Shown here: one piece after another, positions 1 to 64,000 of the stretch
Layout of the letters: each line of letters begins with the position of its first letter
Position numbering within the stretch: the stretch's first letter is position 1
Origin: Euhalothece natronophila Z-M001
Lineage (GTDB): Bacteria; Cyanobacteriota; Cyanobacteriia; Cyanobacteriales; Rubidibacteraceae
NCBI RefSeq assembly: GCF_007904085.1
Contig: NZ_CP042326.1
Span: 1 to 64,000, forward strand
Length of the DNA stretch: 64,000 nucleotides
Direction of reading: 5' to 3'
The notes under the pieces: generated by a model
Database searches by the model: none
Told to the model about the DNA's origin: nothing
What the model saw: the letters and a program-made list of their open reading frames with translations, nothing else
Made by a program: the position numbers and the translations under genes

Positions 1-791
1 TAGAGGATGCAGCGGTTTTATTAGGCGCGATCGCAGGTCATGATCCAGCCGATAGCAAAGTTTAAATATTGAGATTCCCGACTATACCCAATATTTAACC
101 CCTGAGTTACCCAAAGATCGCAAGCTCAAAATTGGCGTAATCACAGAAACTTTTGGCGAAGGACTCTCTGAGGAGGTAAAACGGCGGTTGAAGCGGGAAT
201 TGAACAATTTAAGGCGCTCGGTGCAGAAATTGTAGAGATCTCTTGTCCTCGTTTCCGTTATGGGTTGCCTGCTTATTATATTATTGCTCCTTCGGAAGCG
301 TCTTCTAATTTGGCGCGGTATGATGCGGTGCGCTATGGAAAACGCAGTGAGGAGGCAGACAATTTACTCTCAATGTACACTAAGACCCGTGCGGAGGGGT
401 TTGGTGCCGAGGTAAAACGTCGCATTATGGTGGGAACTTATACCCTTTCAGCAGGTTATTATGATGCTTATATTTGAAGGCGCAAAAGGTAAGAACGCTG
501 ATTAAACAGGATTTTCAGAAGGCGTTTGAGTCCAGTAGATTTATTAGTGTGTCCCACAGCACCAACGACGGCGTTTAAGGCAGGAGAAAAAACGGATGAC
601 CCTTGAGTATGTATCTATCGGACTTAACAACCGTTCCTGTAAGTTTAGCAGGATTACCAGCGCTCAATCTTCCTTGTGGGTTTGATTCTCAAGGCTTACC
701 GATTGGAATGCAGTTGATTGCTAATGTATTAAGAGAGGATCAACTGTTGCATACAGCCTATGTTTATGAACAAGCAACAGATTGGGCATAA
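1..791 (+). pseudogene. gatA: GatA, aspartyl/glutamyl-tRNA amidotransferase subunit A, 3' part, frameshifted
   Basis: GatA is the amidase subunit of GatCAB, which converts Glu-tRNA(Gln) to Gln-tRNA(Gln); cyanobacteria normally depend on it because they lack GlnRS. The window begins inside the gene. Adjacent frames give consecutive GatA blocks: an EDAAVLLGAIAGHDPADS block near 3-60, a KIGVITETFGEG block near 120-175, a long block from 184 to 477 ending GYYDAY, a [16 protein letters not shown]-like block from about 465, and the C-terminal block with [10 protein letters not shown] and GLPIGMQLI to 791. Breaks fall at about 57-59, 178-181, 471-476, 525-535 and 601-605. Most are repaired by adding one base to a short homopolymer, so this may be an intact gene with sequence errors. 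Identification is firm; functional state is not. Confidence 0.85.
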
Positions 792-844
792 ACAAAGTCC
801 AGAAATTAGTTAATGGTGAGTTGGTTAAGGTCTAGGTTAGAGCA

Positions 845-1685
845 ATGATTATGTTTTAGCAGTTGGCGCGATCGCGTATTTAGTGGCTGGTTTTACCCTA
901 TTTGCCACCCAAAGAAAACTGGTCTTTTCCCCTCTCAAATCATTCAGGCAACTCCTAGTGAGTATAACTTGCCCTATGAATCCGTTTATATCCCATGGGA
1001 GAGGAGGAATATATTCATGGCTGGTGGATGCCCAGTGAGTCTAGTGAGGCCCCTGTTTTACTCTATTTACACGGTAATGGGGGCAATGTGGGAACCAATT
1101 TACCTCGGGCGGAACGTTTTCATTCAGTGGGATTTCTGTATTTCCATTGATTATCGGGGATATGGGAAAAGTGAGGGGCGCTTTCCGAATGAAGAACGAG
1201 TGTATGAGGATGCCCAAGCCGCTTGGCGGTATTTAGTGGAAGAACAGAATATTTCTCCCGATAACTTATATGTGTTTGGTCATTCTCTCGGTGGCGCGAT
1301 CGCGCTAGAATTAGCCAATCGCCAGCCAGAAATCCCAGGTTTAATCGTTGAGGGGTCTTTTACTTCTATCAAGGATATGGCGACCCATATTGGGCAATAC
1401 AATTGGCTTCCCCTGAATTGGGTACTCACACAACGGTTTAACTCAAAAGAAAAGCTATCTTCTCTTGATATGCCCATTTTCTACATTCATGGCACTAATG
1501 ATCCTGTCGTCCCCTATGAAATGAGCAAAGAACTTTATCAAGCCTCAAAAGGAGAAGCAGAACTCTGGCTAGTAGAAGGGGCTGGTCATCATGATATTGG
1601 GGAGATCATGGGAGGCACTTATGAGCAAAAAGTCTGGGACTTTGTCATGGAAAAAATCCTTCCTTGTCGCCCCAACCCTAACTGA
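845..1685 (+). pseudogene. Alpha/beta hydrolase (serine hydrolase), frameshifted
   Basis: Membrane-anchored alpha/beta hydrolase of unknown substrate. The 969-1685 frame holds the nucleophile elbow GHSLGG, the acid region HGTNDPVVP and a late GAGHHD with the likely catalytic His. The naive frame is wrong between about 998 and 1135: the neighbouring frame there reads LLYLHGNGGNVG, the oxyanion-hole block that should precede the nucleophile. Upstream, the hydrophobic N-terminal segment (AIAYLVAGFTLFATQRKL) is in yet other frames and leads back to an ATG at 845. Single-base additions at TTTT 854-857, in the T/C run at about 924-932, at GGG 997-999, TTT 1133-1135 and TTT 1141-1143 give one continuous reading frame. 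It is either a sequence-error artefact or a recently decayed gene. Confidence 0.75.
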
Positions 1686-1721
1686 AGCCCTTTCAGACTC
1701 GTTAAGATAGTGAGGTTAGAA

Positions 1722-1795
1722 CGGGACTGACGGGGCTCGAACCCGCAACTTCTGCCGTGACAGGGCAGTGCTCTAACCAATTGAACTACAGTCCC
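1722..1795 (-). tRNA. tRNA-Asp (GUC)
   Basis: On the minus strand the segment folds as a standard tRNA. It has a perfect 7-bp acceptor stem (GGGACTG/CAGTCCC), a D arm with AATTGGTTA, the anticodon stem CTGCC/GGCAG around loop CTGTCAC (anticodon GTC), and a T arm with TTCGAGC. The discriminator base is G, as expected for tRNA-Asp. The CCA end is not encoded. Confidence 0.96.
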
Positions 1796-2007
1796 TTAGA
1801 ACGCGAATACTATAATAACCATTATTTAGGGTTTGTCAAATGCTAAACCAAAAATTCTTTAAAAGTCACTGTATTCAGAAAAGTTGACTTTAGAAAAAAG
1901 TATGATAGCCAAATCATAAGACAATAGCTAGCTCAATTGTTGCTCAGAAATTGTCCAGCTGGCACTGGTAATCATAGGCTCTAAACTTAAACGACTAATT
2001 ACTTGTT

Positions 2008-2628
2008 CTAACAGCTTATCATTGCGATTTGGGTCGCTAACTCTGCTTCGACAACGACTTTTCCAGCTTCCTCTGCAATGTCCTCACTGCGTAAAGATCG
2101 CAGTTTCATGTCCCCCATACTGAGGGATTGTAATAACAAACTGCGGACTCGGGCTTCATCTTTTTCCCGACAAGTCAGGGAGCATTGATAGCAAAGTTCG
2201 ATGTCTGTTCCGTCTAAAGGCTGTTGATTAATTTTATGACTAAAGTATCGCAGAACCGTATTCGACAATAAAACCGCGATCGCGCCCATAAAGGCTTCCG
2301 AGAGAAAACCTGCCCCTGATAACGCACCAACTGCCGCGGCACACCAAATCGTCGCCGCCGTATTTAAGCCACGAACAGTTAACCCTTCCCGTAAAATTAC
2401 CCCACCTGCTAAGAAACCAATTCCCGAAACCACTTGTGCAGCAATTCGAGTCGGGCTAGCCTCTTCAGGGGTTAATACCGAGAGAATGACAAATAATGCT
2501 GCCCCAGTAGAAACCAAAGTATTCGTGCGTAATCCCGCCATTCTTTGTCGCCATTGACGCTCAAACCCCAAAGCAGAGCCTAATAAAAAAGCAACCACCA
2601 GCCGAATTGCAACCTCAAACCATACCAT
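2008..2628 (-). CDS. mgtC: MgtC/SapB family membrane protein, C-terminus apparently frameshifted
   Basis: MgtC/SapB family membrane protein, linked in other bacteria to growth at low Mg2+. About four membrane segments lie in residues 1-130, with family blocks LGFERQWRQRMAGLRTN and GIGFLAGGVILREG, followed by a soluble ACT-like tail. The open frame stops at 2008, but adding one A in the run corresponding to 2028-2030 lets the minus-strand frame continue to a stop at 1928-1930, giving the family-like ending RLSLEPMITSASW. The gene is therefore probably about 27 residues longer than the open frame. The start has GAGG just upstream. It lies 94 bp behind mgtE on the same strand, so the two probably share a transcript and an Mg2+ homeostasis role. 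Confidence 0.88.
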   Translation of the reverse strand: MVWFEVAIRLVVAFLLGSALGFERQWRQRMAGLRTNTLVSTGAALFVILSVLTPEEASPTRIAAQVVSGIGFLAGGVILREGLTVRGLNTAATIWCAAAVGALSGAGFLSEAFMGAIAVLLSNTVLRYFSHKINQQPLDGTDIELCYQCSLTCREKDEARVRSLLLQSLSMGDMKLRSLRSEDIAEEAGKVVVEAELATQIAMISC

Positions 2629-2722
2629 TTTCCTCGCTACCTCATATTGATAAATTAACGCAGGACAAACATTCTATCTGCCCCACGTTAAGTCATAATT
2701 AAATTAAAAGCCCAGTTACTAT

Positions 2723-4093
2723 TTAACCAATGCCAAGAAATAGGTCAACTAAGCTAAAATAAATCAACAGTCCTACAAAGTCTTTAATCGTGGTGATGAA
2801 AGGATCGGCTCCAGGGCCATGGTCAAAGCCAGCTTTCAGCATAATCCAAGGTAAACAAGCTCCCAATACTGACCCGAGGAGAATGACACAAAATAGCCCT
2901 AATCCAACGGCAAGACCAATTTCAGGCGCATCATTGGGGATTCCTTGCCAAAATAAAGCAACAATACCCCCCATAATTCCTAAAGCAGCCCCCATCATTA
3001 AGCCAATTTTTACTTCTCGGAAAAGATAGGGGTAAAATCGTTTGACATCAATTTGATTCCAAGCCAAACCACGAGCAAAAATGGTACTGGATTGCGTGCC
3101 AACATTTCCTCCCATATCCATTACAAGCGGAATAAATACTGCTGCCACGACCACTGCTTCTAGGGTTTCTTCAAAGCGTTCGATTACACCCCCCACTAAG
3201 AAACCGCCAACAAGGGTAACAATTAAAAAGAGAATACGTAGCCGAATTGCATACCAAGGTGCGCCACGAACCAGACGTTCACTCCAAACGCGATCGCGCC
3301 CGGTTAAGCTACCAACCCCAGCTTTCGCATAAGCCGCATCAGTGGCTTCTTCTTCCACTAAATCAATGACATCATCAAAGGTAATATCCCCCACTAAGCG
3401 CCCTTCCCGATCAAGCACGGGAATCGCTGGCAAATCATAATCCTTGAGTAACTTCGCCGCTTGTAAATCTCGGGTATCGACACTAGCTGCGATTTGAGTT
3501 CCCTCTACAAGCTCACTCACTGGAACTTGGGGACTCGCTTTAATTAAGTTGACTGTTTGCAAAAAGCCTTTGTAATAGCGTTCTTTATCAATTAAAAAGA
3601 TAATTGCTAACTCATTAGGATTAAGATTAGACTCTTTGACCTGTTCGAGGGCTGTTCCCACGGTAATATTATCGCGAACCGCAAGAAAGCGCAGATTCAT
3701 AATCCGTCCTGCACTGCGCTCAGGATACCCAAGCAGTCGGTTAACGTTTTCCCGAGAATTGGGGCTAAGATTACCGATAAGGCGCTTAGTAACTTTTGCA
3801 GGAAGTTCCTCAAATAATCGCACTCGTTCATCTGCTGGCAACGCTTCTACCAAGTGCATTACCTTGGGATCTTCCATAGATTGAATGAGTTCAGCCTGCT
3901 CTTCTGCGCGAAGATATTCAAAAACAGCAATTGCTTTATCTTTATCTAATAGCCGAAAAGCAAGAACCCGTTTATCAGGGTCAATCTCCATCAAGAGTTG
4001 GACTAATTCAGTTGCTGGAATTTGATTAGCTTCTTTTTTTGCCGCTTGTAGGGCATTCGGTTGTAATAAGTCTTCGAGAACATTTTGATGCAT
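2723..4093 (-). CDS. mgtE: Magnesium transporter MgtE
   Basis: Mg2+-gated magnesium channel of the inner membrane, 456 residues, the usual family length. Order: MgtE N domain (about 1-130, superhelical, with PADERVRLFEELP), paired CBS domains (about 135-260, with LPAIPVLDREGRLVGDI), a connecting helix, then five membrane segments (about 285-456). These include the conserved pore block FIPLVMDMGGNVGTQSS and the acidic GADPFITTIKD block. A GAGG-like ribosome site lies upstream of the ATG. A leader of about 470 nt precedes it (separate entry), suggesting control at the RNA level, and mgtC follows. Confidence 0.95.
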   Translation of the reverse strand: MHQNVLEDLLQPNALQAAKKEANQIPATELVQLLMEIDPDKRVLAFRLLDKDKAIAVFEYLRAEEQAELIQSMEDPKVMHLVEALPADERVRLFEELPAKVTKRLIGNLSPNSRENVNRLLGYPERSAGRIMNLRFLAVRDNITVGTALEQVKESNLNPNELAIIFLIDKERYYKGFLQTVNLIKASPQVPVSELVEGTQIAASVDTRDLQAAKLLKDYDLPAIPVLDREGRLVGDITFDDVIDLVEEEATDAAYAKAGVGSLTGRDRVWSERLVRGAPWYAIRLRILFLIVTLVGGFLVGGVIERFEETLEAVVVAAVFIPLVMDMGGNVGTQSSTIFARGLAWNQIDVKRFYPYLFREVKIGLMMGAALGIMGGIVALFWQGIPNDAPEIGLAVGLGLFCVILLGSVLGACLPWIMLKAGFDHGPGADPFITTIKDFVGLLIYFSLVDLFLGIG

Positions 4094-4560
4094 AAAACAC
4101 CTCTACATGAGTTTAAATCGGGTTTAATCAACACAAAGGAATCCTAATGTTAACCACCGACTCCCTCTCTCTCAGCACCATATCAAGCAATGAGACACGA
4201 TTTCCCTAGCTTGAGAGAATAGGGAATGTCCTTTGATTAAGCGTAAAGAGCCCTCACAACGACAAGGACTGAATCAAGCCAAAGAAAAGACCTGAGTGTT
4301 ACACTATAATGTTTGTCGCGACAAAGAGGTGTTCTAGTCTGATTTCCGAAAAAATAACTATTACTTTCTCGGCTCATCTCCTTATTTTCGCAGCCACTAT
4401 GCCCAGTAGTGACCAGAGATGAACCTGCTATCTTCACATTTGGGCGAAAAAGCAGACATTCAAAGTTCTGAGCCACCACTGGCCATAGCCCCTACTTCGA
4501 CTAGAATCCTCATCCTCGGTGAGGGAGTCTCGCAGTGCAGCTTGGCTACAACTACCAGCG
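4094..4560 (-). promoter_or_regulatory. Long structured leader region upstream of mgtE-mgtC
   Basis: No convincing gene lies between the mgtE start and 4805. Read on the minus strand this DNA would be a leader of about 470 nt with strong pairing. One helix joins CTATGGCCAGTGGTG (revcomp of about 4472-4486) to CACTACTGGGCATAG (revcomp of about 4396-4410), closing about 60 nt. A perfect 14-bp palindrome TTTGTCGCGACAAA lies at 4312-4325. I do not recognise the M-box blocks (GGUGAGGCUCC, GCCAAUGGGUCAACAG), although an Mg2+-responsive leader would fit the genes downstream. An 80-codon open frame at 4237-4479 (-) resembles no protein I know. From 4561 to 4805 I see only a small hairpin (CGCCATAAATGGCG near 4710-4723). 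Confidence 0.45.
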
Positions 4561-4805
4561 GTTTCCATTCCTTATAAAGTCCTTAACTAACTTCAAAAAA
4601 CTAAATCAGCAGCTTTTTAATAAAACTTTTAACTGCTTGTGTTGAATTATATCATCAATCACGGTTCTGTCAACTATGCAAACCAAGCCCCATGTTCTAG
4701 CACTTTAACGCCATAAATGGCGGCGTTTTGAACCTGTGATTTTGCGATAACTCTGCTATTTTATTAGATTGAGACACTTAGATCCTACTATCAACTTGTT
4801 TGAAG

Positions 4806-4994
4806 ATGACAAACAACAATTCTTTAATCCAGCAATGGCAGAGCAAAATTAGAATTGCCGATAGTAACAATATACTAATCCACTGTAAAAACTGTGACGA
4901 AGAATGGGTTAACTCTGAGCCAGAAGTAACTTGTTATCAATGTGGAAGCAAAAACCTTGAGCAAATTCGTTGCTGGCAATTTCCAGACGATTGA
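4806..4994 (+). CDS. Small zinc-ribbon protein
   Basis: A 62-residue protein with two CxxC knuckles (CKNCDEEW and CYQCGSKN) spaced like a rubredoxin-type zinc ribbon. It has a polar N-terminus and an acidic end (PDD). A TTG lies two codons earlier at 4800, but the ATG at 4806 is the more natural start. It probably binds one Zn2+ through four cysteines; partners are unknown. It stands alone, about 150 bp before the ClpC-like gene. Confidence 0.7.
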   Translation: MTNNNSLIQQWQSKIRIADSNNILIHCKNCDEEWVNSEPEVTCYQCGSKNLEQIRCWQFPDD

Positions 4995-5145
4995 GTCATA
5001 ATTTGATAAATCTGAAGATATCTAGCCGTAAATTTCCCCCCTAGGGTTACGGCTATTCCCATTGTAAATACTTAATAATAGAGGATAAAGTGAAACCAAT
5101 AGATAAGAAAAGTTAAGAAAGTCGTCTAGCTATAACGTATAAACT

Positions 5146-7536
5146 ATGTTTGAATATTTTACTGATAAAGCCATCAAATCAGTTGTTCTTGCTCAAGAAG
5201 AAGCCCGACGGATGAAGCAAAATCTGGTAGGCAGTGAGCAAGTCTTGCTGGGGATCATTGCCGAAGGAACCAGTGAGGCAGCACAAATCTTAAATCAGTT
5301 GGGGGTAAAACTCCAAGATGCGCGTCAAATCGTAGAAGGATTAGTGGGTTCAGGTTCAGATAATGTGCCAGCGAATATTCCCTTTACCCCCCGAGCCAAG
5401 CGTATTTTTGAACAAGCTCTTGAAATTTCTCGGCAAAAATCTCAGGAGACCATTCTGCCTGAACATATTTTACTGGCAATGACTCAAGAAGAGGGAGTGG
5501 CTACTAAGGTATTGAACCAATTAGGGGTAGAACCTCAACAAGTAGCTAACCAATTACAAGAAGCCCTAGACAATCCTAACTCAGGCAATGACGAACCTTC
5601 TGCGCCTGCCGCTGCTACTATGGGAGGAGAAGGTCGTCAACGGGGATTTGGCTTTAATCAGCAGCAACAGCAACAAAGTGAGGGCTTAAAGTCTTTTGCT
5701 ACCAATTTAACCGATCGCGCTAGAAATGAAGAAATTGACCCCATCATCGGACGCGACCAAGAAATTGAACGCACCATCCAAATTTTAGGTCGTCGCACCA
5801 AAAATAATCCAGTCTTAGTGGGAGAACCGGGGGTGGGGAAAACAGCAATTTCTGAAGGACTTGCCCAGCGCATTGTTCGTAAGGATGTTCCTGAATCTCT
5901 AGAAGATAAGGAAGTCTATAGCCTTGATATGGGCTTATTAGTTGCTGGCACTCGTTTTCGCGGTGAATTTGAAGAACGCCTGAAGAAAATTGTCAAAGAA
6001 GTGCAAGAGGCTGGCAATATTATTCTGGTCATTGATGAAATTCATACTCTCATCGGCGGTGGTGCCATGGAAGGAGGAATGGATGCGGCAAACCTCCTGA
6101 AACCCGCTTTAGCCCGTGGAGAATTACAATGTGTGGGAACAACCACCATGGATGAGTATCGCCAGTACATCGAGAAAGATGCGGCGTTAGAACGGCGTTT
6201 TCAACCTGTCATGGTGGATGAACCTTCAATTGATGAAACCATCGAAATTCTCAAAGGTATTCGCGCGCCTTACGAAGAGTATCATAAGATTAAAATTACC
6301 CCCGAAGCTCTCGAAGCGGCTGCCAAGTTATCAGATCGCTATATTAATGATCGATTCCTGCCAGATAAAGCCATTGATATTATTGATGAAGCTGGCTCAC
6401 GCTTACATTTAAGTCAGTCCATGGCAGAAAAATCTAATGATGACGAACAAGCCGCCGAAATCACCACCGATAGTGAACAAATGCCAATTTTGGGCTTAGA
6501 AGAAGTAGCAACGATTGTTTCCTCTTGGACGGGCGTTCCTGTGACTAAGCTCACCCAAGCCGAGTCTGAATTGCTGTTAAATCTTGAAGATACCCTCCAT
6601 GAACGAATTATTGGACAGGGTGAAGCTGTCAGTGCGGTGTCTCGGGCAATTCGTCGCGCTCGTGTGGGCATGAAAGACGAAGATCGACCCATTGCGAGCT
6701 TTATCTTCTCTGGGCCAACAGGTGTGGGTAAAACCGAATTAACCAAGGCTTTAGCAAAATATATGTTCGGGGATGAAGAGGCGATGATTCGCTTAGATAT
6801 GTCCGAGTATATGGATCCCCAAAGTGTTTCTAAGTTAATCGGCTCTCCCCCAGGATTCGTGGGTTATGAAGAAGGCGGACAATTAACAGAACAAATCCGT
6901 CGTCGTCCTTATACGGTGGTATTATTAGATGAGATTGAAAAAGCCCACCCTGATGTGTTTAATAGCCTCTTACAGGTTCTAGACGAAGGGCATCTCACCG
7001 ATGCCAAAGGGCGACAAGTTGACTTCAAAAACACCTTGATGATCATGACTTCCAATATTGGCTCAAAAGTGATTGAAAAAGGTGGCGGTGGACTTGGTTT
7101 TGAATTAGATACGGAAGAGGATAACCAATACACTCGGATTCGGAATCGAGTTCAAGAGGAAATGAAAAACTACTTCCGTCCTGAGTTTCTTAACCGTGTT
7201 GATGAAGTGATTGTCTTCCGTCAACTGGAAAAAGAGGAAGTTGTGGAAATCGCCGATTTACTCTTAGAAGAAATCAGTGCGCGGTTACGAGAACAACAAG
7301 GGGTTGAGTTAGAAGTCAGCGATCGCTTTAAAGAACGGGTAATTGAAGAAGGCTATGATGCCAGTTATGGCGCACGTCCTTTACGTCGAGTTTTGATGCG
7401 GTTGTTGGAAGATAACTTAGCTCAAGCGATTCTCTCAGGAGACATTTCTGAAGGGGAGACGGCTCGCGTGGATGCTGATGACGAAGGCAATATCCTTGTC
7501 GGTGAAGCTAATAAACAACTGCAGCCGGTGGGCTAA
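5146..7536 (+). CDS. clpC: ClpC-like AAA+ unfoldase (HSP100) with short middle region
   Basis: ATP-driven unfoldase that feeds ClpP-type proteases. Order: double Clp-N repeat (about 1-145), a glutamine-rich linker (about 171-177), AAA1 with GEPGVGKT (about 226-233) and VIDEIH (about 295), AAA2 with GPTGVGKT (about 523) and [10 protein letters not shown] (about 592), then ClpB D2-small. A GLGF loop near residue 650 matches the ClpP-docking position of ClpC proteins. At 796 residues it is shorter than standard cyanobacterial ClpC. The stretch between AAA1 and the SSWTGVPV block is only about 45 residues and lacks a recognisable UVR motif, so adaptor binding may differ. It could be a second ClpC paralogue; the symbol is therefore family-level. 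Confidence 0.85.
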
Positions 7537-7544
7537 TTTCTTTC

Positions 7545-7575
7545 TCCCTTCTTCTTAATCAATAAGGAGGAGGGA
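7545..7575 (+). terminator. Hairpin after the clpC-like gene
   Basis: TCCCTTCTTCTTA pairs (with two G-U pairs in RNA) with TAAGGAGGAGGGA across a short loop, 8 nt after the stop codon. There is no clear U run, so termination is plausible but not certain. Confidence 0.4.
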
Positions 7576-7615
7576 AAACCCACAACCAACCATCACTAAC
7601 GAGTCTTACCGAGGA

Positions 7616-8968
7616 ATGAAAGCATACGTAATTGGTTTAGGACGCTCTGGAATTGCGGCTGCCCGTGTCTTAAAAAAGCAAGGTTGGGAAGTAATAATCA
7701 GCGATCGCAACCTCACTCCCTCTCTCCAAGAAACTCAGCGTCGCCTAGCACAAGAAGGGATTACTGTCAAACTCAATGATACTCCCACGATTGAGGAAGT
7801 AAAAACCGTTGACACGATTATTGCTAGTCCTGGTGTTCCTTGGGATATTCCCCTGTTAGTCCGCGCCCGTGAATACAATATTCCTGTTTATGGGGAAATT
7901 GAATTGGCCTGGCGTAGTTTAAAGGATATTCCTTGGGTGGGCATTAGCGGAACTAATGGTAAAACCACCACAACTGCTCTTTGTGCGGCATTATTTCAAG
8001 GCAGTGGCTTAAATGCCCCTGCTTGTGGCAATATTGGGGACGCTGCCTGTGAGTTGTGCTTAAAAGATAGCAGTTGGGATTGGATTATTGCTGAAATTAG
8101 TAGTTATCAAATTGAATCATCGCAACAACTTGCCCCAGAGATTGGCATTTGGACAACGTTTAGCCCCGATCATCTCGAACGTCACTACACCCTTGAAAAT
8201 TATTTTCAAATCAAAAAATCACTGCTCGATCGCGCTCACTTTAAGATTATTAATGGCGATGATCCCTATCTCCGCAGTTTAGCAGAAGAAAATTGGTCAA
8301 ATGTGCATTGGACAAGTATTAAAGGGTTAGAGGGATTAATTGGTGAACCCAGTCAAGGCATTTATATTGAAGACGGGGAAGTTATTGCCTATGGGGAAAA
8401 AATCATTAATGTTAGTGACTTTCCCATGGTGGGGGATCATAATCTACAAAATTTACTATTAGCCATTGGCGCAGCCCGTTTAGCAGGATTAGACAAAAGC
8501 GCGATCGCGCAAAGTATTATTAATTTTAAGGGCGTTCCCCATCGCCTCGAACCCGTTTGCGAAATTAACGGAGTCTCCTTTATTAACGACAGCAAAGCCA
8601 CTAATTATGAAGCTGCGTGGGTGGGATTATCTTCCGTTTCCAGTCCTGTTATTCTCATTGCAGGAGGGCAAGCCAAAACCGGTAACGATGAGGAATGGTT
8701 TAATCTTATTAAAGAAAAAGCCCAAGCTGTGTTACTCATTGGAGAAGCTTCTTCTAAGTTTGCTCAACGCTTAGAGGAAATTGGATATCAGGCTTATCAG
8801 GAAGTAGAAACCATGAATAATGCTGTTAAGACTGCCGTTAAAATGGCCGAGAAAAAACAGGGTTCTGTGGTGTTATTTTCTCCCGCTTGTGCCAGTTTTG
8901 ATCAATATGACAACTTTGAACAGCGCGGTGATCATTTTCGGAAATTGTGTTTAAGCCATCACTCGTAA
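7616..8968 (+). CDS. murD: UDP-N-acetylmuramoyl-L-alanine--D-glutamate ligase MurD
   Basis: Cytoplasmic peptidoglycan enzyme that adds D-glutamate to UDP-MurNAc-L-Ala using ATP. It is 450 residues, the normal length. The N-terminal Rossmann-like domain starts KAYVIGLGRSGIAAARVL. The Mur ATPase loop GISGTNGKTTTT lies at about 110-121, EISSYQIESS near 160, and the ligase domain has HRLEPV and NDSKATN (about 310-330), then the C-terminal domain with LFSPACASFDQYDNFEQRG, the MurD signature. The start has GAGGA five bases upstream. It is convergent with pth, with a gap of only 7 bp. Confidence 0.97.
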   Translation: MKAYVIGLGRSGIAAARVLKKQGWEVIISDRNLTPSLQETQRRLAQEGITVKLNDTPTIEEVKTVDTIIASPGVPWDIPLLVRAREYNIPVYGEIELAWRSLKDIPWVGISGTNGKTTTTALCAALFQGSGLNAPACGNIGDAACELCLKDSSWDWIIAEISSYQIESSQQLAPEIGIWTTFSPDHLERHYTLENYFQIKKSLLDRAHFKIINGDDPYLRSLAEENWSNVHWTSIKGLEGLIGEPSQGIYIEDGEVIAYGEKIINVSDFPMVGDHNLQNLLLAIGAARLAGLDKSAIAQSIINFKGVPHRLEPVCEINGVSFINDSKATNYEAAWVGLSSVSSPVILIAGGQAKTGNDEEWFNLIKEKAQAVLLIGEASSKFAQRLEEIGYQAYQEVETMNNAVKTAVKMAEKKQGSVVLFSPACASFDQYDNFEQRGDHFRKLCLSHHS

Positions 8969-8975
8969 ACTTCCC

Positions 8976-9548
8976 TTAATTATAAAGATTCATCGCTTTT
9001 TCTATCCCTTTTATTAGCACCGTTTCTATTACATCGGGAGCAACTTTTAGGGCTTCATTAATATGAGGCTGTTCTTCAGGGGAAAACTTACCTAAAACGT
9101 GACCAATTGTATCTTTACTACCGTCAATTTTTTGAATCCCAATTCGCAAGCGGGGAAAATCTTGAGTGCCTAAGTGAGAAATAATTGATTTCATCCCATT
9201 GTGTCCCCCTGCTGATCCCGAACTCCGTAAACGCAACCGCCCTACTGGTAAATCAAGATCATCATAAATAATTAAAACTGACTCTGGCGAAAACTTATAC
9301 CAATCACAAACTGCTCGCACCGCTTGTCCTGAATTATTCATATAAGTTAGAGGTTTCAGTAACCGTATTTTGCCAATTTTTGGGGCAGCACCTTCGCTAT
9401 AATACCCCTTAAAGCGATTATTTTTACTCCAATCTAATTGCCAATTTTTAGCTAAATTATCCACTACTTCAAAACCAATATTATGGCGAGTTTTATCATA
9501 TTTATTTCCGGGGTTTCCTAAACCAACAATTAGCTTAATCTCGGACAT
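8976..9548 (-). CDS. pth: Peptidyl-tRNA hydrolase
   Basis: Recycles peptidyl-tRNA released from stalled ribosomes. About 190 residues. Seen: VGLGNPGNKYDKTRHNIGF with the catalytic His, the LLKPLTYMNNSG block, YDDLDLPVGRLRLR with the catalytic Asp, and SAGGHNGMKSI. An in-frame ATG lies six codons upstream (9566), but the family usually starts close to the beta strand, so MSEIKLIVGLGNPG at 9548 is preferred. Convergent with murD. Confidence 0.95.
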   Translation of the reverse strand: MSEIKLIVGLGNPGNKYDKTRHNIGFEVVDNLAKNWQLDWSKNNRFKGYYSEGAAPKIGKIRLLKPLTYMNNSGQAVRAVCDWYKFSPESVLIIYDDLDLPVGRLRLRSSGSAGGHNGMKSIISHLGTQDFPRLRIGIQKIDGSKDTIGHVLGKFSPEEQPHINEALKVAPDVIETVLIKGIEKAMNLYN

Positions 9549-9593
9549 GATTATTATTGATACCATACATCATAAGATAAATAATACCATATC

Positions 9594-9627
9594 AAGGAAG
9601 TAACTAAAAGTATTATTAGTTATCCTT
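9594..9627. promoter_or_regulatory. Inverted repeat in the pth / membrane protein divergent region
   Basis: AAGGAAGTAACTAA faces TTAGTTATCCTT across an AT-rich loop, between the divergent starts of pth and the 9666 gene. It could be an operator or a leader hairpin; nothing decides between them. Confidence 0.3.
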
Positions 9628-9665
9628 ATAATAGCAATAGCATTTTATTGAATAAAGAATAAAAA

Positions 9666-10493
9666 ATGAAGCGAAATAATGATCTGGCTAATTTCTTTAT
9701 TAATACTAAGGTTTTAATTTTACTAATTGGCTTAACCGCATTAAGTTATATTTTAACAAGTTTGCCGAGTGGTGTTACTCCTGATCCCAATCGAACTTGT
9801 ATCACTGGCGGGTGGAAGTTTTTATTGGTTATGACTCATCTTCTTCCTTTTGTTATTATTCCTATAACGATGCAGGTTTTTTATAAAACTTTAAACTTGC
9901 TCAGTCACTCCTTACAAAGGATTTTTAAATGTCAATTAGGATTAGCCTTAATCATGGTCGCGATCGCGTCTGAAATTGGCTCTCATGTTACCCAATGTTG
10001 GTATTACGAAAATGAATTTACAGGTCTTAATTTTCTGTTTTATCTGTTTTTGATTATTGCCTTTGCGTTATGGGCTGATAGTTTAGTTAGAGAAGTTACT
10101 AGAAACGCTCAATTACTCAATGTCTTATTTGCTCTTAGTTTATTAACTGCTTCTATTTTATATCCTCTGGGGGAACAAGCTAATAATCCTAGTTATAAAA
10201 TTCCACTTTATTTAACCCTAGCTTTAATTTTCGCTGTAATCACCTATCGAGGTTATCAATTAATTTTTTCTTGGAAGATTTTATTAGTTCCTTTCTTTTC
10301 AGTGGGAGTTAATTTAATGTTTATTGCCCTCTTAGCCACCTTAGGAGGCGATCCTTATACTAATCCTCAAGTGGCTTATAATGCGATTTTTCACAGTTTA
10401 CACGATTTAGCAGGAACCCAAATGGGCGTACTTATTTTTACCTTCTTAATGTATGAAAAAGGCAGGGCAATTCTTAGCTCTAAAGAAAATTAA
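9666..10493 (+). CDS. Multi-pass membrane protein, unknown
   Basis: I do not recognise the family. 275 residues with about seven predicted membrane helices. Polar or charged positions inside or next to the helices stand out: THLLPF (about 57-62), EIGSHVTQCWYYEN (about 104-117) and FHSLHDLAGT near 245-254. This His/Asp/Glu pattern across helices could bind a metal or haem, or form a membrane hydrolase site like that of the ceramidase-like CREST superfamily, but that is inference. Upstream is pth (divergent); carB follows 75 bp later on the same strand. Confidence 0.6.
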   Translation: MKRNNDLANFFINTKVLILLIGLTALSYILTSLPSGVTPDPNRTCITGGWKFLLVMTHLLPFVIIPITMQVFYKTLNLLSHSLQRIFKCQLGLALIMVAIASEIGSHVTQCWYYENEFTGLNFLFYLFLIIAFALWADSLVREVTRNAQLLNVLFALSLLTASILYPLGEQANNPSYKIPLYLTLALIFAVITYRGYQLIFSWKILLVPFFSVGVNLMFIALLATLGGDPYTNPQVAYNAIFHSLHDLAGTQMGVLIFTFLMYEKGRAILSSKEN

Positions 10494-10568
10494 TTTTTCA
10501 ACTCAATTACATTTTAGGACGCTTGTACTATACAATAATGTCGATTGCAACTCTGTTCTAAGCGTAAT

Positions 10569-13500
10569 ATGCCCCGTCGTACTGATCTCCAAAAAATTCT
10601 AGTTCTAGGCGCTGGCCCCATTATCATTGGGCAAGCCTGCGAGTTTGACTATTCCGGAACCCAAGCCTGTAAAGCCCTACGAGAAGAAGGCTATGATGTG
10701 GTGTTGGTTAATTCTAACCCAGCTACCATTATGACTGATCCGGAAACGACGGAACGCACCTATATTGAGCCCCTGACTCCCGATGTGGTAGAAAAAATTA
10801 TCGCCAAAGAACGCCCCGATGCCCTTTTACCCACGATGGGGGGACAGACAGCGTTAAATGTGGCGGTGGATTTAGCCAATGCAGGGGTATTAGAAGCCTA
10901 TAATGTGGATTTAATTGGCGCAAAATTGCCAGCTATTAGTATGGCTGAAGATCGCCAATTATTTAAGCAAGCCATGGAACGGATTAATATTCCTGTGTGT
11001 CCTTCAGGCATTGCTGCTAGTTTAGAAGAAGCTCGCGCGATCGCGCAACAAGAAATTGGCACGTATCCCATTATTATTCGTCCAGCTTATACCCTTGGGG
11101 GAAGTGGTGGCGGTATTGCTTATAATCAAGAGGAATTTGAAGAAAAAGCCCAATTAGGACTTGATGCTAGCCCTGTTTCTCAGATTCTCGTTGAACGCTC
11201 TCTTTTAGGCTGGAAAGAATACGAGTTAGAAGTAATGCGCGACTTAGCGGATAATGTCGTCATTATTTGTTCCATTGAGAATTTTGATCCCATGGGGGTT
11301 CATACAGGAGATTCTATTACTGTCGCACCAGCGCAAACTCTGACGGATAAAGAATATCAACGCCTACGAGATTACTCAAAACAAATTATTCGGGAAATTG
11401 GCGTAGAAACTGGGGGATCGAATATTCAGTTTGCGGTTAACCCTGTGGATGGGGAAGTAGTGGTGATTGAAATGAATCCTCGCGTGTCTCGTTCTTCTGC
11501 TTTAGCCTCCAAAGCCACAGGATTTCCCATTGCTAAATTTGCTGCCAAGTTAGCAGTCGGTTATACCCTAGACGAGATTCCCAACGATATTACCAAGCAA
11601 ACTCCCGCCTCCTTTGAACCGACTATTGATTATGTAGTTACAAAAATTCCTCGCTTTACCTTTGAAAAATTCCCGGGATCGAAATCTAATTTAACCACGC
11701 AGATGAAGTCGGTGGGGGAAGCAATGGCAATTGGGCGCACCTTCTGTGAATCTTTCCAAAAGGCACTGCGTTCCCTTGAAACTGGGCGTTATGGTTGGGG
11801 ATGTGACCGAGAAGAAGAACTCCCCTCTCTGAATCAAGTTCAAGCTAGCTTACGCACAGCAACCCCCGATCGCGCGTTTAGTATCCGCCACGGGTTTCAA
11901 TTAGGCCTGACAGTGGAAGATATCCATAAGTTAACCCAAATTGATCCTTGGTTTCTGCACAAACTCCAAGAAATTGCTGAGGGAGAAGCCTTCTTAAAAG
12001 CCACACCACTAGAGGCAATAACAGCCCCACAGATGCGAGAAATTAAACAGCTAGGCTTCAGTGATTATCAAATTGCCTTTGCCACTAATACGCGGGAAGG
12101 AGATGTAGAACAAAAGCGCAGAGAACTAGATATCTTCCCGGTTTATAAAATGGTGGATACTTGCGCCGCCGAATTTGAAGCTTTTACCCCTTATTACTAC
12201 TCTACATACGAAGAAGGAGAATCAGAAGTTATCCCTTCAGAAAAGCCAAAAGTGATGATTTTAGGCGGTGGACCCAATCGCATTGGACAGGGGATTGAGT
12301 TTGACTATTGTTGCTGTCATGCCTCTTTTTCCCTGCGAGAGGGAGGCTATGAAACGATTATGGTTAATTCCAACCCAGAAACCGTTTCTACTGATTATGA
12401 CACCAGCGATCGCCTTTATTTTGAACCCTTAACTCGGGAAGATGTGTTTAATATTATTGCTGTGGAACGCCCACGGGGAATTATTATTCAATTCGGCGGA
12501 CAAACCCCCTTAAAATTAGCAGTTTCCTTAGAAGAGTATTTACATCGGCATCAAGATACCATTCCCACGAAAATTTGGGGAACGTCTCCTGATTCTATTG
12601 ATATTGCTGAAGACAGAGAACGCTTTGAACAGATTTTACGAGAATTAGTGATTGATCAACCTCCCAATGGGCTAGCAAGAAGTTATGATGAAGCCCTCAT
12701 TATTTCTGGGAAAATTGGCTATCCCGTGGTGGTGCGTCCCTCTTATGTGTTGGGGGGTCGTGCCATGGAAATTGTCTATTCTGACCAAGAATTAGAACAT
12801 TATATGAGTTTTGCCGTGCAGGTAGAACCCGAACACCCGATTTTAATTGATAAATTCTTAGAAAACGCGATCGAAGTTGATGTGGACGCGATCGCGGATC
12901 AGGAAGGAAACGTGGTCATCGGCGGCATTATGGAACATATTGAACAAGCAGGGGTTCACTCTGGCGACTCAGCTTGTTCTCTTCCCTATGTCTCTCTCCC
13001 AGAAACAGTTATCAATACCATCCGTAAAGGAACTACCCAACTTGCCAAAGCCTTAAAAGTAGTGGGCTTAATGAATATCCAGTTTGCTGTTCAAGGTGAT
13101 ATGGTTTATATCCTAGAAGCCAATCCTCGCGCCTCTCGTACCGTTCCTTTTGTTTCCAAAGCTACAGGATTTCCTCTGGCGAAACTTGCCTCCCTTGTAA
13201 TGTCAGGGAAAACCCTAAAGCAATTAAACTTCACCACAGAACCGAAACCCAAGCATATTGCCGTGAAAGAAGCGGTATTTCCCTTTGATAAGTTCCCTGA
13301 AACCGATGTCATTCTGGGGCCAGAAATGCGTTCTACGGGAGAAGTAATGGGGATTGATTATGAATTTGGAAAAGCCTTTGCTAAAGCAGAATTAGCAGCC
13401 GGTCAACGTTTACCCTTATCAGGAACGGTGTTTGTTTCCACCAATGATCGGGATAAACAACTGTTGATTCCCATTGTGAAAGACTTTATCCAATTAGGCT

Positions 13501-13820
13501 TTAAAATTATTGCCACAGAAGGAACAAAAGCTGCCTTAGAAGCAGAAGGATTAGAAGTAGAATTATTACTAAAACTGCATCAAGGTCGCCCTCATGTTCT
13601 CGATGCCATTAAAAATCGCAATATCCAACTCATTATTAATACTCCTACTGGTCAAGAAGCCCAAACCGACGGGCAATTAATTCGTCGTACCGCCCTTGCT
13701 TATAAAATTCCTATGGTAACCACTATGGCTGGTGCAAAAGCAAATGTGGCAGCAATTCGGGCGTTAAAGTCAGGATCATTAGATGTGAAGGCGCTACAGG
13801 AGTATATTAAGGAAGTTTAA
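10569..13820 (+). CDS. carB: Carbamoyl-phosphate synthase large subunit
   Basis: Makes carbamoyl phosphate for arginine and pyrimidines from ammonia (delivered by CarA), bicarbonate and two ATP. 1083 residues, typical. Two homologous ATP-grasp halves: the first begins [22 protein letters not shown], the second [22 protein letters not shown] (about residue 560). The ATP-grasp blocks [20 protein letters not shown] and [20 protein letters not shown] are both present, followed by the C-terminal MGS-like allosteric domain (about 940-1083). A TTG 24 bases upstream opens the frame, but [14 protein letters not shown] at 10569 is the usual CarB start. Confidence 0.97.
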
Positions 13821-13937
13821 GGGATTTTGTTTCCAAATTAACAGTTTAAGTCTTATAATCCGTGCTAGCAATGAAGCAATTTGAACATGATTCTGCTGAT
13901 AAAAACTGAAATCACTTAGCAAAATAGACTTAAACCC

Positions 13938-15332
13938 ATGGTAGAAATTATTGAGAACATTAATGATGCGGTTAATGAGGTGGTTTGGGGAATTCCCTTT
14001 ATGGTTCTGTTAATTGGGACAGGGCTTTATTTAACCATTCGCCTCCGCTTTTTTCAGTTTACCCATTTAATCACCGCTTGGAATGAAACCTTTGGGACAT
14101 TTTTTACTCGCAGACAAAGTGGCGAAGCTGGGGCAATTACCTCCTTTCAGGCAGTGAGTTCAGCCATGGCTGGAACCATTGGTGTTGGCAATATTGCAGG
14201 AGTTAGTGCCGCGATCGCGACAGGAGGGCCCGGGGCGGTTTTTTGGATGTGGATTTCTGCCTTAGTAGGAATGGCCACCAAGTTTGGAGAAGCCTCCCTA
14301 GCAGTGAAATATCGAGAAATTGACCCTGAAACAGGAGAAGTATCTGGCGGGGTGATGTATTCCATTCAAAATGGCTTAGGTCAAAAATGGAAACCCTTAG
14401 CAGTTCTCTATGCCATCCTATCTGGGTTTGCCGCCTTTGGCATTGGCAATATGGTGCAGTCTAATACGGTTGCCTCAGAATTACAAGATCGCTTAGATAT
14501 CCCAGGTTTTGCGGTTGGCATTGTCTTACTGATCTTTGTCGGCTTAGTAACCCTCGGGGGAATTACTCGCATTGCCCAAACCACGGAAAAAATTGTTCCC
14601 TTTATGGCGATCCTTTATATGTTAGCTTCCCTGATCATCATTGTGCTGAACTTACCAGCTATCCCTGCAGCCATTGGTTCAATTTTTTACTATGCCTTTA
14701 ATCCCAGTGAAGCCATTGGTAGTTTTGAAGGAGCAGCTGTGGGAATGGCAGTACAATTTGGGTTTGCTCGTGGGATTTTCTCCAATGAAGCAGGATTAGG
14801 GGCAACTTCCATTGTCCATGCTCAAGCTAAAAATACTCCAGCCCGTCAAGGAATGTGGGGAATTTGGGAAGTATTTATTGATACAATTATTGTCTGCACC
14901 ATGACTGCTCTGCCTATTTTAGTCACGGGTAGTTTAGGAACAGGGGAAACAGGCGCGGTTCTTGCTTCTACCTCCTTTGATGCTGCCTTACCGGGTGCTG
15001 GCGGTTGGATTATTACCATTGGTATTGTCTTATTTGCCTATTCCACCATGCTTACTTGGAATTTTTACGGTGAAAAAAGTTGGGAATATGTATTCGGTTC
15101 TCGCGTCGTTATCGGGTATCGAGTCTTATTTTTAGGATTTATCTTTGTGGGTGCAATCGGCGGTTTAGAGTTAGTTTGGGGGATTGCTGATACTATGAAT
15201 GGCTTAATGGCAGCTCCTAACTTGATTTCTCTATTACTGCTAGCAAAACCCATTATTGGTGCAAAAGATCGCTACTTAAAAGGCTCTGATGAGCTACAGG
15301 ACGAACAAGTCTCAACCCCTGAATTTGAGTAA
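13938..15332 (+). CDS. Sodium:alanine symporter, AGCS family
   Basis: Na+-coupled alanine/glycine uptake carrier of the inner membrane. 464 residues with about ten membrane helices. Family blocks: GTIGVGNIAGVSAAIATGGP (about 84-103), the cytoplasmic-side motif ATKFGEASLAVKYRE, and FSNEAGLGATSIVHAQAK (about 279-296). A hairpin directly after the stop probably ends transcription and overlaps the start signals of the MOSC gene. An alanine dehydrogenase gene lies at 58.5 kb but is not linked. Confidence 0.94.
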   Translation: MVEIIENINDAVNEVVWGIPFMVLLIGTGLYLTIRLRFFQFTHLITAWNETFGTFFTRRQSGEAGAITSFQAVSSAMAGTIGVGNIAGVSAAIATGGPGAVFWMWISALVGMATKFGEASLAVKYREIDPETGEVSGGVMYSIQNGLGQKWKPLAVLYAILSGFAAFGIGNMVQSNTVASELQDRLDIPGFAVGIVLLIFVGLVTLGGITRIAQTTEKIVPFMAILYMLASLIIIVLNLPAIPAAIGSIFYYAFNPSEAIGSFEGAAVGMAVQFGFARGIFSNEAGLGATSIVHAQAKNTPARQGMWGIWEVFIDTIIVCTMTALPILVTGSLGTGETGAVLASTSFDAALPGAGGWIITIGIVLFAYSTMLTWNFYGEKSWEYVFGSRVVIGYRVLFLGFIFVGAIGGLELVWGIADTMNGLMAAPNLISLLLLAKPIIGAKDRYLKGSDELQDEQVSTPEFE

Positions 15333-15348
15333 TAGATATAATTGTAAT

Positions 15349-15387
15349 CTCTCCTACTGATTAAAATTGTAGTAGGAGAGAGTTTTT
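15349..15387 (+). terminator. Terminator hairpin that includes the ribosome site of the next gene
   Basis: CTCTCCTAC (15349-15357) pairs with GTAGGAGAG (15372-15380) and is followed by AGTTTTT directly before the ATG at 15388. It looks like the terminator of the symporter gene. The 3' arm also holds the AGGAG that would be the Shine-Dalgarno of the MOSC gene, so folding should hide that site. Confidence 0.65.
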
Positions 15388-15837
15388 ATGGCGGAAAAAG
15401 GACAAATAGAGGCAATCTGGATCAAACGATTTAAGGGTGGTCCCATGGATGCTGTGTCAGAAGCCAAAATGATCCGAGGACAAGGATTAGTGGGCAATGC
15501 TGATCAGGGAGGTCGCCGTCAAATTACCATCATTGATGCTGATGCTTGGGAAAAAGTTAATACTGAATTAGGAACTAGGATTGATCCTTGGCAAAGACGG
15601 GCAAACATTATGATCTGGGGGATTGATCTCGCCCATAGTCGCAAACGAATTTTACGGCTGGGAGAATGTCGGGTAAGGATTTTCTTTGAAGCGAAGCCCT
15701 GCGAACGAATGGATGAGGTGTATTTAGGATTAAAAGAAGCCCTAAATCAACAATGGCGCGGTGGTGTCTGTGCTGAAGTTATTACAGGGGGGATAATTCG
15801 CGTTCGGGATAACTTATCGGTAGGATGGGAAAATTAA
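15388..15837 (+). CDS. MOSC domain protein
   Basis: Stand-alone MOSC (molybdenum cofactor sulfurase C-terminal) protein of 149 residues. The domain transfers or senses sulfur on Mo-cofactor in better-known relatives; the substrate here is unknown. Seen: an early GGPMD block, GLVGNADQGGRRQITI, RRANIMIWGIDL and the conserved cysteine in FFEAKPCERMDE. The ATG follows the symporter terminator at once, so expression probably needs its own promoter or read-through. Confidence 0.88.
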   Translation: MAEKGQIEAIWIKRFKGGPMDAVSEAKMIRGQGLVGNADQGGRRQITIIDADAWEKVNTELGTRIDPWQRRANIMIWGIDLAHSRKRILRLGECRVRIFFEAKPCERMDEVYLGLKEALNQQWRGGVCAEVITGGIIRVRDNLSVGWEN

Positions 15838-15891
15838 GGTAAATTGTTACCCTAGATATAATTAAGCCTATTGTTATTAGTAGAACCTAGC

Positions 15892-18555
15892 GTGAGTGTT
15901 TTTCCCATCAATTCCACATTAGATTTAAGCACCCTCTTTCCCTTTGAATTAGATAATTTTCAGGTTCGCGCGATCGCTGCTTTAGAACAAGACAAGTCTG
16001 TAGTTGTCTCAGTTCCTACCGGTTCAGGTAAAACCTTAGTAGGAGAGTATGCTATCCATCGCGCCCTTGCCAAAGGAAAACGAGTTTTCTATACCACACC
16101 CTTAAAAGCCCTCTCCAATCAAAAGTTGCGAGATTTTCAAGAACAATTTGGGTCGGAACAAGTCGGACTCCTGACAGGGGATATTTCTGTCAATCGCAAT
16201 GCCGGGGTGGTGGTAATGACAACGGAAATTTTCCGCAATATGCTCTATGGAACCTCGATTGGGGCAGTGGGAACGTCTCTGGAAAATGTGGAAACCGTGG
16301 TGTTAGATGAATGCCACTACATGAATGATCCCAACCGAGGAACAGTATGGGAAGAGTCAATTATTTATTGTCCTCAAGAAATTCAATTAGTCGCCTTATC
16401 AGCAACCATTGCTAATGCTGGACAACTCACTGACTGGATTAATGAAATTCATGGGGCAACCGAACTAATTAAATCAGATTTTCGCCCTGTACCCTTAGAA
16501 TTTTACTTTAGCAACCCTAAAGGACTATTTCCTCTACTGGATCAAAAGAAACAGAAGATCAATTCTCGCCTCAAACCGAAGAAAAAAGGAGGAAAAAATC
16601 GCGTTAGTAAGTCAGATTGCCCTGACATTGGAACGGTAGTGGAACAACTCGCAGAACGAGATTTACTTCCAGCCATTTACTTTATTTTCAGTCGTCGCGG
16701 TTGTGATTTAGCAGTAGAGCAATTAAACTTTCTCTCTTTAGTCACTGCCGAAGAAAGCGAGCAAATTCAAAGCGCTCTAGAAGAATTTTTACACAAGCAT
16801 CCAGAGGGGGCAAGGGCTGCCCAAGTGGAACCGCTACGGCGGGGAATTGCCGCGCATCATGCTGGGATTTTACCGGCTTGGAAGGGCTTAGTGGAAGAGT
16901 TATTTACTCGCGGTTTGGTGAAAGTTGTGTTTGCCACAGAAACTCTTGCTGCTGGAATTAATATGCCTGCCAGAACCACTGTTATTTCCTCTTTATCCAA
17001 ACGAACTGATCAAGGACATCGTTTATTACGGGCTTCAGAATTTCTACAAATGTCAGGAAGGGCTGGACGTAGAGGCATGGATGAACGGGGAAATGTGGTC
17101 TGTGTGCAAACTCGCTTTGAAGGGGCAAAAGAGGCGGCCTATTTAGCCACCCAAGAGGCTGATCCCCTCGTTAGCCAGTTTACGCCTACTTATGGTATGG
17201 TGCTAAATTTATTACAACGCCAGACAATTCAAGAAGCGAAATCATTATTACAGCGTAGTTTTGCTCAGTATTTAGCCAATCAAAAGTTAATTCCAGAACA
17301 AAAGGCGATCGCGCAGTTAACCCAAGATATTGCTCGCATTGATGTGGAAATTGCTCCTATTCCCCGAGAATACTTTCATCAGTACGAAAAACTGCAAGCC
17401 CATCTTAAAGAAGAGCGACGGATTCTTAAGTATCTAGAAAGACAAGCCCAGCGCGATCGCGCTCCCGCTTTAAATGCTGCCCTTGCCGAGATTCGCAGCG
17501 GTGATTTACTCTATCTGAAAGGAAAATATGTCACCGTAGCCACTCCGATGCCCGCAGTGTTAGTGGATCGTCAACCCAGTCCCGGGCAATCCTCTCTCTT
17601 AATTTGCCTTGCCGAAGATAATCGCTGGTATGTGGCAACAGAAAGAGATGTCAGCGCGATCGGAGAAACCCTTGTTTCCCAAGCCAAAATCAGTGATCTC
17701 CAACCACCACGGGACTTAGAATTGAAGCCCGGCAAACGCCGTCGCGGTAACGAAATAACAGGGGAAATTGCTGAAAAATTAAAAGCAAGAACCCCTCCTA
17801 ATCTAGATTCCCCAGAAGTGGAAGCCCAACAAGCCAAAATTGCCAATCTCCAACAACAACTCAAAGATCATCCGCTGCAACAATGGGGACAGCCCAAGCA
17901 ACTCTTAAAAACCTATAATCGTCGTCGCCAATGTGTAGAGGAACTGCAAAAACACCAGGCTAACACCCGAGAAAACCAATCTCAACACTGGCAAGAATTT
18001 CTCAACATTTGTGAAGTTTTAAAAACTTTTCAAGGCTTAGATAACTATCATCAACCTACTCCCCTAGGAGAAACTGCCGCTACTATTCGCGGCGATAATG
18101 AACTGTGGTTGGCACTTGTGCTACGCTCTGGATATTTAGATCAACTCTCCCCTTCTCATTTAGCAGCTGCCGCCTGTGCTTTAATTACAGAAACCCCTCG
18201 TCCTGACAGTGAGACAGACTTTCCACCCCCCTTAGAAGTAATGAACGCATTGAATGAACTAAGGAGTCTCCGTCGAGAATTATTCCAAGTGCAAAGACGA
18301 TACCGCGTTGCAATTCCCCTCTGGTTAGAACCTGATTTAATCGGGTTAGTGGAACAGTGGGTAGAAGGAAAAGAGTGGTATGAATTATGTCAAGGCACTA
18401 ACTTAGACGAAGGAGACTTAGTCCGAATTTTACGGCGGACACGAGATTTCCTCTCTCAAATTCCTCATGTTCCTTATCTAACTAATTCCTTAAAAGACAG
18501 TGCCAGAACTGCAACCCAAGCTATGGAACGTTTCCCAGTACAAGAGTTTTCCTAG
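15892..18555 (+). CDS. Ski2/Mtr4-like DExH-box RNA helicase
   Basis: ATP-dependent RNA helicase, 888 residues, close to cyanobacterial and plastid (ISE2-like) members of the Ski2/Mtr4 group. Motifs in order: Q-like FQVRAI, motif I VPTGSGKT (about 43-50), Ia TPLKALSNQK, motif II DECHYMND, motif III SATIAN, then in the second RecA domain FATETLAAGINMPAR and QMSGRAGRRGMDERG (motif VI). A long C-terminal part (about 490-888) carries the rRNA-processing arch-like and DSHCT regions. The frame opens at a TTG (15871), but the GTG at 15892 matches the likely N-terminus MSVFPINSTLDLS. No Shine-Dalgarno decides it. Confidence 0.92.
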   Translation: MSVFPINSTLDLSTLFPFELDNFQVRAIAALEQDKSVVVSVPTGSGKTLVGEYAIHRALAKGKRVFYTTPLKALSNQKLRDFQEQFGSEQVGLLTGDISVNRNAGVVVMTTEIFRNMLYGTSIGAVGTSLENVETVVLDECHYMNDPNRGTVWEESIIYCPQEIQLVALSATIANAGQLTDWINEIHGATELIKSDFRPVPLEFYFSNPKGLFPLLDQKKQKINSRLKPKKKGGKNRVSKSDCPDIGTVVEQLAERDLLPAIYFIFSRRGCDLAVEQLNFLSLVTAEESEQIQSALEEFLHKHPEGARAAQVEPLRRGIAAHHAGILPAWKGLVEELFTRGLVKVVFATETLAAGINMPARTTVISSLSKRTDQGHRLLRASEFLQMSGRAGRRGMDERGNVVCVQTRFEGAKEAAYLATQEADPLVSQFTPTYGMVLNLLQRQTIQEAKSLLQRSFAQYLANQKLIPEQKAIAQLTQDIARIDVEIAPIPREYFHQYEKLQAHLKEERRILKYLERQAQRDRAPALNAALAEIRSGDLLYLKGKYVTVATPMPAVLVDRQPSPGQSSLLICLAEDNRWYVATERDVSAIGETLVSQAKISDLQPPRDLELKPGKRRRGNEITGEIAEKLKARTPPNLDSPEVEAQQAKIANLQQQLKDHPLQQWGQPKQLLKTYNRRRQCVEELQKHQANTRENQSQHWQEFLNICEVLKTFQGLDNYHQPTPLGETAATIRGDNELWLALVLRSGYLDQLSPSHLAAAACALITETPRPDSETDFPPPLEVMNALNELRSLRRELFQVQRRYRVAIPLWLEPDLIGLVEQWVEGKEWYELCQGTNLDEGDLVRILRRTRDFLSQIPHVPYLTNSLKDSARTATQAMERFPVQEFS

Positions 18556-18559
18556 AGGC

Positions 18560-18964
18560 TTACACCCGAGGCTGTTTGTGATGGACTTCTACCACAGTAT
18601 GCACATTTCCTCGTGGAGAAAAGTCTCCTGTCACCGTCACTTCTAAAGGATTACAAGCAGCGACAAAATCATCTAAAATTTGATTAACTGCTTCCTCATG
18701 GGAAATATAGCGATCGCGATAACTATTAATATAGAGCTTAATCGCCTTCAACTCTACCACTGACTGATCGGGCATATAGCGAATTTTAATCGTCGCAAAA
18801 TCAGGATAACCCGAAAAAGGACATTTGCAAGTAAACTCTGGCAAATTAATATCAACATTATAACGTCGCCCCGGACGCGGGTTCGGAAAAGTAATCAACT
18901 CCCCTTCAGCAATTTCCCGTTCCCCATACTTCATTTCCGATTGATTCGTCGCTTCTTCCACCAT
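18560..18964 (-). CDS. queF: 7-cyano-7-deazaguanine reductase QueF
   Basis: NADPH-dependent nitrile reductase that makes preQ1 in queuosine synthesis. 134 residues, the short unimodular type. Seen: FTCKCPFSGYPDFATI with the catalytic Cys and the substrate-binding Asp, VELKAIKLYINSYRDRYISHE (the E(S/L)K-type motif region), and a T-fold ending in GDFSPRGNVHT. It is convergent with the helicase (gap 4 bp) and divergent from the SDR-CIA30 gene. Confidence 0.95.
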   Translation of the reverse strand: MVEEATNQSEMKYGEREIAEGELITFPNPRPGRRYNVDINLPEFTCKCPFSGYPDFATIKIRYMPDQSVVELKAIKLYINSYRDRYISHEEAVNQILDDFVAACNPLEVTVTGDFSPRGNVHTVVEVHHKQPRV

Positions 18965-19087
18965 TCGTTACAGTAATATTAGTTGCTATTTACTGACTAG
19001 CCCCTGAGCAATTAACAATCAACTCCCTTTTTGCTAGTCACCAGTTTACCCCCATTATATCAAAAAAAGAGAGTAACACCAAGCATT

Positions 19088-20665
19088 ATGAGCCAAAAAA
19101 AATCTTGGAATATTATTCGTTTTTTTCAAACTTTAACCTATTTTGATGTCATCCCCTTTTTAAGCAAAATCCCCGGAGTAAAAGCCATGATTTTAGATAA
19201 TCAATCAACAAAAACCCCTGAATTTAAGCCCTCAAAAACGGGAACAATTTTAGTGGCAGGAGCAACTGGAGGTGTCGGAAAACGAGTAGTAAGAGAATTA
19301 CAAAAACAAAATTATCCCGTGCGTGCTTTAGTCAGAAGCATCGATCGCGCTCAGACCATTTTAGGAGAAAATCTAGATCAACGGTCAGAGCAGGCGCCTT
19401 CCCTTGAGGAAGGCGTAATCTCTGACCAACGGTCATCCGCAGGCTCCCGAATTCAGTTCGGGAGTACGGATGACTTTTATGAAGGCGATATTACCATTCC
19501 AGAAAGCCTAAAACCAGAACTAATGAAAAACGTCACGGCAGTAATTTGTTGTACAGGAACTCGCATTCAACCAGTAGAAGGTGATACTCCTGATCGTCAA
19601 AAATATTATCAAGGAGTAAAATTTTACGAACCCGAAGTAGCCGAATCAACCCCCGAAGCAGTGGAATACAAAGGGATCAAAAATTTGGTAGAACTTGCCT
19701 CAAACTCTCTTCGCGATCCCTCCTTTCAGCCCATATTTGACTTTAGAAATGCCAATGAAGAAATGAAAGCAATTTGGGGAGCCTTAGATGATGTCGTCAT
19801 GGGCGGCGTAAGTGCTAGTGGCTTTTCGGTTAATGATCAGCGAGGAATTTTTTCGGGAAATGTTTCCACAGATAATAATGGGGGATTTGCCTCAGTTCGG
19901 ACGCGGAATTTTGAAACCCCATTAAACCTTTCAGGATATCAAGGGATTTATTTAAAAGTAAAAGGCGATGGCAATCGTTATAAATTTTTTCTCCGTTGTG
20001 ACCCCAAGTGGGATAGCATTGGTTATGCAAGTTCATTTGATACTAAAAAAGATACCTGGCAAGATATCTATCTTCCTTTCTCAGAATTTAAGCCTGTTTT
20101 TCGCGCCAAAGTCGTTAATGAGGCCCCTCCTGTTAAAGAAAATGAAATTTATTCCTTGCAGTTAATGTTGAGTAAATTTGAATATAACCAAGAGCTTAAT
20201 CCTTACTTTCAACCGGGAACATTTCATTTAGATATAGAAACCATAGAAGCCTATGGAGGGGAAAAAACGCCACAATTTATTATGATTAGTTCTGCTGGAG
20301 TAACCCGTCCCGGACGAAACGATCTGGATCTGAGTCAAGAACCCCCTGCTGTGCAAATGAACGATCAATTAGGAGGCATTTTAACTTGGAAATTAGCAGG
20401 AGAAAATAGTATTCGAGACAGTGGCTTACCCTATACAATTATTCGTCCTTGCGCCCTTACCGAAGAAACCACACCTGAGAATTTATATTTAGAACAAGGA
20501 GATACCTTAAAAGGTCAAGTAAGCCGAGAAACCATTTCCCAATTATGTCTAGAAATTCTTAAAGCACCAGAAGCGGTAAATAAGACATTTGAAGTGTCTA
20601 AAACTTCTGGTAATCGCTTAGAAAATTGGACTCAACAATTATCCTCATTACAGCCAGACTGCTAG
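19088..20665 (+). CDS. NAD(P)-binding SDR fused to CIA30 domain
   Basis: Fusion protein of about 525 residues. An atypical SDR/NmrA-like Rossmann part (TILVAGATGGVGKRVVRELQ, residues about 55-74) is split by a CIA30 domain (DFRNANEEMKAIWGALDDVV onward), the fold of the complex I intermediate-associated protein. The Rossmann half then resumes with FIMISSAGVTRPGR and YTIIRPCALTEE. Cyanobacteria and plants carry such proteins; the substrate is unknown. The frame opens at TTG 19031, but ATG 19088 (MSQKKSWNIIRFF) is the better start. Residues about 98-129 come from two tandem palindromic units inserted in frame (separate entry). Confidence 0.85.
   Translation: MSQKKSWNIIRFFQTLTYFDVIPFLSKIPGVKAMILDNQSTKTPEFKPSKTGTILVAGATGGVGKRVVRELQKQNYPVRALVRSIDRAQTILGENLDQRSEQAPSLEEGVISDQRSSAGSRIQFGSTDDFYEGDITIPESLKPELMKNVTAVICCTGTRIQPVEGDTPDRQKYYQGVKFYEPEVAESTPEAVEYKGIKNLVELASNSLRDPSFQPIFDFRNANEEMKAIWGALDDVVMGGVSASGFSVNDQRGIFSGNVSTDNNGGFASVRTRNFETPLNLSGYQGIYLKVKGDGNRYKFFLRCDPKWDSIGYASSFDTKKDTWQDIYLPFSEFKPVFRAKVVNEAPPVKENEIYSLQLMLSKFEYNQELNPYFQPGTFHLDIETIEAYGGEKTPQFIMISSAGVTRPGRNDLDLSQEPPAVQMNDQLGGILTWKLAGENSIRDSGLPYTIIRPCALTEETTPENLYLEQGDTLKGQVSRETISQLCLEILKAPEAVNKTFEVSKTSGNRLENWTQQLSSLQPDC
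19379..19474. repeat. Two tandem 48-bp palindromic units inserted in frame in the SDR-CIA30 gene
   Basis: Both units begin CAACGGTCA (19379 and 19427), 48 bp apart. Unit 1 folds with outer stem GGTCAGAG/CTCTGACC and inner stem CGCCTTCC/GGAAGGCG. Unit 2 folds with outer stem GTCATCCG/CGGATGAC and inner stem CTCCCGAA/TTCGGGAG. Each is a multiple of three, so the reading frame is kept. They sit in the Rossmann half, where related proteins have a short loop before the EGDIT block. Confidence 0.75.
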
Positions 20666-20673
20666 TATTAGAA

Positions 20674-21312
20674 TCATTGATGACTCAGCACTGATTCTTC
20701 ACGCCCTCGTATATTTTCCATGGCAGCTTTAACGGCGTGAGAAGCGGCAATAATTTCTCGTTCTTCTCCCCCTAAATAAAGTCGCCCAAAACTTCCAACT
20801 GCGGAAACTTGCAGGATATTAATACTGGCTGCTTTTTCCGCTTCGTTGGCAGCTAAGGCCGCAAAGGCTGCTGGTTCCACTTCAAAGACATATAAACTTT
20901 CTCCTTTTAATAGCATATGCCCCCGACGAGTACGGTTAATCAGTTGGGCTTGATGAGCGTCAATATTGCGGATAATTTGGCTAGAGACAACATTCGGTTT
21001 GAGTCCGTCTTTTTCTGAAACCCCTAAAGCGTCTAAAATTGACCGTCCGGCAATGGTTACATCTCCCTTTTGCGAAGAATGAATTTCTAATAACCCATAT
21101 AGGCGTTCTACGACTTGTACTCCCGGACGTACATTTGTTGCTTTGAGGGCAACATCGGTAATGCGGTTAATTTCAATTCCCGGAGAAATTTCAATCCACA
21201 GTGAGGTATCCCCCGGAAGCGGTAAAAAGCCTAATGAGACTGTTCCCATATAAGCGGCGTGTTGTGCTTGTAAACTATCTAAATAGACGTAACTACGAAG
21301 GTCGATACCCAA
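20674..21312 (-). CDS. ccmP: Carboxysome shell protein CcmP (tandem BMC)
   Basis: Tandem bacterial microcompartment protein of 212 residues, the length of CcmP and shorter than CcmO. Two BMC domains (about 1-100 and 105-205) form pseudohexameric trimers with a large gated pore in the beta-carboxysome shell. Seen: [20 protein letters not shown] at the start, [15 protein letters not shown], and the repeated [17 protein letters not shown] and [14 protein letters not shown] blocks. It is away from other carboxysome genes, as is common for ccmP. Confidence 0.92.
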
Positions 21313-21468
21313 GAGTGGTTCTCCTGTTTAAAATGCCAATTGAGAATAAATAATTAACAATCCCTATCTTAAACTTACTTCTAAATTTTAACCCTCTTGT
21401 TCCATTAATTTTAGAAGCGGATTAAAATAGATTAGATGAAAATGCGCTATAACTAACAAAAGAAGTCG

Positions 21469-22584
21469 TTGATCGATCGCGCTTTGGATAATTGTTCTTC
21501 TACCGTTACCCCTAGTTCTGATTCTCTCCATCCCCTGCAACAGGTCGCATTAAACTGGATTGCCTTTTGGCAGGGGCGAGATGTGGTGTTTGCTGTTGAT
21601 GTAACTGCCAGTGTGCGCCTTGATGATCAAGGTCGGTTACGCATTGAGCAAATTATTCGTGATGCCATTAATCGCGGGGATACCGTTTATATTGCCCCTT
21701 TTGCTGATACCATTGAGGTTACGAATATAAGGGAAGTGACCAGCGAAGAGGACATTGATGAGGTTTTAACAGAAATTCCTTTAGAACCTGATCCAGATCG
21801 GGCTAATACTGATATTCAGAATGCAGAGTTATTTACTTATCAGTTTTTAGCCCAACAAAATCACTGTCGTCTGGTGGAAAATGATGGCATTCGGGAACAA
21901 GCGGTGGTTTGGCTAACGGATGCCCCCTTAGAAACTGAAACTGGGGATGAGTGGATTGAAACCCCTGCTGATAGTCCGTTTCGGGATGTAGATTCCTCAG
22001 AAAGTCAACTGCGACGGGATTGGCTAGAGGCGTTACCGAGAGAAGCGCGATCGCGCCGTATTCCCACAGGAGACGATGAATTTTACGATCTTACGATTGT
22101 CGATATTCCCCCTACCTTACAAGAATTTTGCACCCCTGCACCCAGTGGGGAAGAAGTCTGTTTCATCAACCGCTATCTCTTCCAACAATTATGGCTACCA
22201 ACGACAAGCGTTCTGGTTTTTTTCGTTACCGCCATCACCCTGTTAGGATTTTGGTATAGTTGGCAAAAACCTTGGCGACTCACCATTGAATTAGAAGCGG
22301 AAGAGAAAGAAGATTATCCTGTAAAGTTCTTGAAATCTAATCAACGTTTAGCTATTGGTGATCAAGATGCCTCCGCCACTGATTATATAGAATGTCCGGG
22401 GAATGAAATTCGTGCCTACCTAGAACGCAAACGCAATCAACTTTATCTGATTCCGACACAAGAAGCCCCAATTTTTTATAAAGATAAAGAAGTGACTACT
22501 CGAACTAAAATTACTGGCAAACGTCTGCGCTTCAATTGTCCAGAAAATAAAAAAGATTTTGAATTTGTCGTTAAAATTGATTAA
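21469..22584 (+). CDS. Membrane-anchored VWA domain protein (partner of tubulin-like GTPase)
   Basis: 371 residues. A von Willebrand A domain (about 35-215) has a MIDAS-like DVTAS at about 44-48 (Thr replaces the first Ser of the usual DxSxS), FADTIEV and the strand VVWLTDAP. One strong membrane helix (about 245-262, VLVFFVTAITLLGFWYSW) is followed by a C-terminal soluble beta-rich domain of about 100 residues with LAIGDQDAS and RLRFNCPENKKDFEF, which has an FHA-like look but which I cannot assign. The first codon is TTG at 21469; no ATG nearby fits. The next gene starts 18 bp after the stop, so the pair is an operon. Confidence 0.75.
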   Translation: MIDRALDNCSSTVTPSSDSLHPLQQVALNWIAFWQGRDVVFAVDVTASVRLDDQGRLRIEQIIRDAINRGDTVYIAPFADTIEVTNIREVTSEEDIDEVLTEIPLEPDPDRANTDIQNAELFTYQFLAQQNHCRLVENDGIREQAVVWLTDAPLETETGDEWIETPADSPFRDVDSSESQLRRDWLEALPREARSRRIPTGDDEFYDLTIVDIPPTLQEFCTPAPSGEEVCFINRYLFQQLWLPTTSVLVFFVTAITLLGFWYSWQKPWRLTIELEAEEKEDYPVKFLKSNQRLAIGDQDASATDYIECPGNEIRAYLERKRNQLYLIPTQEAPIFYKDKEVTTRTKITGKRLRFNCPENKKDFEFVVKID

Positions 22585-22602
22585 TAATTCTGAGGAGTGA
22601 TT

Positions 22603-25600
22603 ATGCAAGCGAAAGAAAGAAATTTACGCGGTGTCAAGCGAACCATCTGTATTGGGTTAGGGGGAACAGGAAAAAATGTTTTAATGCAGTTACGGCGATT
22701 AATTGTTGATCGTTATGGCGACTTAAACGAACTCCCAATTATTGGTTTTACGCATATTGATACTGATAAGGGGGCAGCCCAAAGTTCAGGGTTACGCACT
22801 GGGAATACTTATCATGGGGTTTCCTTAAGTTTTCGGGATTCTGAAAAAGTTTCCGCCACCATGAGTAGTAAAGAAGTTACCAATTTTGTTCAAGGATTAG
22901 AGCGTAGAAATCAATCTGATCGATCCAGTCCTTATGATCATATTGGTCGTTGGTTTCCACCGCAATTACTCCGCAATATTAAAGCAGTAGAAGAAGGGGC
23001 AAAAGGAATCCGCCCTGTCGGACGATTAGCATTTTTCCATAACTATTCTAACATTAGAAGTGCGATTGAAACTGCTGAAAAACGAACCCGAGGACATGAA
23101 GCCAAGTTATTACAAAAAGGGCTTTATTTAGAACCCGGTTTAAATATTTTTATTATTGGTTCTTTGTGTGGGGGAACAGGGAGTGGAATGGTGCTTGATA
23201 CTGCTTATAGTTTGCGTCAAGACTATGGTGATCAAGGGGCGCAAGTTTTTGGTTATTTAGTGATTAGTCCACAGCTTTATGGTAATAATCCGAGTCAAAG
23301 TGCGAACACTTATGCAGCGTTAAAAGAGTTAAATTACTATAGCACCCCAGGTAGTCAATTTCAAGCAGTTTATGATCCCCAAAATCTGGTTTGGGTAGAA
23401 GAAAAACGCGCTCCCTTTGATTATACTTATCTGATTTCTAGTGAAACAGGTGGCGAATATACGATTCTAGATCAGCGAAAATTATGTAATGTTATTGCTC
23501 ATAAAATTGGCTTAGAATTTTCTAGTGAATTAGCCCCTGTTATGAGTGGAATGCGGGATAACTTTTTAAGCCATTTAATCGGTTGGGATCAACATCCGCG
23601 GCGTAATAGTCAGGGCTATTTAACGTTTGGATTAGCGGCAATTTATTTTCCGCGCGATCGCATTGTCCAAATTGCCTTAAATCGAATTAGTTTAAATCTT
23701 TTAGAATTTTGGCTGAATGGTAAGGGACAAAAACCCGATGTTAATTTGTTACTAGAACAGTTTATGACGGGGGCAAGTTGGCATCAAAGTTTAGATGCGA
23801 AAGATAACTTTACCTATCGCCTACGGGAAGCAAGTCGGGATGGTAAATATAGCTTTACGGATCGCCTGAAAAGTTGGCGTAATAATCAAGAAAAGTTAAT
23901 TAATGAAAATAGTAAGAAGCCTGACGATCGCGCTCGCCTTTATCAACAACTTCCCAAACAGTTTAAGCAAGAATTTCGGAAAGTACAACCCGGAGAAACG
24001 GAAAGTGTACGGGGGGAATGGATTACTCGCCTCAAACAAGCGCAACCGAAGCTAACCGCCACCTTAAAAGAAGAAATTTATCAATTTTTAGTGGGGTTAC
24101 TTACCCCCAGTAATCAAAACTTTTCCTTGCGTGTGAGTCGAGAATGGTTAGAAGCCTTATTCAGCGAATTAAATAATTATCAGCGCGAATTGGAAGAAAA
24201 AATCCGACAAGATAACCAATTCCATACTCTAGAAGAAGTGGAAAAAACTTGGCGCAATACCCAAGAAGAAATTGACGAAATTGATCAGAAATTTAAGCTG
24301 TTTGGTAATAAAGGAAGTAAAATTCAAGAAGAAGCTCGCGGTGCGTTACAACGAGTGAATAAATTAATCCAAGAGAACTTTGAACTAGCTTTAAATCAAG
24401 AAGCCTTAAAAATTGTTCAACAATTACAGGAATATGTTCAAGCGCGATCGCGCGAATTGGCAAATTTAAGTCGCACCGTTGATAGTTTAAGAAATGACTA
24501 TTTAGAAGAAGAAAGTGAACTCAAGCAACTGAACTTTGATGAAATGAGTGGAGAAGCCATTTTTAATGATGAAGATATCCAGCAATGTTGTGAGACATTA
24601 TTACCCTCAGAAGAAGCGCGATCGCGCCTAGTTTTAGTTAGCGATCAAATTACTGAACACATTGGGGAAGAAAAATCTCTCATTAACCTCGTAGAAGAAA
24701 ACTATATCAACGAAGACAGCTTACAAAATTCCATTTATCAAGCCGTTGATACCCTTTTTGGTCGTCACAGTTCTACAGTTATTAATTCCGTGATTAAACG
24801 GTTTCTGCAAAACTATCGAGGTTCAGAACGTTCTATTCGCTTAAACCAAATATTACAACAAGCGGCTCCCTTACTGAAACTCAATAAAGCCGATCCCCAT
24901 TACGTGGATGATAGTGCAAAAAGTTCCAGAATTATTGGCTTTCGCGATACCGATGAAACCGAAGTACAACAATTTAAAGAAATTTTATACAACGATTTAG
25001 CCATCCCCAACTCAGAAATGAAACCCACTCAAGCCGAAGACGAAATTATTATTGTGAGTGAATACGCTGGCTTTCCGCTACGTCTCATTGAAGGCTTAGA
25101 TCAAATGCGAAAACATTACGTTAAAGCCACAACCTCTGCCAAAGAATTTCTCCATAATGATGCCCAAACCACTTTTACCGATATTATTCCCCCTGATGCC
25201 AATACCTTAGAAGACTTACAAGATATTTTCTATCCTTCCCTTGCTTTAGAGTTATTATCTTCCAATGCAGAAACGGGACAACTCGAATTTACTTATGATG
25301 ATAAAATGCGAGGCTATGAAAAAACCGCCTCTCTCAGTCCAATTTGGGAACAGGCATTAGAAACCCTATATCGACAAACTGATCTCGCCACCACCCTCCA
25401 AGACAACTTGGAAGCCATCATCACAGAAATTAAAAATCAGCCTCAACAATGGGAAGAATATTATCGTCCAAAATTCCAACAATTTGTCCAATATGTGGAT
25501 AACATTCCTGATACTGATCCGAATTACCCCTATCGAGATACTCTCCTTGGAATTGAAGGAACACTTGATACTCCCTACCAAGAAGGAGTGTTAGAAAGAT

Positions 25601-25824
25601 TCCGCAAACGTATTGAACGGGAAATTCAGCCGTTACTCCAATCTCAAGAACAAGCCTCCCGTGTGATTGAAGGGAAGCCAGAAGAAGAAATAGAAGATGC
25701 AGAAATTGTAGAAGACTCCCAACAAGGCTTAAGTGAACTAGAGAAATTAATTCAGCATAAAGAGAAGGGATATCTCTCTGAAGAAGAGTTTCAAGCGGCG
25801 AAACGAAGATTATTAGGGCTTTAG
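22603..25824 (+). CDS. Giant tubulin/FtsZ-like protein (Tubulin_2 type) with SHOCT-like tail
   Basis: 1073 residues. The N-terminus has a nucleotide-binding Rossmann strand and turn (RTICIGLGGTGKNVLMQLRR) and, near residue 190, the tubulin-superfamily signature in IGSLCGGTGSGMVLDTA, so GTP binding is likely. The next 300 residues look like the rest of the tubulin-like fold. The middle (about 440-850) is largely helical and rich in E, Q and K, with coiled-coil character. The last 30 residues (SELEKLIQHKEKGYLSEEEF) match the SHOCT helical hairpin, an oligomerisation tail. GAGGAG before the ATG at 22603 favours this start over GTG 22597. Coupled to a membrane VWA protein; probably a filament or membrane-remodelling system, function unproven. 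Confidence 0.8.
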   Translation: MQAKERNLRGVKRTICIGLGGTGKNVLMQLRRLIVDRYGDLNELPIIGFTHIDTDKGAAQSSGLRTGNTYHGVSLSFRDSEKVSATMSSKEVTNFVQGLERRNQSDRSSPYDHIGRWFPPQLLRNIKAVEEGAKGIRPVGRLAFFHNYSNIRSAIETAEKRTRGHEAKLLQKGLYLEPGLNIFIIGSLCGGTGSGMVLDTAYSLRQDYGDQGAQVFGYLVISPQLYGNNPSQSANTYAALKELNYYSTPGSQFQAVYDPQNLVWVEEKRAPFDYTYLISSETGGEYTILDQRKLCNVIAHKIGLEFSSELAPVMSGMRDNFLSHLIGWDQHPRRNSQGYLTFGLAAIYFPRDRIVQIALNRISLNLLEFWLNGKGQKPDVNLLLEQFMTGASWHQSLDAKDNFTYRLREASRDGKYSFTDRLKSWRNNQEKLINENSKKPDDRARLYQQLPKQFKQEFRKVQPGETESVRGEWITRLKQAQPKLTATLKEEIYQFLVGLLTPSNQNFSLRVSREWLEALFSELNNYQRELEEKIRQDNQFHTLEEVEKTWRNTQEEIDEIDQKFKLFGNKGSKIQEEARGALQRVNKLIQENFELALNQEALKIVQQLQEYVQARSRELANLSRTVDSLRNDYLEEESELKQLNFDEMSGEAIFNDEDIQQCCETLLPSEEARSRLVLVSDQITEHIGEEKSLINLVEENYINEDSLQNSIYQAVDTLFGRHSSTVINSVIKRFLQNYRGSERSIRLNQILQQAAPLLKLNKADPHYVDDSAKSSRIIGFRDTDETEVQQFKEILYNDLAIPNSEMKPTQAEDEIIIVSEYAGFPLRLIEGLDQMRKHYVKATTSAKEFLHNDAQTTFTDIIPPDANTLEDLQDIFYPSLALELLSSNAETGQLEFTYDDKMRGYEKTASLSPIWEQALETLYRQTDLATTLQDNLEAIITEIKNQPQQWEEYYRPKFQQFVQYVDNIPDTDPNYPYRDTLLGIEGTLDTPYQEGVLERFRKRIEREIQPLLQSQEQASRVIEGKPEEEIEDAEIVEDSQQGLSELEKLIQHKEKGYLSEEEFQAAKRRLLGL

Positions 25825-25834
25825 TTGTCCTAAT

Positions 25835-25941
25835 TATAGTCGTTCCAATTCAGTTCCGTAGTGCAGCCATCTTGGCTGCTACTAGGGAGCAAGATGCTCC
25901 CACTACTTTTAGGTTGCTGTTTTTTATTTGGAATCACTATA
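25835..25941 (+). mobile_element. Family 1 miniature element, copy A (107 bp)
   Basis: Ends are TATAGTCGTTCCAATT and, inverted, TATAGTGATTCCAAAT, flanked by TA as in IS630/Tc1-type elements. It contains two internal hairpins (GCAGCCATCTTGGCTGC and GGGAGCAAGATGCTCCC) and no gene. By eye it is identical to the copies at 34551, 45930 (inverted) and 50590. Here it lies 11 bp after the tubulin-like gene. The rest of the gap to 26082 shows no gene. Confidence 0.9.
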
Positions 25942-26082
25942 AAGACAGTACGCTATCTCTTTGAAAATAATCTTCCTAGATTTTTCACATTTATTTTTTA
26001 CTGTTACGTGGGTAGAGGCTATATGTACGGTTTCCTTTATTGCGCTCTAATATGAAGTAAATTTGTAAAGATCAAGACACTT

Positions 26083-26595
26083 ATGAAAAAGCTATCAATT
26101 ATAGCATCTGGAGCTGTAGCGTCTATTTTTATGTTAGGCTCTACTATGGTTGCTGAAGCTCAAGAGCAGCAACAACAACCATCTCCAGATCAGCAAATGC
26201 CTGCCACTCCTGAAGGAAGCACAGTTGATGTTGACCAAGAAGAGTTAGAACGCTTTGCCAATGCGTTTTTAGCTGTTCAGGAAATTCAAGATCAGTCTCG
26301 TCAGGAAATGGCAGAGGCAATTGAGCAAGAGGGGCTCACTATTGAGGAGTACAATCAAATGTTCCGACAGCAACAGCAACCTGAAGCTGCGGAATCAGAA
26401 ATGAGCCCAGAGCAACAAGAACAGTTTCAACAAGCTGATGCTCGTATTGATGAAATTGAGCAGGAAGCGCAAACTGAAATTGAGAACGCCATTACTGGTG
26501 AAGGAATCGAGCTAGAACGCTTTGAACAACTTTGGGTTGCAATCCAACAAGATCCAGAACTTCAACAGGAAGTACAACAAATCTTGCAGAACTAA
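26083..26595 (+). CDS. Secreted DUF4168 protein, copy 1
   Basis: 170 residues. A signal peptide (about 1-26, ending VAEAQ), a Gln/Pro-rich linker (about 27-50), then the DUF4168 domain (about 55-168) with LERFANAFLAVQEIQ, ADARIDEIEQEAQTEIENAI and ELQQEVQQIL. Likely extracytoplasmic; function unknown. It is the first of three DUF4168 genes in 3.4 kb, each with the same RFANAF and FEEIF/FEQLW blocks. A small lipoprotein gene follows 32 bp later. Confidence 0.85.
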   Translation: MKKLSIIASGAVASIFMLGSTMVAEAQEQQQQPSPDQQMPATPEGSTVDVDQEELERFANAFLAVQEIQDQSRQEMAEAIEQEGLTIEEYNQMFRQQQQPEAAESEMSPEQQEQFQQADARIDEIEQEAQTEIENAITGEGIELERFEQLWVAIQQDPELQQEVQQILQN

Positions 26596-26627
26596 TTTAG
26601 ACGTTAAAGGAAATTAAAGAAATTACC

Positions 26628-26795
26628 ATGAAAATTAAGCAAATTCTATTATTATCAATCGGTCTTCTTTCTCCCCTTGCCCTCGCGGCTTGCGAGCCTC
26701 CTGCAGATGATATGCCACCGGGTCCTGACGAAGAGGAAGGAATGCCAGATCAACCAGATGAGCCTGGTGATCCTGGTGATGACAATGGTCTCTAA
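26628..26795 (+). CDS. Small acidic lipoprotein (55 aa)
   Basis: Starts MKIKQILLLSIGLLSPLALA followed by the lipobox cysteine (LALAAC), so it is probably lipid-anchored. The mature part is about 34 residues, nearly all Pro, Asp, Glu and Gly (PDEEEGMPDQPDEPGDPG). It resembles the N-terminal halves of the 27900 and 28714 products. A terminator follows within 40 bp, which supports it as the last gene of a unit with copy 1 of DUF4168. Confidence 0.75.
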   Translation: MKIKQILLLSIGLLSPLALAACEPPADDMPPGPDEEEGMPDQPDEPGDPGDDNGL

Positions 26796-26831
26796 GGGGC
26801 TTGTGCGCTAGTTTACCTAATAAAAAAAACT

Positions 26832-26861
26832 AAAGGGTAGTATTTTCACTGCCCTTTTTTT
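26832..26861 (+). terminator. Rho-independent terminator
   Basis: AAAGGGTAGT pairs (with G-U) with CACTGCCCTTT and runs into seven T, about 37 bp after the small lipoprotein stop. Confidence 0.75.
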
Positions 26862-26929
26862 GCTTATATAGGGATTTCAGGTAAAAGCTATTGAACTCAG
26901 ACATTTAGATTATTTCAATCAACTACCGC

Positions 26930-27067
26930 TATAGCAATCCTAAATCAGTTGTAAACTTCCACTTTAGTTCCCCCCTTTAATAAGGGCGGTTAGGGGGGAA
27001 GCCTTCGGCACGGCTTTCAGCCTACGCAACTTAAGCTACTTTTTACAAATGAGATCATATTGCTATA
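26930..27067 (+). mobile_element. Family 2 miniature element, copy A
   Basis: Left end TATAGCAATCCTAAATCAG and inverted right end TATAGCAATATGATCTCAT, TA-flanked. The interior has a C-run/G-run hairpin (CCCCCC...GGGGGG) and no gene. The same element lies inverted at 29619. The remaining intergenic DNA from 27068 to 27285 is AT-rich with no gene I can support; a 44-codon upstream extension of the next reading frame (from 27154) lacks a signal-peptide start and is not used. Confidence 0.85.
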
Positions 27068-27285
27068 TATCTAATATTGATAGAAATATAGAAACATTCC
27101 TCTATTTTTTCCTTAACAAAGGGGATTAAAGGGATAAACTATAATTTGAGTCTTTGGAGATGGCAATAATCTTAAGCTTCTCACAAAGATTTCTCATTCT
27201 CTTCCTAGAATTTTCAAATTTTTATCTTAACTTTATATTTGAAGTCAAAAACAAATTACTCAAACTCAAAATAGGAGATAAACCG

Positions 27286-27786
27286 ATGAAAGCCCCATCA
27301 ATTGTAATAGGAACTCTTGCTTCTCTTTTCTTAGTTGGTAGCTATACTTCTGCAGAAGCACAACAACAACAAGAAGCACCTCAACAGCAAATGCCCCAAC
27401 AACAAGCGCCAGAAATATCAGTTGATTCTGATGAAATTGAACGCTTTGCGAATGCTTTTGAAAATGTACAAGGGGTTCAAGATGAAGCCCGAGATAACAT
27501 GATGCAAGCCATTGAGGAAGAAGGTTTAGATATTGAAACTTATAATCAAGCATTTCGGATGCAACAGCAAGGAGCAGACCCCTCAGAAGAATTAAGCCAA
27601 GAAGAGCAACAACAGTTTGAACAAGCTGACTCAAGGATTGATGAAATTGAGCAAGAAGCTCAAAGTGATATTGAACAAGCAATTACTGATGCTGATTTAG
27701 AGGTAGAACGATTTGAAGAAATTTTTATGGGAATTCAACAAGATCCAGAACTGCAACAACAGGTTCAAGAGGCAATCCAGCAATAG
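27286..27786 (+). CDS. Secreted DUF4168 protein, copy 2
   Basis: 166 residues. Signal peptide (MKAPSIVIGTLASLFLVG, cleavage near AEA-QQ), a Gln/Pro-rich linker, and a DUF4168 domain with IERFANAFENVQGVQDEA, DSRIDEIEQEAQSDIEQAI and the ending QQDPELQQQVQEAIQQ. The frame is open upstream to 27154, but the ATG at 27286 gives the signal peptide and has AGGAG seven bases before it. The domain is very close to the C-terminal half of the 28714 gene, pointing to recent duplication. Confidence 0.87.
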   Translation: MKAPSIVIGTLASLFLVGSYTSAEAQQQQEAPQQQMPQQQAPEISVDSDEIERFANAFENVQGVQDEARDNMMQAIEEEGLDIETYNQAFRMQQQGADPSEELSQEEQQQFEQADSRIDEIEQEAQSDIEQAITDADLEVERFEEIFMGIQQDPELQQQVQEAIQQ

Positions 27787-27805
27787 AAATTATCGGTAAA
27801 TCTTT

Positions 27806-27840
27806 GGGGTACACAAAAATTAAAATCAGTTAGTGTACCT
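27806..27840 (+). terminator. Hairpin after DUF4168 copy 2
   Basis: GGTACAC (27808) pairs with GTGTACC (27833). Related GTACC/GGTAC-type stretches recur before 28714 and at about 29460-29515, so this is part of the duplicated unit. Confidence 0.45.
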
Positions 27841-27899
27841 CAATTAAAATAAATCACTCAAAGAAAATATCTAATAACTAAAATTAAGGAGGAAAGGTA

Positions 27900-28505
27900 A
27901 TGAAATCTAGATTAATCGCTCTGTTACTAATTGGTTCAATTGTTCCCTTAGGCGCTGCAGCTTGCGGTGATATGGCACAAGAAGAAGCTCCAGCACCAGA
28001 GGAAGCTCCTACTAATGATGGTATGGGTGAACCTGACGATGGCTTCGGTGAACCCGATGATGGTATGGGCGAACCTGACGATGGCTTCGGTGAACCCGAT
28101 GATGGTATGGGCGAACCTGATGATGGCTTCGGTGAACCCGATGATGGTATGGGCGAACCTGATGATGGCTTCGGTGAACCCGATGATGGCATGGGCGAAC
28201 CTGACGATGACTTCGGTGAACCCGATGATGGCATGGGCGAACCTGACGATGACTTCGGTGAACCTGACGATGGCTTTGGCGAACCCGATGATGGCATGGG
28301 CGAACCTGACGATGGCTTCGGTGAACCCGATGATGGCATGGGCGAACCTGACGATGGCTTTGGTGAACCCGATGATGGTATGGGCGAACCTGACGATGGC
28401 TTTGGTGAACCTGAAGACGACTGGGAAGACGATGATTGGGAAGATGATGATTGGGAAGACGATGATTGGGAAGACGATGATTGGGAAGACGATGATTGGG
28501 AATAA
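27900..28505 (+). CDS. Acidic repeat lipoprotein (GEPDDG repeats)
   Basis: 201 residues. A lipoprotein signal (MKSRLIALLLIGSIVPLG, cysteine in the AAAC-GD region), a short linker, about 18 tandem seven-residue units GEPDDG(F/M), then six DDWE units to the end. The mature protein is extremely acidic and should be disordered, outside the cytoplasmic membrane, perhaps binding cations. The signal is nearly identical to that of the 28714 gene. AAGGAGG lies just before the ATG. A long minus-strand open frame over the repeat (27884-28339) is only a mirror of the repeat. Confidence 0.8.
   Translation: MKSRLIALLLIGSIVPLGAAACGDMAQEEAPAPEEAPTNDGMGEPDDGFGEPDDGMGEPDDGFGEPDDGMGEPDDGFGEPDDGMGEPDDGFGEPDDGMGEPDDDFGEPDDGMGEPDDDFGEPDDGFGEPDDGMGEPDDGFGEPDDGMGEPDDGFGEPDDGMGEPDDGFGEPEDDWEDDDWEDDDWEDDDWEDDDWEDDDWE
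28024..28501 (+). repeat. Coding minisatellites: 42-bp then 15-bp tandem repeats
   Basis: A 42-bp unit (two seven-codon GEPDDG modules, one with Phe and one with Met) repeats about nine times with few changes. It is followed by about five 15-bp units (GATGATTGGGAAGAC). The repeats are nearly uniform at DNA level, so copy number is likely to vary between strains. Confidence 0.85.
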
Positions 28506-28559
28506 GGGTTAATTTTGGATAGGATTAAATAATCACCCTGGTTGTCGTTAACTCATAAA

Positions 28560-28588
28560 GCAAGGTAAGCTATCATAGTTTACCTTGC
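28560..28588 (+). terminator. Hairpin after the acidic lipoprotein gene
   Basis: GCAAGGTAA pairs perfectly with TTACCTTGC across an 11-nt loop. The equivalent hairpin after the relic unit at 29.6 kb has been split by a family 2 element. Confidence 0.55.
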
Positions 28589-28713
28589 AATTTGTACTCA
28601 ATTACAGGCTTCTTGTTAACGGGGCACTGAAAATTAGCATTCGCTCACTGTACCTCATTACATAAAAAACTCTAAAGAAAAAAATTAAGGATTAAATTGA
28701 AGGAAGAAGAATA

Positions 28714-29439
28714 ATGAAATCCAGATTAATTGCTCTATTACTGATTGGTTTAATTGTTCCCCTGGGTGTTGCTTGTGGTGATGATATAGCACAAGAAAAT
28801 CCTGCGCCAGAAGAAGAAACTCCTACCGAACCTGAAGATGATCTCGGTGAACCCGAAGACGACTTTGATGAACCTGAAGATGATCTCGGTGAAACTGAAG
28901 ACGACTTTGATGAACCTGAAGATGATCTCGGTGAAACTGAAGACGACTTTGATGAACCTGAAGATGATCTCGGTGAAACTGAAGACGACTTTGATGAACC
29001 TGAAGATGATATGGGTCAACCTGAGGCAGAAACACCTCAACAGGAAGCGTTGCCAGAACAAGCACCAGAAACATCGATCGATTCTGAAGAAATTGAACGT
29101 TTTGCTAATGCTTTTGAAAGTGTACAAGCGCTTCAAAATGAAGCCCGAGATAGCATGATGCAAGCCATTGAGGAAGAGGGTTTAGATATTGAAACCTATA
29201 GTCAAGTGTTTCAGATGCAACAGCAAGGGCTGGAACCATCAGAAGAGTTAAGCCAAGAAGAACAAGAACAATTTGAGCAAGTTGATGCAAGAATTAATGA
29301 AATCGAACAAGAAGCTCAAGCCGATATTGAACAAGCAATTACTGATGCAGATTTAGAAGTAGAGCGATTTGAGGAAATTTTTATGGCAATTCAACAAGAC
29401 CCAGAACTGCAACAGCAAGTTCAAGAAGCGATTCAGTAA
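28714..29439 (+). CDS. Chimeric acidic lipoprotein-DUF4168 protein
   Basis: 241 residues. Residues 1-22 copy the lipoprotein signal of the 27900 gene (MKSRLIALLLIG, cysteine in VACGDD). Residues about 40-105 are a four-fold 14-residue acidic repeat built on DEPEDDLGETEDDF. Residues about 115-241 are a DUF4168 domain nearly matching copy 2 (IERFANAFESVQALQ; PELQQQVQEAIQ). The gene therefore looks like a fusion of its two upstream neighbours. Likely lipid-anchored and extracytoplasmic; function unknown. Confidence 0.83.
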   Translation: MKSRLIALLLIGLIVPLGVACGDDIAQENPAPEEETPTEPEDDLGEPEDDFDEPEDDLGETEDDFDEPEDDLGETEDDFDEPEDDLGETEDDFDEPEDDMGQPEAETPQQEALPEQAPETSIDSEEIERFANAFESVQALQNEARDSMMQAIEEEGLDIETYSQVFQMQQQGLEPSEELSQEEQEQFEQVDARINEIEQEAQADIEQAITDADLEVERFEEIFMAIQQDPELQQQVQEAIQ

Positions 29440-29451
29440 CAGGAAATAGAG

Positions 29452-29618
29452 GTTTCTACATTAATGAGGTACAAAACTTTTAAGAATTAGCACTTCTTTG
29501 CTGTGCCTCATTATATAGAAAAAACAAAGACAATGTTTAAGGATAAAAGTTAAGGACATAAAGGTTAAGAATAAATAATTCTCCTCTAGCTCTCCTCAAT
29601 TCATAAACTAGGGTAAGC
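29452..29618 (+). other. Relic of the repeated unit without coding sequence
   Basis: TGTGCCTCATTATATAGAAAAAAC matches, with changes, the leaders before 27900 and 28714 (GTACCTCATTACATAAAAAAC type). Then AATTCATAAACTAGGGTAAGCTA matches the segment after 27900 (ACTCATAAAGCAAGGTAAGCTA). A leader and a tail are thus present without a gene between them. This accounts for most of the 409-bp gap before the response regulator. Confidence 0.5.
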
Positions 29619-29745
29619 TATAGCAATATGATCTCATTTGTAAAAACTAGCTCAACCTTACGATCCCCCCCCACCCCCCTTAGTAAGGGGGGAATTAAAG
29701 GGGGGATCACAACTAAAAATTTACAACTGATTTAGGATTGCTATA
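29619..29745 (-). mobile_element. Family 2 miniature element, copy B
   Basis: Same ends as the copy at 26930 but in opposite orientation: left TATAGCAATATGATCTCAT, inverted right TATAGCAATCCTAAATCAG. The interior has long C and G runs that form a hairpin (GATCCCCCC...GGGGGGATC). It splits a sequence that is continuous (GGTAAGCTA...TAGTTTACC) at 28564-28584. Confidence 0.88.
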
Positions 29746-29848
29746 TATAGTTTACTTATCTTATTCTTGCCATTTCTCCTCCTCATCACTAAATTGTATA
29801 ACTGATATATGATGCTAGTAGAAAATTGCCCTCTGGTAGGAGAATAGT

Positions 29849-30523
29849 ATGAAAATTCTGATTATTGAGGATGATGAGCGTTTAAGTGAATTAATTGCAG
29901 AAGACTTAGGCGATCAAAACTACACTGTCGAAACGGCTCAAGATGGTCTTTCCGGTTGGGAACTAGCAAGTTCTTTTCATTATGATTTAATTTTGCTAGA
30001 TATTATGCTTCCAAAACTAGATGGCATCAGCCTCTGTCAGCGTTTGCGTTCTCAGGAAAATACCACGCCAGTTTTGATGTTAACGGCTCGCGATACGACA
30101 ACAGATAAAGTAGTAGGCTTGGATGCTGGTGCAGATGATTATTTGGTTAAACCATTTGAGTTACAAGAGTTAGCTGCGCGAACTCGTGCTTTACTGCGTC
30201 GTCATCAAACCAATTATTCCTCAACGCTAAAATGGGGAGACTTAGAACTTGATCCGAATCGCTGCGAAGTAACTTATAAAGACACCTTACTTTCCTTAAC
30301 ACCAAAAGAGTATCGTTTGTTAGAAATGTTCTTGCGAAATGGGACGCGAGTATTTAGTCGCACCCAGATTCTAGATCATCTTTGGGCTTTTGAAAGCTGC
30401 CCTGAAGAAGACACAGTAAGGGCACATATCAAAGGTTTACGACAAAAGTTGAAGTCAGCAGGGGCTCCCCCTGATTTAATTGAAACTGTTTATGGTTTGG
30501 GATATCGTCTCAAAGAAATTTAA
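29849..30523 (+). CDS. OmpR-family response regulator
   Basis: 224 residues. Receiver domain (1-115) with DDE acid pocket (IIEDDERLS), phosphoacceptor Asp in LILLDIMLPKLDG (about 51), the LTARD switch and the KPF lysine (about 101). A winged-helix DNA-binding domain follows (about 125-222), with LTPKEYRLLEMFLRN and DTVRAHIKGLRQKLK. TAGGAGAATAGT precedes the ATG. Translation runs into the histidine kinase gene. Its closest style is the RppA/ManR group of cyanobacterial regulators, but the signal is not known. Confidence 0.93.
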   Translation: MKILIIEDDERLSELIAEDLGDQNYTVETAQDGLSGWELASSFHYDLILLDIMLPKLDGISLCQRLRSQENTTPVLMLTARDTTTDKVVGLDAGADDYLVKPFELQELAARTRALLRRHQTNYSSTLKWGDLELDPNRCEVTYKDTLLSLTPKEYRLLEMFLRNGTRVFSRTQILDHLWAFESCPEEDTVRAHIKGLRQKLKSAGAPPDLIETVYGLGYRLKEI

Positions 30524-31832
30524 CTTTCCGCCTCGATCAGAGGTGAGTGATCTTCACTGGCGACTGTTACTCTCCTATTTAGGGGTGATGAGTGCGATTT
30601 TAGCAATTTTTGCTAGTGGCACTTATCTATTTGTTAGTCGTAGTTTTCATCGGCAATTAGATCGAAATTTATTAACTTTAGCGCAAGCTGCCACTCCCTC
30701 TCACACAAGAATTCAACAAGAGGGAACAGATTATTTAGATCGGGTAGATGAAGTTCCTTGGCGAGATATCTTTAATCGTGATAGTCAGAGTTTGGAATGG
30801 TTTGATGCTCAAGGAAGACTATTAGCCACCCGAGGAGATTTAACGGTAGATGACAAGCCGGAAACCGGCTCTCATACTCGCTCAAAGGATTCCTCTCCCC
30901 ATAATATTCGTTCTTATACCATTTCGGTATTTCGCGATCGCGCTACCTCTGATGAACCAACCCTCGAAGGCTATATTCGCGCTTCTCAATCCACTGAAGA
31001 AGTGCAGGAGTCGCAACAACAACTCCTATGGGGATTAATTACAGGAGGAACAATAGGAGTTGTTTTATCAGGTATGGGAGGAGTATGGTTAACTCGAAAA
31101 GCCCTTTCTCCCCTTGAGCAAAACTTAAAGCAATTACGACAATTTACTGCTGATGCTTCCCATGAATTACGTAGCCCATTAGCTGTGATCAAGAGTTCGG
31201 TGCAGATTATGCAAAATCATCCCGAACGTTTTCACGAGAAAGATTTAAGAAAAGTCAGCGCGATCGCGAGTGCTACTGAACAAATGAGCAACTTAGTGGA
31301 AAACTTACTCTTTTTAGCCCGTGCTGATGCCAATAAAATCTCGAAAGCTCCCTCGCGACGAAAGCTATCATTACAGGACATCCTACAAGATTTAGTGGAA
31401 TTATTTGAAGCGAGTGCCGAGCAAGAAGGAATCACCCTTAATTTAGAAATTCAACAAGATGCAAAAGTGATGGGCAATGGAGAGCAACTCTATCGTCTAT
31501 TTGCCAATTTACTCCGAAATGCTCTACAACATACCCCAGAAGGAGGAAGTGTAACCATTCGTTTAAGTGCTAGTTCCCGTTCTTGTCAAATTAGCGTTAT
31601 TGATACCGGGGTAGGAATTTCTGCCGAAGAAAAGGCTCTAGTATTTGAACGGTTTTGGCGAGCAGATCGATCGCGTTCTCAATCTCAAGGCGGTACAGGT
31701 CTAGGATTGCCGATTGCTAGCGCGATCGCTTCCCAACATGGTGGTAAAATAACAGTTACTTCCACCCTCGGTAAAGGAAGTTGCTTTACAGTGCGTTTAC
31801 CGACTATTCAGACTCGCCTTTCCCCATCATGA
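30492..31832 (+). CDS. Sensor histidine kinase, partner of the 29849 regulator
   Basis: Membrane sensor kinase of about 430-450 residues: TM1 (LLLSYLGVMSAILAIFA), a periplasmic part of about 120 residues, TM2 (LLWGLITGGTIGVVL), a HAMP-like stretch, H-box FTADASHELRSPLAVI, N-box LFANLLRNALQHTPEGG, and G boxes VIDTGVGIS and GGTGLGLPIA. The start is uncertain: TTG 30480 and ATG 30492 overlap the regulator gene, and GTG 30543 follows its stop and begins closest to TM1. No ribosome site decides. The stop overlaps the next ATG by ATGA, so three genes are translationally linked. Confidence 0.9.
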   Translation: MVWDIVSKKFNFPPRSEVSDLHWRLLLSYLGVMSAILAIFASGTYLFVSRSFHRQLDRNLLTLAQAATPSHTRIQQEGTDYLDRVDEVPWRDIFNRDSQSLEWFDAQGRLLATRGDLTVDDKPETGSHTRSKDSSPHNIRSYTISVFRDRATSDEPTLEGYIRASQSTEEVQESQQQLLWGLITGGTIGVVLSGMGGVWLTRKALSPLEQNLKQLRQFTADASHELRSPLAVIKSSVQIMQNHPERFHEKDLRKVSAIASATEQMSNLVENLLFLARADANKISKAPSRRKLSLQDILQDLVELFEASAEQEGITLNLEIQQDAKVMGNGEQLYRLFANLLRNALQHTPEGGSVTIRLSASSRSCQISVIDTGVGISAEEKALVFERFWRADRSRSQSQGGTGLGLPIASAIASQHGGKITVTSTLGKGSCFTVRLPTIQTRLSPS

Positions 31833-32698
31833 GTTTTACTCCCGAACCTACCTCCGACGGCTCTTATACCTTCTTTTCCCCTGATTTTGAAGAGACATTT
31901 CACTCCCAACAGGGGGCTAAACAAGAAGCCGAAGAAAAATTTATTATTCCCGCGGCTTTAGATCAAAAAGCTCAAGCCCAATCATCCATCAAACTCCTTG
32001 ATATTTGTTATGGTCTAGGCTATAACACTGCTTCTGCCCTTGAAACCATTTGGAAGGTTAATCCCCATTGTCAGGTAGAACTCATTGCTTTGGAATTGGA
32101 CTATAGTGTCCCCACAGCCACCATTGACTATAAACTCCTCGATGCTTGGTCATCTTCTATTCCTGATTTACTTACTACCCTTGCTCACCAAAAACAGGTG
32201 AATCAAGACTACTTTCAAGGAGAACTTTTAATTGGCGATGCCCGACAAACCATTCAACAAGTGATCGCCAGAAACTTTTTAGCTGATGCTATCTTTCTTG
32301 ATCCCTTTTCCCCTCCCCACTGCCCTCAACTTTGGACAGTAGAATTTTTAGCTCTTGTCGCTCAATGTCTCCACGAAAATGGGCGACTGACCACCTATTC
32401 TTGTGCAGCTGCTATGCGAACTGCTCTCGATTTAGCAGGGCTGGCTTATACTTCTACAATGGGCATGAACCGCCGTTCTACTGTCGCTAGTTGGAAACAA
32501 GACGATTTACCTCCGTTATCGGAACAAGATCTCGAACATCAAAAAACTCGCGCTGCTATTCCCTATCGTGATCTTACTCTAGAAGATTCTGTAGTAACGA
32601 TTCTTAAACGTCGCCAAAAAGAGCAACAGGATTGCACTTTAGAAACAACTAGCCAGTGGCGAAAACGTTGGTGGCACAAAATATTAGATAATAGCTAA
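31829..32698 (+). CDS. MnmC-like (MnmD-type) SAM methyltransferase
   Basis: 289 residues of the MnmC methyltransferase-domain family, whose known member finishes mnm5s2U34 on tRNA wobble uridines; cyanobacterial stand-alone versions are less studied. Seen: early TSDGSYTFFSPDFEETFHS (substrate-side motif), KLLDICYGLGYNTASAL (SAM loop), IALELD, LIGDARQTI, and FLDPFSPPHCPQLW (DPFSP family signature). The ATG overlaps the kinase stop by four bases, so it is probably co-transcribed with the two-component pair. Confidence 0.88.
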   Translation: MSFTPEPTSDGSYTFFSPDFEETFHSQQGAKQEAEEKFIIPAALDQKAQAQSSIKLLDICYGLGYNTASALETIWKVNPHCQVELIALELDYSVPTATIDYKLLDAWSSSIPDLLTTLAHQKQVNQDYFQGELLIGDARQTIQQVIARNFLADAIFLDPFSPPHCPQLWTVEFLALVAQCLHENGRLTTYSCAAAMRTALDLAGLAYTSTMGMNRRSTVASWKQDDLPPLSEQDLEHQKTRAAIPYRDLTLEDSVVTILKRRQKEQQDCTLETTSQWRKRWWHKILDNS

Positions 32699-32707
32699 AA
32701 TAAAAGA

Positions 32708-32726
32708 GTATTCTTAATAAGAATAC
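32708..32726. promoter_or_regulatory. Short palindrome before the 32749 gene
   Basis: GTATTCTTAATAAGAATAC is a near-perfect palindrome 10 bp after the methyltransferase stop and 22 bp before the next ATG. Operator or weak hairpin; undecided. Confidence 0.35.
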
Positions 32727-32748
32727 CTAGAAAAAATACGGAGTTGCC

Positions 32749-33798
32749 ATGTTATTATCTGATAAAAAAAAAGACTACCAAAACACTACATCCCAAAAAC
32801 CTTGGTGGAATCAACCCCTTTGGGGAGACCGTAGTTTTCTAGAAAAGGTCAAGAGCCATTTTGCTAAAACTCCTATACCAGAAAGTACGGTATCTTGGCA
32901 TGATCGCGCTTTACAAGAAATTACTCAAGTAGGAAGTTTATTAGAACAAATAGACTCTCAAGAATTTACTGATCCTGAGTTTATCCTCCTATTAAAAATT
33001 CGTTTGCAACTTCACAAAGGAATAGAAGGATACCAAGGGTTAGCAGAAAAGGCTCAGATGCTGAATGTTGCCATTGAAGCTAAAGATAGTTTTCTTAGAA
33101 TTGAAGCAACAGAATTTCAATATCGAGGCTATGCTCAACAAGAGTTTTATCAAGGAGTCTTTAATATTCTGACCCAACAACTTTCAACAGACAATTTTAT
33201 TAACGAAGTCAAAAAATTATTAGCAACATCTCAACAGCGCTTAAAAACAGAACAAGGACAAAAAGCTCTTAATAGTTATTTCCAAGACTTAGAACACTTA
33301 GCCGCAACACATGAACTAGGGCTAGAGTTGCTTTATCTATTTAAAAAATATGACTTTAGTGACTTTTCTACCATACGCACAATTGATGCTTTAGTCCAGT
33401 ATATGCAAAGCCTAAATTTACAAGAACAAGACAGGCTAGTAAGAGTCATTAAAAATAATACTCCAGTATTTGAAAAACTTAGCCACATTATTGGCTTAAA
33501 CGAGGAACATCAAAACATTGAAACTTACACTAAGCTCATGCAGTATGTTGCCTTAATGGATAAACATAAAGAGACTTATAAAAGGTTTGAGAAGATCCTC
33601 TCTCAACTTATAGTGTGGGAAAAATCCTACTATACCTTGACAAATATTCGTAAAGAATATCCCTCCAAAAACTACCAGTTACCGAAAACATTTCGTGAAC
33701 CTTTACCTGCTTTAAACGTTTATCAAAAATATCAGCCATGGCTGGTTATTCAGAAAACGAGCTTTATTAGGAGTAAAACCGTTACATATACAAAATAG
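32749..33798 (+). CDS. Helical protein of unknown function
   Basis: 349 residues, not recognised. No signal peptide or membrane segment. The N-terminus is polar (SDKKKDYQNTTSQKPWWNQP), followed by long amphipathic helices throughout (about 55-300), for example a KLLATSQQRLKTEQGQKALN stretch. The C-terminus is basic with several Tyr. It might be a scaffold or coiled-coil protein. It lies between the methyltransferase and a toxin-antitoxin locus; GGAG lies upstream of the ATG. Confidence 0.65.
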   Translation: MLLSDKKKDYQNTTSQKPWWNQPLWGDRSFLEKVKSHFAKTPIPESTVSWHDRALQEITQVGSLLEQIDSQEFTDPEFILLLKIRLQLHKGIEGYQGLAEKAQMLNVAIEAKDSFLRIEATEFQYRGYAQQEFYQGVFNILTQQLSTDNFINEVKKLLATSQQRLKTEQGQKALNSYFQDLEHLAATHELGLELLYLFKKYDFSDFSTIRTIDALVQYMQSLNLQEQDRLVRVIKNNTPVFEKLSHIIGLNEEHQNIETYTKLMQYVALMDKHKETYKRFEKILSQLIVWEKSYYTLTNIRKEYPSKNYQLPKTFREPLPALNVYQKYQPWLVIQKTSFIRSKTVTYTK

Positions 33799-33878
33799 CC
33801 TGCTCGAAATTTGTGATTAAGATACTATTAAACTAATTTTTTAATCACTTAAAACAGTATTAGCCTATATGAGGGGGT

Positions 33879-33908
33879 TATAATAGAGCCTGTACAGGAA
33901 ACTGTACA
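33879..33908 (+). promoter_or_regulatory. Promoter -10 and TGTACA operator of the yefM-yoeB locus
   Basis: TATAAT at 33879-33884 is followed seven bases later by TGTACAG-GAAA-CTGTACA (33891-33908), a perfect inverted repeat with two TGTACA cores. TGTACA is the known core of the operator bound by YefM-YoeB in E. coli. It sits 32 bp before the antitoxin ATG, as expected for autoregulation. Confidence 0.7.
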
Positions 33909-33940
33909 TATAATTAGCCTGCTAGCAAGGTGAGATCAAT

Positions 33941-34240
33941 ATGTTAGAGACAATCGACTATACTCAAATCCGTGAAAACTTTGCAAAAGTTCTTGATGAG
34001 ATAGTACAAGATGGAAAGGTTTACGCTATCTCCCGAAAAGGTGAACAGCAAGCGGTACTGATGTCAGCAGATGATTATTCCAGCTTAATGACTACCTTAC
34101 ATCTATTAAGATCGCGCAATAATTCGTCACGACTTTTTGAAGCGTTAGAAGAATCGGAAAACAATGATACTCCTACTCAAACTTTGGATGAACTGGGAGA
34201 GGAAATGAATTTTGTCCAAAGAGAAACGCAGAAAAAATAA
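33941..34240 (+). CDS. yefM: YefM/Phd-family antitoxin
   Basis: 99 residues. The N-terminal DNA-binding Phd/YefM fold (LETIDYTQIRENFAKVLDEI; KVYAISRKGEQQAVLMSADDYSSL) is followed by a flexible acidic toxin-binding tail (ALEESENNDTPTQTLDEL). It should bind the TGTACA repeat upstream and neutralise the YoeB-like toxin encoded by the overlapping next frame. The gene appears intact although its toxin is not. Confidence 0.9.
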   Translation: MLETIDYTQIRENFAKVLDEIVQDGKVYAISRKGEQQAVLMSADDYSSLMTTLHLLRSRNNSSRLFEALEESENNDTPTQTLDELGEEMNFVQRETQKK

Positions 34241-34577
34241 AAAACAACAGTCTTCTTCAGAGGAAAATAAAACTCAACTTTCTTCTGTTAAACTTTATCC
34301 TGTCTTTCACGACAAATTTAAGGAAGATTTGCTTTGGTGGGCAATTAATAATAAAAAAGTTTATGCTAAATTATTTGATTTAATTAAAGATATTTTAGAT
34401 GGTAATCCATTTACAGGAAAAGGTCATCCAGAACCGTTAAAATATATGGATTATTCTGGAGTTTAGTCAAGGCGCATTGATCGCGAACATCGACTTGTTT
34501 ATCGAGTTCATAATCAAAAGATTCATTTTTTACAAGGACGTTACCACTATTATAGTCGTTCCAATTCAGTTCCGTAG
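34212..34577 (+). pseudogene. yoeB: YoeB-like mRNA interferase toxin with in-frame TAG
   Basis: YoeB cleaves mRNA at the ribosome. The frame (first codon TTG at 34212, overlapping yefM) reads FHDKFKEDLLWWAINN, NPFTGKGHPEPLKYMDYSGV, then TAG at 34464-34466, and continues in the same frame with SRRIDREHRLVYRV and GRYHY. In E. coli YoeB the matching position is the Trp of FWSRRI, so one TGG-to-TAG change explains the stop. The truncated product lacks the Arg of EHRLVY and the C-terminal His needed for catalysis. A family 1 element begins right after RYHY and provides a new end (stop at 34575-34577). Confidence 0.85.
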
Positions 34578-34657
34578 TGCAGCCATCTTGGCTGCTACTA
34601 GGGAGCAAGATGCTCCCACTACTTTTAGGTTGCTGTTTTTTATTTGGAATCACTATA
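34551..34657 (+). mobile_element. Family 1 miniature element, copy B (107 bp)
   Basis: Same sequence as the copy at 25835. It sits exactly between two convergent genes and overlaps both reading frames: the yoeB frame ends inside its left part and the glycosyltransferase ends YSDSK-stop inside its right part. Confidence 0.9.
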
Positions 34658-35686
34658 AACCGAATCGCGCTTCACAGAAAAAACCTCTCGAACCCGATAA
34701 ATGGGTCTTCCTTGGGACTCATGATAAGTGCGAATCAGCAACTCTCCTAATAAACCAAAAGAGAATAATTGCACACCAGCTAACAGTAAAACCACGACTA
34801 AAATTAATAAAGGGCGATCGCCGATATTTTGATCAAAACCAAACTTTAAAACCGTTAAATATCCCCCAGCTAATCCCCCTAGCGCCATAGAAATTAATCC
34901 TAGAGAACCAAAAACGTGCATGGGGCGTGTGAGAAATTTCTGCATAAACCAAATGGTTAATAAGTCCATTAATACTCGCAGGGTTCGCCCTAACCCATAT
35001 TTACTACTGCCATAATATCGGGGATGATGTTTAACAGGAATCTCAGCAATTTTTGCCCCTTCCATAAAGGCTAATGCAGGAAGAAAGCGATGCAATTCTC
35101 CATATAGATTCATATCAGCCAGTAATTCGGCGCGGTATCCTTTCAAAGAACAGCCGTAGTCGTGAATGCGAACATTGGTTACTCGTCCAATAATCCAATT
35201 GGCAATTTTAGAAGGGAGTAAACGGGTAAGGGCTGCATCTTGACGGTGTTTGCGCCACCCACTTACTAAATCATAGCCTTCTTCTAGTTTTGTGATCAGG
35301 TGAGGAATATCTGTGGGATCATTTTGGAGATCCGCATCAAGGGAAATAATAAATTGTCCTTTCGCATAATTAAACCCTGCTGCCATGGCTGCCGTTTGTC
35401 CATAGTTGCGACGGAGAATCACAGCACATAAGTCACTTCTCGTTTCCGCTAATTTTTTCAGGAGGGAAATTGATCCATCTCTCGATCCATCATCCACACA
35501 AATAATTTCATAGGAATAGCGAGTAGAAAGAAGGGTTTGCGCGATCGCGCTAATTAATGTCTCTAAACTCTCTACCTCATTATAAATTGGCACAATCACC
35601 GAAACTTGTGGACATACTTTTGCGTCAATACTACCGTTTTCTGAAATAGTAGAAGAATAACTCACGCTCACCTCAGAACTTAGCAA
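34640..35686 (-). CDS. Family 2 glycosyltransferase with two C-terminal membrane helices
   Basis: 348 residues, like polyprenyl-phosphate sugar transferases (DPM/GtrB/ArnC type), which load a sugar onto a lipid carrier at the inner membrane. GT-A domain (about 27-240): SVIVPIYNEVESLE, IICVDDGSRDGS, ISLDADLQNDP (metal-binding DxD region), DYGCSLKGYR and the RYYGSSKYGLGRTLRV block. Two membrane helices follow (about 260-285 and 297-320). The last five residues and the stop lie in the right end of a family 1 element, so the original C-terminus has been replaced. Confidence 0.9.
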   Translation of the reverse strand: MLSSEVSVSYSSTISENGSIDAKVCPQVSVIVPIYNEVESLETLISAIAQTLLSTRYSYEIICVDDGSRDGSISLLKKLAETRSDLCAVILRRNYGQTAAMAAGFNYAKGQFIISLDADLQNDPTDIPHLITKLEEGYDLVSGWRKHRQDAALTRLLPSKIANWIIGRVTNVRIHDYGCSLKGYRAELLADMNLYGELHRFLPALAFMEGAKIAEIPVKHHPRYYGSSKYGLGRTLRVLMDLLTIWFMQKFLTRPMHVFGSLGLISMALGGLAGGYLTVLKFGFDQNIGDRPLLILVVVLLLAGVQLFSFGLLGELLIRTYHESQGRPIYRVREVFSVKRDSVYSDSK

Positions 35687-35739
35687 CTTGATTGTACACT
35701 CTTAGGATAGTCCGACATAACCAATAACAAATAACAACA

Positions 35740-37524
35740 ATGAAATGGGATCGATCCTTACGTCAAATTGGACTTGGCTTAACCACCGCGATAATCTGTA
35801 TTCTATTTGCAACTGTCAGTACAGCCCAATCCCCTGCTAATATAAACGTTGTCCGTGAAGGGGAAGAAATTAGCCTCAATGGAGACAGATTGCCTCTGAG
35901 TTGGCGACAATGGGAAAGTAATGGACAAACCCATCTCGGTATCACTGATGCGGCTACTCAACAACGACTGGGTTTAGAATTACTGGCTAGCAATAACCCT
36001 GCCCAACAGCCTGTTTGGTGGTTTTCAGACGATTCTCCCTATACGCTTGATGCTGAACATATTGGGGCAAATCGCTATTTAGATCTCACTCCTATTTTAA
36101 GAGCAAGCAGTGAAGAGTTAGCAGTAGAAGATGGTCGCTTAGAAATTACCACTACCCCAACGCAAGTCCAAGATATTCGTATCGGAAACCAATCTTGGGG
36201 AAAACGTATTGTCATTGATTTAGATAAACCCACGCTTTGGCAAGTGCGCGAAGGGCGACAACAAGCTACTTTAAAGTTAGGCGCTACGAGTCCATCTAAT
36301 ATTCGTGAAAAATTTGCCCCACCCTCTGAAGAAATAGAAGACGAAGAAAATGAAGATATTACTCCTCCTTTATTAGTGGTGAAACCCAATGGGCGACAAA
36401 CGGAACTGAATCTGAATTTTCCAGAGTCTCTGAAACTAAAAGTCAATACCCTAGCTAATCCAGCGCGGTTAGTTTTAGATTTACGTCAAGATACCCTCAA
36501 CCCTCGCACTATTCGCTGGAAGCAAGGAGTAGAGTGGCGACAAGATTATATTAGAGTTAATGATGACCAATTTGCGGTAACTTGGCTAGAAATTGATCCC
36601 AATCGTCATGATTTGCGACTGACTCCCATTTGGACAAATCAGCAAGAAATGGAAGGGATTGCGTCTTTACCTGATTTAGGGAAAGAATTTGGGGTGACGA
36701 TCGCGATTAATGGGGGCTTTTTTAATCGGGATAACCAGCTTCCTTTAGGGGCAATTAAACAACAGGGAGAATGGTATTCTAGTCCCATTTTAAATCGAGG
36801 CGCGATCGCGTGGGATAATCAAGGGGGCATGATCATGGATCGGTTGCGTCATCAAGAAACATTAGTGATTAATGGGCAAGATAGAGTTTCTTTACAGGCG
36901 CTAAATAGTGGCTATGTGCAGTCTGGCGTGGCACGTTATACCCCCACTTGGGGAAGGAGTTATCGGGCGCTTAATGGCAAAGAAAACATAGTTGTGGTGG
37001 AAAATAACCAAGTGCAACGAATTACTGAAGTTAGTCAAGGGGAGTCAATTGCTATTCCCCCTAATGGTTATTTGTTGGCAATTCGTGGTAATCCTGAGTT
37101 AAAGTCTCGTTTGAGAGAAGGCAGTTCCCTACAACTAGAAAATCAAACCATTCCCCCAGCTTTTAGTGATTATCCTTATATTCTCGCTGCTGGCCCCTTG
37201 TTAATTAAAAATCAGCAAGTGGTTTTAGATGCAGAAAGAGAAAACTTTAGTGATGCGTTTATTCGGCAAAAAGCCCACCGTAGCGCGATCGCGCTTAAAC
37301 AAGATGGAAAAATCCTCTTAGTGGCGATGGGAGAACGGATTGGCGACAATGGCCCCACCTTAAGAGAAAGTGTCAGCATTTTACAACGTCTCGGCGCGAT
37401 CGATGCCTTAAATTTAGATGGTGGCGGTTCCACTTCTCTTTATTTAGGGGGAGAACTCATTAATCGTCCAGCAGCAACGGCGGGTCGTATTCATAGCGCG
37501 ATCGGGCTTTATCTTCAGGATTAA
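35740..37524 (+). CDS. Secreted phosphodiester glycosidase (NAGPA) domain protein
   Basis: 594 residues. A signal peptide (about 1-30, ending VSTAQS) is followed by a N-terminal region (about 30-260) with an AMIN-like beta look (KRIVIDLDKPTLWQVREG). The NAGPA/DUF2233 domain (about 290-592) has VTIAINGGFFNRDNQLPLGA, RGAIAWDNQG, LAAGPLLIKN, HRSAIALKQDGKILLVAMG and DALNLDGGGSTSLYLGG, the family signature. Probably periplasmic and acting on glycan or phosphodiester-linked sugars. A U-tailed hairpin follows. Confidence 0.88.
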   Translation: MKWDRSLRQIGLGLTTAIICILFATVSTAQSPANINVVREGEEISLNGDRLPLSWRQWESNGQTHLGITDAATQQRLGLELLASNNPAQQPVWWFSDDSPYTLDAEHIGANRYLDLTPILRASSEELAVEDGRLEITTTPTQVQDIRIGNQSWGKRIVIDLDKPTLWQVREGRQQATLKLGATSPSNIREKFAPPSEEIEDEENEDITPPLLVVKPNGRQTELNLNFPESLKLKVNTLANPARLVLDLRQDTLNPRTIRWKQGVEWRQDYIRVNDDQFAVTWLEIDPNRHDLRLTPIWTNQQEMEGIASLPDLGKEFGVTIAINGGFFNRDNQLPLGAIKQQGEWYSSPILNRGAIAWDNQGGMIMDRLRHQETLVINGQDRVSLQALNSGYVQSGVARYTPTWGRSYRALNGKENIVVVENNQVQRITEVSQGESIAIPPNGYLLAIRGNPELKSRLREGSSLQLENQTIPPAFSDYPYILAAGPLLIKNQQVVLDAERENFSDAFIRQKAHRSAIALKQDGKILLVAMGERIGDNGPTLRESVSILQRLGAIDALNLDGGGSTSLYLGGELINRPAATAGRIHSAIGLYLQD

Positions 37525-37559
37525 AACACCACTTGATCCATTGCCAAAAGTCCTAACCC

Positions 37560-37593
37560 ACTCATAAATTTGATAGCATTCATGAGTTTTTTA
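37560..37593 (+). terminator. Terminator after the NAGPA gene
   Basis: ACTCAT pairs with ATGAGT across a 16-nt loop, followed by TTTTTTA. A short stem, but with a good U run. Confidence 0.5.
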
Positions 37594-37645
37594 TGTTATT
37601 CTTATCCTTTAGAATTACTGTTATGTTACTTGCTAACTTAAAGCA

Positions 37646-40600
37646 ATGCCGTTACGTTCTCCTCGTCTTTTGCGTCAGCTCTGGCGCAGTTTTAAAGCCT
37701 TAGCCCAAGCGATTAACCGCTTATTAATTAAGTTTTTCTTCTTTCCTCTGAAAAAAAGGATTAAAACTAAAGCTGGCTTTGTCCTTCCTACAGCGACCTT
37801 AGTTTTATTAGTGGTGAGCCTATTAGTGGGAACGCTCATTATTCGCACAGGTCAAGAGGCTGAGGAAGCGATTAGTGAGCAAGCGCAACAAGAAATTTTT
37901 AATGCTGCCACTCCTGCAGTAGATAGAGCAAAAGCCAAGCTAGAGTATTTGTTTCGAGGAGACCCTCGTTTTCCTGTTGGGGTTCCTTCAGAGATTTTTT
38001 TGAATAGTATGATGCTTAATGACGGCGAGGAAGTCGTTGCAGAGGATGATGATCCTTATACCTTTGAGGGAGAAAACCGCTTAGATATTAATGATGATGG
38101 TGACGACGATAATGCTTGGTCTTACACAACTAATAATGGACAAGAAATTGCTTACTCGATCAATCTTCTTACAGAAAGTAATGGGGTAAATTACCAAGAA
38201 GAAGACGCATTGGGAGATAAAGCTGATAACTTAGTCGTTCGTTCAGGTCCATTAGCTGCTGCAAGTAGTAGTCAAGCTCAACGTTGTGCTGAATTATCTA
38301 GCCTTTCTCTTGGTGATGATGATTGGTTTACGATTACAGGATCAACGGTGCGGAAAAACTTTCAAATTGATGCTGTGGCCACCAACAACAGCGATGTTAA
38401 TCCAGTGGTGAGTACCATCGAAGTGCAACAAGATCGAGATCTTGATTTTGCAAACAAGTGGGGAGCTTGGTTTCGGTACGATATGGAGTTTACTCCGGGA
38501 TCAGACTTTAACTGGAATGGTGCGCTCCATACTGAAGGATCTTTAATTCTTAATAATAATGTTAGTAGCACCACAAAGTTATTTTTAGTCAGTGCTCCTG
38601 AGTCGTGCTTTTATACAGAAGAAGCATCAGAAATTACAATGGGGCAGGTTATTGATGACGGTGGGAATATTGATTATCAAGGGCAATTGATGAAAGTGAA
38701 TACCAACACAAATCAGGATGATGATGATGATGACAATAAAGTTAGAATTGATCTTTTTCCAGGACCTAATGAAAAGCCTGAAGGAGACACCAAGGACTTA
38801 GAATTGTCACCTGACAACGATTCTGTTGATGAATATGATGAGAATCCTAGTTTGTATTACCTTGATTCTGTGCGTTTGATTAGTGAAAATGAGTCTCGCG
38901 CCCGTAATCCTAATGATGATAGTAATACCAGTATTCGCGATGAGGCTTGGGACGATGAAGATATTAGCAATAGAATTTTTAATTCAGATACTCAACAGCC
39001 TTATGTTGATGATACTTACCGTGCTGATGACCGTTGGGGACCGAAACCAGAATATACAGAAGATCTTCCGCCTGTCACTGCAACTAATAACGGTCGACAA
39101 ATTCAGGACGAAGAGCGCTTAACTAATAACCCCCCTGCTGCGGATGCTGAAAATGCTGGTTTAGATGGTTATTGGGAAAGACGTGCTAACGCGGAAGGGC
39201 TAAGAATTATTGTGGGAGAACGTCTAGAGTTAGGAAATACTGACGGTTGGGATGGTAGCGATGATGACTTATACCCGTCAGACGATAATCAACCTGGAAA
39301 AGGACCCAATAATAACGATTCTGAATACGATAATTTAGCATCAGTGCAATCCGGGGTTGTCTATCATTGGGATGAAGGTAATCATGATCCTGATGATCCT
39401 GAGCCAGTTGCTTGTCTTGCTCTCACCAGTCACCAAAATGGAAACGATACAGAGTTTGATGAAATAAGCATTGACGGGACAGATTTTTTAGTGACCAATT
39501 TCTTTGAAGGGGAAGGAACAAATGGTTGGGAATTTGAGTTTCCCGATTATTTTTCTAGTGATATTAATAATAGTGGTAGTACCCTCCGAGAAGCACTGCA
39601 AAATTTAGCCCAGTTTGCTGGTGATCCTGATGGTGCATTTCCTCCTTTGCAAGAAAATGGTGGGAATATTACTCATCCCTACCCTGAGTTAACAATGTGG
39701 GGAGATTTTTCTAACCTTCGGCGTGCAGTTGATCAGCTAAATGGGGGTAGTTATGATGACCTCAGTTTGGCTGATAAAACTACTTTACAAACTGCGACTT
39801 GTAACTTGGGGATGTTGGCTTATAATGTGGACTTTCTAAGGCAAAACTATGAAGATGAACAACTCCAAGATGTAGAAGCTATTTTACAGGAGTTAAGCAC
39901 AGGAGACTGGACTTCTGTTGGAAAGCAACTTGTTAATAGCATTGGTGATGATAACTTTAGTCAGGGAATTATCGGGAGAGATGGACGAGTTTGTACAGAA
40001 GAAGGCACTGGGCTTGATGAAAATGGTAATGGTTGTCCTACCGAAAATCCTTATGATGTTGAAGATGAAACTAGTGACGAATACTATACCAACTATTTCA
40101 GTCAATTCTCAGTTCAAGATTGGATCAACTTTGCAGAAGATGAAAATAGTCCAATTGATGCAGGAGCTGCGGATGATATTGGTGACGTGCTAGAGGCTTA
40201 TCAAGATAACTTAGTTAATAACCCAAGAGCTGAGTTATTTTTAACTTTGCAACGTGATCGGGAACATGGATTTAATACTAATTCTACTTTTAGTGAAGAA
40301 ACTGATGACTTTGATCCAGACACTGGCATATATACTGTTCCTGGAGCACTTGGTCAAGTTGAAGAAGGTGATGAGTATATCATGGACTGTGATCCAAATA
40401 CAGATATTTTTGGTTTCGATTTTATCAATTCTGATCGAGCAAGATTTGGATTAGGAAATATTATTTGTAATGCTATATCAGAAGAACTAGAGCCCAGATA
40501 CCCTTCCCTTTACTACCTATTCCCCACTGACGATCATGACCATGATGGTGATGGAACTCAGCCTCCTAGTGAACCTTATATTAATGATGAAGATAACTAC

Positions 40601-41893
40601 ATTTCTGATGATGTTAACGGAAATGTCACTTATCAAGAAATTAGTGATGATGATATTGAGGATCTGGCTCTGAGTCCTCGTGATGAGAGTGATTTCACTC
40701 TTCCCACAGCAGGTAGTGGTGTTAACAAGATTACTTTGCCAGATGAGACTGAACTCTACGTTTCTTTCCTTGAAAAAGCCTTTTACAATCGTCGGGAAAA
40801 TATGACCGTGCGAGTGCTTGATATTGACCTCGACTTATTACGAAATGATCAAGTTAGTGGTGGTGATTACTGGTTACCGACAGGAGAGGATAACTCTAGC
40901 ATTGTTTATGCCTTCCGGGAAGATGCAGTACGTGAAGATGGCATAGCACGACCAAGAAATAGTGATTGGTCAGATTGCAATGATGAAGAGGAAATAACAG
41001 GATTTGATATGATAGAGGGTGACAGCGGTGCGGGCAACAACAGCGATGGTTGTCGAATGAGCTTCAATAATACTCAAGATCCGCCTCTTAATGATGAAAC
41101 TGGTGTCAGTGTTAAACCTGTTGATAGTTATCCAGATTTAGATCGCCGTCCTTATGGCTTTCGTTTAAGAAATGGGGCGGATATCAGCCGTCCTGATCCT
41201 GATGATGACCCCACTGGCTTATCCTTTATCACTGACCAACCTGTGTATATTCAGGGGGACTTTAACGAACATGAGGAATCAGAATTTGATGATGAAAACA
41301 ATGACTTTTACGACCGTTCTGACCTCAATGAAGACTTTGCGACTCCTTCTGGTGAGAGTTGGCGAACTGCTGAAATTATTGCTGATGGGATAACGCTTCT
41401 ATCAGAATCAGAAAACTTTGAAGAAGTAGATCCTGACGGTAATAATGATACACCTGCTCCTACTGGACCTCTAGAAGTAAATGCAATTCTGGTCAGTGGT
41501 TTCGAGCCTTCATTCCCCAGGAAATACAATGGTGGTATTCATAACTTTCCTCGCCTTTTAGATAATTGGAGTCAAGAAGAAATTACAATCAGAGGCTCTT
41601 TTATTCAACTTAACTTTAGTATCTACAGTACAGGTCCTTGGAGTCAGCAAAATCAAGATCCTGATGATGTTGAAAGTCTAGAAGATGCGAATGAAGGCAA
41701 TAATTTAAGGCATCATTATGGCTTTCCTCAACGAAATTGGGGTTATGATGTGGGTTTGCAATATAACCCTCCTGGTCCGGTTGCAGAACGCTTTGTAACC
41801 CCTAGTAATGCGCGAACTGAAACTTATCGAGAATTGTCTGTTGATGATCCCTATATCAGAAATCTACTCGATGCCATCAATGCTGAGGAATAA
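37646..41893 (+). CDS. hpsA: HpsA-like hormogonium polysaccharide protein
   Basis: 1415 residues. A basic N-terminus and one hydrophobic segment in KAGFVLPTATLVLLVVSLLV (about 43-62, resembling the N-terminal helix of a pilin but with no clear prepilin peptidase site) are followed by a very long extracytoplasmic part. The family block AATPAVDRAKAKLEYLF (about 88-104) is diagnostic of HpsA. The body is very rich in Asp, Glu and Asn (for example a run of Asp near residue 355). In filamentous cyanobacteria hpsA opens a cluster for motility polysaccharide. Three pseudopilin genes follow without real gaps, as in that cluster. Confidence 0.88.
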   Translation: MPLRSPRLLRQLWRSFKALAQAINRLLIKFFFFPLKKRIKTKAGFVLPTATLVLLVVSLLVGTLIIRTGQEAEEAISEQAQQEIFNAATPAVDRAKAKLEYLFRGDPRFPVGVPSEIFLNSMMLNDGEEVVAEDDDPYTFEGENRLDINDDGDDDNAWSYTTNNGQEIAYSINLLTESNGVNYQEEDALGDKADNLVVRSGPLAAASSSQAQRCAELSSLSLGDDDWFTITGSTVRKNFQIDAVATNNSDVNPVVSTIEVQQDRDLDFANKWGAWFRYDMEFTPGSDFNWNGALHTEGSLILNNNVSSTTKLFLVSAPESCFYTEEASEITMGQVIDDGGNIDYQGQLMKVNTNTNQDDDDDDNKVRIDLFPGPNEKPEGDTKDLELSPDNDSVDEYDENPSLYYLDSVRLISENESRARNPNDDSNTSIRDEAWDDEDISNRIFNSDTQQPYVDDTYRADDRWGPKPEYTEDLPPVTATNNGRQIQDEERLTNNPPAADAENAGLDGYWERRANAEGLRIIVGERLELGNTDGWDGSDDDLYPSDDNQPGKGPNNNDSEYDNLASVQSGVVYHWDEGNHDPDDPEPVACLALTSHQNGNDTEFDEISIDGTDFLVTNFFEGEGTNGWEFEFPDYFSSDINNSGSTLREALQNLAQFAGDPDGAFPPLQENGGNITHPYPELTMWGDFSNLRRAVDQLNGGSYDDLSLADKTTLQTATCNLGMLAYNVDFLRQNYEDEQLQDVEAILQELSTGDWTSVGKQLVNSIGDDNFSQGIIGRDGRVCTEEGTGLDENGNGCPTENPYDVEDETSDEYYTNYFSQFSVQDWINFAEDENSPIDAGAADDIGDVLEAYQDNLVNNPRAELFLTLQRDREHGFNTNSTFSEETDDFDPDTGIYTVPGALGQVEEGDEYIMDCDPNTDIFGFDFINSDRARFGLGNIICNAISEELEPRYPSLYYLFPTDDHDHDGDGTQPPSEPYINDEDNYISDDVNGNVTYQEISDDDIEDLALSPRDESDFTLPTAGSGVNKITLPDETELYVSFLEKAFYNRRENMTVRVLDIDLDLLRNDQVSGGDYWLPTGEDNSSIVYAFREDAVREDGIARPRNSDWSDCNDEEEITGFDMIEGDSGAGNNSDGCRMSFNNTQDPPLNDETGVSVKPVDSYPDLDRRPYGFRLRNGADISRPDPDDDPTGLSFITDQPVYIQGDFNEHEESEFDDENNDFYDRSDLNEDFATPSGESWRTAEIIADGITLLSESENFEEVDPDGNNDTPAPTGPLEVNAILVSGFEPSFPRKYNGGIHNFPRLLDNWSQEEITIRGSFIQLNFSIYSTGPWSQQNQDPDDVESLEDANEGNNLRHHYGFPQRNWGYDVGLQYNPPGPVAERFVTPSNARTETYRELSVDDPYIRNLLDAINAEE

Positions 41894-42576
41894 TGATGAT
41901 GAATCCTATTTTTTTCTATCGACTTCACAAAGCTAAGGACAATTCACAAAAAGGGTTAACCCTGTTAGAAGTCCTTGCTAGTATTGTAATGATTGGTGTG
42001 ATTTTAGTGGCTGTCGCTCCTCCTTTATTGTTATCAACAGCTACCCGAGTGAAAATGCGCCGTGTTTCTCAGGCTCAATCTATTGCTCAAGATGAAGTGA
42101 ATCGGGTGCAGGGAATTATGGCGCGATCGCGCGATCAAAACTTACCCACTGATGGTGAGGGTGACTTTGCTGGACTTCCCCAAACTATTGATACAGGAGA
42201 GTTAGAAGATTTTGCAGCTCCAAGTAATTTGTCTGAGGTGCGAGCAGTGGATGTAAATGGAGATGGAGACACGGACTTTTTTGTTCAAACTTTCCGAGAA
42301 GGAGGGGCTTTATTTTCAGGAGGAGATGCTAGATGTGAGCCAGCTATTTTTACAATGGGAGTTCGCGTTTACTCTTTTCTCGCACAAGACAATTTAGAAG
42401 AGGATAATTTAGAAACTGATCCAATTTCTCTACAAATGACTAGCAACTTACAAGGTCAAAGTACACAACCGATGGCAGTACTATTTGCGGAAGTGAGTCG
42501 CAGTGATATGGAACGCTCCCGAGATGCTTATAATAGGTATATCAGTGGGGATTGGATTCCTGGTGGTTGTAATTGA
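41893..42576 (+). CDS. hpsB: Pseudopilin HpsB-like
   Basis: 227 residues. Type IV pilin-like N-terminus: KGLTLLEVLASIVMIGVILV with the Gly before the cleavage site and the conserved Glu at mature position 5. A soluble domain with a calcium-site-like VDVNGDGDTDFF follows. The ATG overlaps the hpsA stop by one base; three ATGs lie in a row, with GAGGAA before them. Likely part of an envelope-spanning pseudopilus with HpsA and HpsC. Confidence 0.87.
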   Translation: MMMNPIFFYRLHKAKDNSQKGLTLLEVLASIVMIGVILVAVAPPLLLSTATRVKMRRVSQAQSIAQDEVNRVQGIMARSRDQNLPTDGEGDFAGLPQTIDTGELEDFAAPSNLSEVRAVDVNGDGDTDFFVQTFREGGALFSGGDARCEPAIFTMGVRVYSFLAQDNLEEDNLETDPISLQMTSNLQGQSTQPMAVLFAEVSRSDMERSRDAYNRYISGDWIPGGCN

Positions 42577-42586
42577 GTGAGCAAAT

Positions 42587-43543
42587 ATGAAACCTTTTAT
42601 TCTCCAATTTTTCCAAAACTTACCCTTTAAAAAAAAAGAGTCTTCTCGTGGATTTACTTTGCTTGAAGTTTTAATTGCTACGGTAATGTCAAGCATTGTT
42701 ATTTCCAGTTTGCTCTATTTTATGATCGATATTATTAGAAGCAATGCAGCAGAAACGGCTCAAAAAAATACCCTGCAAGAAATGCGTCTAGCCTTGGAAT
42801 TTATGACAGATGACTTAAAAGAAGCGGTTTATGTTTATACAGGAGATGACTTTAATAATCGTAATATTGAAGATGTTTCCAATGATGGACTTTTAAATAG
42901 TATTGATACTTCTGATGATTTAGAGCCAATTTTAGTTTTTTGGAAGCTGGAGGATGTTCCTTATGATTCTGATGATAATCTGCCTAATTGTGAACCACTA
43001 GATGATGATCAGGAAAATGAATGTCAGGAATTAAGAATTTCACAACGAACTTATACCCTTGTGGCTTACGTTCAAGATAATAACCCTACCGATACTTGGG
43101 ATGGAGAGTCTGTAATTTATCGTTATCAGCTACGAAAATATGATGATGTTAGTACATTAAGTCGCAAGGACGAGTATGTTGATCCAGTTCAAGATAGTAG
43201 CTTTGCGAATTGGCCCTATAACAGTGATTCCCAACTGCCTTCAAATTTTAGTAATCCTACCATTAATCGAAACAGCGAGGCCTTAGTCGATTTTGTAGAT
43301 GTCCCCAACAACAATAACTTTTCAGATGACGATGTTAGCTGTCCTGATGGTTACAATCGTACTCCTAATAATTCCAGTACATCTAATAGTTTTTACGCTT
43401 GCGTTGAAAATACCTCAGGACAAAAAACCGTTATTGTTAATTTACGCGGAAACCCCAATGGGCGAGTTAGTTTTGAGTTAGATGATAACTTTACCCCGTT
43501 ACCCACGCTTAATTCTAGTGCTATTTTACGGGGAGGCAGATAA
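42587..43543 (+). CDS. hpsC: Pseudopilin HpsC-like
   Basis: 318 residues. Prepilin motif RGFTLLEVLIATVMSSIVIS followed by the HpsC-type block QKNTLQEMRLALEFMTDDLKEAV. The soluble part is acidic, with YTGDDFNN and a Ser/Asn-rich end. It starts 10 bp after hpsB and ends directly against the next gene, so the four genes form one operon. Confidence 0.86.
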   Translation: MKPFILQFFQNLPFKKKESSRGFTLLEVLIATVMSSIVISSLLYFMIDIIRSNAAETAQKNTLQEMRLALEFMTDDLKEAVYVYTGDDFNNRNIEDVSNDGLLNSIDTSDDLEPILVFWKLEDVPYDSDDNLPNCEPLDDDQENECQELRISQRTYTLVAYVQDNNPTDTWDGESVIYRYQLRKYDDVSTLSRKDEYVDPVQDSSFANWPYNSDSQLPSNFSNPTINRNSEALVDFVDVPNNNNFSDDDVSCPDGYNRTPNNSSTSNSFYACVENTSGQKTVIVNLRGNPNGRVSFELDDNFTPLPTLNSSAILRGGR

Positions 43544-44092
43544 GTGATCAAACAGCTTCTAACTGGTCACATTAAAAAGCAATTGATTGCTAGAGATGGA
43601 TTTACCTTGTTAGAGGTAATGGTTGTGATTCTTATTTTAGGGATTCTAAGCGCGATCGCGTCTCCAAGTTGGCTTGCTTTTTTACAGCGTCAACGCCTCA
43701 ATACGGCTCAAAGTGAAGTTCTTCAAGGAATGCGAACGGCTCAAACTCGTGCTAGACGGGAAACAACTAGCTGGCAGTTTACTATACAGGAAAACAATGA
43801 CATTGTCAGATGGCGAGTGGATGCAAGAAGTAATTTTAATTCTGCCAGTGATGTTTGTAATGAAACGACAGGCTGGAATAGTCTCGATTCTCGAATTACT
43901 TTGAATGCTGATCAAACAACATTCCAATCTCTCGGTGAGAATTGTTGGCAAGCATGGTTTACAGAGAAAGGACGATCCGGGGGGAGACTGGGTAAAGTAA
44001 CTTTATCGGCGGAAAATCTAGATAATCAAAGTTGCGTTTATGTCTCGACATTTTTAGGGGCAATGCGAAAGGATCAAGATGAAGGATGTTAA
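43544..44092 (+). CDS. GspH/FimT-type pseudopilin
   Basis: 182 residues, GTG start adjoining the hpsC stop. Prepilin segment DGFTLLEVMVVILILGILSA, then LQRQRLNTAQSEVLQGMRTA, typical of the FimT/GspH group. The soluble domain has four Cys (CNETTGW, NCW, SCVYV, EGC) that could form disulfides. It probably serves as a minor pseudopilin of the same machine. A family 1 element end-like sequence starts 8 bp after its stop. Confidence 0.85.
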   Translation: MIKQLLTGHIKKQLIARDGFTLLEVMVVILILGILSAIASPSWLAFLQRQRLNTAQSEVLQGMRTAQTRARRETTSWQFTIQENNDIVRWRVDARSNFNSASDVCNETTGWNSLDSRITLNADQTTFQSLGENCWQAWFTEKGRSGGRLGKVTLSAENLDNQSCVYVSTFLGAMRKDQDEGC

Positions 44093-44099
44093 TGAAGCT

Positions 44100-44466
44100 T
44101 ATAGTGATTCCAAAATCAATTAGTATTACTTAATGAGAATTGGCAAAATTAACCCTAATTCTCTCCTCAAAGAAGATGGTGTCATCAATGAATTCCTCTT
44201 GCTACACTTGCCAAACGAAACAATGTGACAGTTGAGAGTGCGGAATGTGGGTTAGAAATTTCCCCATAGATTCATATTAATAAGGGTGTGCGAATTCCTT
44301 CCGCCCTACCAAAATTATCTCTTAACAAGAAACCTAATGGCATTTCTGAAACGACTTCACACTAATAATGGAATTTCTCTGGAACAAGTGCCGATGTTAA
44401 GCGTGCTGTTGGCGGCGGGTTGTCTCACCAGTATTACCGAAAGCACGATCGCGCTTTTCCTGCTTT
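44100..44466 (+). other. Decayed region: element end plus broken coding remnant
   Basis: TATAGTGATTCCAAA at 44100-44114 equals the right end of family 1, but no second end follows nearby. Beyond it, fragments in shifted frames look like former protein: NPNSLLKEDGVINEF, then PLATLAKRNNVTVESAECG (joined if one C is added at about 44195), then stops at about 44270 and 44362. I cannot name the protein. An open frame at 44286-44486 belongs to this debris. Confidence 0.4.
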
Positions 44467-45030
44467 CTATAATTTCAACCAGCTAAATACATCAGCGACA
44501 CTTAAACGTAAATCGCCCACTAAATTAGGAACAGGTAAAATTTCCTCTGGTTGTTTTAGCAGTTGCGGTTGTTGCCCGTGGGGAAAAACCAGAATCGATC
44601 GCGCTTTGGGATCAATCAGCCAACCCATTTCACTCCCATGATTGAGACTGTGTAGAATAATTCCCGTTACTTTCGTGGAACTTTGGTCTGGAGAAAGAAT
44701 TTCAATAATCCAATCTGGTGCAAGCGGAAAGACATTAGCAATATCGACACTTTCATCAACAGGAATCCGTTCCCAAGCAAATACAGTAACATCAGGGACA
44801 ATGGAACTACCGCCAAAAGTGCACCGTAATTCAGGAAAAGCATGAGCAATGCGTTCTTTTTTGACAATTCCATTTATTGTATTGACTAACTCACATTGAA
44901 GAATACTATGTTTTCCCTGTTGCCTCGGCTTTTGAATGATTTGTCCGTTAATATATTCTTGAGCTGGTTTAGTTTCGGGTTGTTTGAGAAACTCCTCTAG
45001 TGTAATTGTTTTGTCTGAGATTTGTACCAT
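44467..45030 (-). CDS. Uma2-family (DUF820) endonuclease-like protein
   Basis: 187 residues of the PD-(D/E)XK-like Uma2 family, greatly expanded in cyanobacteria and of unproven role. Seen: TLEEFLKQPETKPAQEYING (family start), SSIVPDVTVFAWERIP (the catalytic-type PDV block), APDWIIEILSPDQSS (ExLSP block) and GWLIDPKARSILVF. The gene appears complete. The first 12 codons recur as a fragment at 45850-45912. Confidence 0.9.
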   Translation of the reverse strand: MVQISDKTITLEEFLKQPETKPAQEYINGQIIQKPRQQGKHSILQCELVNTINGIVKKERIAHAFPELRCTFGGSSIVPDVTVFAWERIPVDESVDIANVFPLAPDWIIEILSPDQSSTKVTGIILHSLNHGSEMGWLIDPKARSILVFPHGQQPQLLKQPEEILPVPNLVGDLRLSVADVFSWLKL

Positions 45031-45345
45031 CTTCTAAATTCTCCTAACTAATAACATTTATAGATGGATTAATATTTTTTAATTAAAAACTTCGGAAATC
45101 GATATCATGAATTGTCCAGCGAATTTAGGAAATAATTGGATTCATGGGCTAGCAGCGATCGCGCTTGAGTAGCGATTGATAATTTAATCCTAGCATTATC
45201 ATATTAGAAATTTCCCCATAAAATGATAAATAAAAAGACTCATAGCAATCCCAGATGATTTTGGAGATTACGCTCTCGCTAAGTGCTTCTCTATAGAAAT
45301 TGCAGTAAGCTAGTAACACATAACGATGGTATGAGTTGATTCAGT
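45031..45345. other. Gene-free stretch with a 17-bp repeat
   Basis: I see no gene here. TTAGAAATTTCCCCATA at 45204-45220 is an exact copy of 44252-44268, so the Uma2 gene lies between two direct repeats about 950 bp apart. There is one HIP1 octamer. Confidence 0.5.
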
Positions 45346-45582
45346 GTGGATTTTGAAATTATTGGAGAAATAACCAATATTGAAATTATTGCAGTAGGAA
45401 CAGGAATCCGAGAGCGAGGGCGTTTACAAAAGAAATATGGTCGAGGGAAGTGGAGAAAGTTAAAAGGAATTGCTCAAGTACAGCTTGCAAACGGTATGAT
45501 ACGAATAGCTGAAGTACATTGGTATGAAGCTCATGGCATTGGAAAAAAAGAGTTTAAGCTGAAGCTACCGTTTTTGGATTAA
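45346..45582 (+). CDS. Small conserved cyanobacterial protein, unknown
   Basis: 78 residues, GTG start. The pattern IGEITNIEIIAVGTGIRERG, KYGRGKWRKLKGIA, EVHWYEAHGIGKKEFKLK is one I associate with many cyanobacterial hypotheticals, without a known function. Basic, no membrane segment. It ends 2 bp before the next small gene, so the two are co-expressed. Confidence 0.7.
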   Translation: MDFEIIGEITNIEIIAVGTGIRERGRLQKKYGRGKWRKLKGIAQVQLANGMIRIAEVHWYEAHGIGKKEFKLKLPFLD

Positions 45583-45584
45583 CG

Positions 45585-45821
45585 ATGACAATTGATCAAT
45601 CCCCAGTAAATCAGTTTGCAGTATGTCTGGATAATCAAGATTACGAAGCATCATTAGAAGTCGGAAAAATTTACCGCGTGGTTAATGATGAACAAGCAAA
45701 AGCTAGTGGGTTAATTCGTATTATTGATGAGAGTGGTGAGGATTATGCCTTTTCTTCCAATCGATTCCATCCCATTGCAGTGCCTAAGGCTGTAGAAAAA
45801 GTATTACTAACTCAATCCTAA
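45585..45821 (+). CDS. Small unknown protein, partner of 45346
   Basis: 78 residues, acidic. A compact beta-type pattern (LEVGKIYRVVNDEQAKASGL; IRIIDESGEDYAFSSNRF) suggests a small SH3-like fold. It directly follows the basic 78-residue protein. The acidic/basic pairing and tight spacing look like a toxin-antitoxin or an obligate complex, but nothing in the sequence proves it. Confidence 0.65.
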   Translation: MTIDQSPVNQFAVCLDNQDYEASLEVGKIYRVVNDEQAKASGLIRIIDESGEDYAFSSNRFHPIAVPKAVEKVLLTQS

Positions 45822-45849
45822 TTTAGCATGAGGGCTGAGAATCCTACGA

Positions 45850-45912
45850 CTACAACTCGCGCGTTCCTTTGCGCCGTTCTAGTGTAATTGTTTTGTCTGA
45901 AACTTGTACCAT
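45850..45912 (-). pseudogene. 5' fragment of a second Uma2 gene
   Basis: On the minus strand an ATG is followed by VQVSDKTITLE, nearly the same as the intact Uma2 start (MVQISDKTITLE). The similarity stops there and the frame ends after nine unrelated codons. The rest of the gene has been lost. A family 1 element lies 17 bp upstream of its ATG. Confidence 0.7.
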
Positions 45913-45929
45913 TTCTATTTCCCCCTAAT

Positions 45930-46036
45930 TATAGTGATTCCAAATAAAAAACAGCAACCTAAAAGTAGTGGGAGCATCTTGCTCCCTAGTAGCAGCCAAG
46001 ATGGCTGCACTACGGAACTGAATTGGAACGACTATA
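45930..46036 (-). mobile_element. Family 1 miniature element, copy C (inverted)
   Basis: Reverse complement identical by eye to the 25835 copy. TA-flanked. The gap from here to 46168 shows no further feature. Confidence 0.9.
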
Positions 46037-46168
46037 TTAGCGTTTCTATTTCTAAGGATAGAAAAAATTGATCGCATTGGCGAATATTCGTTACAAAAGA
46101 ATTAGGGATGTTTTTCGCTACATCATTTTCCTTTCTGCTGTTAACTAAATTTTCTTCCAAGATTAATT

Positions 46169-47125
46169 ATGGCTACCAATAACCCTCTCCGAATTGTATC
46201 TCTATTACCCAGTGCAACAGAAACAGTTGCTGCTTTAGGCTTGACAGATTATTTAGTGGGACGTTCCCACGAATGCGATTATCCGCCAGAAGTCAAATCT
46301 TTACCAGTTTGCACCGAAGCCCGTTTAAATTCTCAAAAAAATAGTGGGGAAATTGATCAAGATGTTCAAAAATTAATGCAGTCGGCATTGAGTATTTATG
46401 AGCTTAAAACCGATGTTTTAGAAGAACTTAAACCCACTCATATTATTACTCAAGATCAATGTGATGCTTGCGCCGTAAGTATGGCACAAGTACAGGAAGC
46501 AACATCACAGCTAGTATCTAGCCAGCCCAAAATTATTTCTTTACAAGGGAATGTTTTAACAGAAATTTGGGCAGATATGAAAAAGGTGGCTGATGAGATT
46601 GGAATTGATTCTAAACAGGCTTTGGCGGATTTACAAGCGCGAGTTGATGCTTGTACTCGCATTAGCGATGAAATTCCAACAGAAAATCGCCCCCGAGTGG
46701 CTTCGATTGAATGGATTGATCCGTTGATGTCGGGAGGAAACTGGATTCCTGAGTTGATTAAATTAGCAGGGGGGAATCCTGTCTTAGATGAAACCGGAGC
46801 GCGATCGCACTATCTACAATGGCAAGATTTAATTAACGCTGATCCTGACTATATCATCATTACTCCCTGTGGCTTTGACTTAGAACGAACTCGCCAAGAA
46901 GCGGAAACGTTAATGACTAATTCTGATTGGCAAAATTTAAAAGCAGTAAAAAATAATCAAGTTTATATTACTGATGGCAATGCCTATTTTAATCGTCCTG
47001 GCCCCCGTTTAGTAGATTCTTTAGAGATATTAGCAGAAATTCTTTATCCCCAACAGTTTTCTTATGGCTATGAAGGGAAGGCTTGGGAACATCAAAGAAG
47101 TGCCATTTCTACAGCCTCTGCTTAA
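46169..47125 (+). CDS. Cobalamin-binding protein (BtuF-like), no signal peptide
   Basis: 318 residues with the periplasmic-binding fold of the BtuF/FhuD class. Seen: RIVSLLPSATETVAALGLTD, GRSHECDYPPEV, THIITQDQCDACAVS, a long connecting helix near 150, MSGGNWIPELIKLAGG, and GNAYFNRPGPRLVDSLEIL. There is no signal peptide or lipobox, so it should stay in the cytoplasm, unlike transport BtuF. It is often annotated as a cobalamin-binding protein in cyanobacteria; the real ligand is unproven. No transporter genes are nearby. Confidence 0.85.
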   Translation: MATNNPLRIVSLLPSATETVAALGLTDYLVGRSHECDYPPEVKSLPVCTEARLNSQKNSGEIDQDVQKLMQSALSIYELKTDVLEELKPTHIITQDQCDACAVSMAQVQEATSQLVSSQPKIISLQGNVLTEIWADMKKVADEIGIDSKQALADLQARVDACTRISDEIPTENRPRVASIEWIDPLMSGGNWIPELIKLAGGNPVLDETGARSHYLQWQDLINADPDYIIITPCGFDLERTRQEAETLMTNSDWQNLKAVKNNQVYITDGNAYFNRPGPRLVDSLEILAEILYPQQFSYGYEGKAWEHQRSAISTASA

Positions 47126-47139
47126 AACATAGCGTTTTT

Positions 47140-47178
47140 TAGTCATTGGTCATTAGTCATTAGTCATTGGTCATTGGC
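47140..47178. repeat. Heptamer tandem repeat
   Basis: About five units of TCATTAG/TCATTGG, the short heptanucleotide repeat type common between cyanobacterial genes. The same unit, reverse-complemented, forms the larger array at 60157. Confidence 0.75.
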
Positions 47179-47248
47179 TTACAACCAACAAAGGACAAAA
47201 TGAAAGTAAAAACTGCTATAGTGATGCTGTCTTTTATCAAAACTAGGT

Positions 47249-47962
47249 TTGCAGTATCAACGGTTTGTCATTGAATCTCACCAAAAACAGGGAGATTTGA
47301 TTCAACTAACGGAAGCCCAGAATCATTATTTGCGACGGGTGTTACGCTTATCAATGCGCGATCGCGCTATTGCCATAACGGGAACAGGAATGGCTTGGAT
47401 TGTGGAATTAACCCCTGATCAAGCCAAAATTATTGCTTCTATTGAGATTAACACCGAGCTTTCTGTCAATGTTACGCTTTTAGTTTCATTACCAAAACAA
47501 GGGGTAGATGAGATTGTCCGTTGCTGTACTGAACTGGGTGTGACAACTATTGTTCCTGTGTTGAGTGAACGTACAGTTCTTAATCCCAGTGCGAATAAAT
47601 TAAGCCGTTGGCAACGGATTGCAGCTGAAGCCTCGGAGCAGTCAGAACGCGCGATCGTCCCCACGATACAATCCCCCATTTCTTTTACCCAAGCCCTAAC
47701 CGACTATTCTGGCAATCAGGGCTATTTTTGCACCGCCCGGCATAACGCCCCTGTCCTTAGTAAAATTTTACCCTCTCAACTCACCATGAACCAATCCTTA
47801 GTGATTGCCACAGGTTGTGAAGGGGGATGGACAGACTCAGAAATATTACAAGCTCAAGAAGCCCAATTTCAGCTTGTCTCTTTAGGTAAGCGAATTTTAC
47901 GAGCAGTTACCGCCCCAATTACTGCGATGAGTCTAGTTGGAGCTTTTTCCGAGCAAAGGTAA
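47249..47962 (+). CDS. rsmE: 16S rRNA (uracil-1498-N3)-methyltransferase RsmE
   Basis: 237 residues. A PUA-like N-terminal domain (QNHYLRRVLRLSMRDRA) is followed by the SPOUT knot: LLVSLPKQGVDEIVRCCTEL, RWQRIAAEASEQSERAIVP, ATGCEGGWTDSEI and LGKRILRAVTAPITAM. It methylates U1498 in the ribosomal decoding centre. The start codon is TTG (QYQRFVIE follows); no better start is near. Confidence 0.93.
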   Translation: MQYQRFVIESHQKQGDLIQLTEAQNHYLRRVLRLSMRDRAIAITGTGMAWIVELTPDQAKIIASIEINTELSVNVTLLVSLPKQGVDEIVRCCTELGVTTIVPVLSERTVLNPSANKLSRWQRIAAEASEQSERAIVPTIQSPISFTQALTDYSGNQGYFCTARHNAPVLSKILPSQLTMNQSLVIATGCEGGWTDSEILQAQEAQFQLVSLGKRILRAVTAPITAMSLVGAFSEQR

Positions 47963-48047
47963 CATTAATTTAATCTTGTGCTAGGGCTGCCTTGAAACGA
48001 TCAACAATAAATAATGAATCATTTAAGAACAGTAGAAGAAAAGTATT

Positions 48048-48641
48048 ATGTCTCACGCTACCGATATTGTAACCCTTGGTCGTTGGATGGCAGCAGATTT
48101 TAGTAACCAAGAACAAGCCTTTATTAATCCTCCTTTTTTTGCCCATATTCGAGTGGGAATGCGTCCTTTACCTGTATCACTCTTATCAGGGATTAGTTTA
48201 TTTGTGGAACAAGCATACGACTATATGTTGAATAATCCTTATCGAGTGCGAGTCTTAAAATTATTACCCGTTGAGGATCATATTGAAATTGAAAACTATA
48301 CCCTCAAAGATTCAGAATCATTTTATGGCGCAAGTCGGGAACCTGAACGATTGTCTCAGCTAACTGTGGATAATTTAGAAAAGCTCCCGGGGTGTAATAT
48401 GATTGTGCATTGGACAGGTCATAGCTTTAAGGGAGAAGTAGAACCTGGTAAGGCGTGTAAAGTGGTTCGCAAAGGAAAGGAAACTTACCTCGATAGTACC
48501 TTTGAAATTGATGCTGACAAGTTTATTAGTTTAGATCGAGGGCGCGATCCTGAAACTGATGATCACGTTTGGGGCTCAGTTGCGGGCCCCTTTCATTTTG
48601 TGCGCTGGGCTAGTTTTGCTGATGAAGTTAAATCTCCTTAA
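48048..48641 (+). CDS. cpcT: Phycobiliprotein lyase CpcT/CpeT family
   Basis: 197 residues. Attaches phycocyanobilin to beta-phycocyanin Cys-153 (CpcT) or the equivalent phycoerythrin site (CpeT). Family blocks: LGRWMAADFSNQEQAFINPP, HIRVGMRPLP, FVEQAYDYMLNNPYRVRVL, the CNMIVHW strand and GSVAGPFHFVRWA. There are no other phycobilisome genes in the window, so CpcT rather than CpeT rests on general likeness only. Confidence 0.9.
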   Translation: MSHATDIVTLGRWMAADFSNQEQAFINPPFFAHIRVGMRPLPVSLLSGISLFVEQAYDYMLNNPYRVRVLKLLPVEDHIEIENYTLKDSESFYGASREPERLSQLTVDNLEKLPGCNMIVHWTGHSFKGEVEPGKACKVVRKGKETYLDSTFEIDADKFISLDRGRDPETDDHVWGSVAGPFHFVRWASFADEVKSP

Positions 48642-48701
48642 AAAAAGCATTCCCCAGTTATAAGGCAAGGTGGTTTAATTCTCCTGAAATTACGCTCATG
48701 T

Positions 48702-48732
48702 AGGGAGATAGGGAGATGGGGAGATGGGGAGA
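48702..48732. repeat. Short GGGAGAT tandem repeat
   Basis: About four units of GGGAGATG/GGGAGATA, 60 bp after cpcT and 100 bp before the flavodiiron gene. Confidence 0.7.
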
Positions 48733-48829
48733 CAACTTTCATTTTTTTTGTAATTGTGTAAATTTTAACCTTGTAAAATGAAGATAATTTTCATATTTCG
48801 TTGTATTTTCAAATAAAAAATAATTAATT

Positions 48830-50557
48830 ATGGTTGCTTTAACAGAAAAAACAGAAAATCGTTTAACCTTACAAGTTGCTGATATTGTTGCTGATACCAC
48901 TGCCATTCGCTCTTTAGACTGGGATCGCGATCGCTTTGATATTGAGTTTGGCTTGCAAAATGGAACGACCTATAATTCTTTTCTCATTCAAGGGGAAAAA
49001 ACCGCTTTAGTGGATACTTCCCATGAAAAATTCCGCGATCAATACTTGCCAAAATTAAAAGAGATTGTTGATCCCACCACCATTGATTACATCATTATTA
49101 GCCATACTGAACCCGATCATAGTGGTTTAGTGAAAGATGTTTTGGAAATTGCCCCCCAAGCGGTTGTTGTGGGAAGTAAGGTTGCTATTCAGTTTCTAGA
49201 GGGATTTGTCCATCAACCCTTTGAACGACAGGTGGTGAAAACAGGGGATCAGTTAGATTTAGGCAAGGGTCATTGTTTAGAGTTTGTCAATGCCCCGAAT
49301 TTGCATTGGCCCGATACTATGTTGACTTATGATTGGGGAACGCAAACCTTATTTACCTGCGATGTGTTTGGGATGCACTATTGCAGTAATGACTTACTCG
49401 ATACCGATTTAGAAGCGATTTCCCCAGACTATCGCTTTTATTATGACTGTTTGATGGGTCCGAATGCGCGATCGGTCTTAGCAGCGTTAAAACGCATGGG
49501 AAAACTTGGGGAAGTGGCAATGGTGGCAAATGGTCATGGCCCCTTGTTGCACTACAATGTAGAAGAATTAATCAATCGTTATCGCACTTGGAGTGAAAAC
49601 AAGGCGAAGGGAGAAAAAACGGTTGCAGTCTTTTATGTATCAGATTATGGTTACAGCGATCGCGCTTCCCAAGCTATTGCCTACGGAATTACGAAAACAG
49701 GTATTACCGTCGAAATGATGGACTTATTAGGGGCGGATCAACAAGAAGTGCGAGAATTAGTAGAACGATCCAATGCTATTGTCATTGGAATGCCCCCCTC
49801 TAGTGGCGAGAAAGCCCAAGAAGCCAGTGCTACCCTCGGAACAATTATTGCTTCCGTATCTTCTAAACAAGCGATTGGGGTGTTTGAATCCTATGGTGGG
49901 GATGATGAACCCATTGATCCGCTCAAAACTCGTTTTTCTGATTTGGGCTTAAAAGAAGTTTTCCCAGCCATTCGCATTACCGATACCCCCGGAGAAGCCA
50001 CCTATAAACTCTGTGAAGAAGCAGGAACTGACTTAGGGCAATGGTTACAGCGAGACAAAACAGTGAAGCAAATGAAGTCCCTCGATAGTGATTTAGATAA
50101 GGCGATGGGACGCTTAAGTGGGGGATTGTATATTATTACTGCCAAGAAAGGGGACTTAAAAAGTGCGATGTTAGCCTCTTGGGTTGCCCAAGCTAGCTTT
50201 GATCCCCCAGGAATTAGCATTGCAGTGGCAAAAGATCGCGCGATCGAGGCTTTAATGCAAGTGGGTGATCAATTTGTTCTCAATATTCTAGAGGAAGGGA
50301 ACTATCAACACTTGATGAAACATTTTCTGAAGCGATTTAAACCTGGGGCGGATCGCTTTGAGGGCGTAAATACCCAAACGGCTAATAATGGTTCCCCCAT
50401 TTTAACCGATGCCCTAGCCTATTTAGAATGTGAGGTGGTGAGTCGGATGGAATGTAGCGATCATTGGATTGTTTACAATAAGGTCAATCAAGGACGAGTG
50501 TCTAAACCAGAATCCTTAACGGCGGTTCATCATCGTAAAGTGGGCAATCACTATTAA
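48830..50557 (+). CDS. flv3: A-type flavodiiron protein, Flv3-like
   Basis: 575 residues: metallo-beta-lactamase diiron domain (about 1-250), flavodoxin domain (about 258-400) and the cyanobacterial flavin reductase-like extension (about 425-575). The diiron ligand block SHTEPDHSG is canonical (H-x-E-x-D-H), which fits Flv3 or Flv4 rather than Flv1 or Flv2. The N-terminal run SLDWDRDRFDIEFGLQNGTT is Flv3-like. Flv1/Flv3 reduce O2 to water with NADPH behind photosystem I under fluctuating light. No flv1 partner is in the window. The stop codon lies at the edge of a family 2 element fragment. Confidence 0.9.
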   Translation: MVALTEKTENRLTLQVADIVADTTAIRSLDWDRDRFDIEFGLQNGTTYNSFLIQGEKTALVDTSHEKFRDQYLPKLKEIVDPTTIDYIIISHTEPDHSGLVKDVLEIAPQAVVVGSKVAIQFLEGFVHQPFERQVVKTGDQLDLGKGHCLEFVNAPNLHWPDTMLTYDWGTQTLFTCDVFGMHYCSNDLLDTDLEAISPDYRFYYDCLMGPNARSVLAALKRMGKLGEVAMVANGHGPLLHYNVEELINRYRTWSENKAKGEKTVAVFYVSDYGYSDRASQAIAYGITKTGITVEMMDLLGADQQEVRELVERSNAIVIGMPPSSGEKAQEASATLGTIIASVSSKQAIGVFESYGGDDEPIDPLKTRFSDLGLKEVFPAIRITDTPGEATYKLCEEAGTDLGQWLQRDKTVKQMKSLDSDLDKAMGRLSGGLYIITAKKGDLKSAMLASWVAQASFDPPGISIAVAKDRAIEALMQVGDQFVLNILEEGNYQHLMKHFLKRFKPGADRFEGVNTQTANNGSPILTDALAYLECEVVSRMECSDHWIVYNKVNQGRVSKPESLTAVHHRKVGNHY

Positions 50558-50569
50558 ATCAGTTGTAAA
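50555..50569. mobile_element. Fragment of a family 2 element end
   Basis: TAAATCAGTTGTAAA equals 15 bp of the family 2 subterminal region (26940-26954) and begins exactly at the flv3 TAA. The terminal TAGCAATCC is absent. Confidence 0.5.
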
Positions 50570-50589
50570 TTTGTCCCTTAGATGCACCT

Positions 50590-50696
50590 TATAGTCGTTC
50601 CAATTCAGTTCCGTAGTGCAGCCATCTTGGCTGCTACTAGGGAGCAAGATGCTCCCACTACTTTTAGGTTGCTGTTTTTTATTTGGAATCACTATA
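50590..50696 (+). mobile_element. Family 1 miniature element, copy D (107 bp)
   Basis: Identical by eye to the other three copies, TA-flanked, 32 bp after flv3 and 10 bp before a hairpin that may have been its terminator. Confidence 0.9.
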
Positions 50697-50706
50697 GTTA
50701 ATTACT

Positions 50707-50736
50707 CTCCCTCAATTGTTACCTGATCTGAGGGAG
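50707..50736 (+). terminator. Hairpin downstream of flv3
   Basis: CTCCCTCA pairs with TGAGGGAG across 14 nt; no U run. From 50737 to 51111 I see no gene; the AT-rich stretch probably holds the dnaJ promoter. Confidence 0.4.
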
Positions 50737-51111
50737 CTTCTCACTAAAACTAGCTTACGCTTCAGTTCGTGACTGAGATTTACCACTGATGTTGATTCTC
50801 ATCACCAAACTCCTTAGATTTTTTTTTGCATTTTTGTCCCAATCCATTTCTAGCCTGTAATGAGGGCAATTGTGGATTCTTTCTGATCACTTTTTCGAGA
50901 CTTTCTCACCACAACCTGAACAATTTTGCGATGTATTTTTTCAGAATAGGGTGGGAAATTGCCCTGATCTCGGACAGAAAAAACCGAACTTCCCGTAATT
51001 AAAAACTTTGCTAGGCTATATCAAAGATGAACTCTAACTTTTATAACTAACTTTCCTAGGTATATTACTACTTAAAATTAAACGTGGTTGCAGTTAAAAA
51101 CAGAGGAAGCT

Positions 51112-52101
51112 ATGGCAACAACAGATTTCAAAGATTATTACTCCATTCTTGGCGTTGATAAAAAGGCAAGTGAAAGTGATATCAAAAAAGCCTATCGTAA
51201 ACTTGCCCTCAAATACCACCCTGATCGTAATCCCAACGATAAAGAGGCTGAGAATCGCTTTAAGGAGATTAGTGAAGCCTACGAAGTCCTTTCTGATCCT
51301 GAAAAACGAAAAAAATATGATCAATTTGGTCAATACTGGCAACAAGCGGATCAGTTTCAGCAACGCGGTGGTACCCGAACTCGAACCAGTACTGGCTTTA
51401 ATACTGACATGGGAGGCTTTGACTTTAGCCAGTATGGTAGCTTTGAAGAATTTGTGGATGAACTGCTGGGACGATTTAATACCGGTGGGCGCACTCGTTA
51501 CAAATATCAAGCCTCCCCGGGTGGCTTTAGCGACTTTGGGGGCGGTTTTGGTACAACTGCTGATGTTGCTCCAGATACAGAGGCTACAATTCGTTTAACT
51601 TTTAGTGAAGCATTTCGTGGAGTGCAAAAACGCCTAAGCGTAGGCAATGAAGTAATTAATGTTCGCATTCCAGCCGGAGCAAAACAGGGGAGTCGTATTC
51701 GGGTTCCAGGAAAAGGAAAAAGTAGCCCCTATGGTCAAAAGGGAGATTTATATCTGAATGTTCAATTACAACCCCATTCTTTCTTCCGCTTTGAAGACGA
51801 TCAGTTAGTTTGTGAAGTCCCCATTACTCCTGATGAAGCTGTGCTCGGTGCCAATATTGATGTACCGACTCCCGATGGTCTAGTTTCAGTAAAAGTTCCA
51901 GCAGGGGTACGTTCTGGACAGTCTCTGCGACTACGAGGAAAAGGTTGGATCAAACCGAATAAGCAAAGAGGGGATCTCTTTGTGCGGGTAAAAATTACAG
52001 TTCCGAAGGATATTAGTAGTACGGAACGAGAATTATATGAAAAAATTAAAGCTAACCGCAAAGAAGACCCCCGAAAAGAGATTAAACAAATTCGTCTTTA
52101 A
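51112..52101 (+). CDS. DnaJ-type co-chaperone without zinc finger (CbpA-like)
   Basis: 329 residues. J domain (about 5-70) with the HPD motif in [14 protein letters not shown], a Gly/Phe-rich stretch (about 90-155, [25 protein letters not shown]), then two C-terminal beta domains (from [11 protein letters not shown]) without the CxxCxGxG zinc finger. That layout is DnaJ class B (CbpA). It stimulates Hsp70. An in-frame TTG lies eight codons earlier; ATG 51112 ([14 protein letters not shown]) is the usual start. Confidence 0.92.
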
Positions 52102-52135
52102 GATAATGGGGGAAGCCGTGTTTATCCCTTAATAG

Positions 52136-53260
52136 TTAAAAATCTACACCGCGTCGTAACTCGACACCATGATGAGCATAGTGTTTATGACAGACCATTT
52201 CTGAGTAAACGCTGGCGAGATCAAAAAAGGGCGGACGATTAAAACAACGACCGGTGATAATAACTTGGGTATCGCTGGGTTTCGCTGCTAAGGTTTTCAC
52301 AATCGCTTCAGTAGGCAATAGTTCAAGATCAACAGTGGGGTTGAGTTCATCGAGAATAATGGTTTTGTAGGTTCCCGACTCGATCGCGCTTTGAGCGGTT
52401 TTCCAACCTCGTTCAGCCTCTTGATAGTCTTCAGGCTGTTGTTGACCGCGCCAAACAATTGCATCACGACCACAACGCACATGATCAATTAAGTTAGGAT
52501 AACTTGCCTTCAGAGCAGCGATCGCGGCATCCTCAGTATAGCCTGTACCTCCTTTCAACCACTGCACTATTAAAACTCGTTGTGACTGGTCTTGATCAAT
52601 CCCTCGTCCAATAGCAAGTAATGCTTTTCCTAAAGCACTAGTGGATTTTCCTTTACCATCCCCAGTATAGATTTCAATCCCTTCTAAGGCCTCATCAGTA
52701 GCCACATGAGGTTTCATTTCTGAATGAAGGTTTGCTAAATCTAATAGAGATTGTGGAGCAGCGCGACCGGTAATAATAATTTCTAAGGACTGTGGCTTAT
52801 TTTGTAGGGTGTCAACAACTTCCTGTAAGGGGAGTAAGCCTAGTTCTAATATGGGGTTGAGTTCATCGAGAACGATAATTGAATACAGTCCTGACGCGAT
52901 CGCGCCTTTGGCTACATTCCAACCTCTAAGGGCTTCTTCTTTATCAAAATCAGTAATATCTTCTTTTCCAAAATACTCAGCCCGTCCCGTGCGAACTTGA
53001 TCAATGAGGTGAGGAAACCCTTGTTGCAAAGCAGCGATCGCAGCATCCTCATCGTAAATCCTCTCAGGTCCTTTTAAGAATCGCAATAATAATACCCGAT
53101 TCATTACTTGTGAGTGAATCCCTAAACCAATGGAACGCAGAACGACACCTAACGCCGCTTGGGACTTTCCTTTTCCCTCTCCATCATAAACATGAATTTG
53201 TCCAACGTCACGCTCTGAGCGTTTTTGCGCTGTTCTAATCCCAATTCCAGTTCTAGTCAT
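52136..53260 (-). CDS. Tandem CobO/BtuR-like P-loop protein
   Basis: 374 residues made of two copies of the corrinoid adenosyltransferase (CobA/CobO/BtuR) domain, about 20-195 and 200-374. P-loops: YDGEGKGKSQAALG and YTGDGKGKSTSALGKALLAI. Each half also has an IIVLDELNP/IILDELNP strand and an IITGR block. Known members are single domains that transfer adenosyl from ATP to cob(I)alamin-type corrinoids. Here each half ends with motifs of similar spacing, so both sites might be active. An ATG at 53260 (MTRTGIGIRT) is chosen over TTG 53269. Confidence 0.85.
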   Translation of the reverse strand: MTRTGIGIRTAQKRSERDVGQIHVYDGEGKGKSQAALGVVLRSIGLGIHSQVMNRVLLLRFLKGPERIYDEDAAIAALQQGFPHLIDQVRTGRAEYFGKEDITDFDKEEALRGWNVAKGAIASGLYSIIVLDELNPILELGLLPLQEVVDTLQNKPQSLEIIITGRAAPQSLLDLANLHSEMKPHVATDEALEGIEIYTGDGKGKSTSALGKALLAIGRGIDQDQSQRVLIVQWLKGGTGYTEDAAIAALKASYPNLIDHVRCGRDAIVWRGQQQPEDYQEAERGWKTAQSAIESGTYKTIILDELNPTVDLELLPTEAIVKTLAAKPSDTQVIITGRCFNRPPFFDLASVYSEMVCHKHYAHHGVELRRGVDF

Positions 53261-53406
53261 TTCCAGCAATTTTCAATTAACATCGGAAACTCTAGTTTAA
53301 AGGGAAATGGTTTCCCTTCCTAAAAGTAAAATCAGATTCTTATAATGGGAGAATGTTAATCTAGTAACAGTAATGATTTGAGCTAATTCTCTTAAATTTT
53401 TCAAGA

Positions 53407-53640
53407 ATGTATAAACACTCTTCTTTTAACTCTGATGAGATTGTTCAACGGGCGGAACAATTAATGAACGCCGCCTCTAATCGCTATCGGATCACCGTAC
53501 AGGTAGCAAAACGAGCAAAACGCCGTCGTAGTGAGGATAAGGCTCAAGATTATTTAGATGATCCCTTAATGACTCCTCCCATTCGGGCGATTATTGAAAT
53601 GTCAGATGAGTTAACCCAACCTGAAATTATTGGTGAATAA
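53407..53640 (+). CDS. rpoZ: RNA polymerase omega subunit
   Basis: 77 residues, the short cyanobacterial/Ycf61 form. Seen: [20 protein letters not shown] and [11 protein letters not shown], the conserved helix that wraps the beta-prime C-terminus. The end is acidic and family-typical ([13 protein letters not shown]). A strong terminator follows directly. Confidence 0.92.
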
Positions 53641-53650
53641 TCTAGGTTAG

Positions 53651-53678
53651 AGTGGGCTTTGCTTTGCCCACTTTTTTC
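53651..53678 (+). terminator. Terminator of rpoZ
   Basis: AGTGGGC pairs with GCCCACT across a T/G-rich loop, followed by six T, 11 bp after the stop. Confidence 0.85.
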
Positions 53679-53710
53679 GTTAAAGTTAAGGAAGAATTGT
53701 GAACTAAAGT

Positions 53711-53989
53711 GTGAGTAACAAAGTGACCGTGTCTAACTCATCATCTCAAGAAACTATTAGTATTCCTGCTTTACCCCTTGCCGTTTATCGAGAAATTGCT
53801 GCTCATATCCAACAACTTGATGGGATAGAAGTAGAAATTCTTCCACAGTCTTCTACTGAGTTTGATTATTTTAATAGCCAAGTAGAAGGGTTGCTTTTAA
53901 AGTATCCTGCTGATTTTCCCCAACCAGATCAAGAAAGATTAGCAGAGATATTAAACTACTATCAGCAGCATTATAATCGCAAGTCATAA
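53711..53989 (+). CDS. Small protein of unknown function
   Basis: 92 residues, GTG start. It is polar, with a helix-strand pattern (PALPLAVYREIAAHIQQL; GIEVEILPQSS) and a C-terminal helix (DQERLAEILNYYQQHYN). I do not recognise it. It lies between rpoZ and serS, converging on serS with a 2-bp gap. Confidence 0.65.
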   Translation: MSNKVTVSNSSSQETISIPALPLAVYREIAAHIQQLDGIEVEILPQSSTEFDYFNSQVEGLLLKYPADFPQPDQERLAEILNYYQQHYNRKS

Positions 53990-53991
53990 GC

Positions 53992-55278
53992 CTAACCAAT
54001 GGTTGTTTCTCGGAAGTATCCTTGTAAAGCCTCAGGCACTTTTACACTGCCATCACTTTGTTGATAGTTTTCTAATATGGCTGCCATAGTTCGTCCAATG
54101 GCAAGCCCGGAACCGTTGAGGGTGTGAACAAAGTGGGTTCCTTTTTGATTACTTTCTTTGAAGCGAATATTAGCCCGTCTGGCTTGAAAGTCAGTAAAGT
54201 TAGAACAGCTAGAAATTTCCCGATAAGTTTGAGAGGAGGGTAGCCAGACTTCTAAGTCATAACATTTGGCTGCCCCAAACCCTAAATCCCCTGTACATAA
54301 TTCCATCACGCGATAAGGCAGTTTGAGTGCTTGTAAAATGGCTTCGGCATCTTTGACGAGCGCTTCATGTTCACTGGGGGAGTTTTCTGGGCGAACGACT
54401 TTGACTAATTCTACTTTATTAAACTGGTGAAGACGAATTAACCCTCGGGTGTCTTTCCCATAACTGCCAGCTTCTCGGCGAAAACAGGGAGTATAGGCAC
54501 AATGATAAATTGGAAGTTTAGAGGCTTCTAAGATTTCCTCGCGATATAAGTTGGTAACGGGAACTTCTGCGGTGGGGGCTAGCCATAAATCGTCCCCTTG
54601 ACATTGGAAACTTTCTTCAGCAAATTTTGGCAGTTGCCCAGTTCCAGTTAAGGAGTCACTATTAATTAAAGCTGGTGGCATCACTTCTAAGTATCCTGCG
54701 CCAATTTGTTGATCCAGCATAAAATTAATTAAGGCTCTCTCTAGGGCGGCTCCTTTGCCAATGAGATTAACAAACCGACTTTGAGCAATTTTGACGGCGC
54801 GATTAAATTCTAAAATTCCGAGCTTTTCACCAATTTCCCAATGCGGTAAAATTTTTGAGGAATCACTGGGTAAATATTCATCACCCCAACGGCGGACTTC
54901 TACGTTTTCGGTTTCATCTTCTCCCACTGGTGTCGTTTCACTGGGGAGGTTAGGAAGGGAAAGTAAAAGGTCAGTAATTTGTTTTTTTAATTCTTTTTCT
55001 TGTGGCTCTAGTGAATTAAGTTCTTGTTTAATCTCGTTACTTTTTTCTTTGATTTTAGTGACTTCTTCACTATCAGGAGCTAATCCCGATTGAATTTTTT
55101 TGCCTATTTCTTTACTAATTTCGTTGCTACGAGCTTGTAAGCGCGATCGCGATGTTTCTAAATTCCGCTGCTTTTCGTTTAAGTCTAAAATTTCTTGTAT
55201 CTGATACTCTGAACTACGGCGATTTAATAATTCCTGCACCACCTCTGGTTCTTGACGAATGCGCTTAATGTCTAACAC
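53992..55278 (-). CDS. serS: Seryl-tRNA synthetase
   Basis: 428 residues. An N-terminal coiled-coil arm (about 1-105) binds the long tRNA-Ser arm. The class II core shows motif 2 in [22 protein letters not shown], the serine-binding TAEVP block, and motif 3 in [18 protein letters not shown]. The start has AGGAGG upstream. The product charges tRNA-Ser. The DUF3611 gene precedes it by 16 bp on the same strand. Confidence 0.97.
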
Positions 55279-55293
55279 ATAACCTCCTGTTTT

Positions 55294-55863
55294 TTATTTG
55301 GTCAACCGTTGAGTCAGCCAAAGCGAGGACACAATCCCTGCAAAATGAGCAGCAACGATATTAACATTTGCCTGAATAATGAGCAAATCAATGGAATTAA
55401 CAAACTCTTGCGGATTTGCCCCAATCACTAATTGCGGTTGAGTTAAAGACTTAACTAAGACAATGCCCACAATTGCTTGCGCTCCCACAATCGTTAGTAG
55501 TAAGCCCACTAAGTTCGACATCAAACCAATTCGTAATAGTCGCAAAATAACTGAACGACTGGGGCGGGAACTGGGCTCAGCCGTAGCTAGACGACGGGAA
55601 ATTTGGGTATAGCGGTAAGAGAGATAAATACTCACCCCTAGAGCAATAATGCCACCTAAGGCAAAAAATACGCCTACTCCTGTTGCTTGAGTGGTATTTT
55701 CATTTCCAACGAGATTAACAGAGCCAACCAACAAAGTAACTGTGGAAACCACTCCAAGTACCAGTTGTACCCATAGCCCAATATTCCCCCCCAATTTGAG
55801 GGAAGAGGAGGCGCGTTTTACCGCAAGGGGGAGAGAAGAACTAACTTCTGGTTTATTATTCAT
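55294..55863 (-). CDS. DUF3611 membrane protein
   Basis: 189 residues with four membrane helices (about 26-48, 65-85, 110-135, 155-180). The pattern ASSSLKLGGNIGLWVQLVLGVVS and SLLIIQANVN/AAHFAG-type ends identify DUF3611, a family of cyanobacteria and plastids with no proven role. It is upstream of serS on the same strand and may be co-transcribed. Confidence 0.87.
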   Translation of the reverse strand: MNNKPEVSSSLPLAVKRASSSLKLGGNIGLWVQLVLGVVSTVTLLVGSVNLVGNENTTQATGVGVFFALGGIIALGVSIYLSYRYTQISRRLATAEPSSRPSRSVILRLLRIGLMSNLVGLLLTIVGAQAIVGIVLVKSLTQPQLVIGANPQEFVNSIDLLIIQANVNIVAAHFAGIVSSLWLTQRLTK

Positions 55864-55917
55864 ATTAAATCAAGGGTCTGAAACCGAGCCGTTGACGACG
55901 TTAGCTAATTCGAGATA

Positions 55918-55950
55918 GAGTATTTTTAAGTGGTATTACTTAAAATACTC
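55918..55950. promoter_or_regulatory. Palindrome in the DUF3611 / PadR intergenic region
   Basis: GAGTATTTTTAAGT faces ACTTAAAATACTC across GGTATT, 55 bp before the DUF3611 start: 13-bp arms with one extra T. Nothing else in 55951-56421 is supported as a feature, although the PadR gene promoter must lie there. Confidence 0.45.
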
Positions 55951-56421
55951 CAAAATTTTTGTATAGCTTCCTTGCCTACTTCTGTCAAGGTGTTTACCTT
56001 TTAGACTAGCCTAGCAATTTAGGCTTTTAGATAGCACAGACTAGTGGCTTATCTATCCCAGAGTCTGTAGCCAATAGAAGCTGAATTGCCTAGCTAGTGC
56101 TCAACTCATAGATAGTTATTTGAAACACCGTCCCATCAGAGGAGGAATGCTGAACCTATACGATTTCAAAAATAACGCCATGTCTATATTTTAGATGAGT
56201 TATTGCAATTGTCGAGGGGCAAAGTTGTTTGGAACCTTAACGTTTCAGTAATTGAGGCAGATATTTTCAGCATTAACTTTGATTTTTGGTATGAATATAC
56301 AAAAAAATTTAATGGACAATTCAGAGTTTTCACTTTACTTTATTAGTAGTTAATTAAGTTACCCATACTTCGCAACTAACCCTAATGACCTCTATTTAGC
56401 TCGACCTCATTTGGTCATGAC

Positions 56422-56772
56422 ATGCTCATGAAATTTGAAGAGATCTATCAATTTTTTAACAACCCTCCCCCTACTTATCTCAATCGAGAACTAGCTGTGT
56501 GCTACATTTTGGACATAATTTTACAACAAGAAGAATCTTATGGAACCGAATTAATTACACAACTAACAGAGAACTTTCCCCAATATCGACTTTCTGATAC
56601 GGTTCTGTATAGTGCCTTAAACTTCCTAGAACACACGGGAGTGATTCAAGGCTACTGGAGAAAGCGTAAAGGGCGGGGTCGTCCTCGTAAAATGTATAAA
56701 GTGGTAGGAGAACAGAAAGCGCAAGCGGAAGATTTAGCCAAGCTCTGGCGCAATTATGTTCACAAGAGCTGA
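56422..56772 (+). CDS. PadR-family transcriptional regulator
   Basis: 116 residues, essentially one winged-helix domain: NRELAVCYILDIILQQEESYGTELI, the recognition helix near LSDTVLYSALNFLEHTGVI and the basic wing RKRKGRGRPRKMYKVV. It lacks the long C-terminal dimer helix of larger PadR proteins. Two ATGs are close together (56422, 56428). It probably represses a nearby or its own promoter; the target is unknown. Confidence 0.87.
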   Translation: MLMKFEEIYQFFNNPPPTYLNRELAVCYILDIILQQEESYGTELITQLTENFPQYRLSDTVLYSALNFLEHTGVIQGYWRKRKGRGRPRKMYKVVGEQKAQAEDLAKLWRNYVHKS

Positions 56773-56834
56773 TCCAAGCAGTTCTTGAAAGTTACCATTT
56801 AAATTTTAGCAGTTTATTCTATCGACAGGTTAAA

Positions 56835-57380
56835 GTGACTACGACTCCTATTTTATCCTCAACTTTCTTGCTCACCTGTTTACTTTTAGTGGGGTTAATT
56901 TTCTTTATTCGAGCTTCTGTGAAAGATCGCACACGAGAAGTTCAGTTTACAGCTAATATACCAGAAAGTAAACTTATTCCCGAAATTAAAAATTATTTTT
57001 TCCAGCGAGCTTATAAAGTGAAATCTCTAGATCCTAACCAAGAACAAGTTATTCTAGAGGGCTTTGTCCAGCCCAGTTGGTTTTTAGCCATCTTTCTTTC
57101 TGTGTTAGCGGCTTTGGGCTTACTGTGTATTAGTTTAGTGTTATTTTTATTTTTTAGTGAGTTCAATTATCGCAGTTTTTTCTTTATTCTCTTAGCTTTT
57201 TCTCCCTTAGCAGGGATTTTTTACTGGAAAAAAGCGGGACGAGTGGAAGAAGTTTCTCTTAAGTTAGAAACCTCTCCCAATTCCTCAGAAGAAAATTCTA
57301 CTAAGAGCTTAATTACTGTGAAAGCTCATCGAGATGAGTTAATTGCACTTCAGCAAGCCTTATCGTTAACAATGGTCTAA
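56835..57380 (+). CDS. CCB-family protein (cofactor assembly of complex C, CCB2/CCB4-like)
   Basis: 181 residues, GTG start. N-terminal membrane helix (about 8-26), a soluble stretch (EVQFTANIPESKLIPEIKNYF), two central helices (about 80-104 and 112-130), and a C-terminal soluble part ending with ALSLTMV. The pattern matches the plastid/cyanobacterial CCB2/CCB4 group that attaches haem ci to cytochrome b6. Assigned by pattern only. Confidence 0.75.
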   Translation: MTTTPILSSTFLLTCLLLVGLIFFIRASVKDRTREVQFTANIPESKLIPEIKNYFFQRAYKVKSLDPNQEQVILEGFVQPSWFLAIFLSVLAALGLLCISLVLFLFFSEFNYRSFFFILLAFSPLAGIFYWKKAGRVEEVSLKLETSPNSSEENSTKSLITVKAHRDELIALQQALSLTMV

Positions 57381-57481
57381 TTGCTTGATTGTTTTCTGTG
57401 TTTATCTTTTCCAGAAAACTTGCTTGTTGCTACAATGCAGCAAATGTTAAAGGTATATTGCTATTAATTGAGGAATTTTGA

Positions 57482-58540
57482 ATGAACGATACCAAAAAAA
57501 TTGCTGTTGGAATTGTGGGAGCTTCTGGGTATGGAGGAGTGCAATTAGTTCGTTTACTTTGGGAGCATCCCCAAGTAGAGATTACTTACTTGGGAGGAAA
57601 TGAGAGTGCCGGCAAGGACTTCGCTGAACTTTATCCTCATTTTGGACATCGTTTTCACTATAAAATTGAGCCTATTGATGTAGAAATGATCGCGCAACGT
57701 TGTCAGGTGGTGTTTCTCTCACTTCCCCATGGTTTAGCTTATAAAATTGCTCCTCAATTACTAGAAAAGGGGTTACAAGTTCTTGACTTATCCGCTGATT
57801 ATCGTTTCAGTGATCTCAATACTTATAGCACGGCTTATAACGTGGAAAGAGATGATGAAGAAACCGCTTCCAATGCCGTTTATGGACTACCAGAGTTATA
57901 TCAATCGTTAATTAAAAATACTTCTTTAGTTGGGTGTCCTGGCTGTTACCCGACAGCGAGTTTACTCGCGATCGCGCCGCTACTCAAACAGGGCTTAATT
58001 CTCCCAGAAAGTCTGATCATTGATGCTAAATCAGGAACTTCAGGAGGGGGACGTAAAAGCAAAGTTAATTTACTCCTTGCTGAAGCTGATAATACCCTCA
58101 GCCCTTATGGAGTTGCCGGACATCGTCATACCCCAGAAATTGAAGCCATTTGTACGCATCTTGCTGGGGTAGATATGCGAGTTCAGTTTACTCCCCATCT
58201 AATTCCAATGGTCAGGGGAATGTTAACGACTGTTTATGCTACCTTGCGCGATCCCGGACTTGTTGGAGATGATCTAATTACTATTTATAATGCCTTTTAT
58301 CGCTCTTCTCCCTTTGTTAGGATTTTACCGAATGGTGTTTATCCGCAAACCAAATGGACAGCCGGTACGAACCTCTGCTACATCGGAATTGAAGTAGATC
58401 CTCGCACTGATCGGGTAATTGTTATGTCCGCCATTGATAATTTAATGAAAGGACAAGCTGCCCAAGCAGTTCAATGTCTAAACATAATGCGGGGATGGGA
58501 AGAGACTCTAGGTTTACCCGAAATCGCCTTTTATCCCTAA
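57482..58540 (+). CDS. argC: N-acetyl-gamma-glutamyl-phosphate reductase
   Basis: 352 residues. NADPH-dependent third step of arginine synthesis. NADP-binding [18 protein letters not shown], the catalytic Cys in [17 protein letters not shown] (about 155), [13 protein letters not shown], the HRHTPEI block and [13 protein letters not shown]. Ribosome site GAGG about eight bases before the ATG. Convergent with ald, 2-bp gap. Confidence 0.96.
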
Positions 58541-58542
58541 TT

Positions 58543-59622
58543 TTAATCAGCAAAGGCTTCCTTTACCGCAGGATGAATTAGTTGCTGATTTTTAACATTT
58601 AATCCTTTCGCGAGAACCGAATTGTTTTCTAGAGCAGCTAATCCTTGATCAGCTATTTGTATCACATAGGGCAGTGTACTATTATTCAAGGCTTGGGTTG
58701 CTGTCCAAGGAACCGCCCCTGGCATATTGGGAACACCAAAGTGAACTACCTCTTCTTCAATATAAGTGGGATGACTGTGAGAAGTTGCTTGTAACGTTTC
58801 TACACATCCTCCTTGATCCACTGCAACATCAACAATGACACTTCCCGGCCGCATTTGTTGCACTAATTCCCGTTTAACTAATTTTGGGGCGCGTTTTCCT
58901 GTAGTTAAAACTGCCCCAATCAGTAAGTCGGCTTCCGGCACTACCGTTTCAATTTGGGAGGGATGGCTATAGAGCAATTCTACCCGAGAACCAAAGAGGT
59001 TTTCTAATTCCCCTAGCCGCTCGACATTGATATCTAAAATCTGTACTTGTGCGCCAATTCCCACTGCCATGCGGGCAGCTTCTGTTCCCACTACACCGCC
59101 GCCGAGAATCACTACACGCCCTGATCTAACCCCTGGAAAGCCACCTAATAAAACGCCACGCCCCCCTTGCTGTTTTTCCAGATGATGTGCCCCAAATTGT
59201 AGGGATAAACGTCCTGCAATAATGCTCATGGGATTGAGAAGAGGGAGCTTTCCATTAGGGAGTTCTACAGTTTCATAAGCAATAGCCGTAATCCCAGAGT
59301 TAATGAGGGCTTCAGTAAGAGCGCGATCGGCAGCCAGATGTAAATAGGTAAATAAAATTTGGTCTTTGTGTAAATAAGGATACTCATCAGGTAGTGGCTC
59401 TTTCACTTTTACTACTAACTCCCGATGCCAGGCTTGTTTGGGTTGAGTAACAATCGTTGCCCCCGACTTTTGATAGTCCTCATCGGTAAAACCGGCTCCC
59501 AATCCGGCTTGAGTTTCTATAAAAACTTGATGATTTCTTTCGCATAAACTACGAACACTACTCGGGTTCAAGCCTACACGATATTCCTGATCTTTAATTT
59601 CTTTGGGAACGCCGATTTCCAT
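58543..59622 (-). CDS. ald: Alanine dehydrogenase
   Basis: 359 residues. NAD-dependent interconversion of alanine with pyruvate and ammonia. Seen: EIGVPKEIKDQEYRVGLNPS at the start, the catalytic Lys/His region (VVKVKEPLPDEY; TYLHLA), the NAD fold VVILGGGVVGTEAARMA (about 170), and VAVDQGGCVET. Cyanobacterial Ald supports ammonium release from alanine. Confidence 0.95.
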   Translation of the reverse strand: MEIGVPKEIKDQEYRVGLNPSSVRSLCERNHQVFIETQAGLGAGFTDEDYQKSGATIVTQPKQAWHRELVVKVKEPLPDEYPYLHKDQILFTYLHLAADRALTEALINSGITAIAYETVELPNGKLPLLNPMSIIAGRLSLQFGAHHLEKQQGGRGVLLGGFPGVRSGRVVILGGGVVGTEAARMAVGIGAQVQILDINVERLGELENLFGSRVELLYSHPSQIETVVPEADLLIGAVLTTGKRAPKLVKRELVQQMRPGSVIVDVAVDQGGCVETLQATSHSHPTYIEEEVVHFGVPNMPGAVPWTATQALNNSTLPYVIQIADQGLAALENNSVLAKGLNVKNQQLIHPAVKEAFAD

Positions 59623-59690
59623 GTTGCCTACCTTTATCTCATAGTCTAATTCGATTATGATACAAGCTACTATGAGACACCATAACTCTC

Positions 59691-60008
59691 TTAAGAGTTT
59701 TGAGACATTTCAGACTTCATATCTTTGAATTGGTGCATCCGATAGAGGCTGTAAATATCAAACCATCCTGCGACTAAAGCTAAGGTGAGTCCTAAAACCA
59801 TTAGACCACGCCAAATAGAACCTGCTCCAAAGACTCTTAAAAAGCTCAGAAGTTGATTAAAACCCACTTCCCCAATACTTTCTAAGCCTGGAAAATAGCT
59901 TACACCAAGCGCGATCGTTAATAATCCTAAGACGAACATCACAGGAAAGGTAAAGCTAATTACAAAAGTTACAGTAAAAGATCGCAACAAGTCACATATA
60001 GGTTTCAT
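59691..60008 (-). CDS. Small membrane protein, unknown
   Basis: 105 residues from MKPICDLLRSFTV (ATG at 60008; an in-frame ATG also lies four codons upstream at 60020). Two membrane helices (about 15-38 and 65-85) with a loop containing YFPGLESIGEVGFNQL. I do not recognise it. It lies between ald and the ubiA-type gene on the same strand. Confidence 0.65.
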   Translation of the reverse strand: MKPICDLLRSFTVTFVISFTFPVMFVLGLLTIALGVSYFPGLESIGEVGFNQLLSFLRVFGAGSIWRGLMVLGLTLALVAGWFDIYSLYRMHQFKDMKSEMSQNS

Positions 60009-60156
60009 TATTCTATCCATCCATCGAGAAACTATTCACTACAATAGGGAAACTTACCCAATTTGTGGGACAAATGTCAGAAATCTTTAATGTTTATTAA
60101 AAATCTTGTTGAAGTTAGGTAACGTTGTTTGTCTTTTGTCCTTTGTCCTTTGTAAA

Positions 60157-60228
60157 CCAATGACCAATGACTAATGACTAATGACTGATGACCAATGACT
60201 AATGACTGATGACTAATGACCAATCACT
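60157..60228. repeat. Heptamer tandem repeat overlapping the ubiA stop
   Basis: About ten units of CCAATGA, CTAATGA or CTGATGA. It begins after a TGTCCTT repeat and runs through the TAG at 60199-60201 into the last codons of the prenyltransferase gene. Confidence 0.85.
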
Positions 60229-61137
60229 AAGCGAACCTACAATCATGCCAACGAGTAGAATAAATCCTAATCCTACATTTTGGCGAAAAATGGCACTATA
60301 GAGGGTTGGTGGGATTTCTGGTTGGCGCAGACGATAATATTGCCAAGCCCAACCGCAGACAGCAATTCCCCAAGCTAACCAAAATGTGAACTGAAGCTGG
60401 GTTTTTACAGCTAGAACTGCCATTGTAATTGCTGTTCCAAGAAAAAAGACTCCCACCGCCTCTGGGGTATAATTGCCAAAAAATAAGGCACTAGAATTAA
60501 TGCCAATCTTACGGTCATCTTCGCGATCAGCGATCGCATAAACCGTATCAAACCCTAATGTCCACAAAACTGTTGCACCCCACAATAACCAAGTTTCTTC
60601 CCCAACACAATTCAGAATATTCCAAGGAGCTTCGGAAGAATTGTTACAGCTTATCGCAGTCCAACTAATTAAAACAGCAAAGCCCCAAGCAAGGGACAAT
60701 ACTAATTGAGGAACGGGAAAAAAACGTTTAGCGAGTGGGTAACAGATAATAACTGGAACTGCCAACACAGATAACAGAAAGCTGACAGGATTAAGGTAAA
60801 GGGCTAAGATCGCAGCGCAAACAAATGCTAAAAGCGCCACTATAATTCCTACTTTTATAGATAATGCCCGGGATGCGAGAGGGCGAGTACGGGTTCTTTC
60901 TACTTGGGGATCAATGTTGCGATCCCAAAGATCATTAACAACACAACCAGCCGCAGAGGTAACGAAACTTCCTAAAACAATAATCGTTACTAACGGAGCG
61001 GGGGGCATTCCTTTAGCGGCTAAAAATACAGCCCACAGTGCGGGAATCATTAAAATGAGTCGTCCCGTTGGCTTATCCCAGCGTAATAGTTTAATAATTG
61101 CTTGCCAAGTAGATAGTTGTGAAGATTCATGCGCCAT
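60199..61137 (-). CDS. ubiA: 4-hydroxybenzoate polyprenyltransferase (UbiA type)
   Basis: 312 residues with about eight membrane helices. It attaches a solanesyl chain to 4-hydroxybenzoate in cyanobacterial plastoquinone synthesis. The two Asp-rich prenyl-PP motifs are seen: NDLWDRNID (about 67-75) and the second, YAIADREDDRKIG (about 200-212). RTRPLASRAL is the family block after motif 1. The last residues (SDWSLVISH) are encoded by the heptamer repeat, so the natural C-terminus may have been replaced. Confidence 0.92.
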   Translation of the reverse strand: MAHESSQLSTWQAIIKLLRWDKPTGRLILMIPALWAVFLAAKGMPPAPLVTIIVLGSFVTSAAGCVVNDLWDRNIDPQVERTRTRPLASRALSIKVGIIVALLAFVCAAILALYLNPVSFLLSVLAVPVIICYPLAKRFFPVPQLVLSLAWGFAVLISWTAISCNNSSEAPWNILNCVGEETWLLWGATVLWTLGFDTVYAIADREDDRKIGINSSALFFGNYTPEAVGVFFLGTAITMAVLAVKTQLQFTFWLAWGIAVCGWAWQYYRLRQPEIPPTLYSAIFRQNVGLGFILLVGMIVGSLSDWSLVISH

Positions 61138-61261
61138 AATCGAGTCAATTAACCAGATTGATCGCCTTTTCTTTAATTTATCTCATTTCCTGAGAAGATG
61201 CTTAGCCTTAGCCTCGCAACGACAAGCTCATCTTAGGGTTAAATCAATCAACGACTAATGG

Positions 61262-62023
61262 TTATGATAGTTGGTGCTTGAGGAGTTTTAAGCCTTTTTT
61301 GAGACGACGGGAAACAGTGACTACACTGATCCCCAAAACCTCTGCAGCCTCTTTCTGTGTCAAGTCTTGCAGAAAAACAAATTCTAAAACACTTCGCGTC
61401 CGCTCTTCTAACTCAACCAATCCTTGTTGGAGGCGAATGCGATCTTCTTGGGCTAACTGAAAACTTCGATATTGTTGATCAGGAACTAATTCCCCTAAAC
61501 TTGTATTTTCCTCTTCGGAGCCAATAGGAATATCTAAGCTAAGGGGTTCTCGATTTTTCGCCGCTAATTTAATCTCTTGCCACTCTTCTAGAGATATGTT
61601 TAGTTTTTCTGCAATTTCAGCTTCTGTGGGAGATCTTTTTAACTCTTCACGTAAGACTTGAGTTACTTTTGAGGCTTGTTGCTTCAACTCTAACCATCGC
61701 CGAGGAATTTTTACGGAAGTGCTGCGATCGCGCAAATAATGCTGAATCTCTCCCCGAATATAAGGCATAGCAAAAGAACTAAATGCATTCCCTTTTGATA
61801 AGTTAAACCGTTCAATTGCACGGATTAAACCAATACAGCCTACTTGAATTAAGTCATCATAACTTTCACCACACTGATTAACCCAATGATGAGCTTCTTT
61901 GCGAACAAGCCCCATATTTAGCTCAACTATTTGATTACGAACTTTTTGCTCAGGGTTATCTTGATAACATCTTAGGAGCTCTAAGCTATTGCGTTTAACA
62001 TTTACAGTAGTAAGAGAAGCCAT
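61262..62023 (-). CDS. sigF: Group 3 sigma factor, SigF-like
   Basis: 253 residues. Sigma-70 regions 2 (ELNMGLVRKEAHHW; GCIGLIRAIERFNLSKGNAFSSFAMPYIRGEIQHYLRD), 3 (PTEAEIAEKLNISLEEWQE) and 4 (LTQKEAAEVLGISVVTVSRRLKKGL) are present; region 1.1 is absent. This matches the SigF/SigB-type alternative sigma factors; cyanobacterial SigF controls pili and motility genes. That is of interest because a pseudopilin/hps cluster is in the window, but no promoter link is shown. Confidence 0.9.
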   Translation of the reverse strand: MASLTTVNVKRNSLELLRCYQDNPEQKVRNQIVELNMGLVRKEAHHWVNQCGESYDDLIQVGCIGLIRAIERFNLSKGNAFSSFAMPYIRGEIQHYLRDRSTSVKIPRRWLELKQQASKVTQVLREELKRSPTEAEIAEKLNISLEEWQEIKLAAKNREPLSLDIPIGSEEENTSLGELVPDQQYRSFQLAQEDRIRLQQGLVELEERTRSVLEFVFLQDLTQKEAAEVLGISVVTVSRRLKKGLKLLKHQLS

Positions 62024-62274
62024 ATTATTTTCTACTCAAGTCATTTGAACTGACTAATTTCTTATACTTATCGTGAGTCGGATTAGCGATCTCAATCAAT
62101 TATTAAGGATATAAAAAAGCAAATCCTTTTTTGATCACACCTATATTATTAATGACCTAAAGTCACTTCTACAACAGTATATTCACCCTTTTTTCACAAA
62201 GAGTTGAGTAGGCTAACAATTTATTTCATCAGGGTTTTTCGGGAAGCAATCACTAACGCGAATGAGTTAATTAA

Positions 62275-62988
62275 CTATATAGAGGCTCTTAAATGATCTA
62301 ATTTTTGTCGCACAGCTTGCATGTCTTGCCACATGAGCCATTTCGGTTTTCCTTTTTCTCGGGACGGGTTTCTCAATAAATAAGCAGGGTGAAAAATTGC
62401 CATCGCCCAACGTCCTTCCCACTGTAACCACTGTCCTCTAATTTTAGTAATTCCTTTTTTTTCTCCTGTTAATCCCTTGAGTGCGGTTGCCCCTGTAAAC
62501 AAAATAATTTTGGGATCAACTAATCTAATTTGTTCTAGTAAATAAGACTTACAAGCGACAATTTCTTTATTAATCGGCGTGCGATTTTCAGGCGGACGAC
62601 ATTTAACGATATTAGAAATATACACATCTTTTTCTAGACTCAATTCCACAGAAGCAAGAATTTTATCTAATAGTTGTCCAGACTTACCAACAAAAGGGAG
62701 TCCTTGTTCATCTTCACTCTTCCCTGGTGCTTCTCCAATAATCATTACATCGGCTTGTGGTGTGCCACGACTAATAACAACTTGAGTTCGTGTTTGAGCT
62801 AACTCACACCGTTGACATTGTTTACAGTGAGTCGCTAAGGCTTCTAAATTGTCATAAGTCCCCGCAGGAATCGATATTTTTGAATCAAAGGGAATATTCT
62901 CCCATTCTTCTGTGTGTCTAGTTTCTGGAGAAGATAAGGTACTGTCACTAAAAAGACTGGGTTGTTGGTAATCATCACTTTTGGACAT
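62275..62988 (-). CDS. Family 4 uracil-DNA glycosylase
   Basis: 237 residues. Iron-sulfur UDG that removes uracil from DNA. A variable N-terminal stretch of about 50 residues is followed by CQRCELAQTRT (two cluster Cys), MIIGEAPGKSEDEQGLPFVG (motif A), VKCRPPENRTP (third Cys), a fourth Cys in IVACKSYL, and motif B FHPAYLLRNPS. The gene follows a terminator that belongs to the small gene upstream, so it needs its own promoter. Confidence 0.93.
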   Translation of the reverse strand: MSKSDDYQQPSLFSDSTLSSPETRHTEEWENIPFDSKISIPAGTYDNLEALATHCKQCQRCELAQTRTQVVISRGTPQADVMIIGEAPGKSEDEQGLPFVGKSGQLLDKILASVELSLEKDVYISNIVKCRPPENRTPINKEIVACKSYLLEQIRLVDPKIILFTGATALKGLTGEKKGITKIRGQWLQWEGRWAMAIFHPAYLLRNPSREKGKPKWLMWQDMQAVRQKLDHLRASI

Positions 62989-62991
62989 AGC

Positions 62992-63024
62992 AAAAAAAGC
63001 ACGGCTACGATATGCTTAGCCGTG
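62992..63024 (-). terminator. Terminator after the 36-residue membrane peptide gene
   Basis: On the minus strand CACGGCTA pairs with TAGCCGTG across nine bases and is followed by CTTTTTTT. It lies 36 bp after the small gene and just before the UDG start. Confidence 0.85.
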
Positions 63025-63060
63025 ACTGTCAAAGTATCCTAAGTTATCTGGTAGCTACTT

Positions 63061-63171
63061 CTAGGTACGATTTGATTGGAAGTCACGTACTCGTCGAGCT
63101 AAAAGAAGGATACCATAAACAACAGCAAGATAAGTAATGGCAAGAACTGGGATTAAAATTGAGAGATCCAT
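63061..63171 (-). CDS. 36-residue single-helix membrane peptide
   Basis: An ATG-started frame gives MDLSILIPVLAITYLAVVYG, then a few more hydrophobic residues, then a basic end (ARRVRDFQ, SNRT). One membrane helix with positive-inside charge suggests a small subunit of a membrane complex, like those of photosystems, cytochrome b6f or NDH-1. I cannot match it to PsbN, PsbM, PsaM, PetG, PetL or PetN. A strong terminator directly downstream supports real expression. Confidence 0.6.
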   Translation of the reverse strand: MDLSILIPVLAITYLAVVYGILLLARRVRDFQSNRT

Positions 63172-63648
63172 GGTAGTTAGTGAAGATGAAGAGTGGACAG
63201 TTAAATAAGAGTCTGTTGTCTTTTTCTAACGGTCGCTTGGCTACCTAAAATTGTTATGGGAATTCAAAGATTCCTTTGATATTATCCCTAATAGTAAAAT
63301 CAGCGATGATTCTAGGAAATTTTTCCTCTTAACTTCGCTTTACTATGGAAAGCTGGAAACTATCCTCAGTTTCCTATCTATTCCATAGCTAGCAGTTTTA
63401 TAATCAAGAGAGCAACGACCCTTAGAAAGCTTTACGGTCCACCAGTAATCTAGGTTTAACTAGATTAGCTTGGGAACTCTTATTAATTTCTTACTTTAAG
63501 ATTAACATATTTTTCACCGAAAGCGTGGGAAGCTACGACCTCAGCGAAGCGGGTCGTTGAGGGATAGCGCGTTTAGCGACGGGTTCGATCCCCGAAGCTA
63601 AACCAACTTTAGATGTGCTATACTCATCGTCGTGACTTTTTGAAAACG
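63172..63648. other. Gene-free stretch and structured region before tnpB
   Basis: No gene. An inverted repeat AATCTAG/CTAGATT lies near 63449-63468. Two hairpins lie close to tnpB: ACGACC (63535) with GGGTCGT (63551), and GTTTAGC (63571) with GCTAAAC (63597), the latter enclosing CGGG/CCCG. Such hairpins are typical of IS200/IS605 ends, so the left end of the element is probably within 63520-63610. Confidence 0.45.
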
Positions 63649-64000
63649 ATGGAACAGACTCTGACCCTTGTAGTAAAGCTAAATGTAGAACCTGAGCAAG
63701 CCACTCAACTTGAGGAAACTGCCCAGGCTTTTGCAGATGCTTGTACTTGGATTAATGAGAATGTAAACCATCGTCTAACCAATCGCAATTCAATTCAGGC
63801 TGTCTGCTATAACGATGTTAAGGAACAGTTTGGATTAAAGGCTAACCAGATTGTCCGTGCTTGCGCTAGGGTCGCCTCTAACCGAAAGACTGCCAAACAT
63901 AAAGGTCGGAAAGTTAAAGGGTTCAAACCCACCTCTTTCGATTGTGATGGTAGGACTTTCTCTTTTCGGGAAAAAGATTGGACAGTTAGCGTCTCTACTC
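63649..64000 (+). CDS. tnpB: IS200/IS605-type TnpB (RNA-guided nuclease), 5' part
   Basis: The first 117 codons; the gene runs past the window end. The N-terminus (MEQTLTLVVKLNVEPEQATQ), ACTWINENVNHR, a helical block with YNDVKEQFGLKANQIVRACA, and VASNRKTAKHKGRKVKGFKP are typical of TnpB/OrfB N-terminal regions. The catalytic RuvC part and the zinc finger are beyond the window. No tnpA precedes it, so it is a tnpB-only (non-autonomous or domesticated) element unless tnpA lies downstream. Confidence 0.85.
   Translation, partial: MEQTLTLVVKLNVEPEQATQLEETAQAFADACTWINENVNHRLTNRNSIQAVCYNDVKEQFGLKANQIVRACARVASNRKTAKHKGRKVKGFKPTSFDCDGRTFSFREKDWTVSVST

Follow-up and report, generated by a model that had tools for sequence, protein, structure and literature searches.

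The window, a stretch of 64,000 nucleotides from Euhalothece natronophila Z-M001, carries two intact open reading frames, hereafter genes A and B, at positions 21469-22584 and 22603-25824 of the forward strand. Gene A runs from a TTG start at 21469 to the stop codon at 22582-22584. It has no earlier in-frame start, since no start codon separates this TTG from a TAA just ahead of it. The mechanical open reading frame of gene B opens at GTG 22597 and comprises 1075 aa, and residue numbers of B given here count from this GTG. As a GAGGAG sequence precedes ATG 22603, we adopt the latter start, which yields the 18-bp gap and the 1073 residues stated in the original prediction. The features are as follows.

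21469-22584 (+), gene A, protein of 371 aa with VWA domain, transmembrane helix and predicted FHA-fold domain, TTG start (open reading frame, sub-threshold VWA_2 match, model and fold matches)
21598-21612 (+), MIDAS core DVTAS, residues 44-48 of A (51-row alignment)
22129-22161 (+), CTPAPSGEEVC, residues 221-231 of A (51-row alignment)
22189-22245 (+), single transmembrane helix, residues 241-259 of A (hydropathy peak; model helix 232-266)
22267-22581 (+), predicted FHA-fold C-terminal domain, residues 267-371 of A (Foldseek and structure comparison of the model)
22592-22597 (+), GAGGAG, ribosome-binding-like sequence ahead of the gene B ATG 22603 (sequence reading)
22603-25824 (+), gene B, giant FtsZl1/Tubulin_2 protein of 1073 aa (open reading frame, Pfam, model, CetZ match)
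22633-23721 (+), first part of the tubulin fold, GTPase half, about residues 13-375 of B (Tubulin_2 match 17-368; presumed end)
23722-24921 (+), long helical insertion, about residues 376-775 of B (DSSP of the model; presumed boundaries)
24922-25143 (+), candidate second part of the tubulin fold, about residues 776-849 of B (from DSSP order)
25735-25815 (+), SHOCT-like tail, residues 1047-1073 of B (Pfam 17.6 bits, below the cut-off of 27)

A VWA membrane protein and a giant tubulin relative

Of the three profiles named in the original prediction, only Tubulin_2 was matched convincingly, by gene B (370.9 bits, E 9.3e-111), whereas VWA_2 in gene A (18 bits) and SHOCT in gene B stayed below their cut-offs of 27. 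The VWA assignment of gene A is borne out by its predicted structure (pLDDT 89.6), in which residues 35-198 match VWA structures with Z 10.1. In the 51-row alignment, D44, T46 and S48 are invariant and T114 and D151 are conserved in at least 90% of the rows, that is, the metal site has the form DxTxS, as compared to DxSxS, and is complete with Thr and Asp. The DVTAS site is intact. The domain following the membrane helix, which had been left unassigned, is now assigned an FHA fold on the basis of the model, with a Foldseek probability of 1.0 to FHA domains and a match to VIA over 99 aligned residues (Z 10.1, rmsd 2.8). FHA domains canonically bind phosphothreonine through Arg, Ser and His residues; the gene A domain carries IGD/IGE and E-(I/V)-R at the positions equated by eye with these. 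Both cysteines of CTPAPSGEEVC, located just before the transmembrane helix, are invariant and could form a disulfide. This cysteine pair, together with an excess of Lys and Arg over the 15 residues that follow the helix (4.25 as compared to 1.18 before it; n=68), favours an orientation with the VWA domain outside and the FHA-fold domain inside. However, hydropathy revealed no signal-peptide-like start in any of the 68 family members, which argues against this topology; values above 1.6 near the start occur in 4 of the 68, apparently caused by the VWA strand itself.

The tubulin signature GGTGSG reported for gene B occupies residues 192-197 and is invariant in a 59-row alignment; the GTPase half additionally carries GLGGTG at residues 20-25. 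The model of B (pLDDT 85.9) has a tubulin-like fold, as indicated by a match to CetZ with Z 24.4 and rmsd 3.9, in which 307 of 360 residues are aligned across model residues 13 to 849. Among the matches listed, alignments to CetZ and tubulin end at model residues 846-868. According to DSSP of the model, the middle of B is a long helical region as anticipated, and the C-terminal part is mostly helical as well. The tubulin fold of B thus apparently is split by a helical insert of about 400 residues. Position 311 is acidic, being Glu in at least 90% of the 59 rows and Asp in a second FtsZl1 type of cyanobacteria, and we take this residue to resemble the T7 acid of FtsZ by sequence. Sequence searches of solved structures using A, B or the B profile returned nothing useful. 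Gene B belongs to the FtsZl1 (FtsZ-like 1; Pfam Tubulin_2) family, whose operons were described by Makarova and Koonin in 2010 with cyanobacteria already included (PMC2875224, available text), in agreement with the earlier reading of the pair as a VWA membrane protein joined to a giant FtsZ/tubulin relative.

Two further genes accompany the pair in cyanobacteria

Linkage of A and B is conserved; of the 72 cyanobacterial loci with enough upstream sequence, 70 have A ahead of B. Two further genes, C and D, are present in 68/70 and 66/70 loci, respectively, and the order A-B-C-D is kept in 62 of the 66 loci with enough flanking sequence on both sides; in all these locus counts, broken copies and loci with an intervening gene were scored as present. 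Intact operons occur, for example, in Fischerella sp. PCC 9431 and Calothrix sp. PCC 7103. Two loci (L144 and L155) contain B without A, C or D. No fifth conserved gene emerged across 80 loci, the commonest other neighbour family being found in 19 of them at scattered offsets. At the genome level, A and the close type of B share an identical set of 34 genomes out of the 291 sampled from cyanobacteria, and their pairing is therefore real and not due to chance. C and D are each found in 33 of these 34 genomes and in 10 and 13, respectively, of the other 257; since D of one genome (G121) adjoins another copy of C on a different contig, strictly operonic D amounts to at most 32/34. This survey required at least 600 bits for close-type B, at least 300 bits for the VWA protein (leaving out the broken 101-bit VWA pieces of G233) and any match at E 1e-20 for C and D; the Fisher test applied to the counts ignores kinship, and the 80-locus and 291-genome sets overlap, as they share several organisms. 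The putative motor encoded by C and D is not exclusive to the tubulin, because both genes occur without B in the 10 and 13 genomes mentioned above and because one C-D subclade adjoins PhoH.

C, which has a coiled-coil tail, looks distantly ZorA/MotA-like. Following removal of the coiled coil, the 215-aa membrane core of the Euhalothece C protein matched ZorA with E 2.8e-14 in PADLOC and, below the cut-off, with E 4.3e-8 in NCBIfam. Its scores fall far short of the curated ZorA cut-offs (32.6 vs 100, 28.3 vs 500 and 16.7 vs 700 bits), and a genuine ZorA from a true Zorya operon of the same phylum reached 927 bits in PADLOC as compared to 46-54 for C. Zorya proper was thus rejected as an identity of C-D. 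Solved ZorA structures were matched weakly by C (E 0.0023 and 0.059), its other matches being mostly to coiled coils, and Pfam MotA_ExbB was sub-threshold for one and absent for two of three full-length C proteins as well as absent for the Euhalothece core. Three hydropathy peaks are present in 62 of 71 members of the C family; T122 and S166, which do not vary in 12 rows, may by analogy correspond to MotA-like polar positions.

D, in turn, resembles MotB/ZorB-like proteins with an OmpA-type domain. It matched ZorB with E 7e-8 to 7e-6, Pfam OmpA being sub-threshold or absent, and in 12 rows its OmpA-like core residues are invariant. The motif [FY]TDLM[SA]N is found in 68 of 73 family members, and 72 of 73 have a single hydropathy peak, which is near the N-terminus in the Euhalothece protein and speaks against an outer-membrane barrel. 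The OmpA-like partner mentioned in the original prediction has a counterpart in this clade, which looks more like a MotB/ZorB-type motor subunit and comes with a MotA/ZorA-type partner. Among the models tested, C and D are nearest to ZorA and ZorB, but the nearest name given by PADLOC is biased because PADLOC is a defence library.

In the Euhalothece genome, the four genes are dispersed. C (C1:2180811-2182472) and D (C1:2931962-2932621) are unlinked to A-B, at distances of about 2.2 and 2.9 Mb from the pair on the contig and of 0.75 Mb from each other. Both are uninterrupted, full-length genes (607 and 224 aa), share 66-69% (C) and 76-77% (D) identity with the genus orthologues, and each groups with the operon copies of the same genus with 100/100 support; D retains the TDLMSN motif. 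A-B is present in four of six genomes of the genus, and in the two genomes devoid of A and B, full matches to C and D are missing as well. The earlier statement that only two core parts are present is correct within the window but not for the genome, and taken as a whole the original reading of the locus is partly supported.

Beyond this clade, linkage of FtsZl1 to motor genes was surveyed in Cyanobacteriota and Deinococcota. Three Deinococcus plasmids encode a tubulin followed by a MotA-like gene and an OmpA family gene; the MotA-like genes matched the C model with E 1.4e-13 to 4.3e-16, and the D model matched one of the three OmpA genes with E 0.008. No credible C (best 16 bits) and no D match were found at six loci of the second cyanobacterial FtsZl1 type, two of which lie on contigs below 10 kb. 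Credible C or D genes were likewise lacking at three Thermales plasmid loci (best C 10 bits), two Azospirillum loci and a Cylindrospermopsis plasmid. Tubulin-domain relatives at E 1e-3 were detected in 1 of 50,697 phage and 10 of 72,556 plasmid records, on which account a phage or plasmid origin of A-B was rejected; the reading of plasmid loci covers nine of the ten matching records, H8 being left out.

A possible envelope machine and its rivals

Gene identities, linkage, co-occurrence, dispersal, the predicted folds and the homology between C-D and motor proteins are established by computation. We consider it probable that A and B make up one half of an envelope machine with four proteins, combining a wall-anchored motor driven by ions with an assembly of the tubulin type. 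C and D would form a rotary motor of the MotAB/ZorAB type in the inner membrane, for which we infer 5:2 assembly and ion flow. The single helix of D would bear the ion-binding Asp, while its OmpA-type domain would grip peptidoglycan. The long coiled-coil tail of C would reach into the cytoplasm, where it may contact B and act on, or be engaged by, its GTP-dependent assembly. A would serve as membrane adaptor, exposing the VWA domain with its MIDAS on one side and the FHA-fold domain on the other. Its probable task would be to link a cell-envelope event with assembly or movement of B at the membrane.

What purpose such a machine might serve is a separate matter. A Zorya-like role in anti-phage defence, with the motor half as a sensor of damage to the envelope during infection and the tubulin as effector or as a scaffold for trapping or isolating the infecting genome, can be true together with the four-protein machine, and we regard it as conceivable, if on balance doubtful. 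Such a role would fit the finding that ZorA/ZorB are the tested models closest to C and D, although this name is subject to the PADLOC bias noted above, and the patchy presence in 34/291 genomes and in four of six within the genus. It would also fit the surroundings of relatives, i.e. the vWA-tubulin pairs of the three Thermales plasmids adjoining brxL and helicase or exonuclease genes and one Azospirillum tubulin gene adjoining caspase-family genes, as well as the tubulin and vWA genes in proposed conflict systems (PMC7159879, available text). Zorya also encodes ZorC/ZorD, ZorE or type III effectors alongside ZorAB. However, A and B have no PADLOC match, conservation with the operon extends to no other gene, with 19/80 loci for the commonest neighbour family, and a mobile defence cassette would not be expected to lie scattered over three loci.

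It appears unlikely to us that an FtsZl1 filament, anchored via the VWA protein, serves in membrane remodelling or vesicle formation with the motor genes as an accessory. This proposal was derived from gene context in 2010 (PMC2875224; repeated in PMC5898192; both as far as their available text goes) and agrees with the tubulin-like fold of the B model, but in cyanobacteria the linkage of C and D is almost as tight as that of A. Moreover, a reviewer objected in 2010 that a tubulin in the cytoplasm and an OmpA-like protein in the outer membrane have no way to meet (PMC2875224, available text), which points to a misread partner. Still less probable is that A and B alone constitute a functional two-gene unit in Euhalothece, C and D being relics or having another job. 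The distances separating C and D from the pair and from each other speak for this idea, whereas their full length, the preserved TDLMSN motif, the identity to the genus orthologues and the joint lack of A, B and full C and D matches in two of six genus genomes speak against it. A complete two-gene system is hence disfavoured, as C and D are found elsewhere in the same genome.

Returning to the four-protein machine, a more specific version would have the peptidoglycan-anchored, ion-driven rotary motor act directly on the tubulin-family filament, the C tail driving or gating polymerisation of B with the insert of about 400 residues as a lever-like element. We put this forward tentatively, rating its chances somewhat below even. 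No 5:2 motor is known to power a tubulin-type cytoskeleton. If true, this direct action would resolve the paradox raised by the reviewer, in which an FtsZ of the cytoplasm has an OmpA-like partner. The MotAB/ZorAB reading of the partners places an inner-membrane, wall-anchored engine beside the tubulin and opens the matter to testing in cultured cyanobacteria. If coupled, the two would join two main force classes of bacteria, i.e. ion-driven rotary motors and nucleotide-driven filaments.

Relation to known systems

The 2010 description of the FtsZl1 proteins came with no mechanism. Among the papers listed in literature searches, none linked FtsZl1 to a MotA-type motor in its title or abstract. 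The genes studied here share with the 2010 family the FtsZ-like N-terminal domain with GGTGSG loop, the long helical middle and the VWA partner; its OmpA-type partner, present in several genomes, may correspond to D, which occupies a separate locus in the Euhalothece genome. The main text of that paper names no MotA-type partner, with zero occurrences of MotA, MotB and ExbB (PMC2875224), even though C may be among the further unnamed families in its additional file 6. Where its available text reads the OmpA-like proteins as beta-barrels and reports that T6-H7 and the C-terminal tubulin domain were not found, we see a MotB/ZorB-like D and a model suggesting that the remaining fold follows a large insert. 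The predicted FHA-fold domain on the VWA protein and the dispersal of the A-B-C-D operon in this genome are new relative to the 2010 account.

In the GTPase-centred GAP1-N2 conflict systems (Kaur et al. 2020, PMC7159879, available text), a tubulin with a C-terminal helical region likewise accompanies membrane vWA proteins, but these systems are built around GTPases and FNIII-repeat proteins, whereas here nothing beyond A-D is conserved across loci. In the vWA force-transducer/TolQ-like motor loci (Mol Biol Evol 2025, PMC12204202), a vWA membrane protein adjoins an ion-driven motor gene, similar to A and the putative motor genes of the A-B-C-D operons. The vWA protein itself bears the motor-binding or trans-pore helix in those loci, in contrast to the separate MotB-like D, and the word tubulin does not occur in the available text of that study, whereas B is a tubulin relative. 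As in the 5:2 motors ZorAB of Zorya and MotAB, C appears to combine a MotA-like core with a long cytoplasmic tail, and D a MotB-like single helix, a conserved Asp and an OmpA-type domain. In Zorya, the cytoplasmic extension of ZorA, the Asp of ZorB and its peptidoglycan-binding domain are required for function (PMC11890865, available text). However, the similarity is distant, given 32.6 bits for the C core vs a ZorA cut-off of 100, and the genes linked to this putative motor encode a VWA-FHA protein and a giant tubulin.

Gene pair A-B and its motor-like partners

Two adjoining genes make up the pair in the window, A for a VWA membrane protein and B for a giant tubulin-like protein of the FtsZl1 family:

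21469–22584, forward strand: gene A, intact open reading frame directly before B
22603 (ATG)–25824 (stop), forward strand: gene B, intact open reading frame adjoining A

B was assigned to Tubulin_2 (Pfam, E 9.3e-111), and the matches of A to VWA_2 and of B to SHOCT remained under the Pfam cut-offs. Neither protein had a match in PADLOC or a meaningful one in NCBIfam, and B, used as query against the own genome (E up to 10), returned itself and no second copy. According to the 2010 paper in which Makarova and Koonin described FtsZl1, the family already included cyanobacterial members and has as partners a VWA protein and, in several genomes, OmpA-like proteins (PMC2875224). Immediately upstream of the pair, on the opposite strand, the beta-carboxysome protein CcmP is encoded (20674–21312; NCBIfam 396.6 bits, cut-off 340), while three DUF4168 proteins and one protein of GEPDD-type repeats follow B (26083–29439), in what looks like a paralogous array.

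Neighbourhoods of A-B in relatives revealed two further genes, C and D, of which 12 copies each were aligned. C displays three hydropathy peaks (62 of 71 members of a larger named set) and has a long tail resembling a coiled coil. A single peak marks D (72/73 members of its larger named set), which carries an OmpA-type region after its N-terminal part and, ahead of that region, the motif [FY]TDLM[SA]N in 68/73. PADLOC scored C as ZorA-like (46–54 bits) and D as ZorB-like (26–30 bits), both low values; with its tail removed, the C core of the own genome kept the ZorA match (E 2.8e-14), and its match to the NCBIfam ZorA model (4.3e-8) was under the cut-off. Pfam matches to MotA_ExbB and OmpA were sub-threshold or absent. 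As a positive control, a type I Zorya operon (ZorA, ZorB, ZorC) from a cyanobacterium (G195, locus L086, 9571–13930) gave 927 bits for ZorA and included ZorC. Compared with the low scores of C, this led us to reject C-D as Zorya proper and to regard it as a distant relative.

To quantify linkage, 80 named cyanobacterial loci were searched for A and C within 4 kb and for D within 8 kb of B, counting broken copies. A was present in 70 of the 72 loci with enough upstream sequence, and C and D in 68 and 66, respectively, of the 70 with enough downstream sequence; the order A-B-C-D occurred in 62/66 loci with both flanks. Exceptions were L101 (C, no D nearby, a separate C-D pair upstream), L114 (D upstream on the opposite strand) and L144 and L155 (B alone). 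In raw counts, which ignore kinship, A and close-type B (window-type FtsZl1, at least 600 bits) occupied the same 34 of 291 cyanobacterial genomes; C was found in 33 of these 34 versus 10/257 others, and D in 33/34 versus 13/257, the D of G121 not being an operon copy.

Several loci deviate individually. Stop codons split B into two main open reading frames in G005 (L045/L067), where A, C and D are open. At four loci (L079, 8274–11519; L080, L083, L084) a C-D-type pair directly follows a PhoH-like gene (PhoH E 1.4e-94 at L079, the single locus checked), and tubulin and VWA models found no match within these loci. In the tree, their C copies fall inside the clade of tubulin-linked copies, a position that would fit re-use of the motor. 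In L078 (G014, 2769–11180) a C-D pair lies divergently from genes for a 502-residue protein that matches Tubulin_2 faintly (E 0.016) and for a lipoprotein-like protein bearing a DxSxS motif; this may be a second tubulin-motor combination.

Predicted structures of A and B

In the AlphaFold2 model of A (51-row alignment, pLDDT 89.6), residues 35–198 form the VWA domain (Z 10.1 to the CLCA1 VWA), whose metal-site residues are conserved. A single long helix connects it to a C-terminal domain (267–371), which adopts an FHA fold according to Foldseek (probability 1.0) and to a structural alignment over 99 residues (Z 10.1, rmsd 2.8); the phosphothreonine-binding residues usual in FHA domains were not evident by eye. 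Lysine plus arginine number 4.25 after the helix versus 1.18 before it (n = 68), a charge distribution that, together with two invariant cysteines, favours a VWA domain on the outer side of the membrane; however, no signal-peptide-like start was seen in the A family, which runs counter to this placement.

The B model (59-row alignment, pLDDT 85.9) matched CetZ (3zid_A) with Z 24.4 and rmsd 3.9 over 307 of 360 residues, from model residues 13 to 849 and CetZ residues 1 to 346, and the structural alignments (50 rows shown) end at residues 846–868. Helix and strand order together with the CetZ range suggest a complete tubulin fold, split by a helical insert some 400 residues long, whose junctions we infer because the alignment gave first and last aligned residues only. 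The T6-H7 elements and the C-terminal tubulin domain of FtsZl1 could not be found in 2010 (PMC2875224); a split fold, if true, would answer this failure.

Dispersal in the own genome and arrangements elsewhere

On contig C1 of the own genome, C and D lie apart:

2180811–2182472: C, E 4e-221, linked to neither the window nor D
2931962–2932621: D, E 2e-100, linked to neither the window nor C

Both are full length and cluster in trees with Halothecaceae operon copies (support 100/100). Of 40 related genomes, counting the own, 14 contain A and 15 contain close-type B; those same 14 hold all four parts, and G308 has B only. Within the genus, four of six genomes, counting the own, hold all four; the other two are without A and B, and anything resembling C or D in them is no more than a weak match or a paralogue, respectively. 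The own genome also encodes a further OmpA-type protein that resembles D (C1:3290479–3291198, reverse strand, 133 bits), with matches in each of the five further genus members included in the search.

The loci of nine of ten plasmid matches to the tubulin domain were examined. On three Deinococcus plasmids the tubulin gene precedes a MotA-like gene (C model E 1.4e-13 to 4.3e-16; annotated MotA/TolQ/ExbB in QL22) and then an OmpA family gene (two were scanned, with Pfam OmpA at E 1.4e-17 and 2.8e-18); the MotA-like gene follows directly in two, and a transposase and one more gene intervene in the third. Three Thermales plasmids (Allomeiothermus, L167; Thermus, L170; Meiothermus, L174) carry a vWA-tubulin pair, then the gene for a protein of about 680 residues and brxL; a helicase or exonuclease is encoded close by, and no credible C or D was found. 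This arrangement resembles a defence-type locus that has not been described. A second cyanobacterial FtsZl1 type (22–24% identity to B) likewise had credible C or D in none of six loci. Five of the six encode both an upstream protein that has a helix at its N-terminus and a DxSxST motif (the one scanned had no Pfam match) and a CxxCG-bearing protein (periplasmic-binding domain in the one scanned). Thus, within one large clade the tubulin gene is strongly linked to the motor genes, a link that recurs in another phylum but is not universal. In Azospirillum sp. TSA2s (plasmid p2, L168), caspase-family and OmpA-family genes surround a tubulin-like gene, and a 9.8-kb record from human faeces labelled 'Bacteriophage sp.' contains a tubulin-like domain with 23% identity (MT836542.1, 6943–7965).

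Proposed mechanism and relation to known systems

By analogy with MotAB and ZorAB, a C5D2 assembly would be the engine, anchored to the wall through D, and the C tail would extend into the cytoplasm, the site of B; membrane-spanning A could relay the state of the envelope to B, or could dock B onto the motor. In Zorya, activity needs the ZorB aspartate, the ZorB peptidoglycan-binding domain and the cytoplasmic extension of ZorA (PMC11890865). The motor reading places the OmpA-type partner at the inner membrane, which would remove the reviewer objection, published with the 2010 paper (PMC2875224), that an outer-membrane protein cannot meet a cytoplasmic tubulin.

As its output, the proposed machine may serve defence, movement or maintenance of the envelope. 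The likeness of C-D to ZorAB, the patchy distribution and the context of the Thermales loci suggest defence, but such a role fits less well with a conserved extra gene being absent across loci and with an operon dispersed in the own genome.

Among the literature matches listed, no title or abstract joins FtsZl1 to a MotA-type motor; the word tubulin is absent from the main text of PMC12505986, PMC12204202 and PMC12839542, and MotA from that of PMC7159879 and PMC5898192. The additional files of the 2010 paper (PMC2875224) list unnamed associated families, and C may be among them. The FtsZl1 family itself is already known; four points are new relative to it, namely the association with motor partners, a tubulin fold that is probably split, an FHA domain in A, and an operon whose parts are scattered over the own genome.
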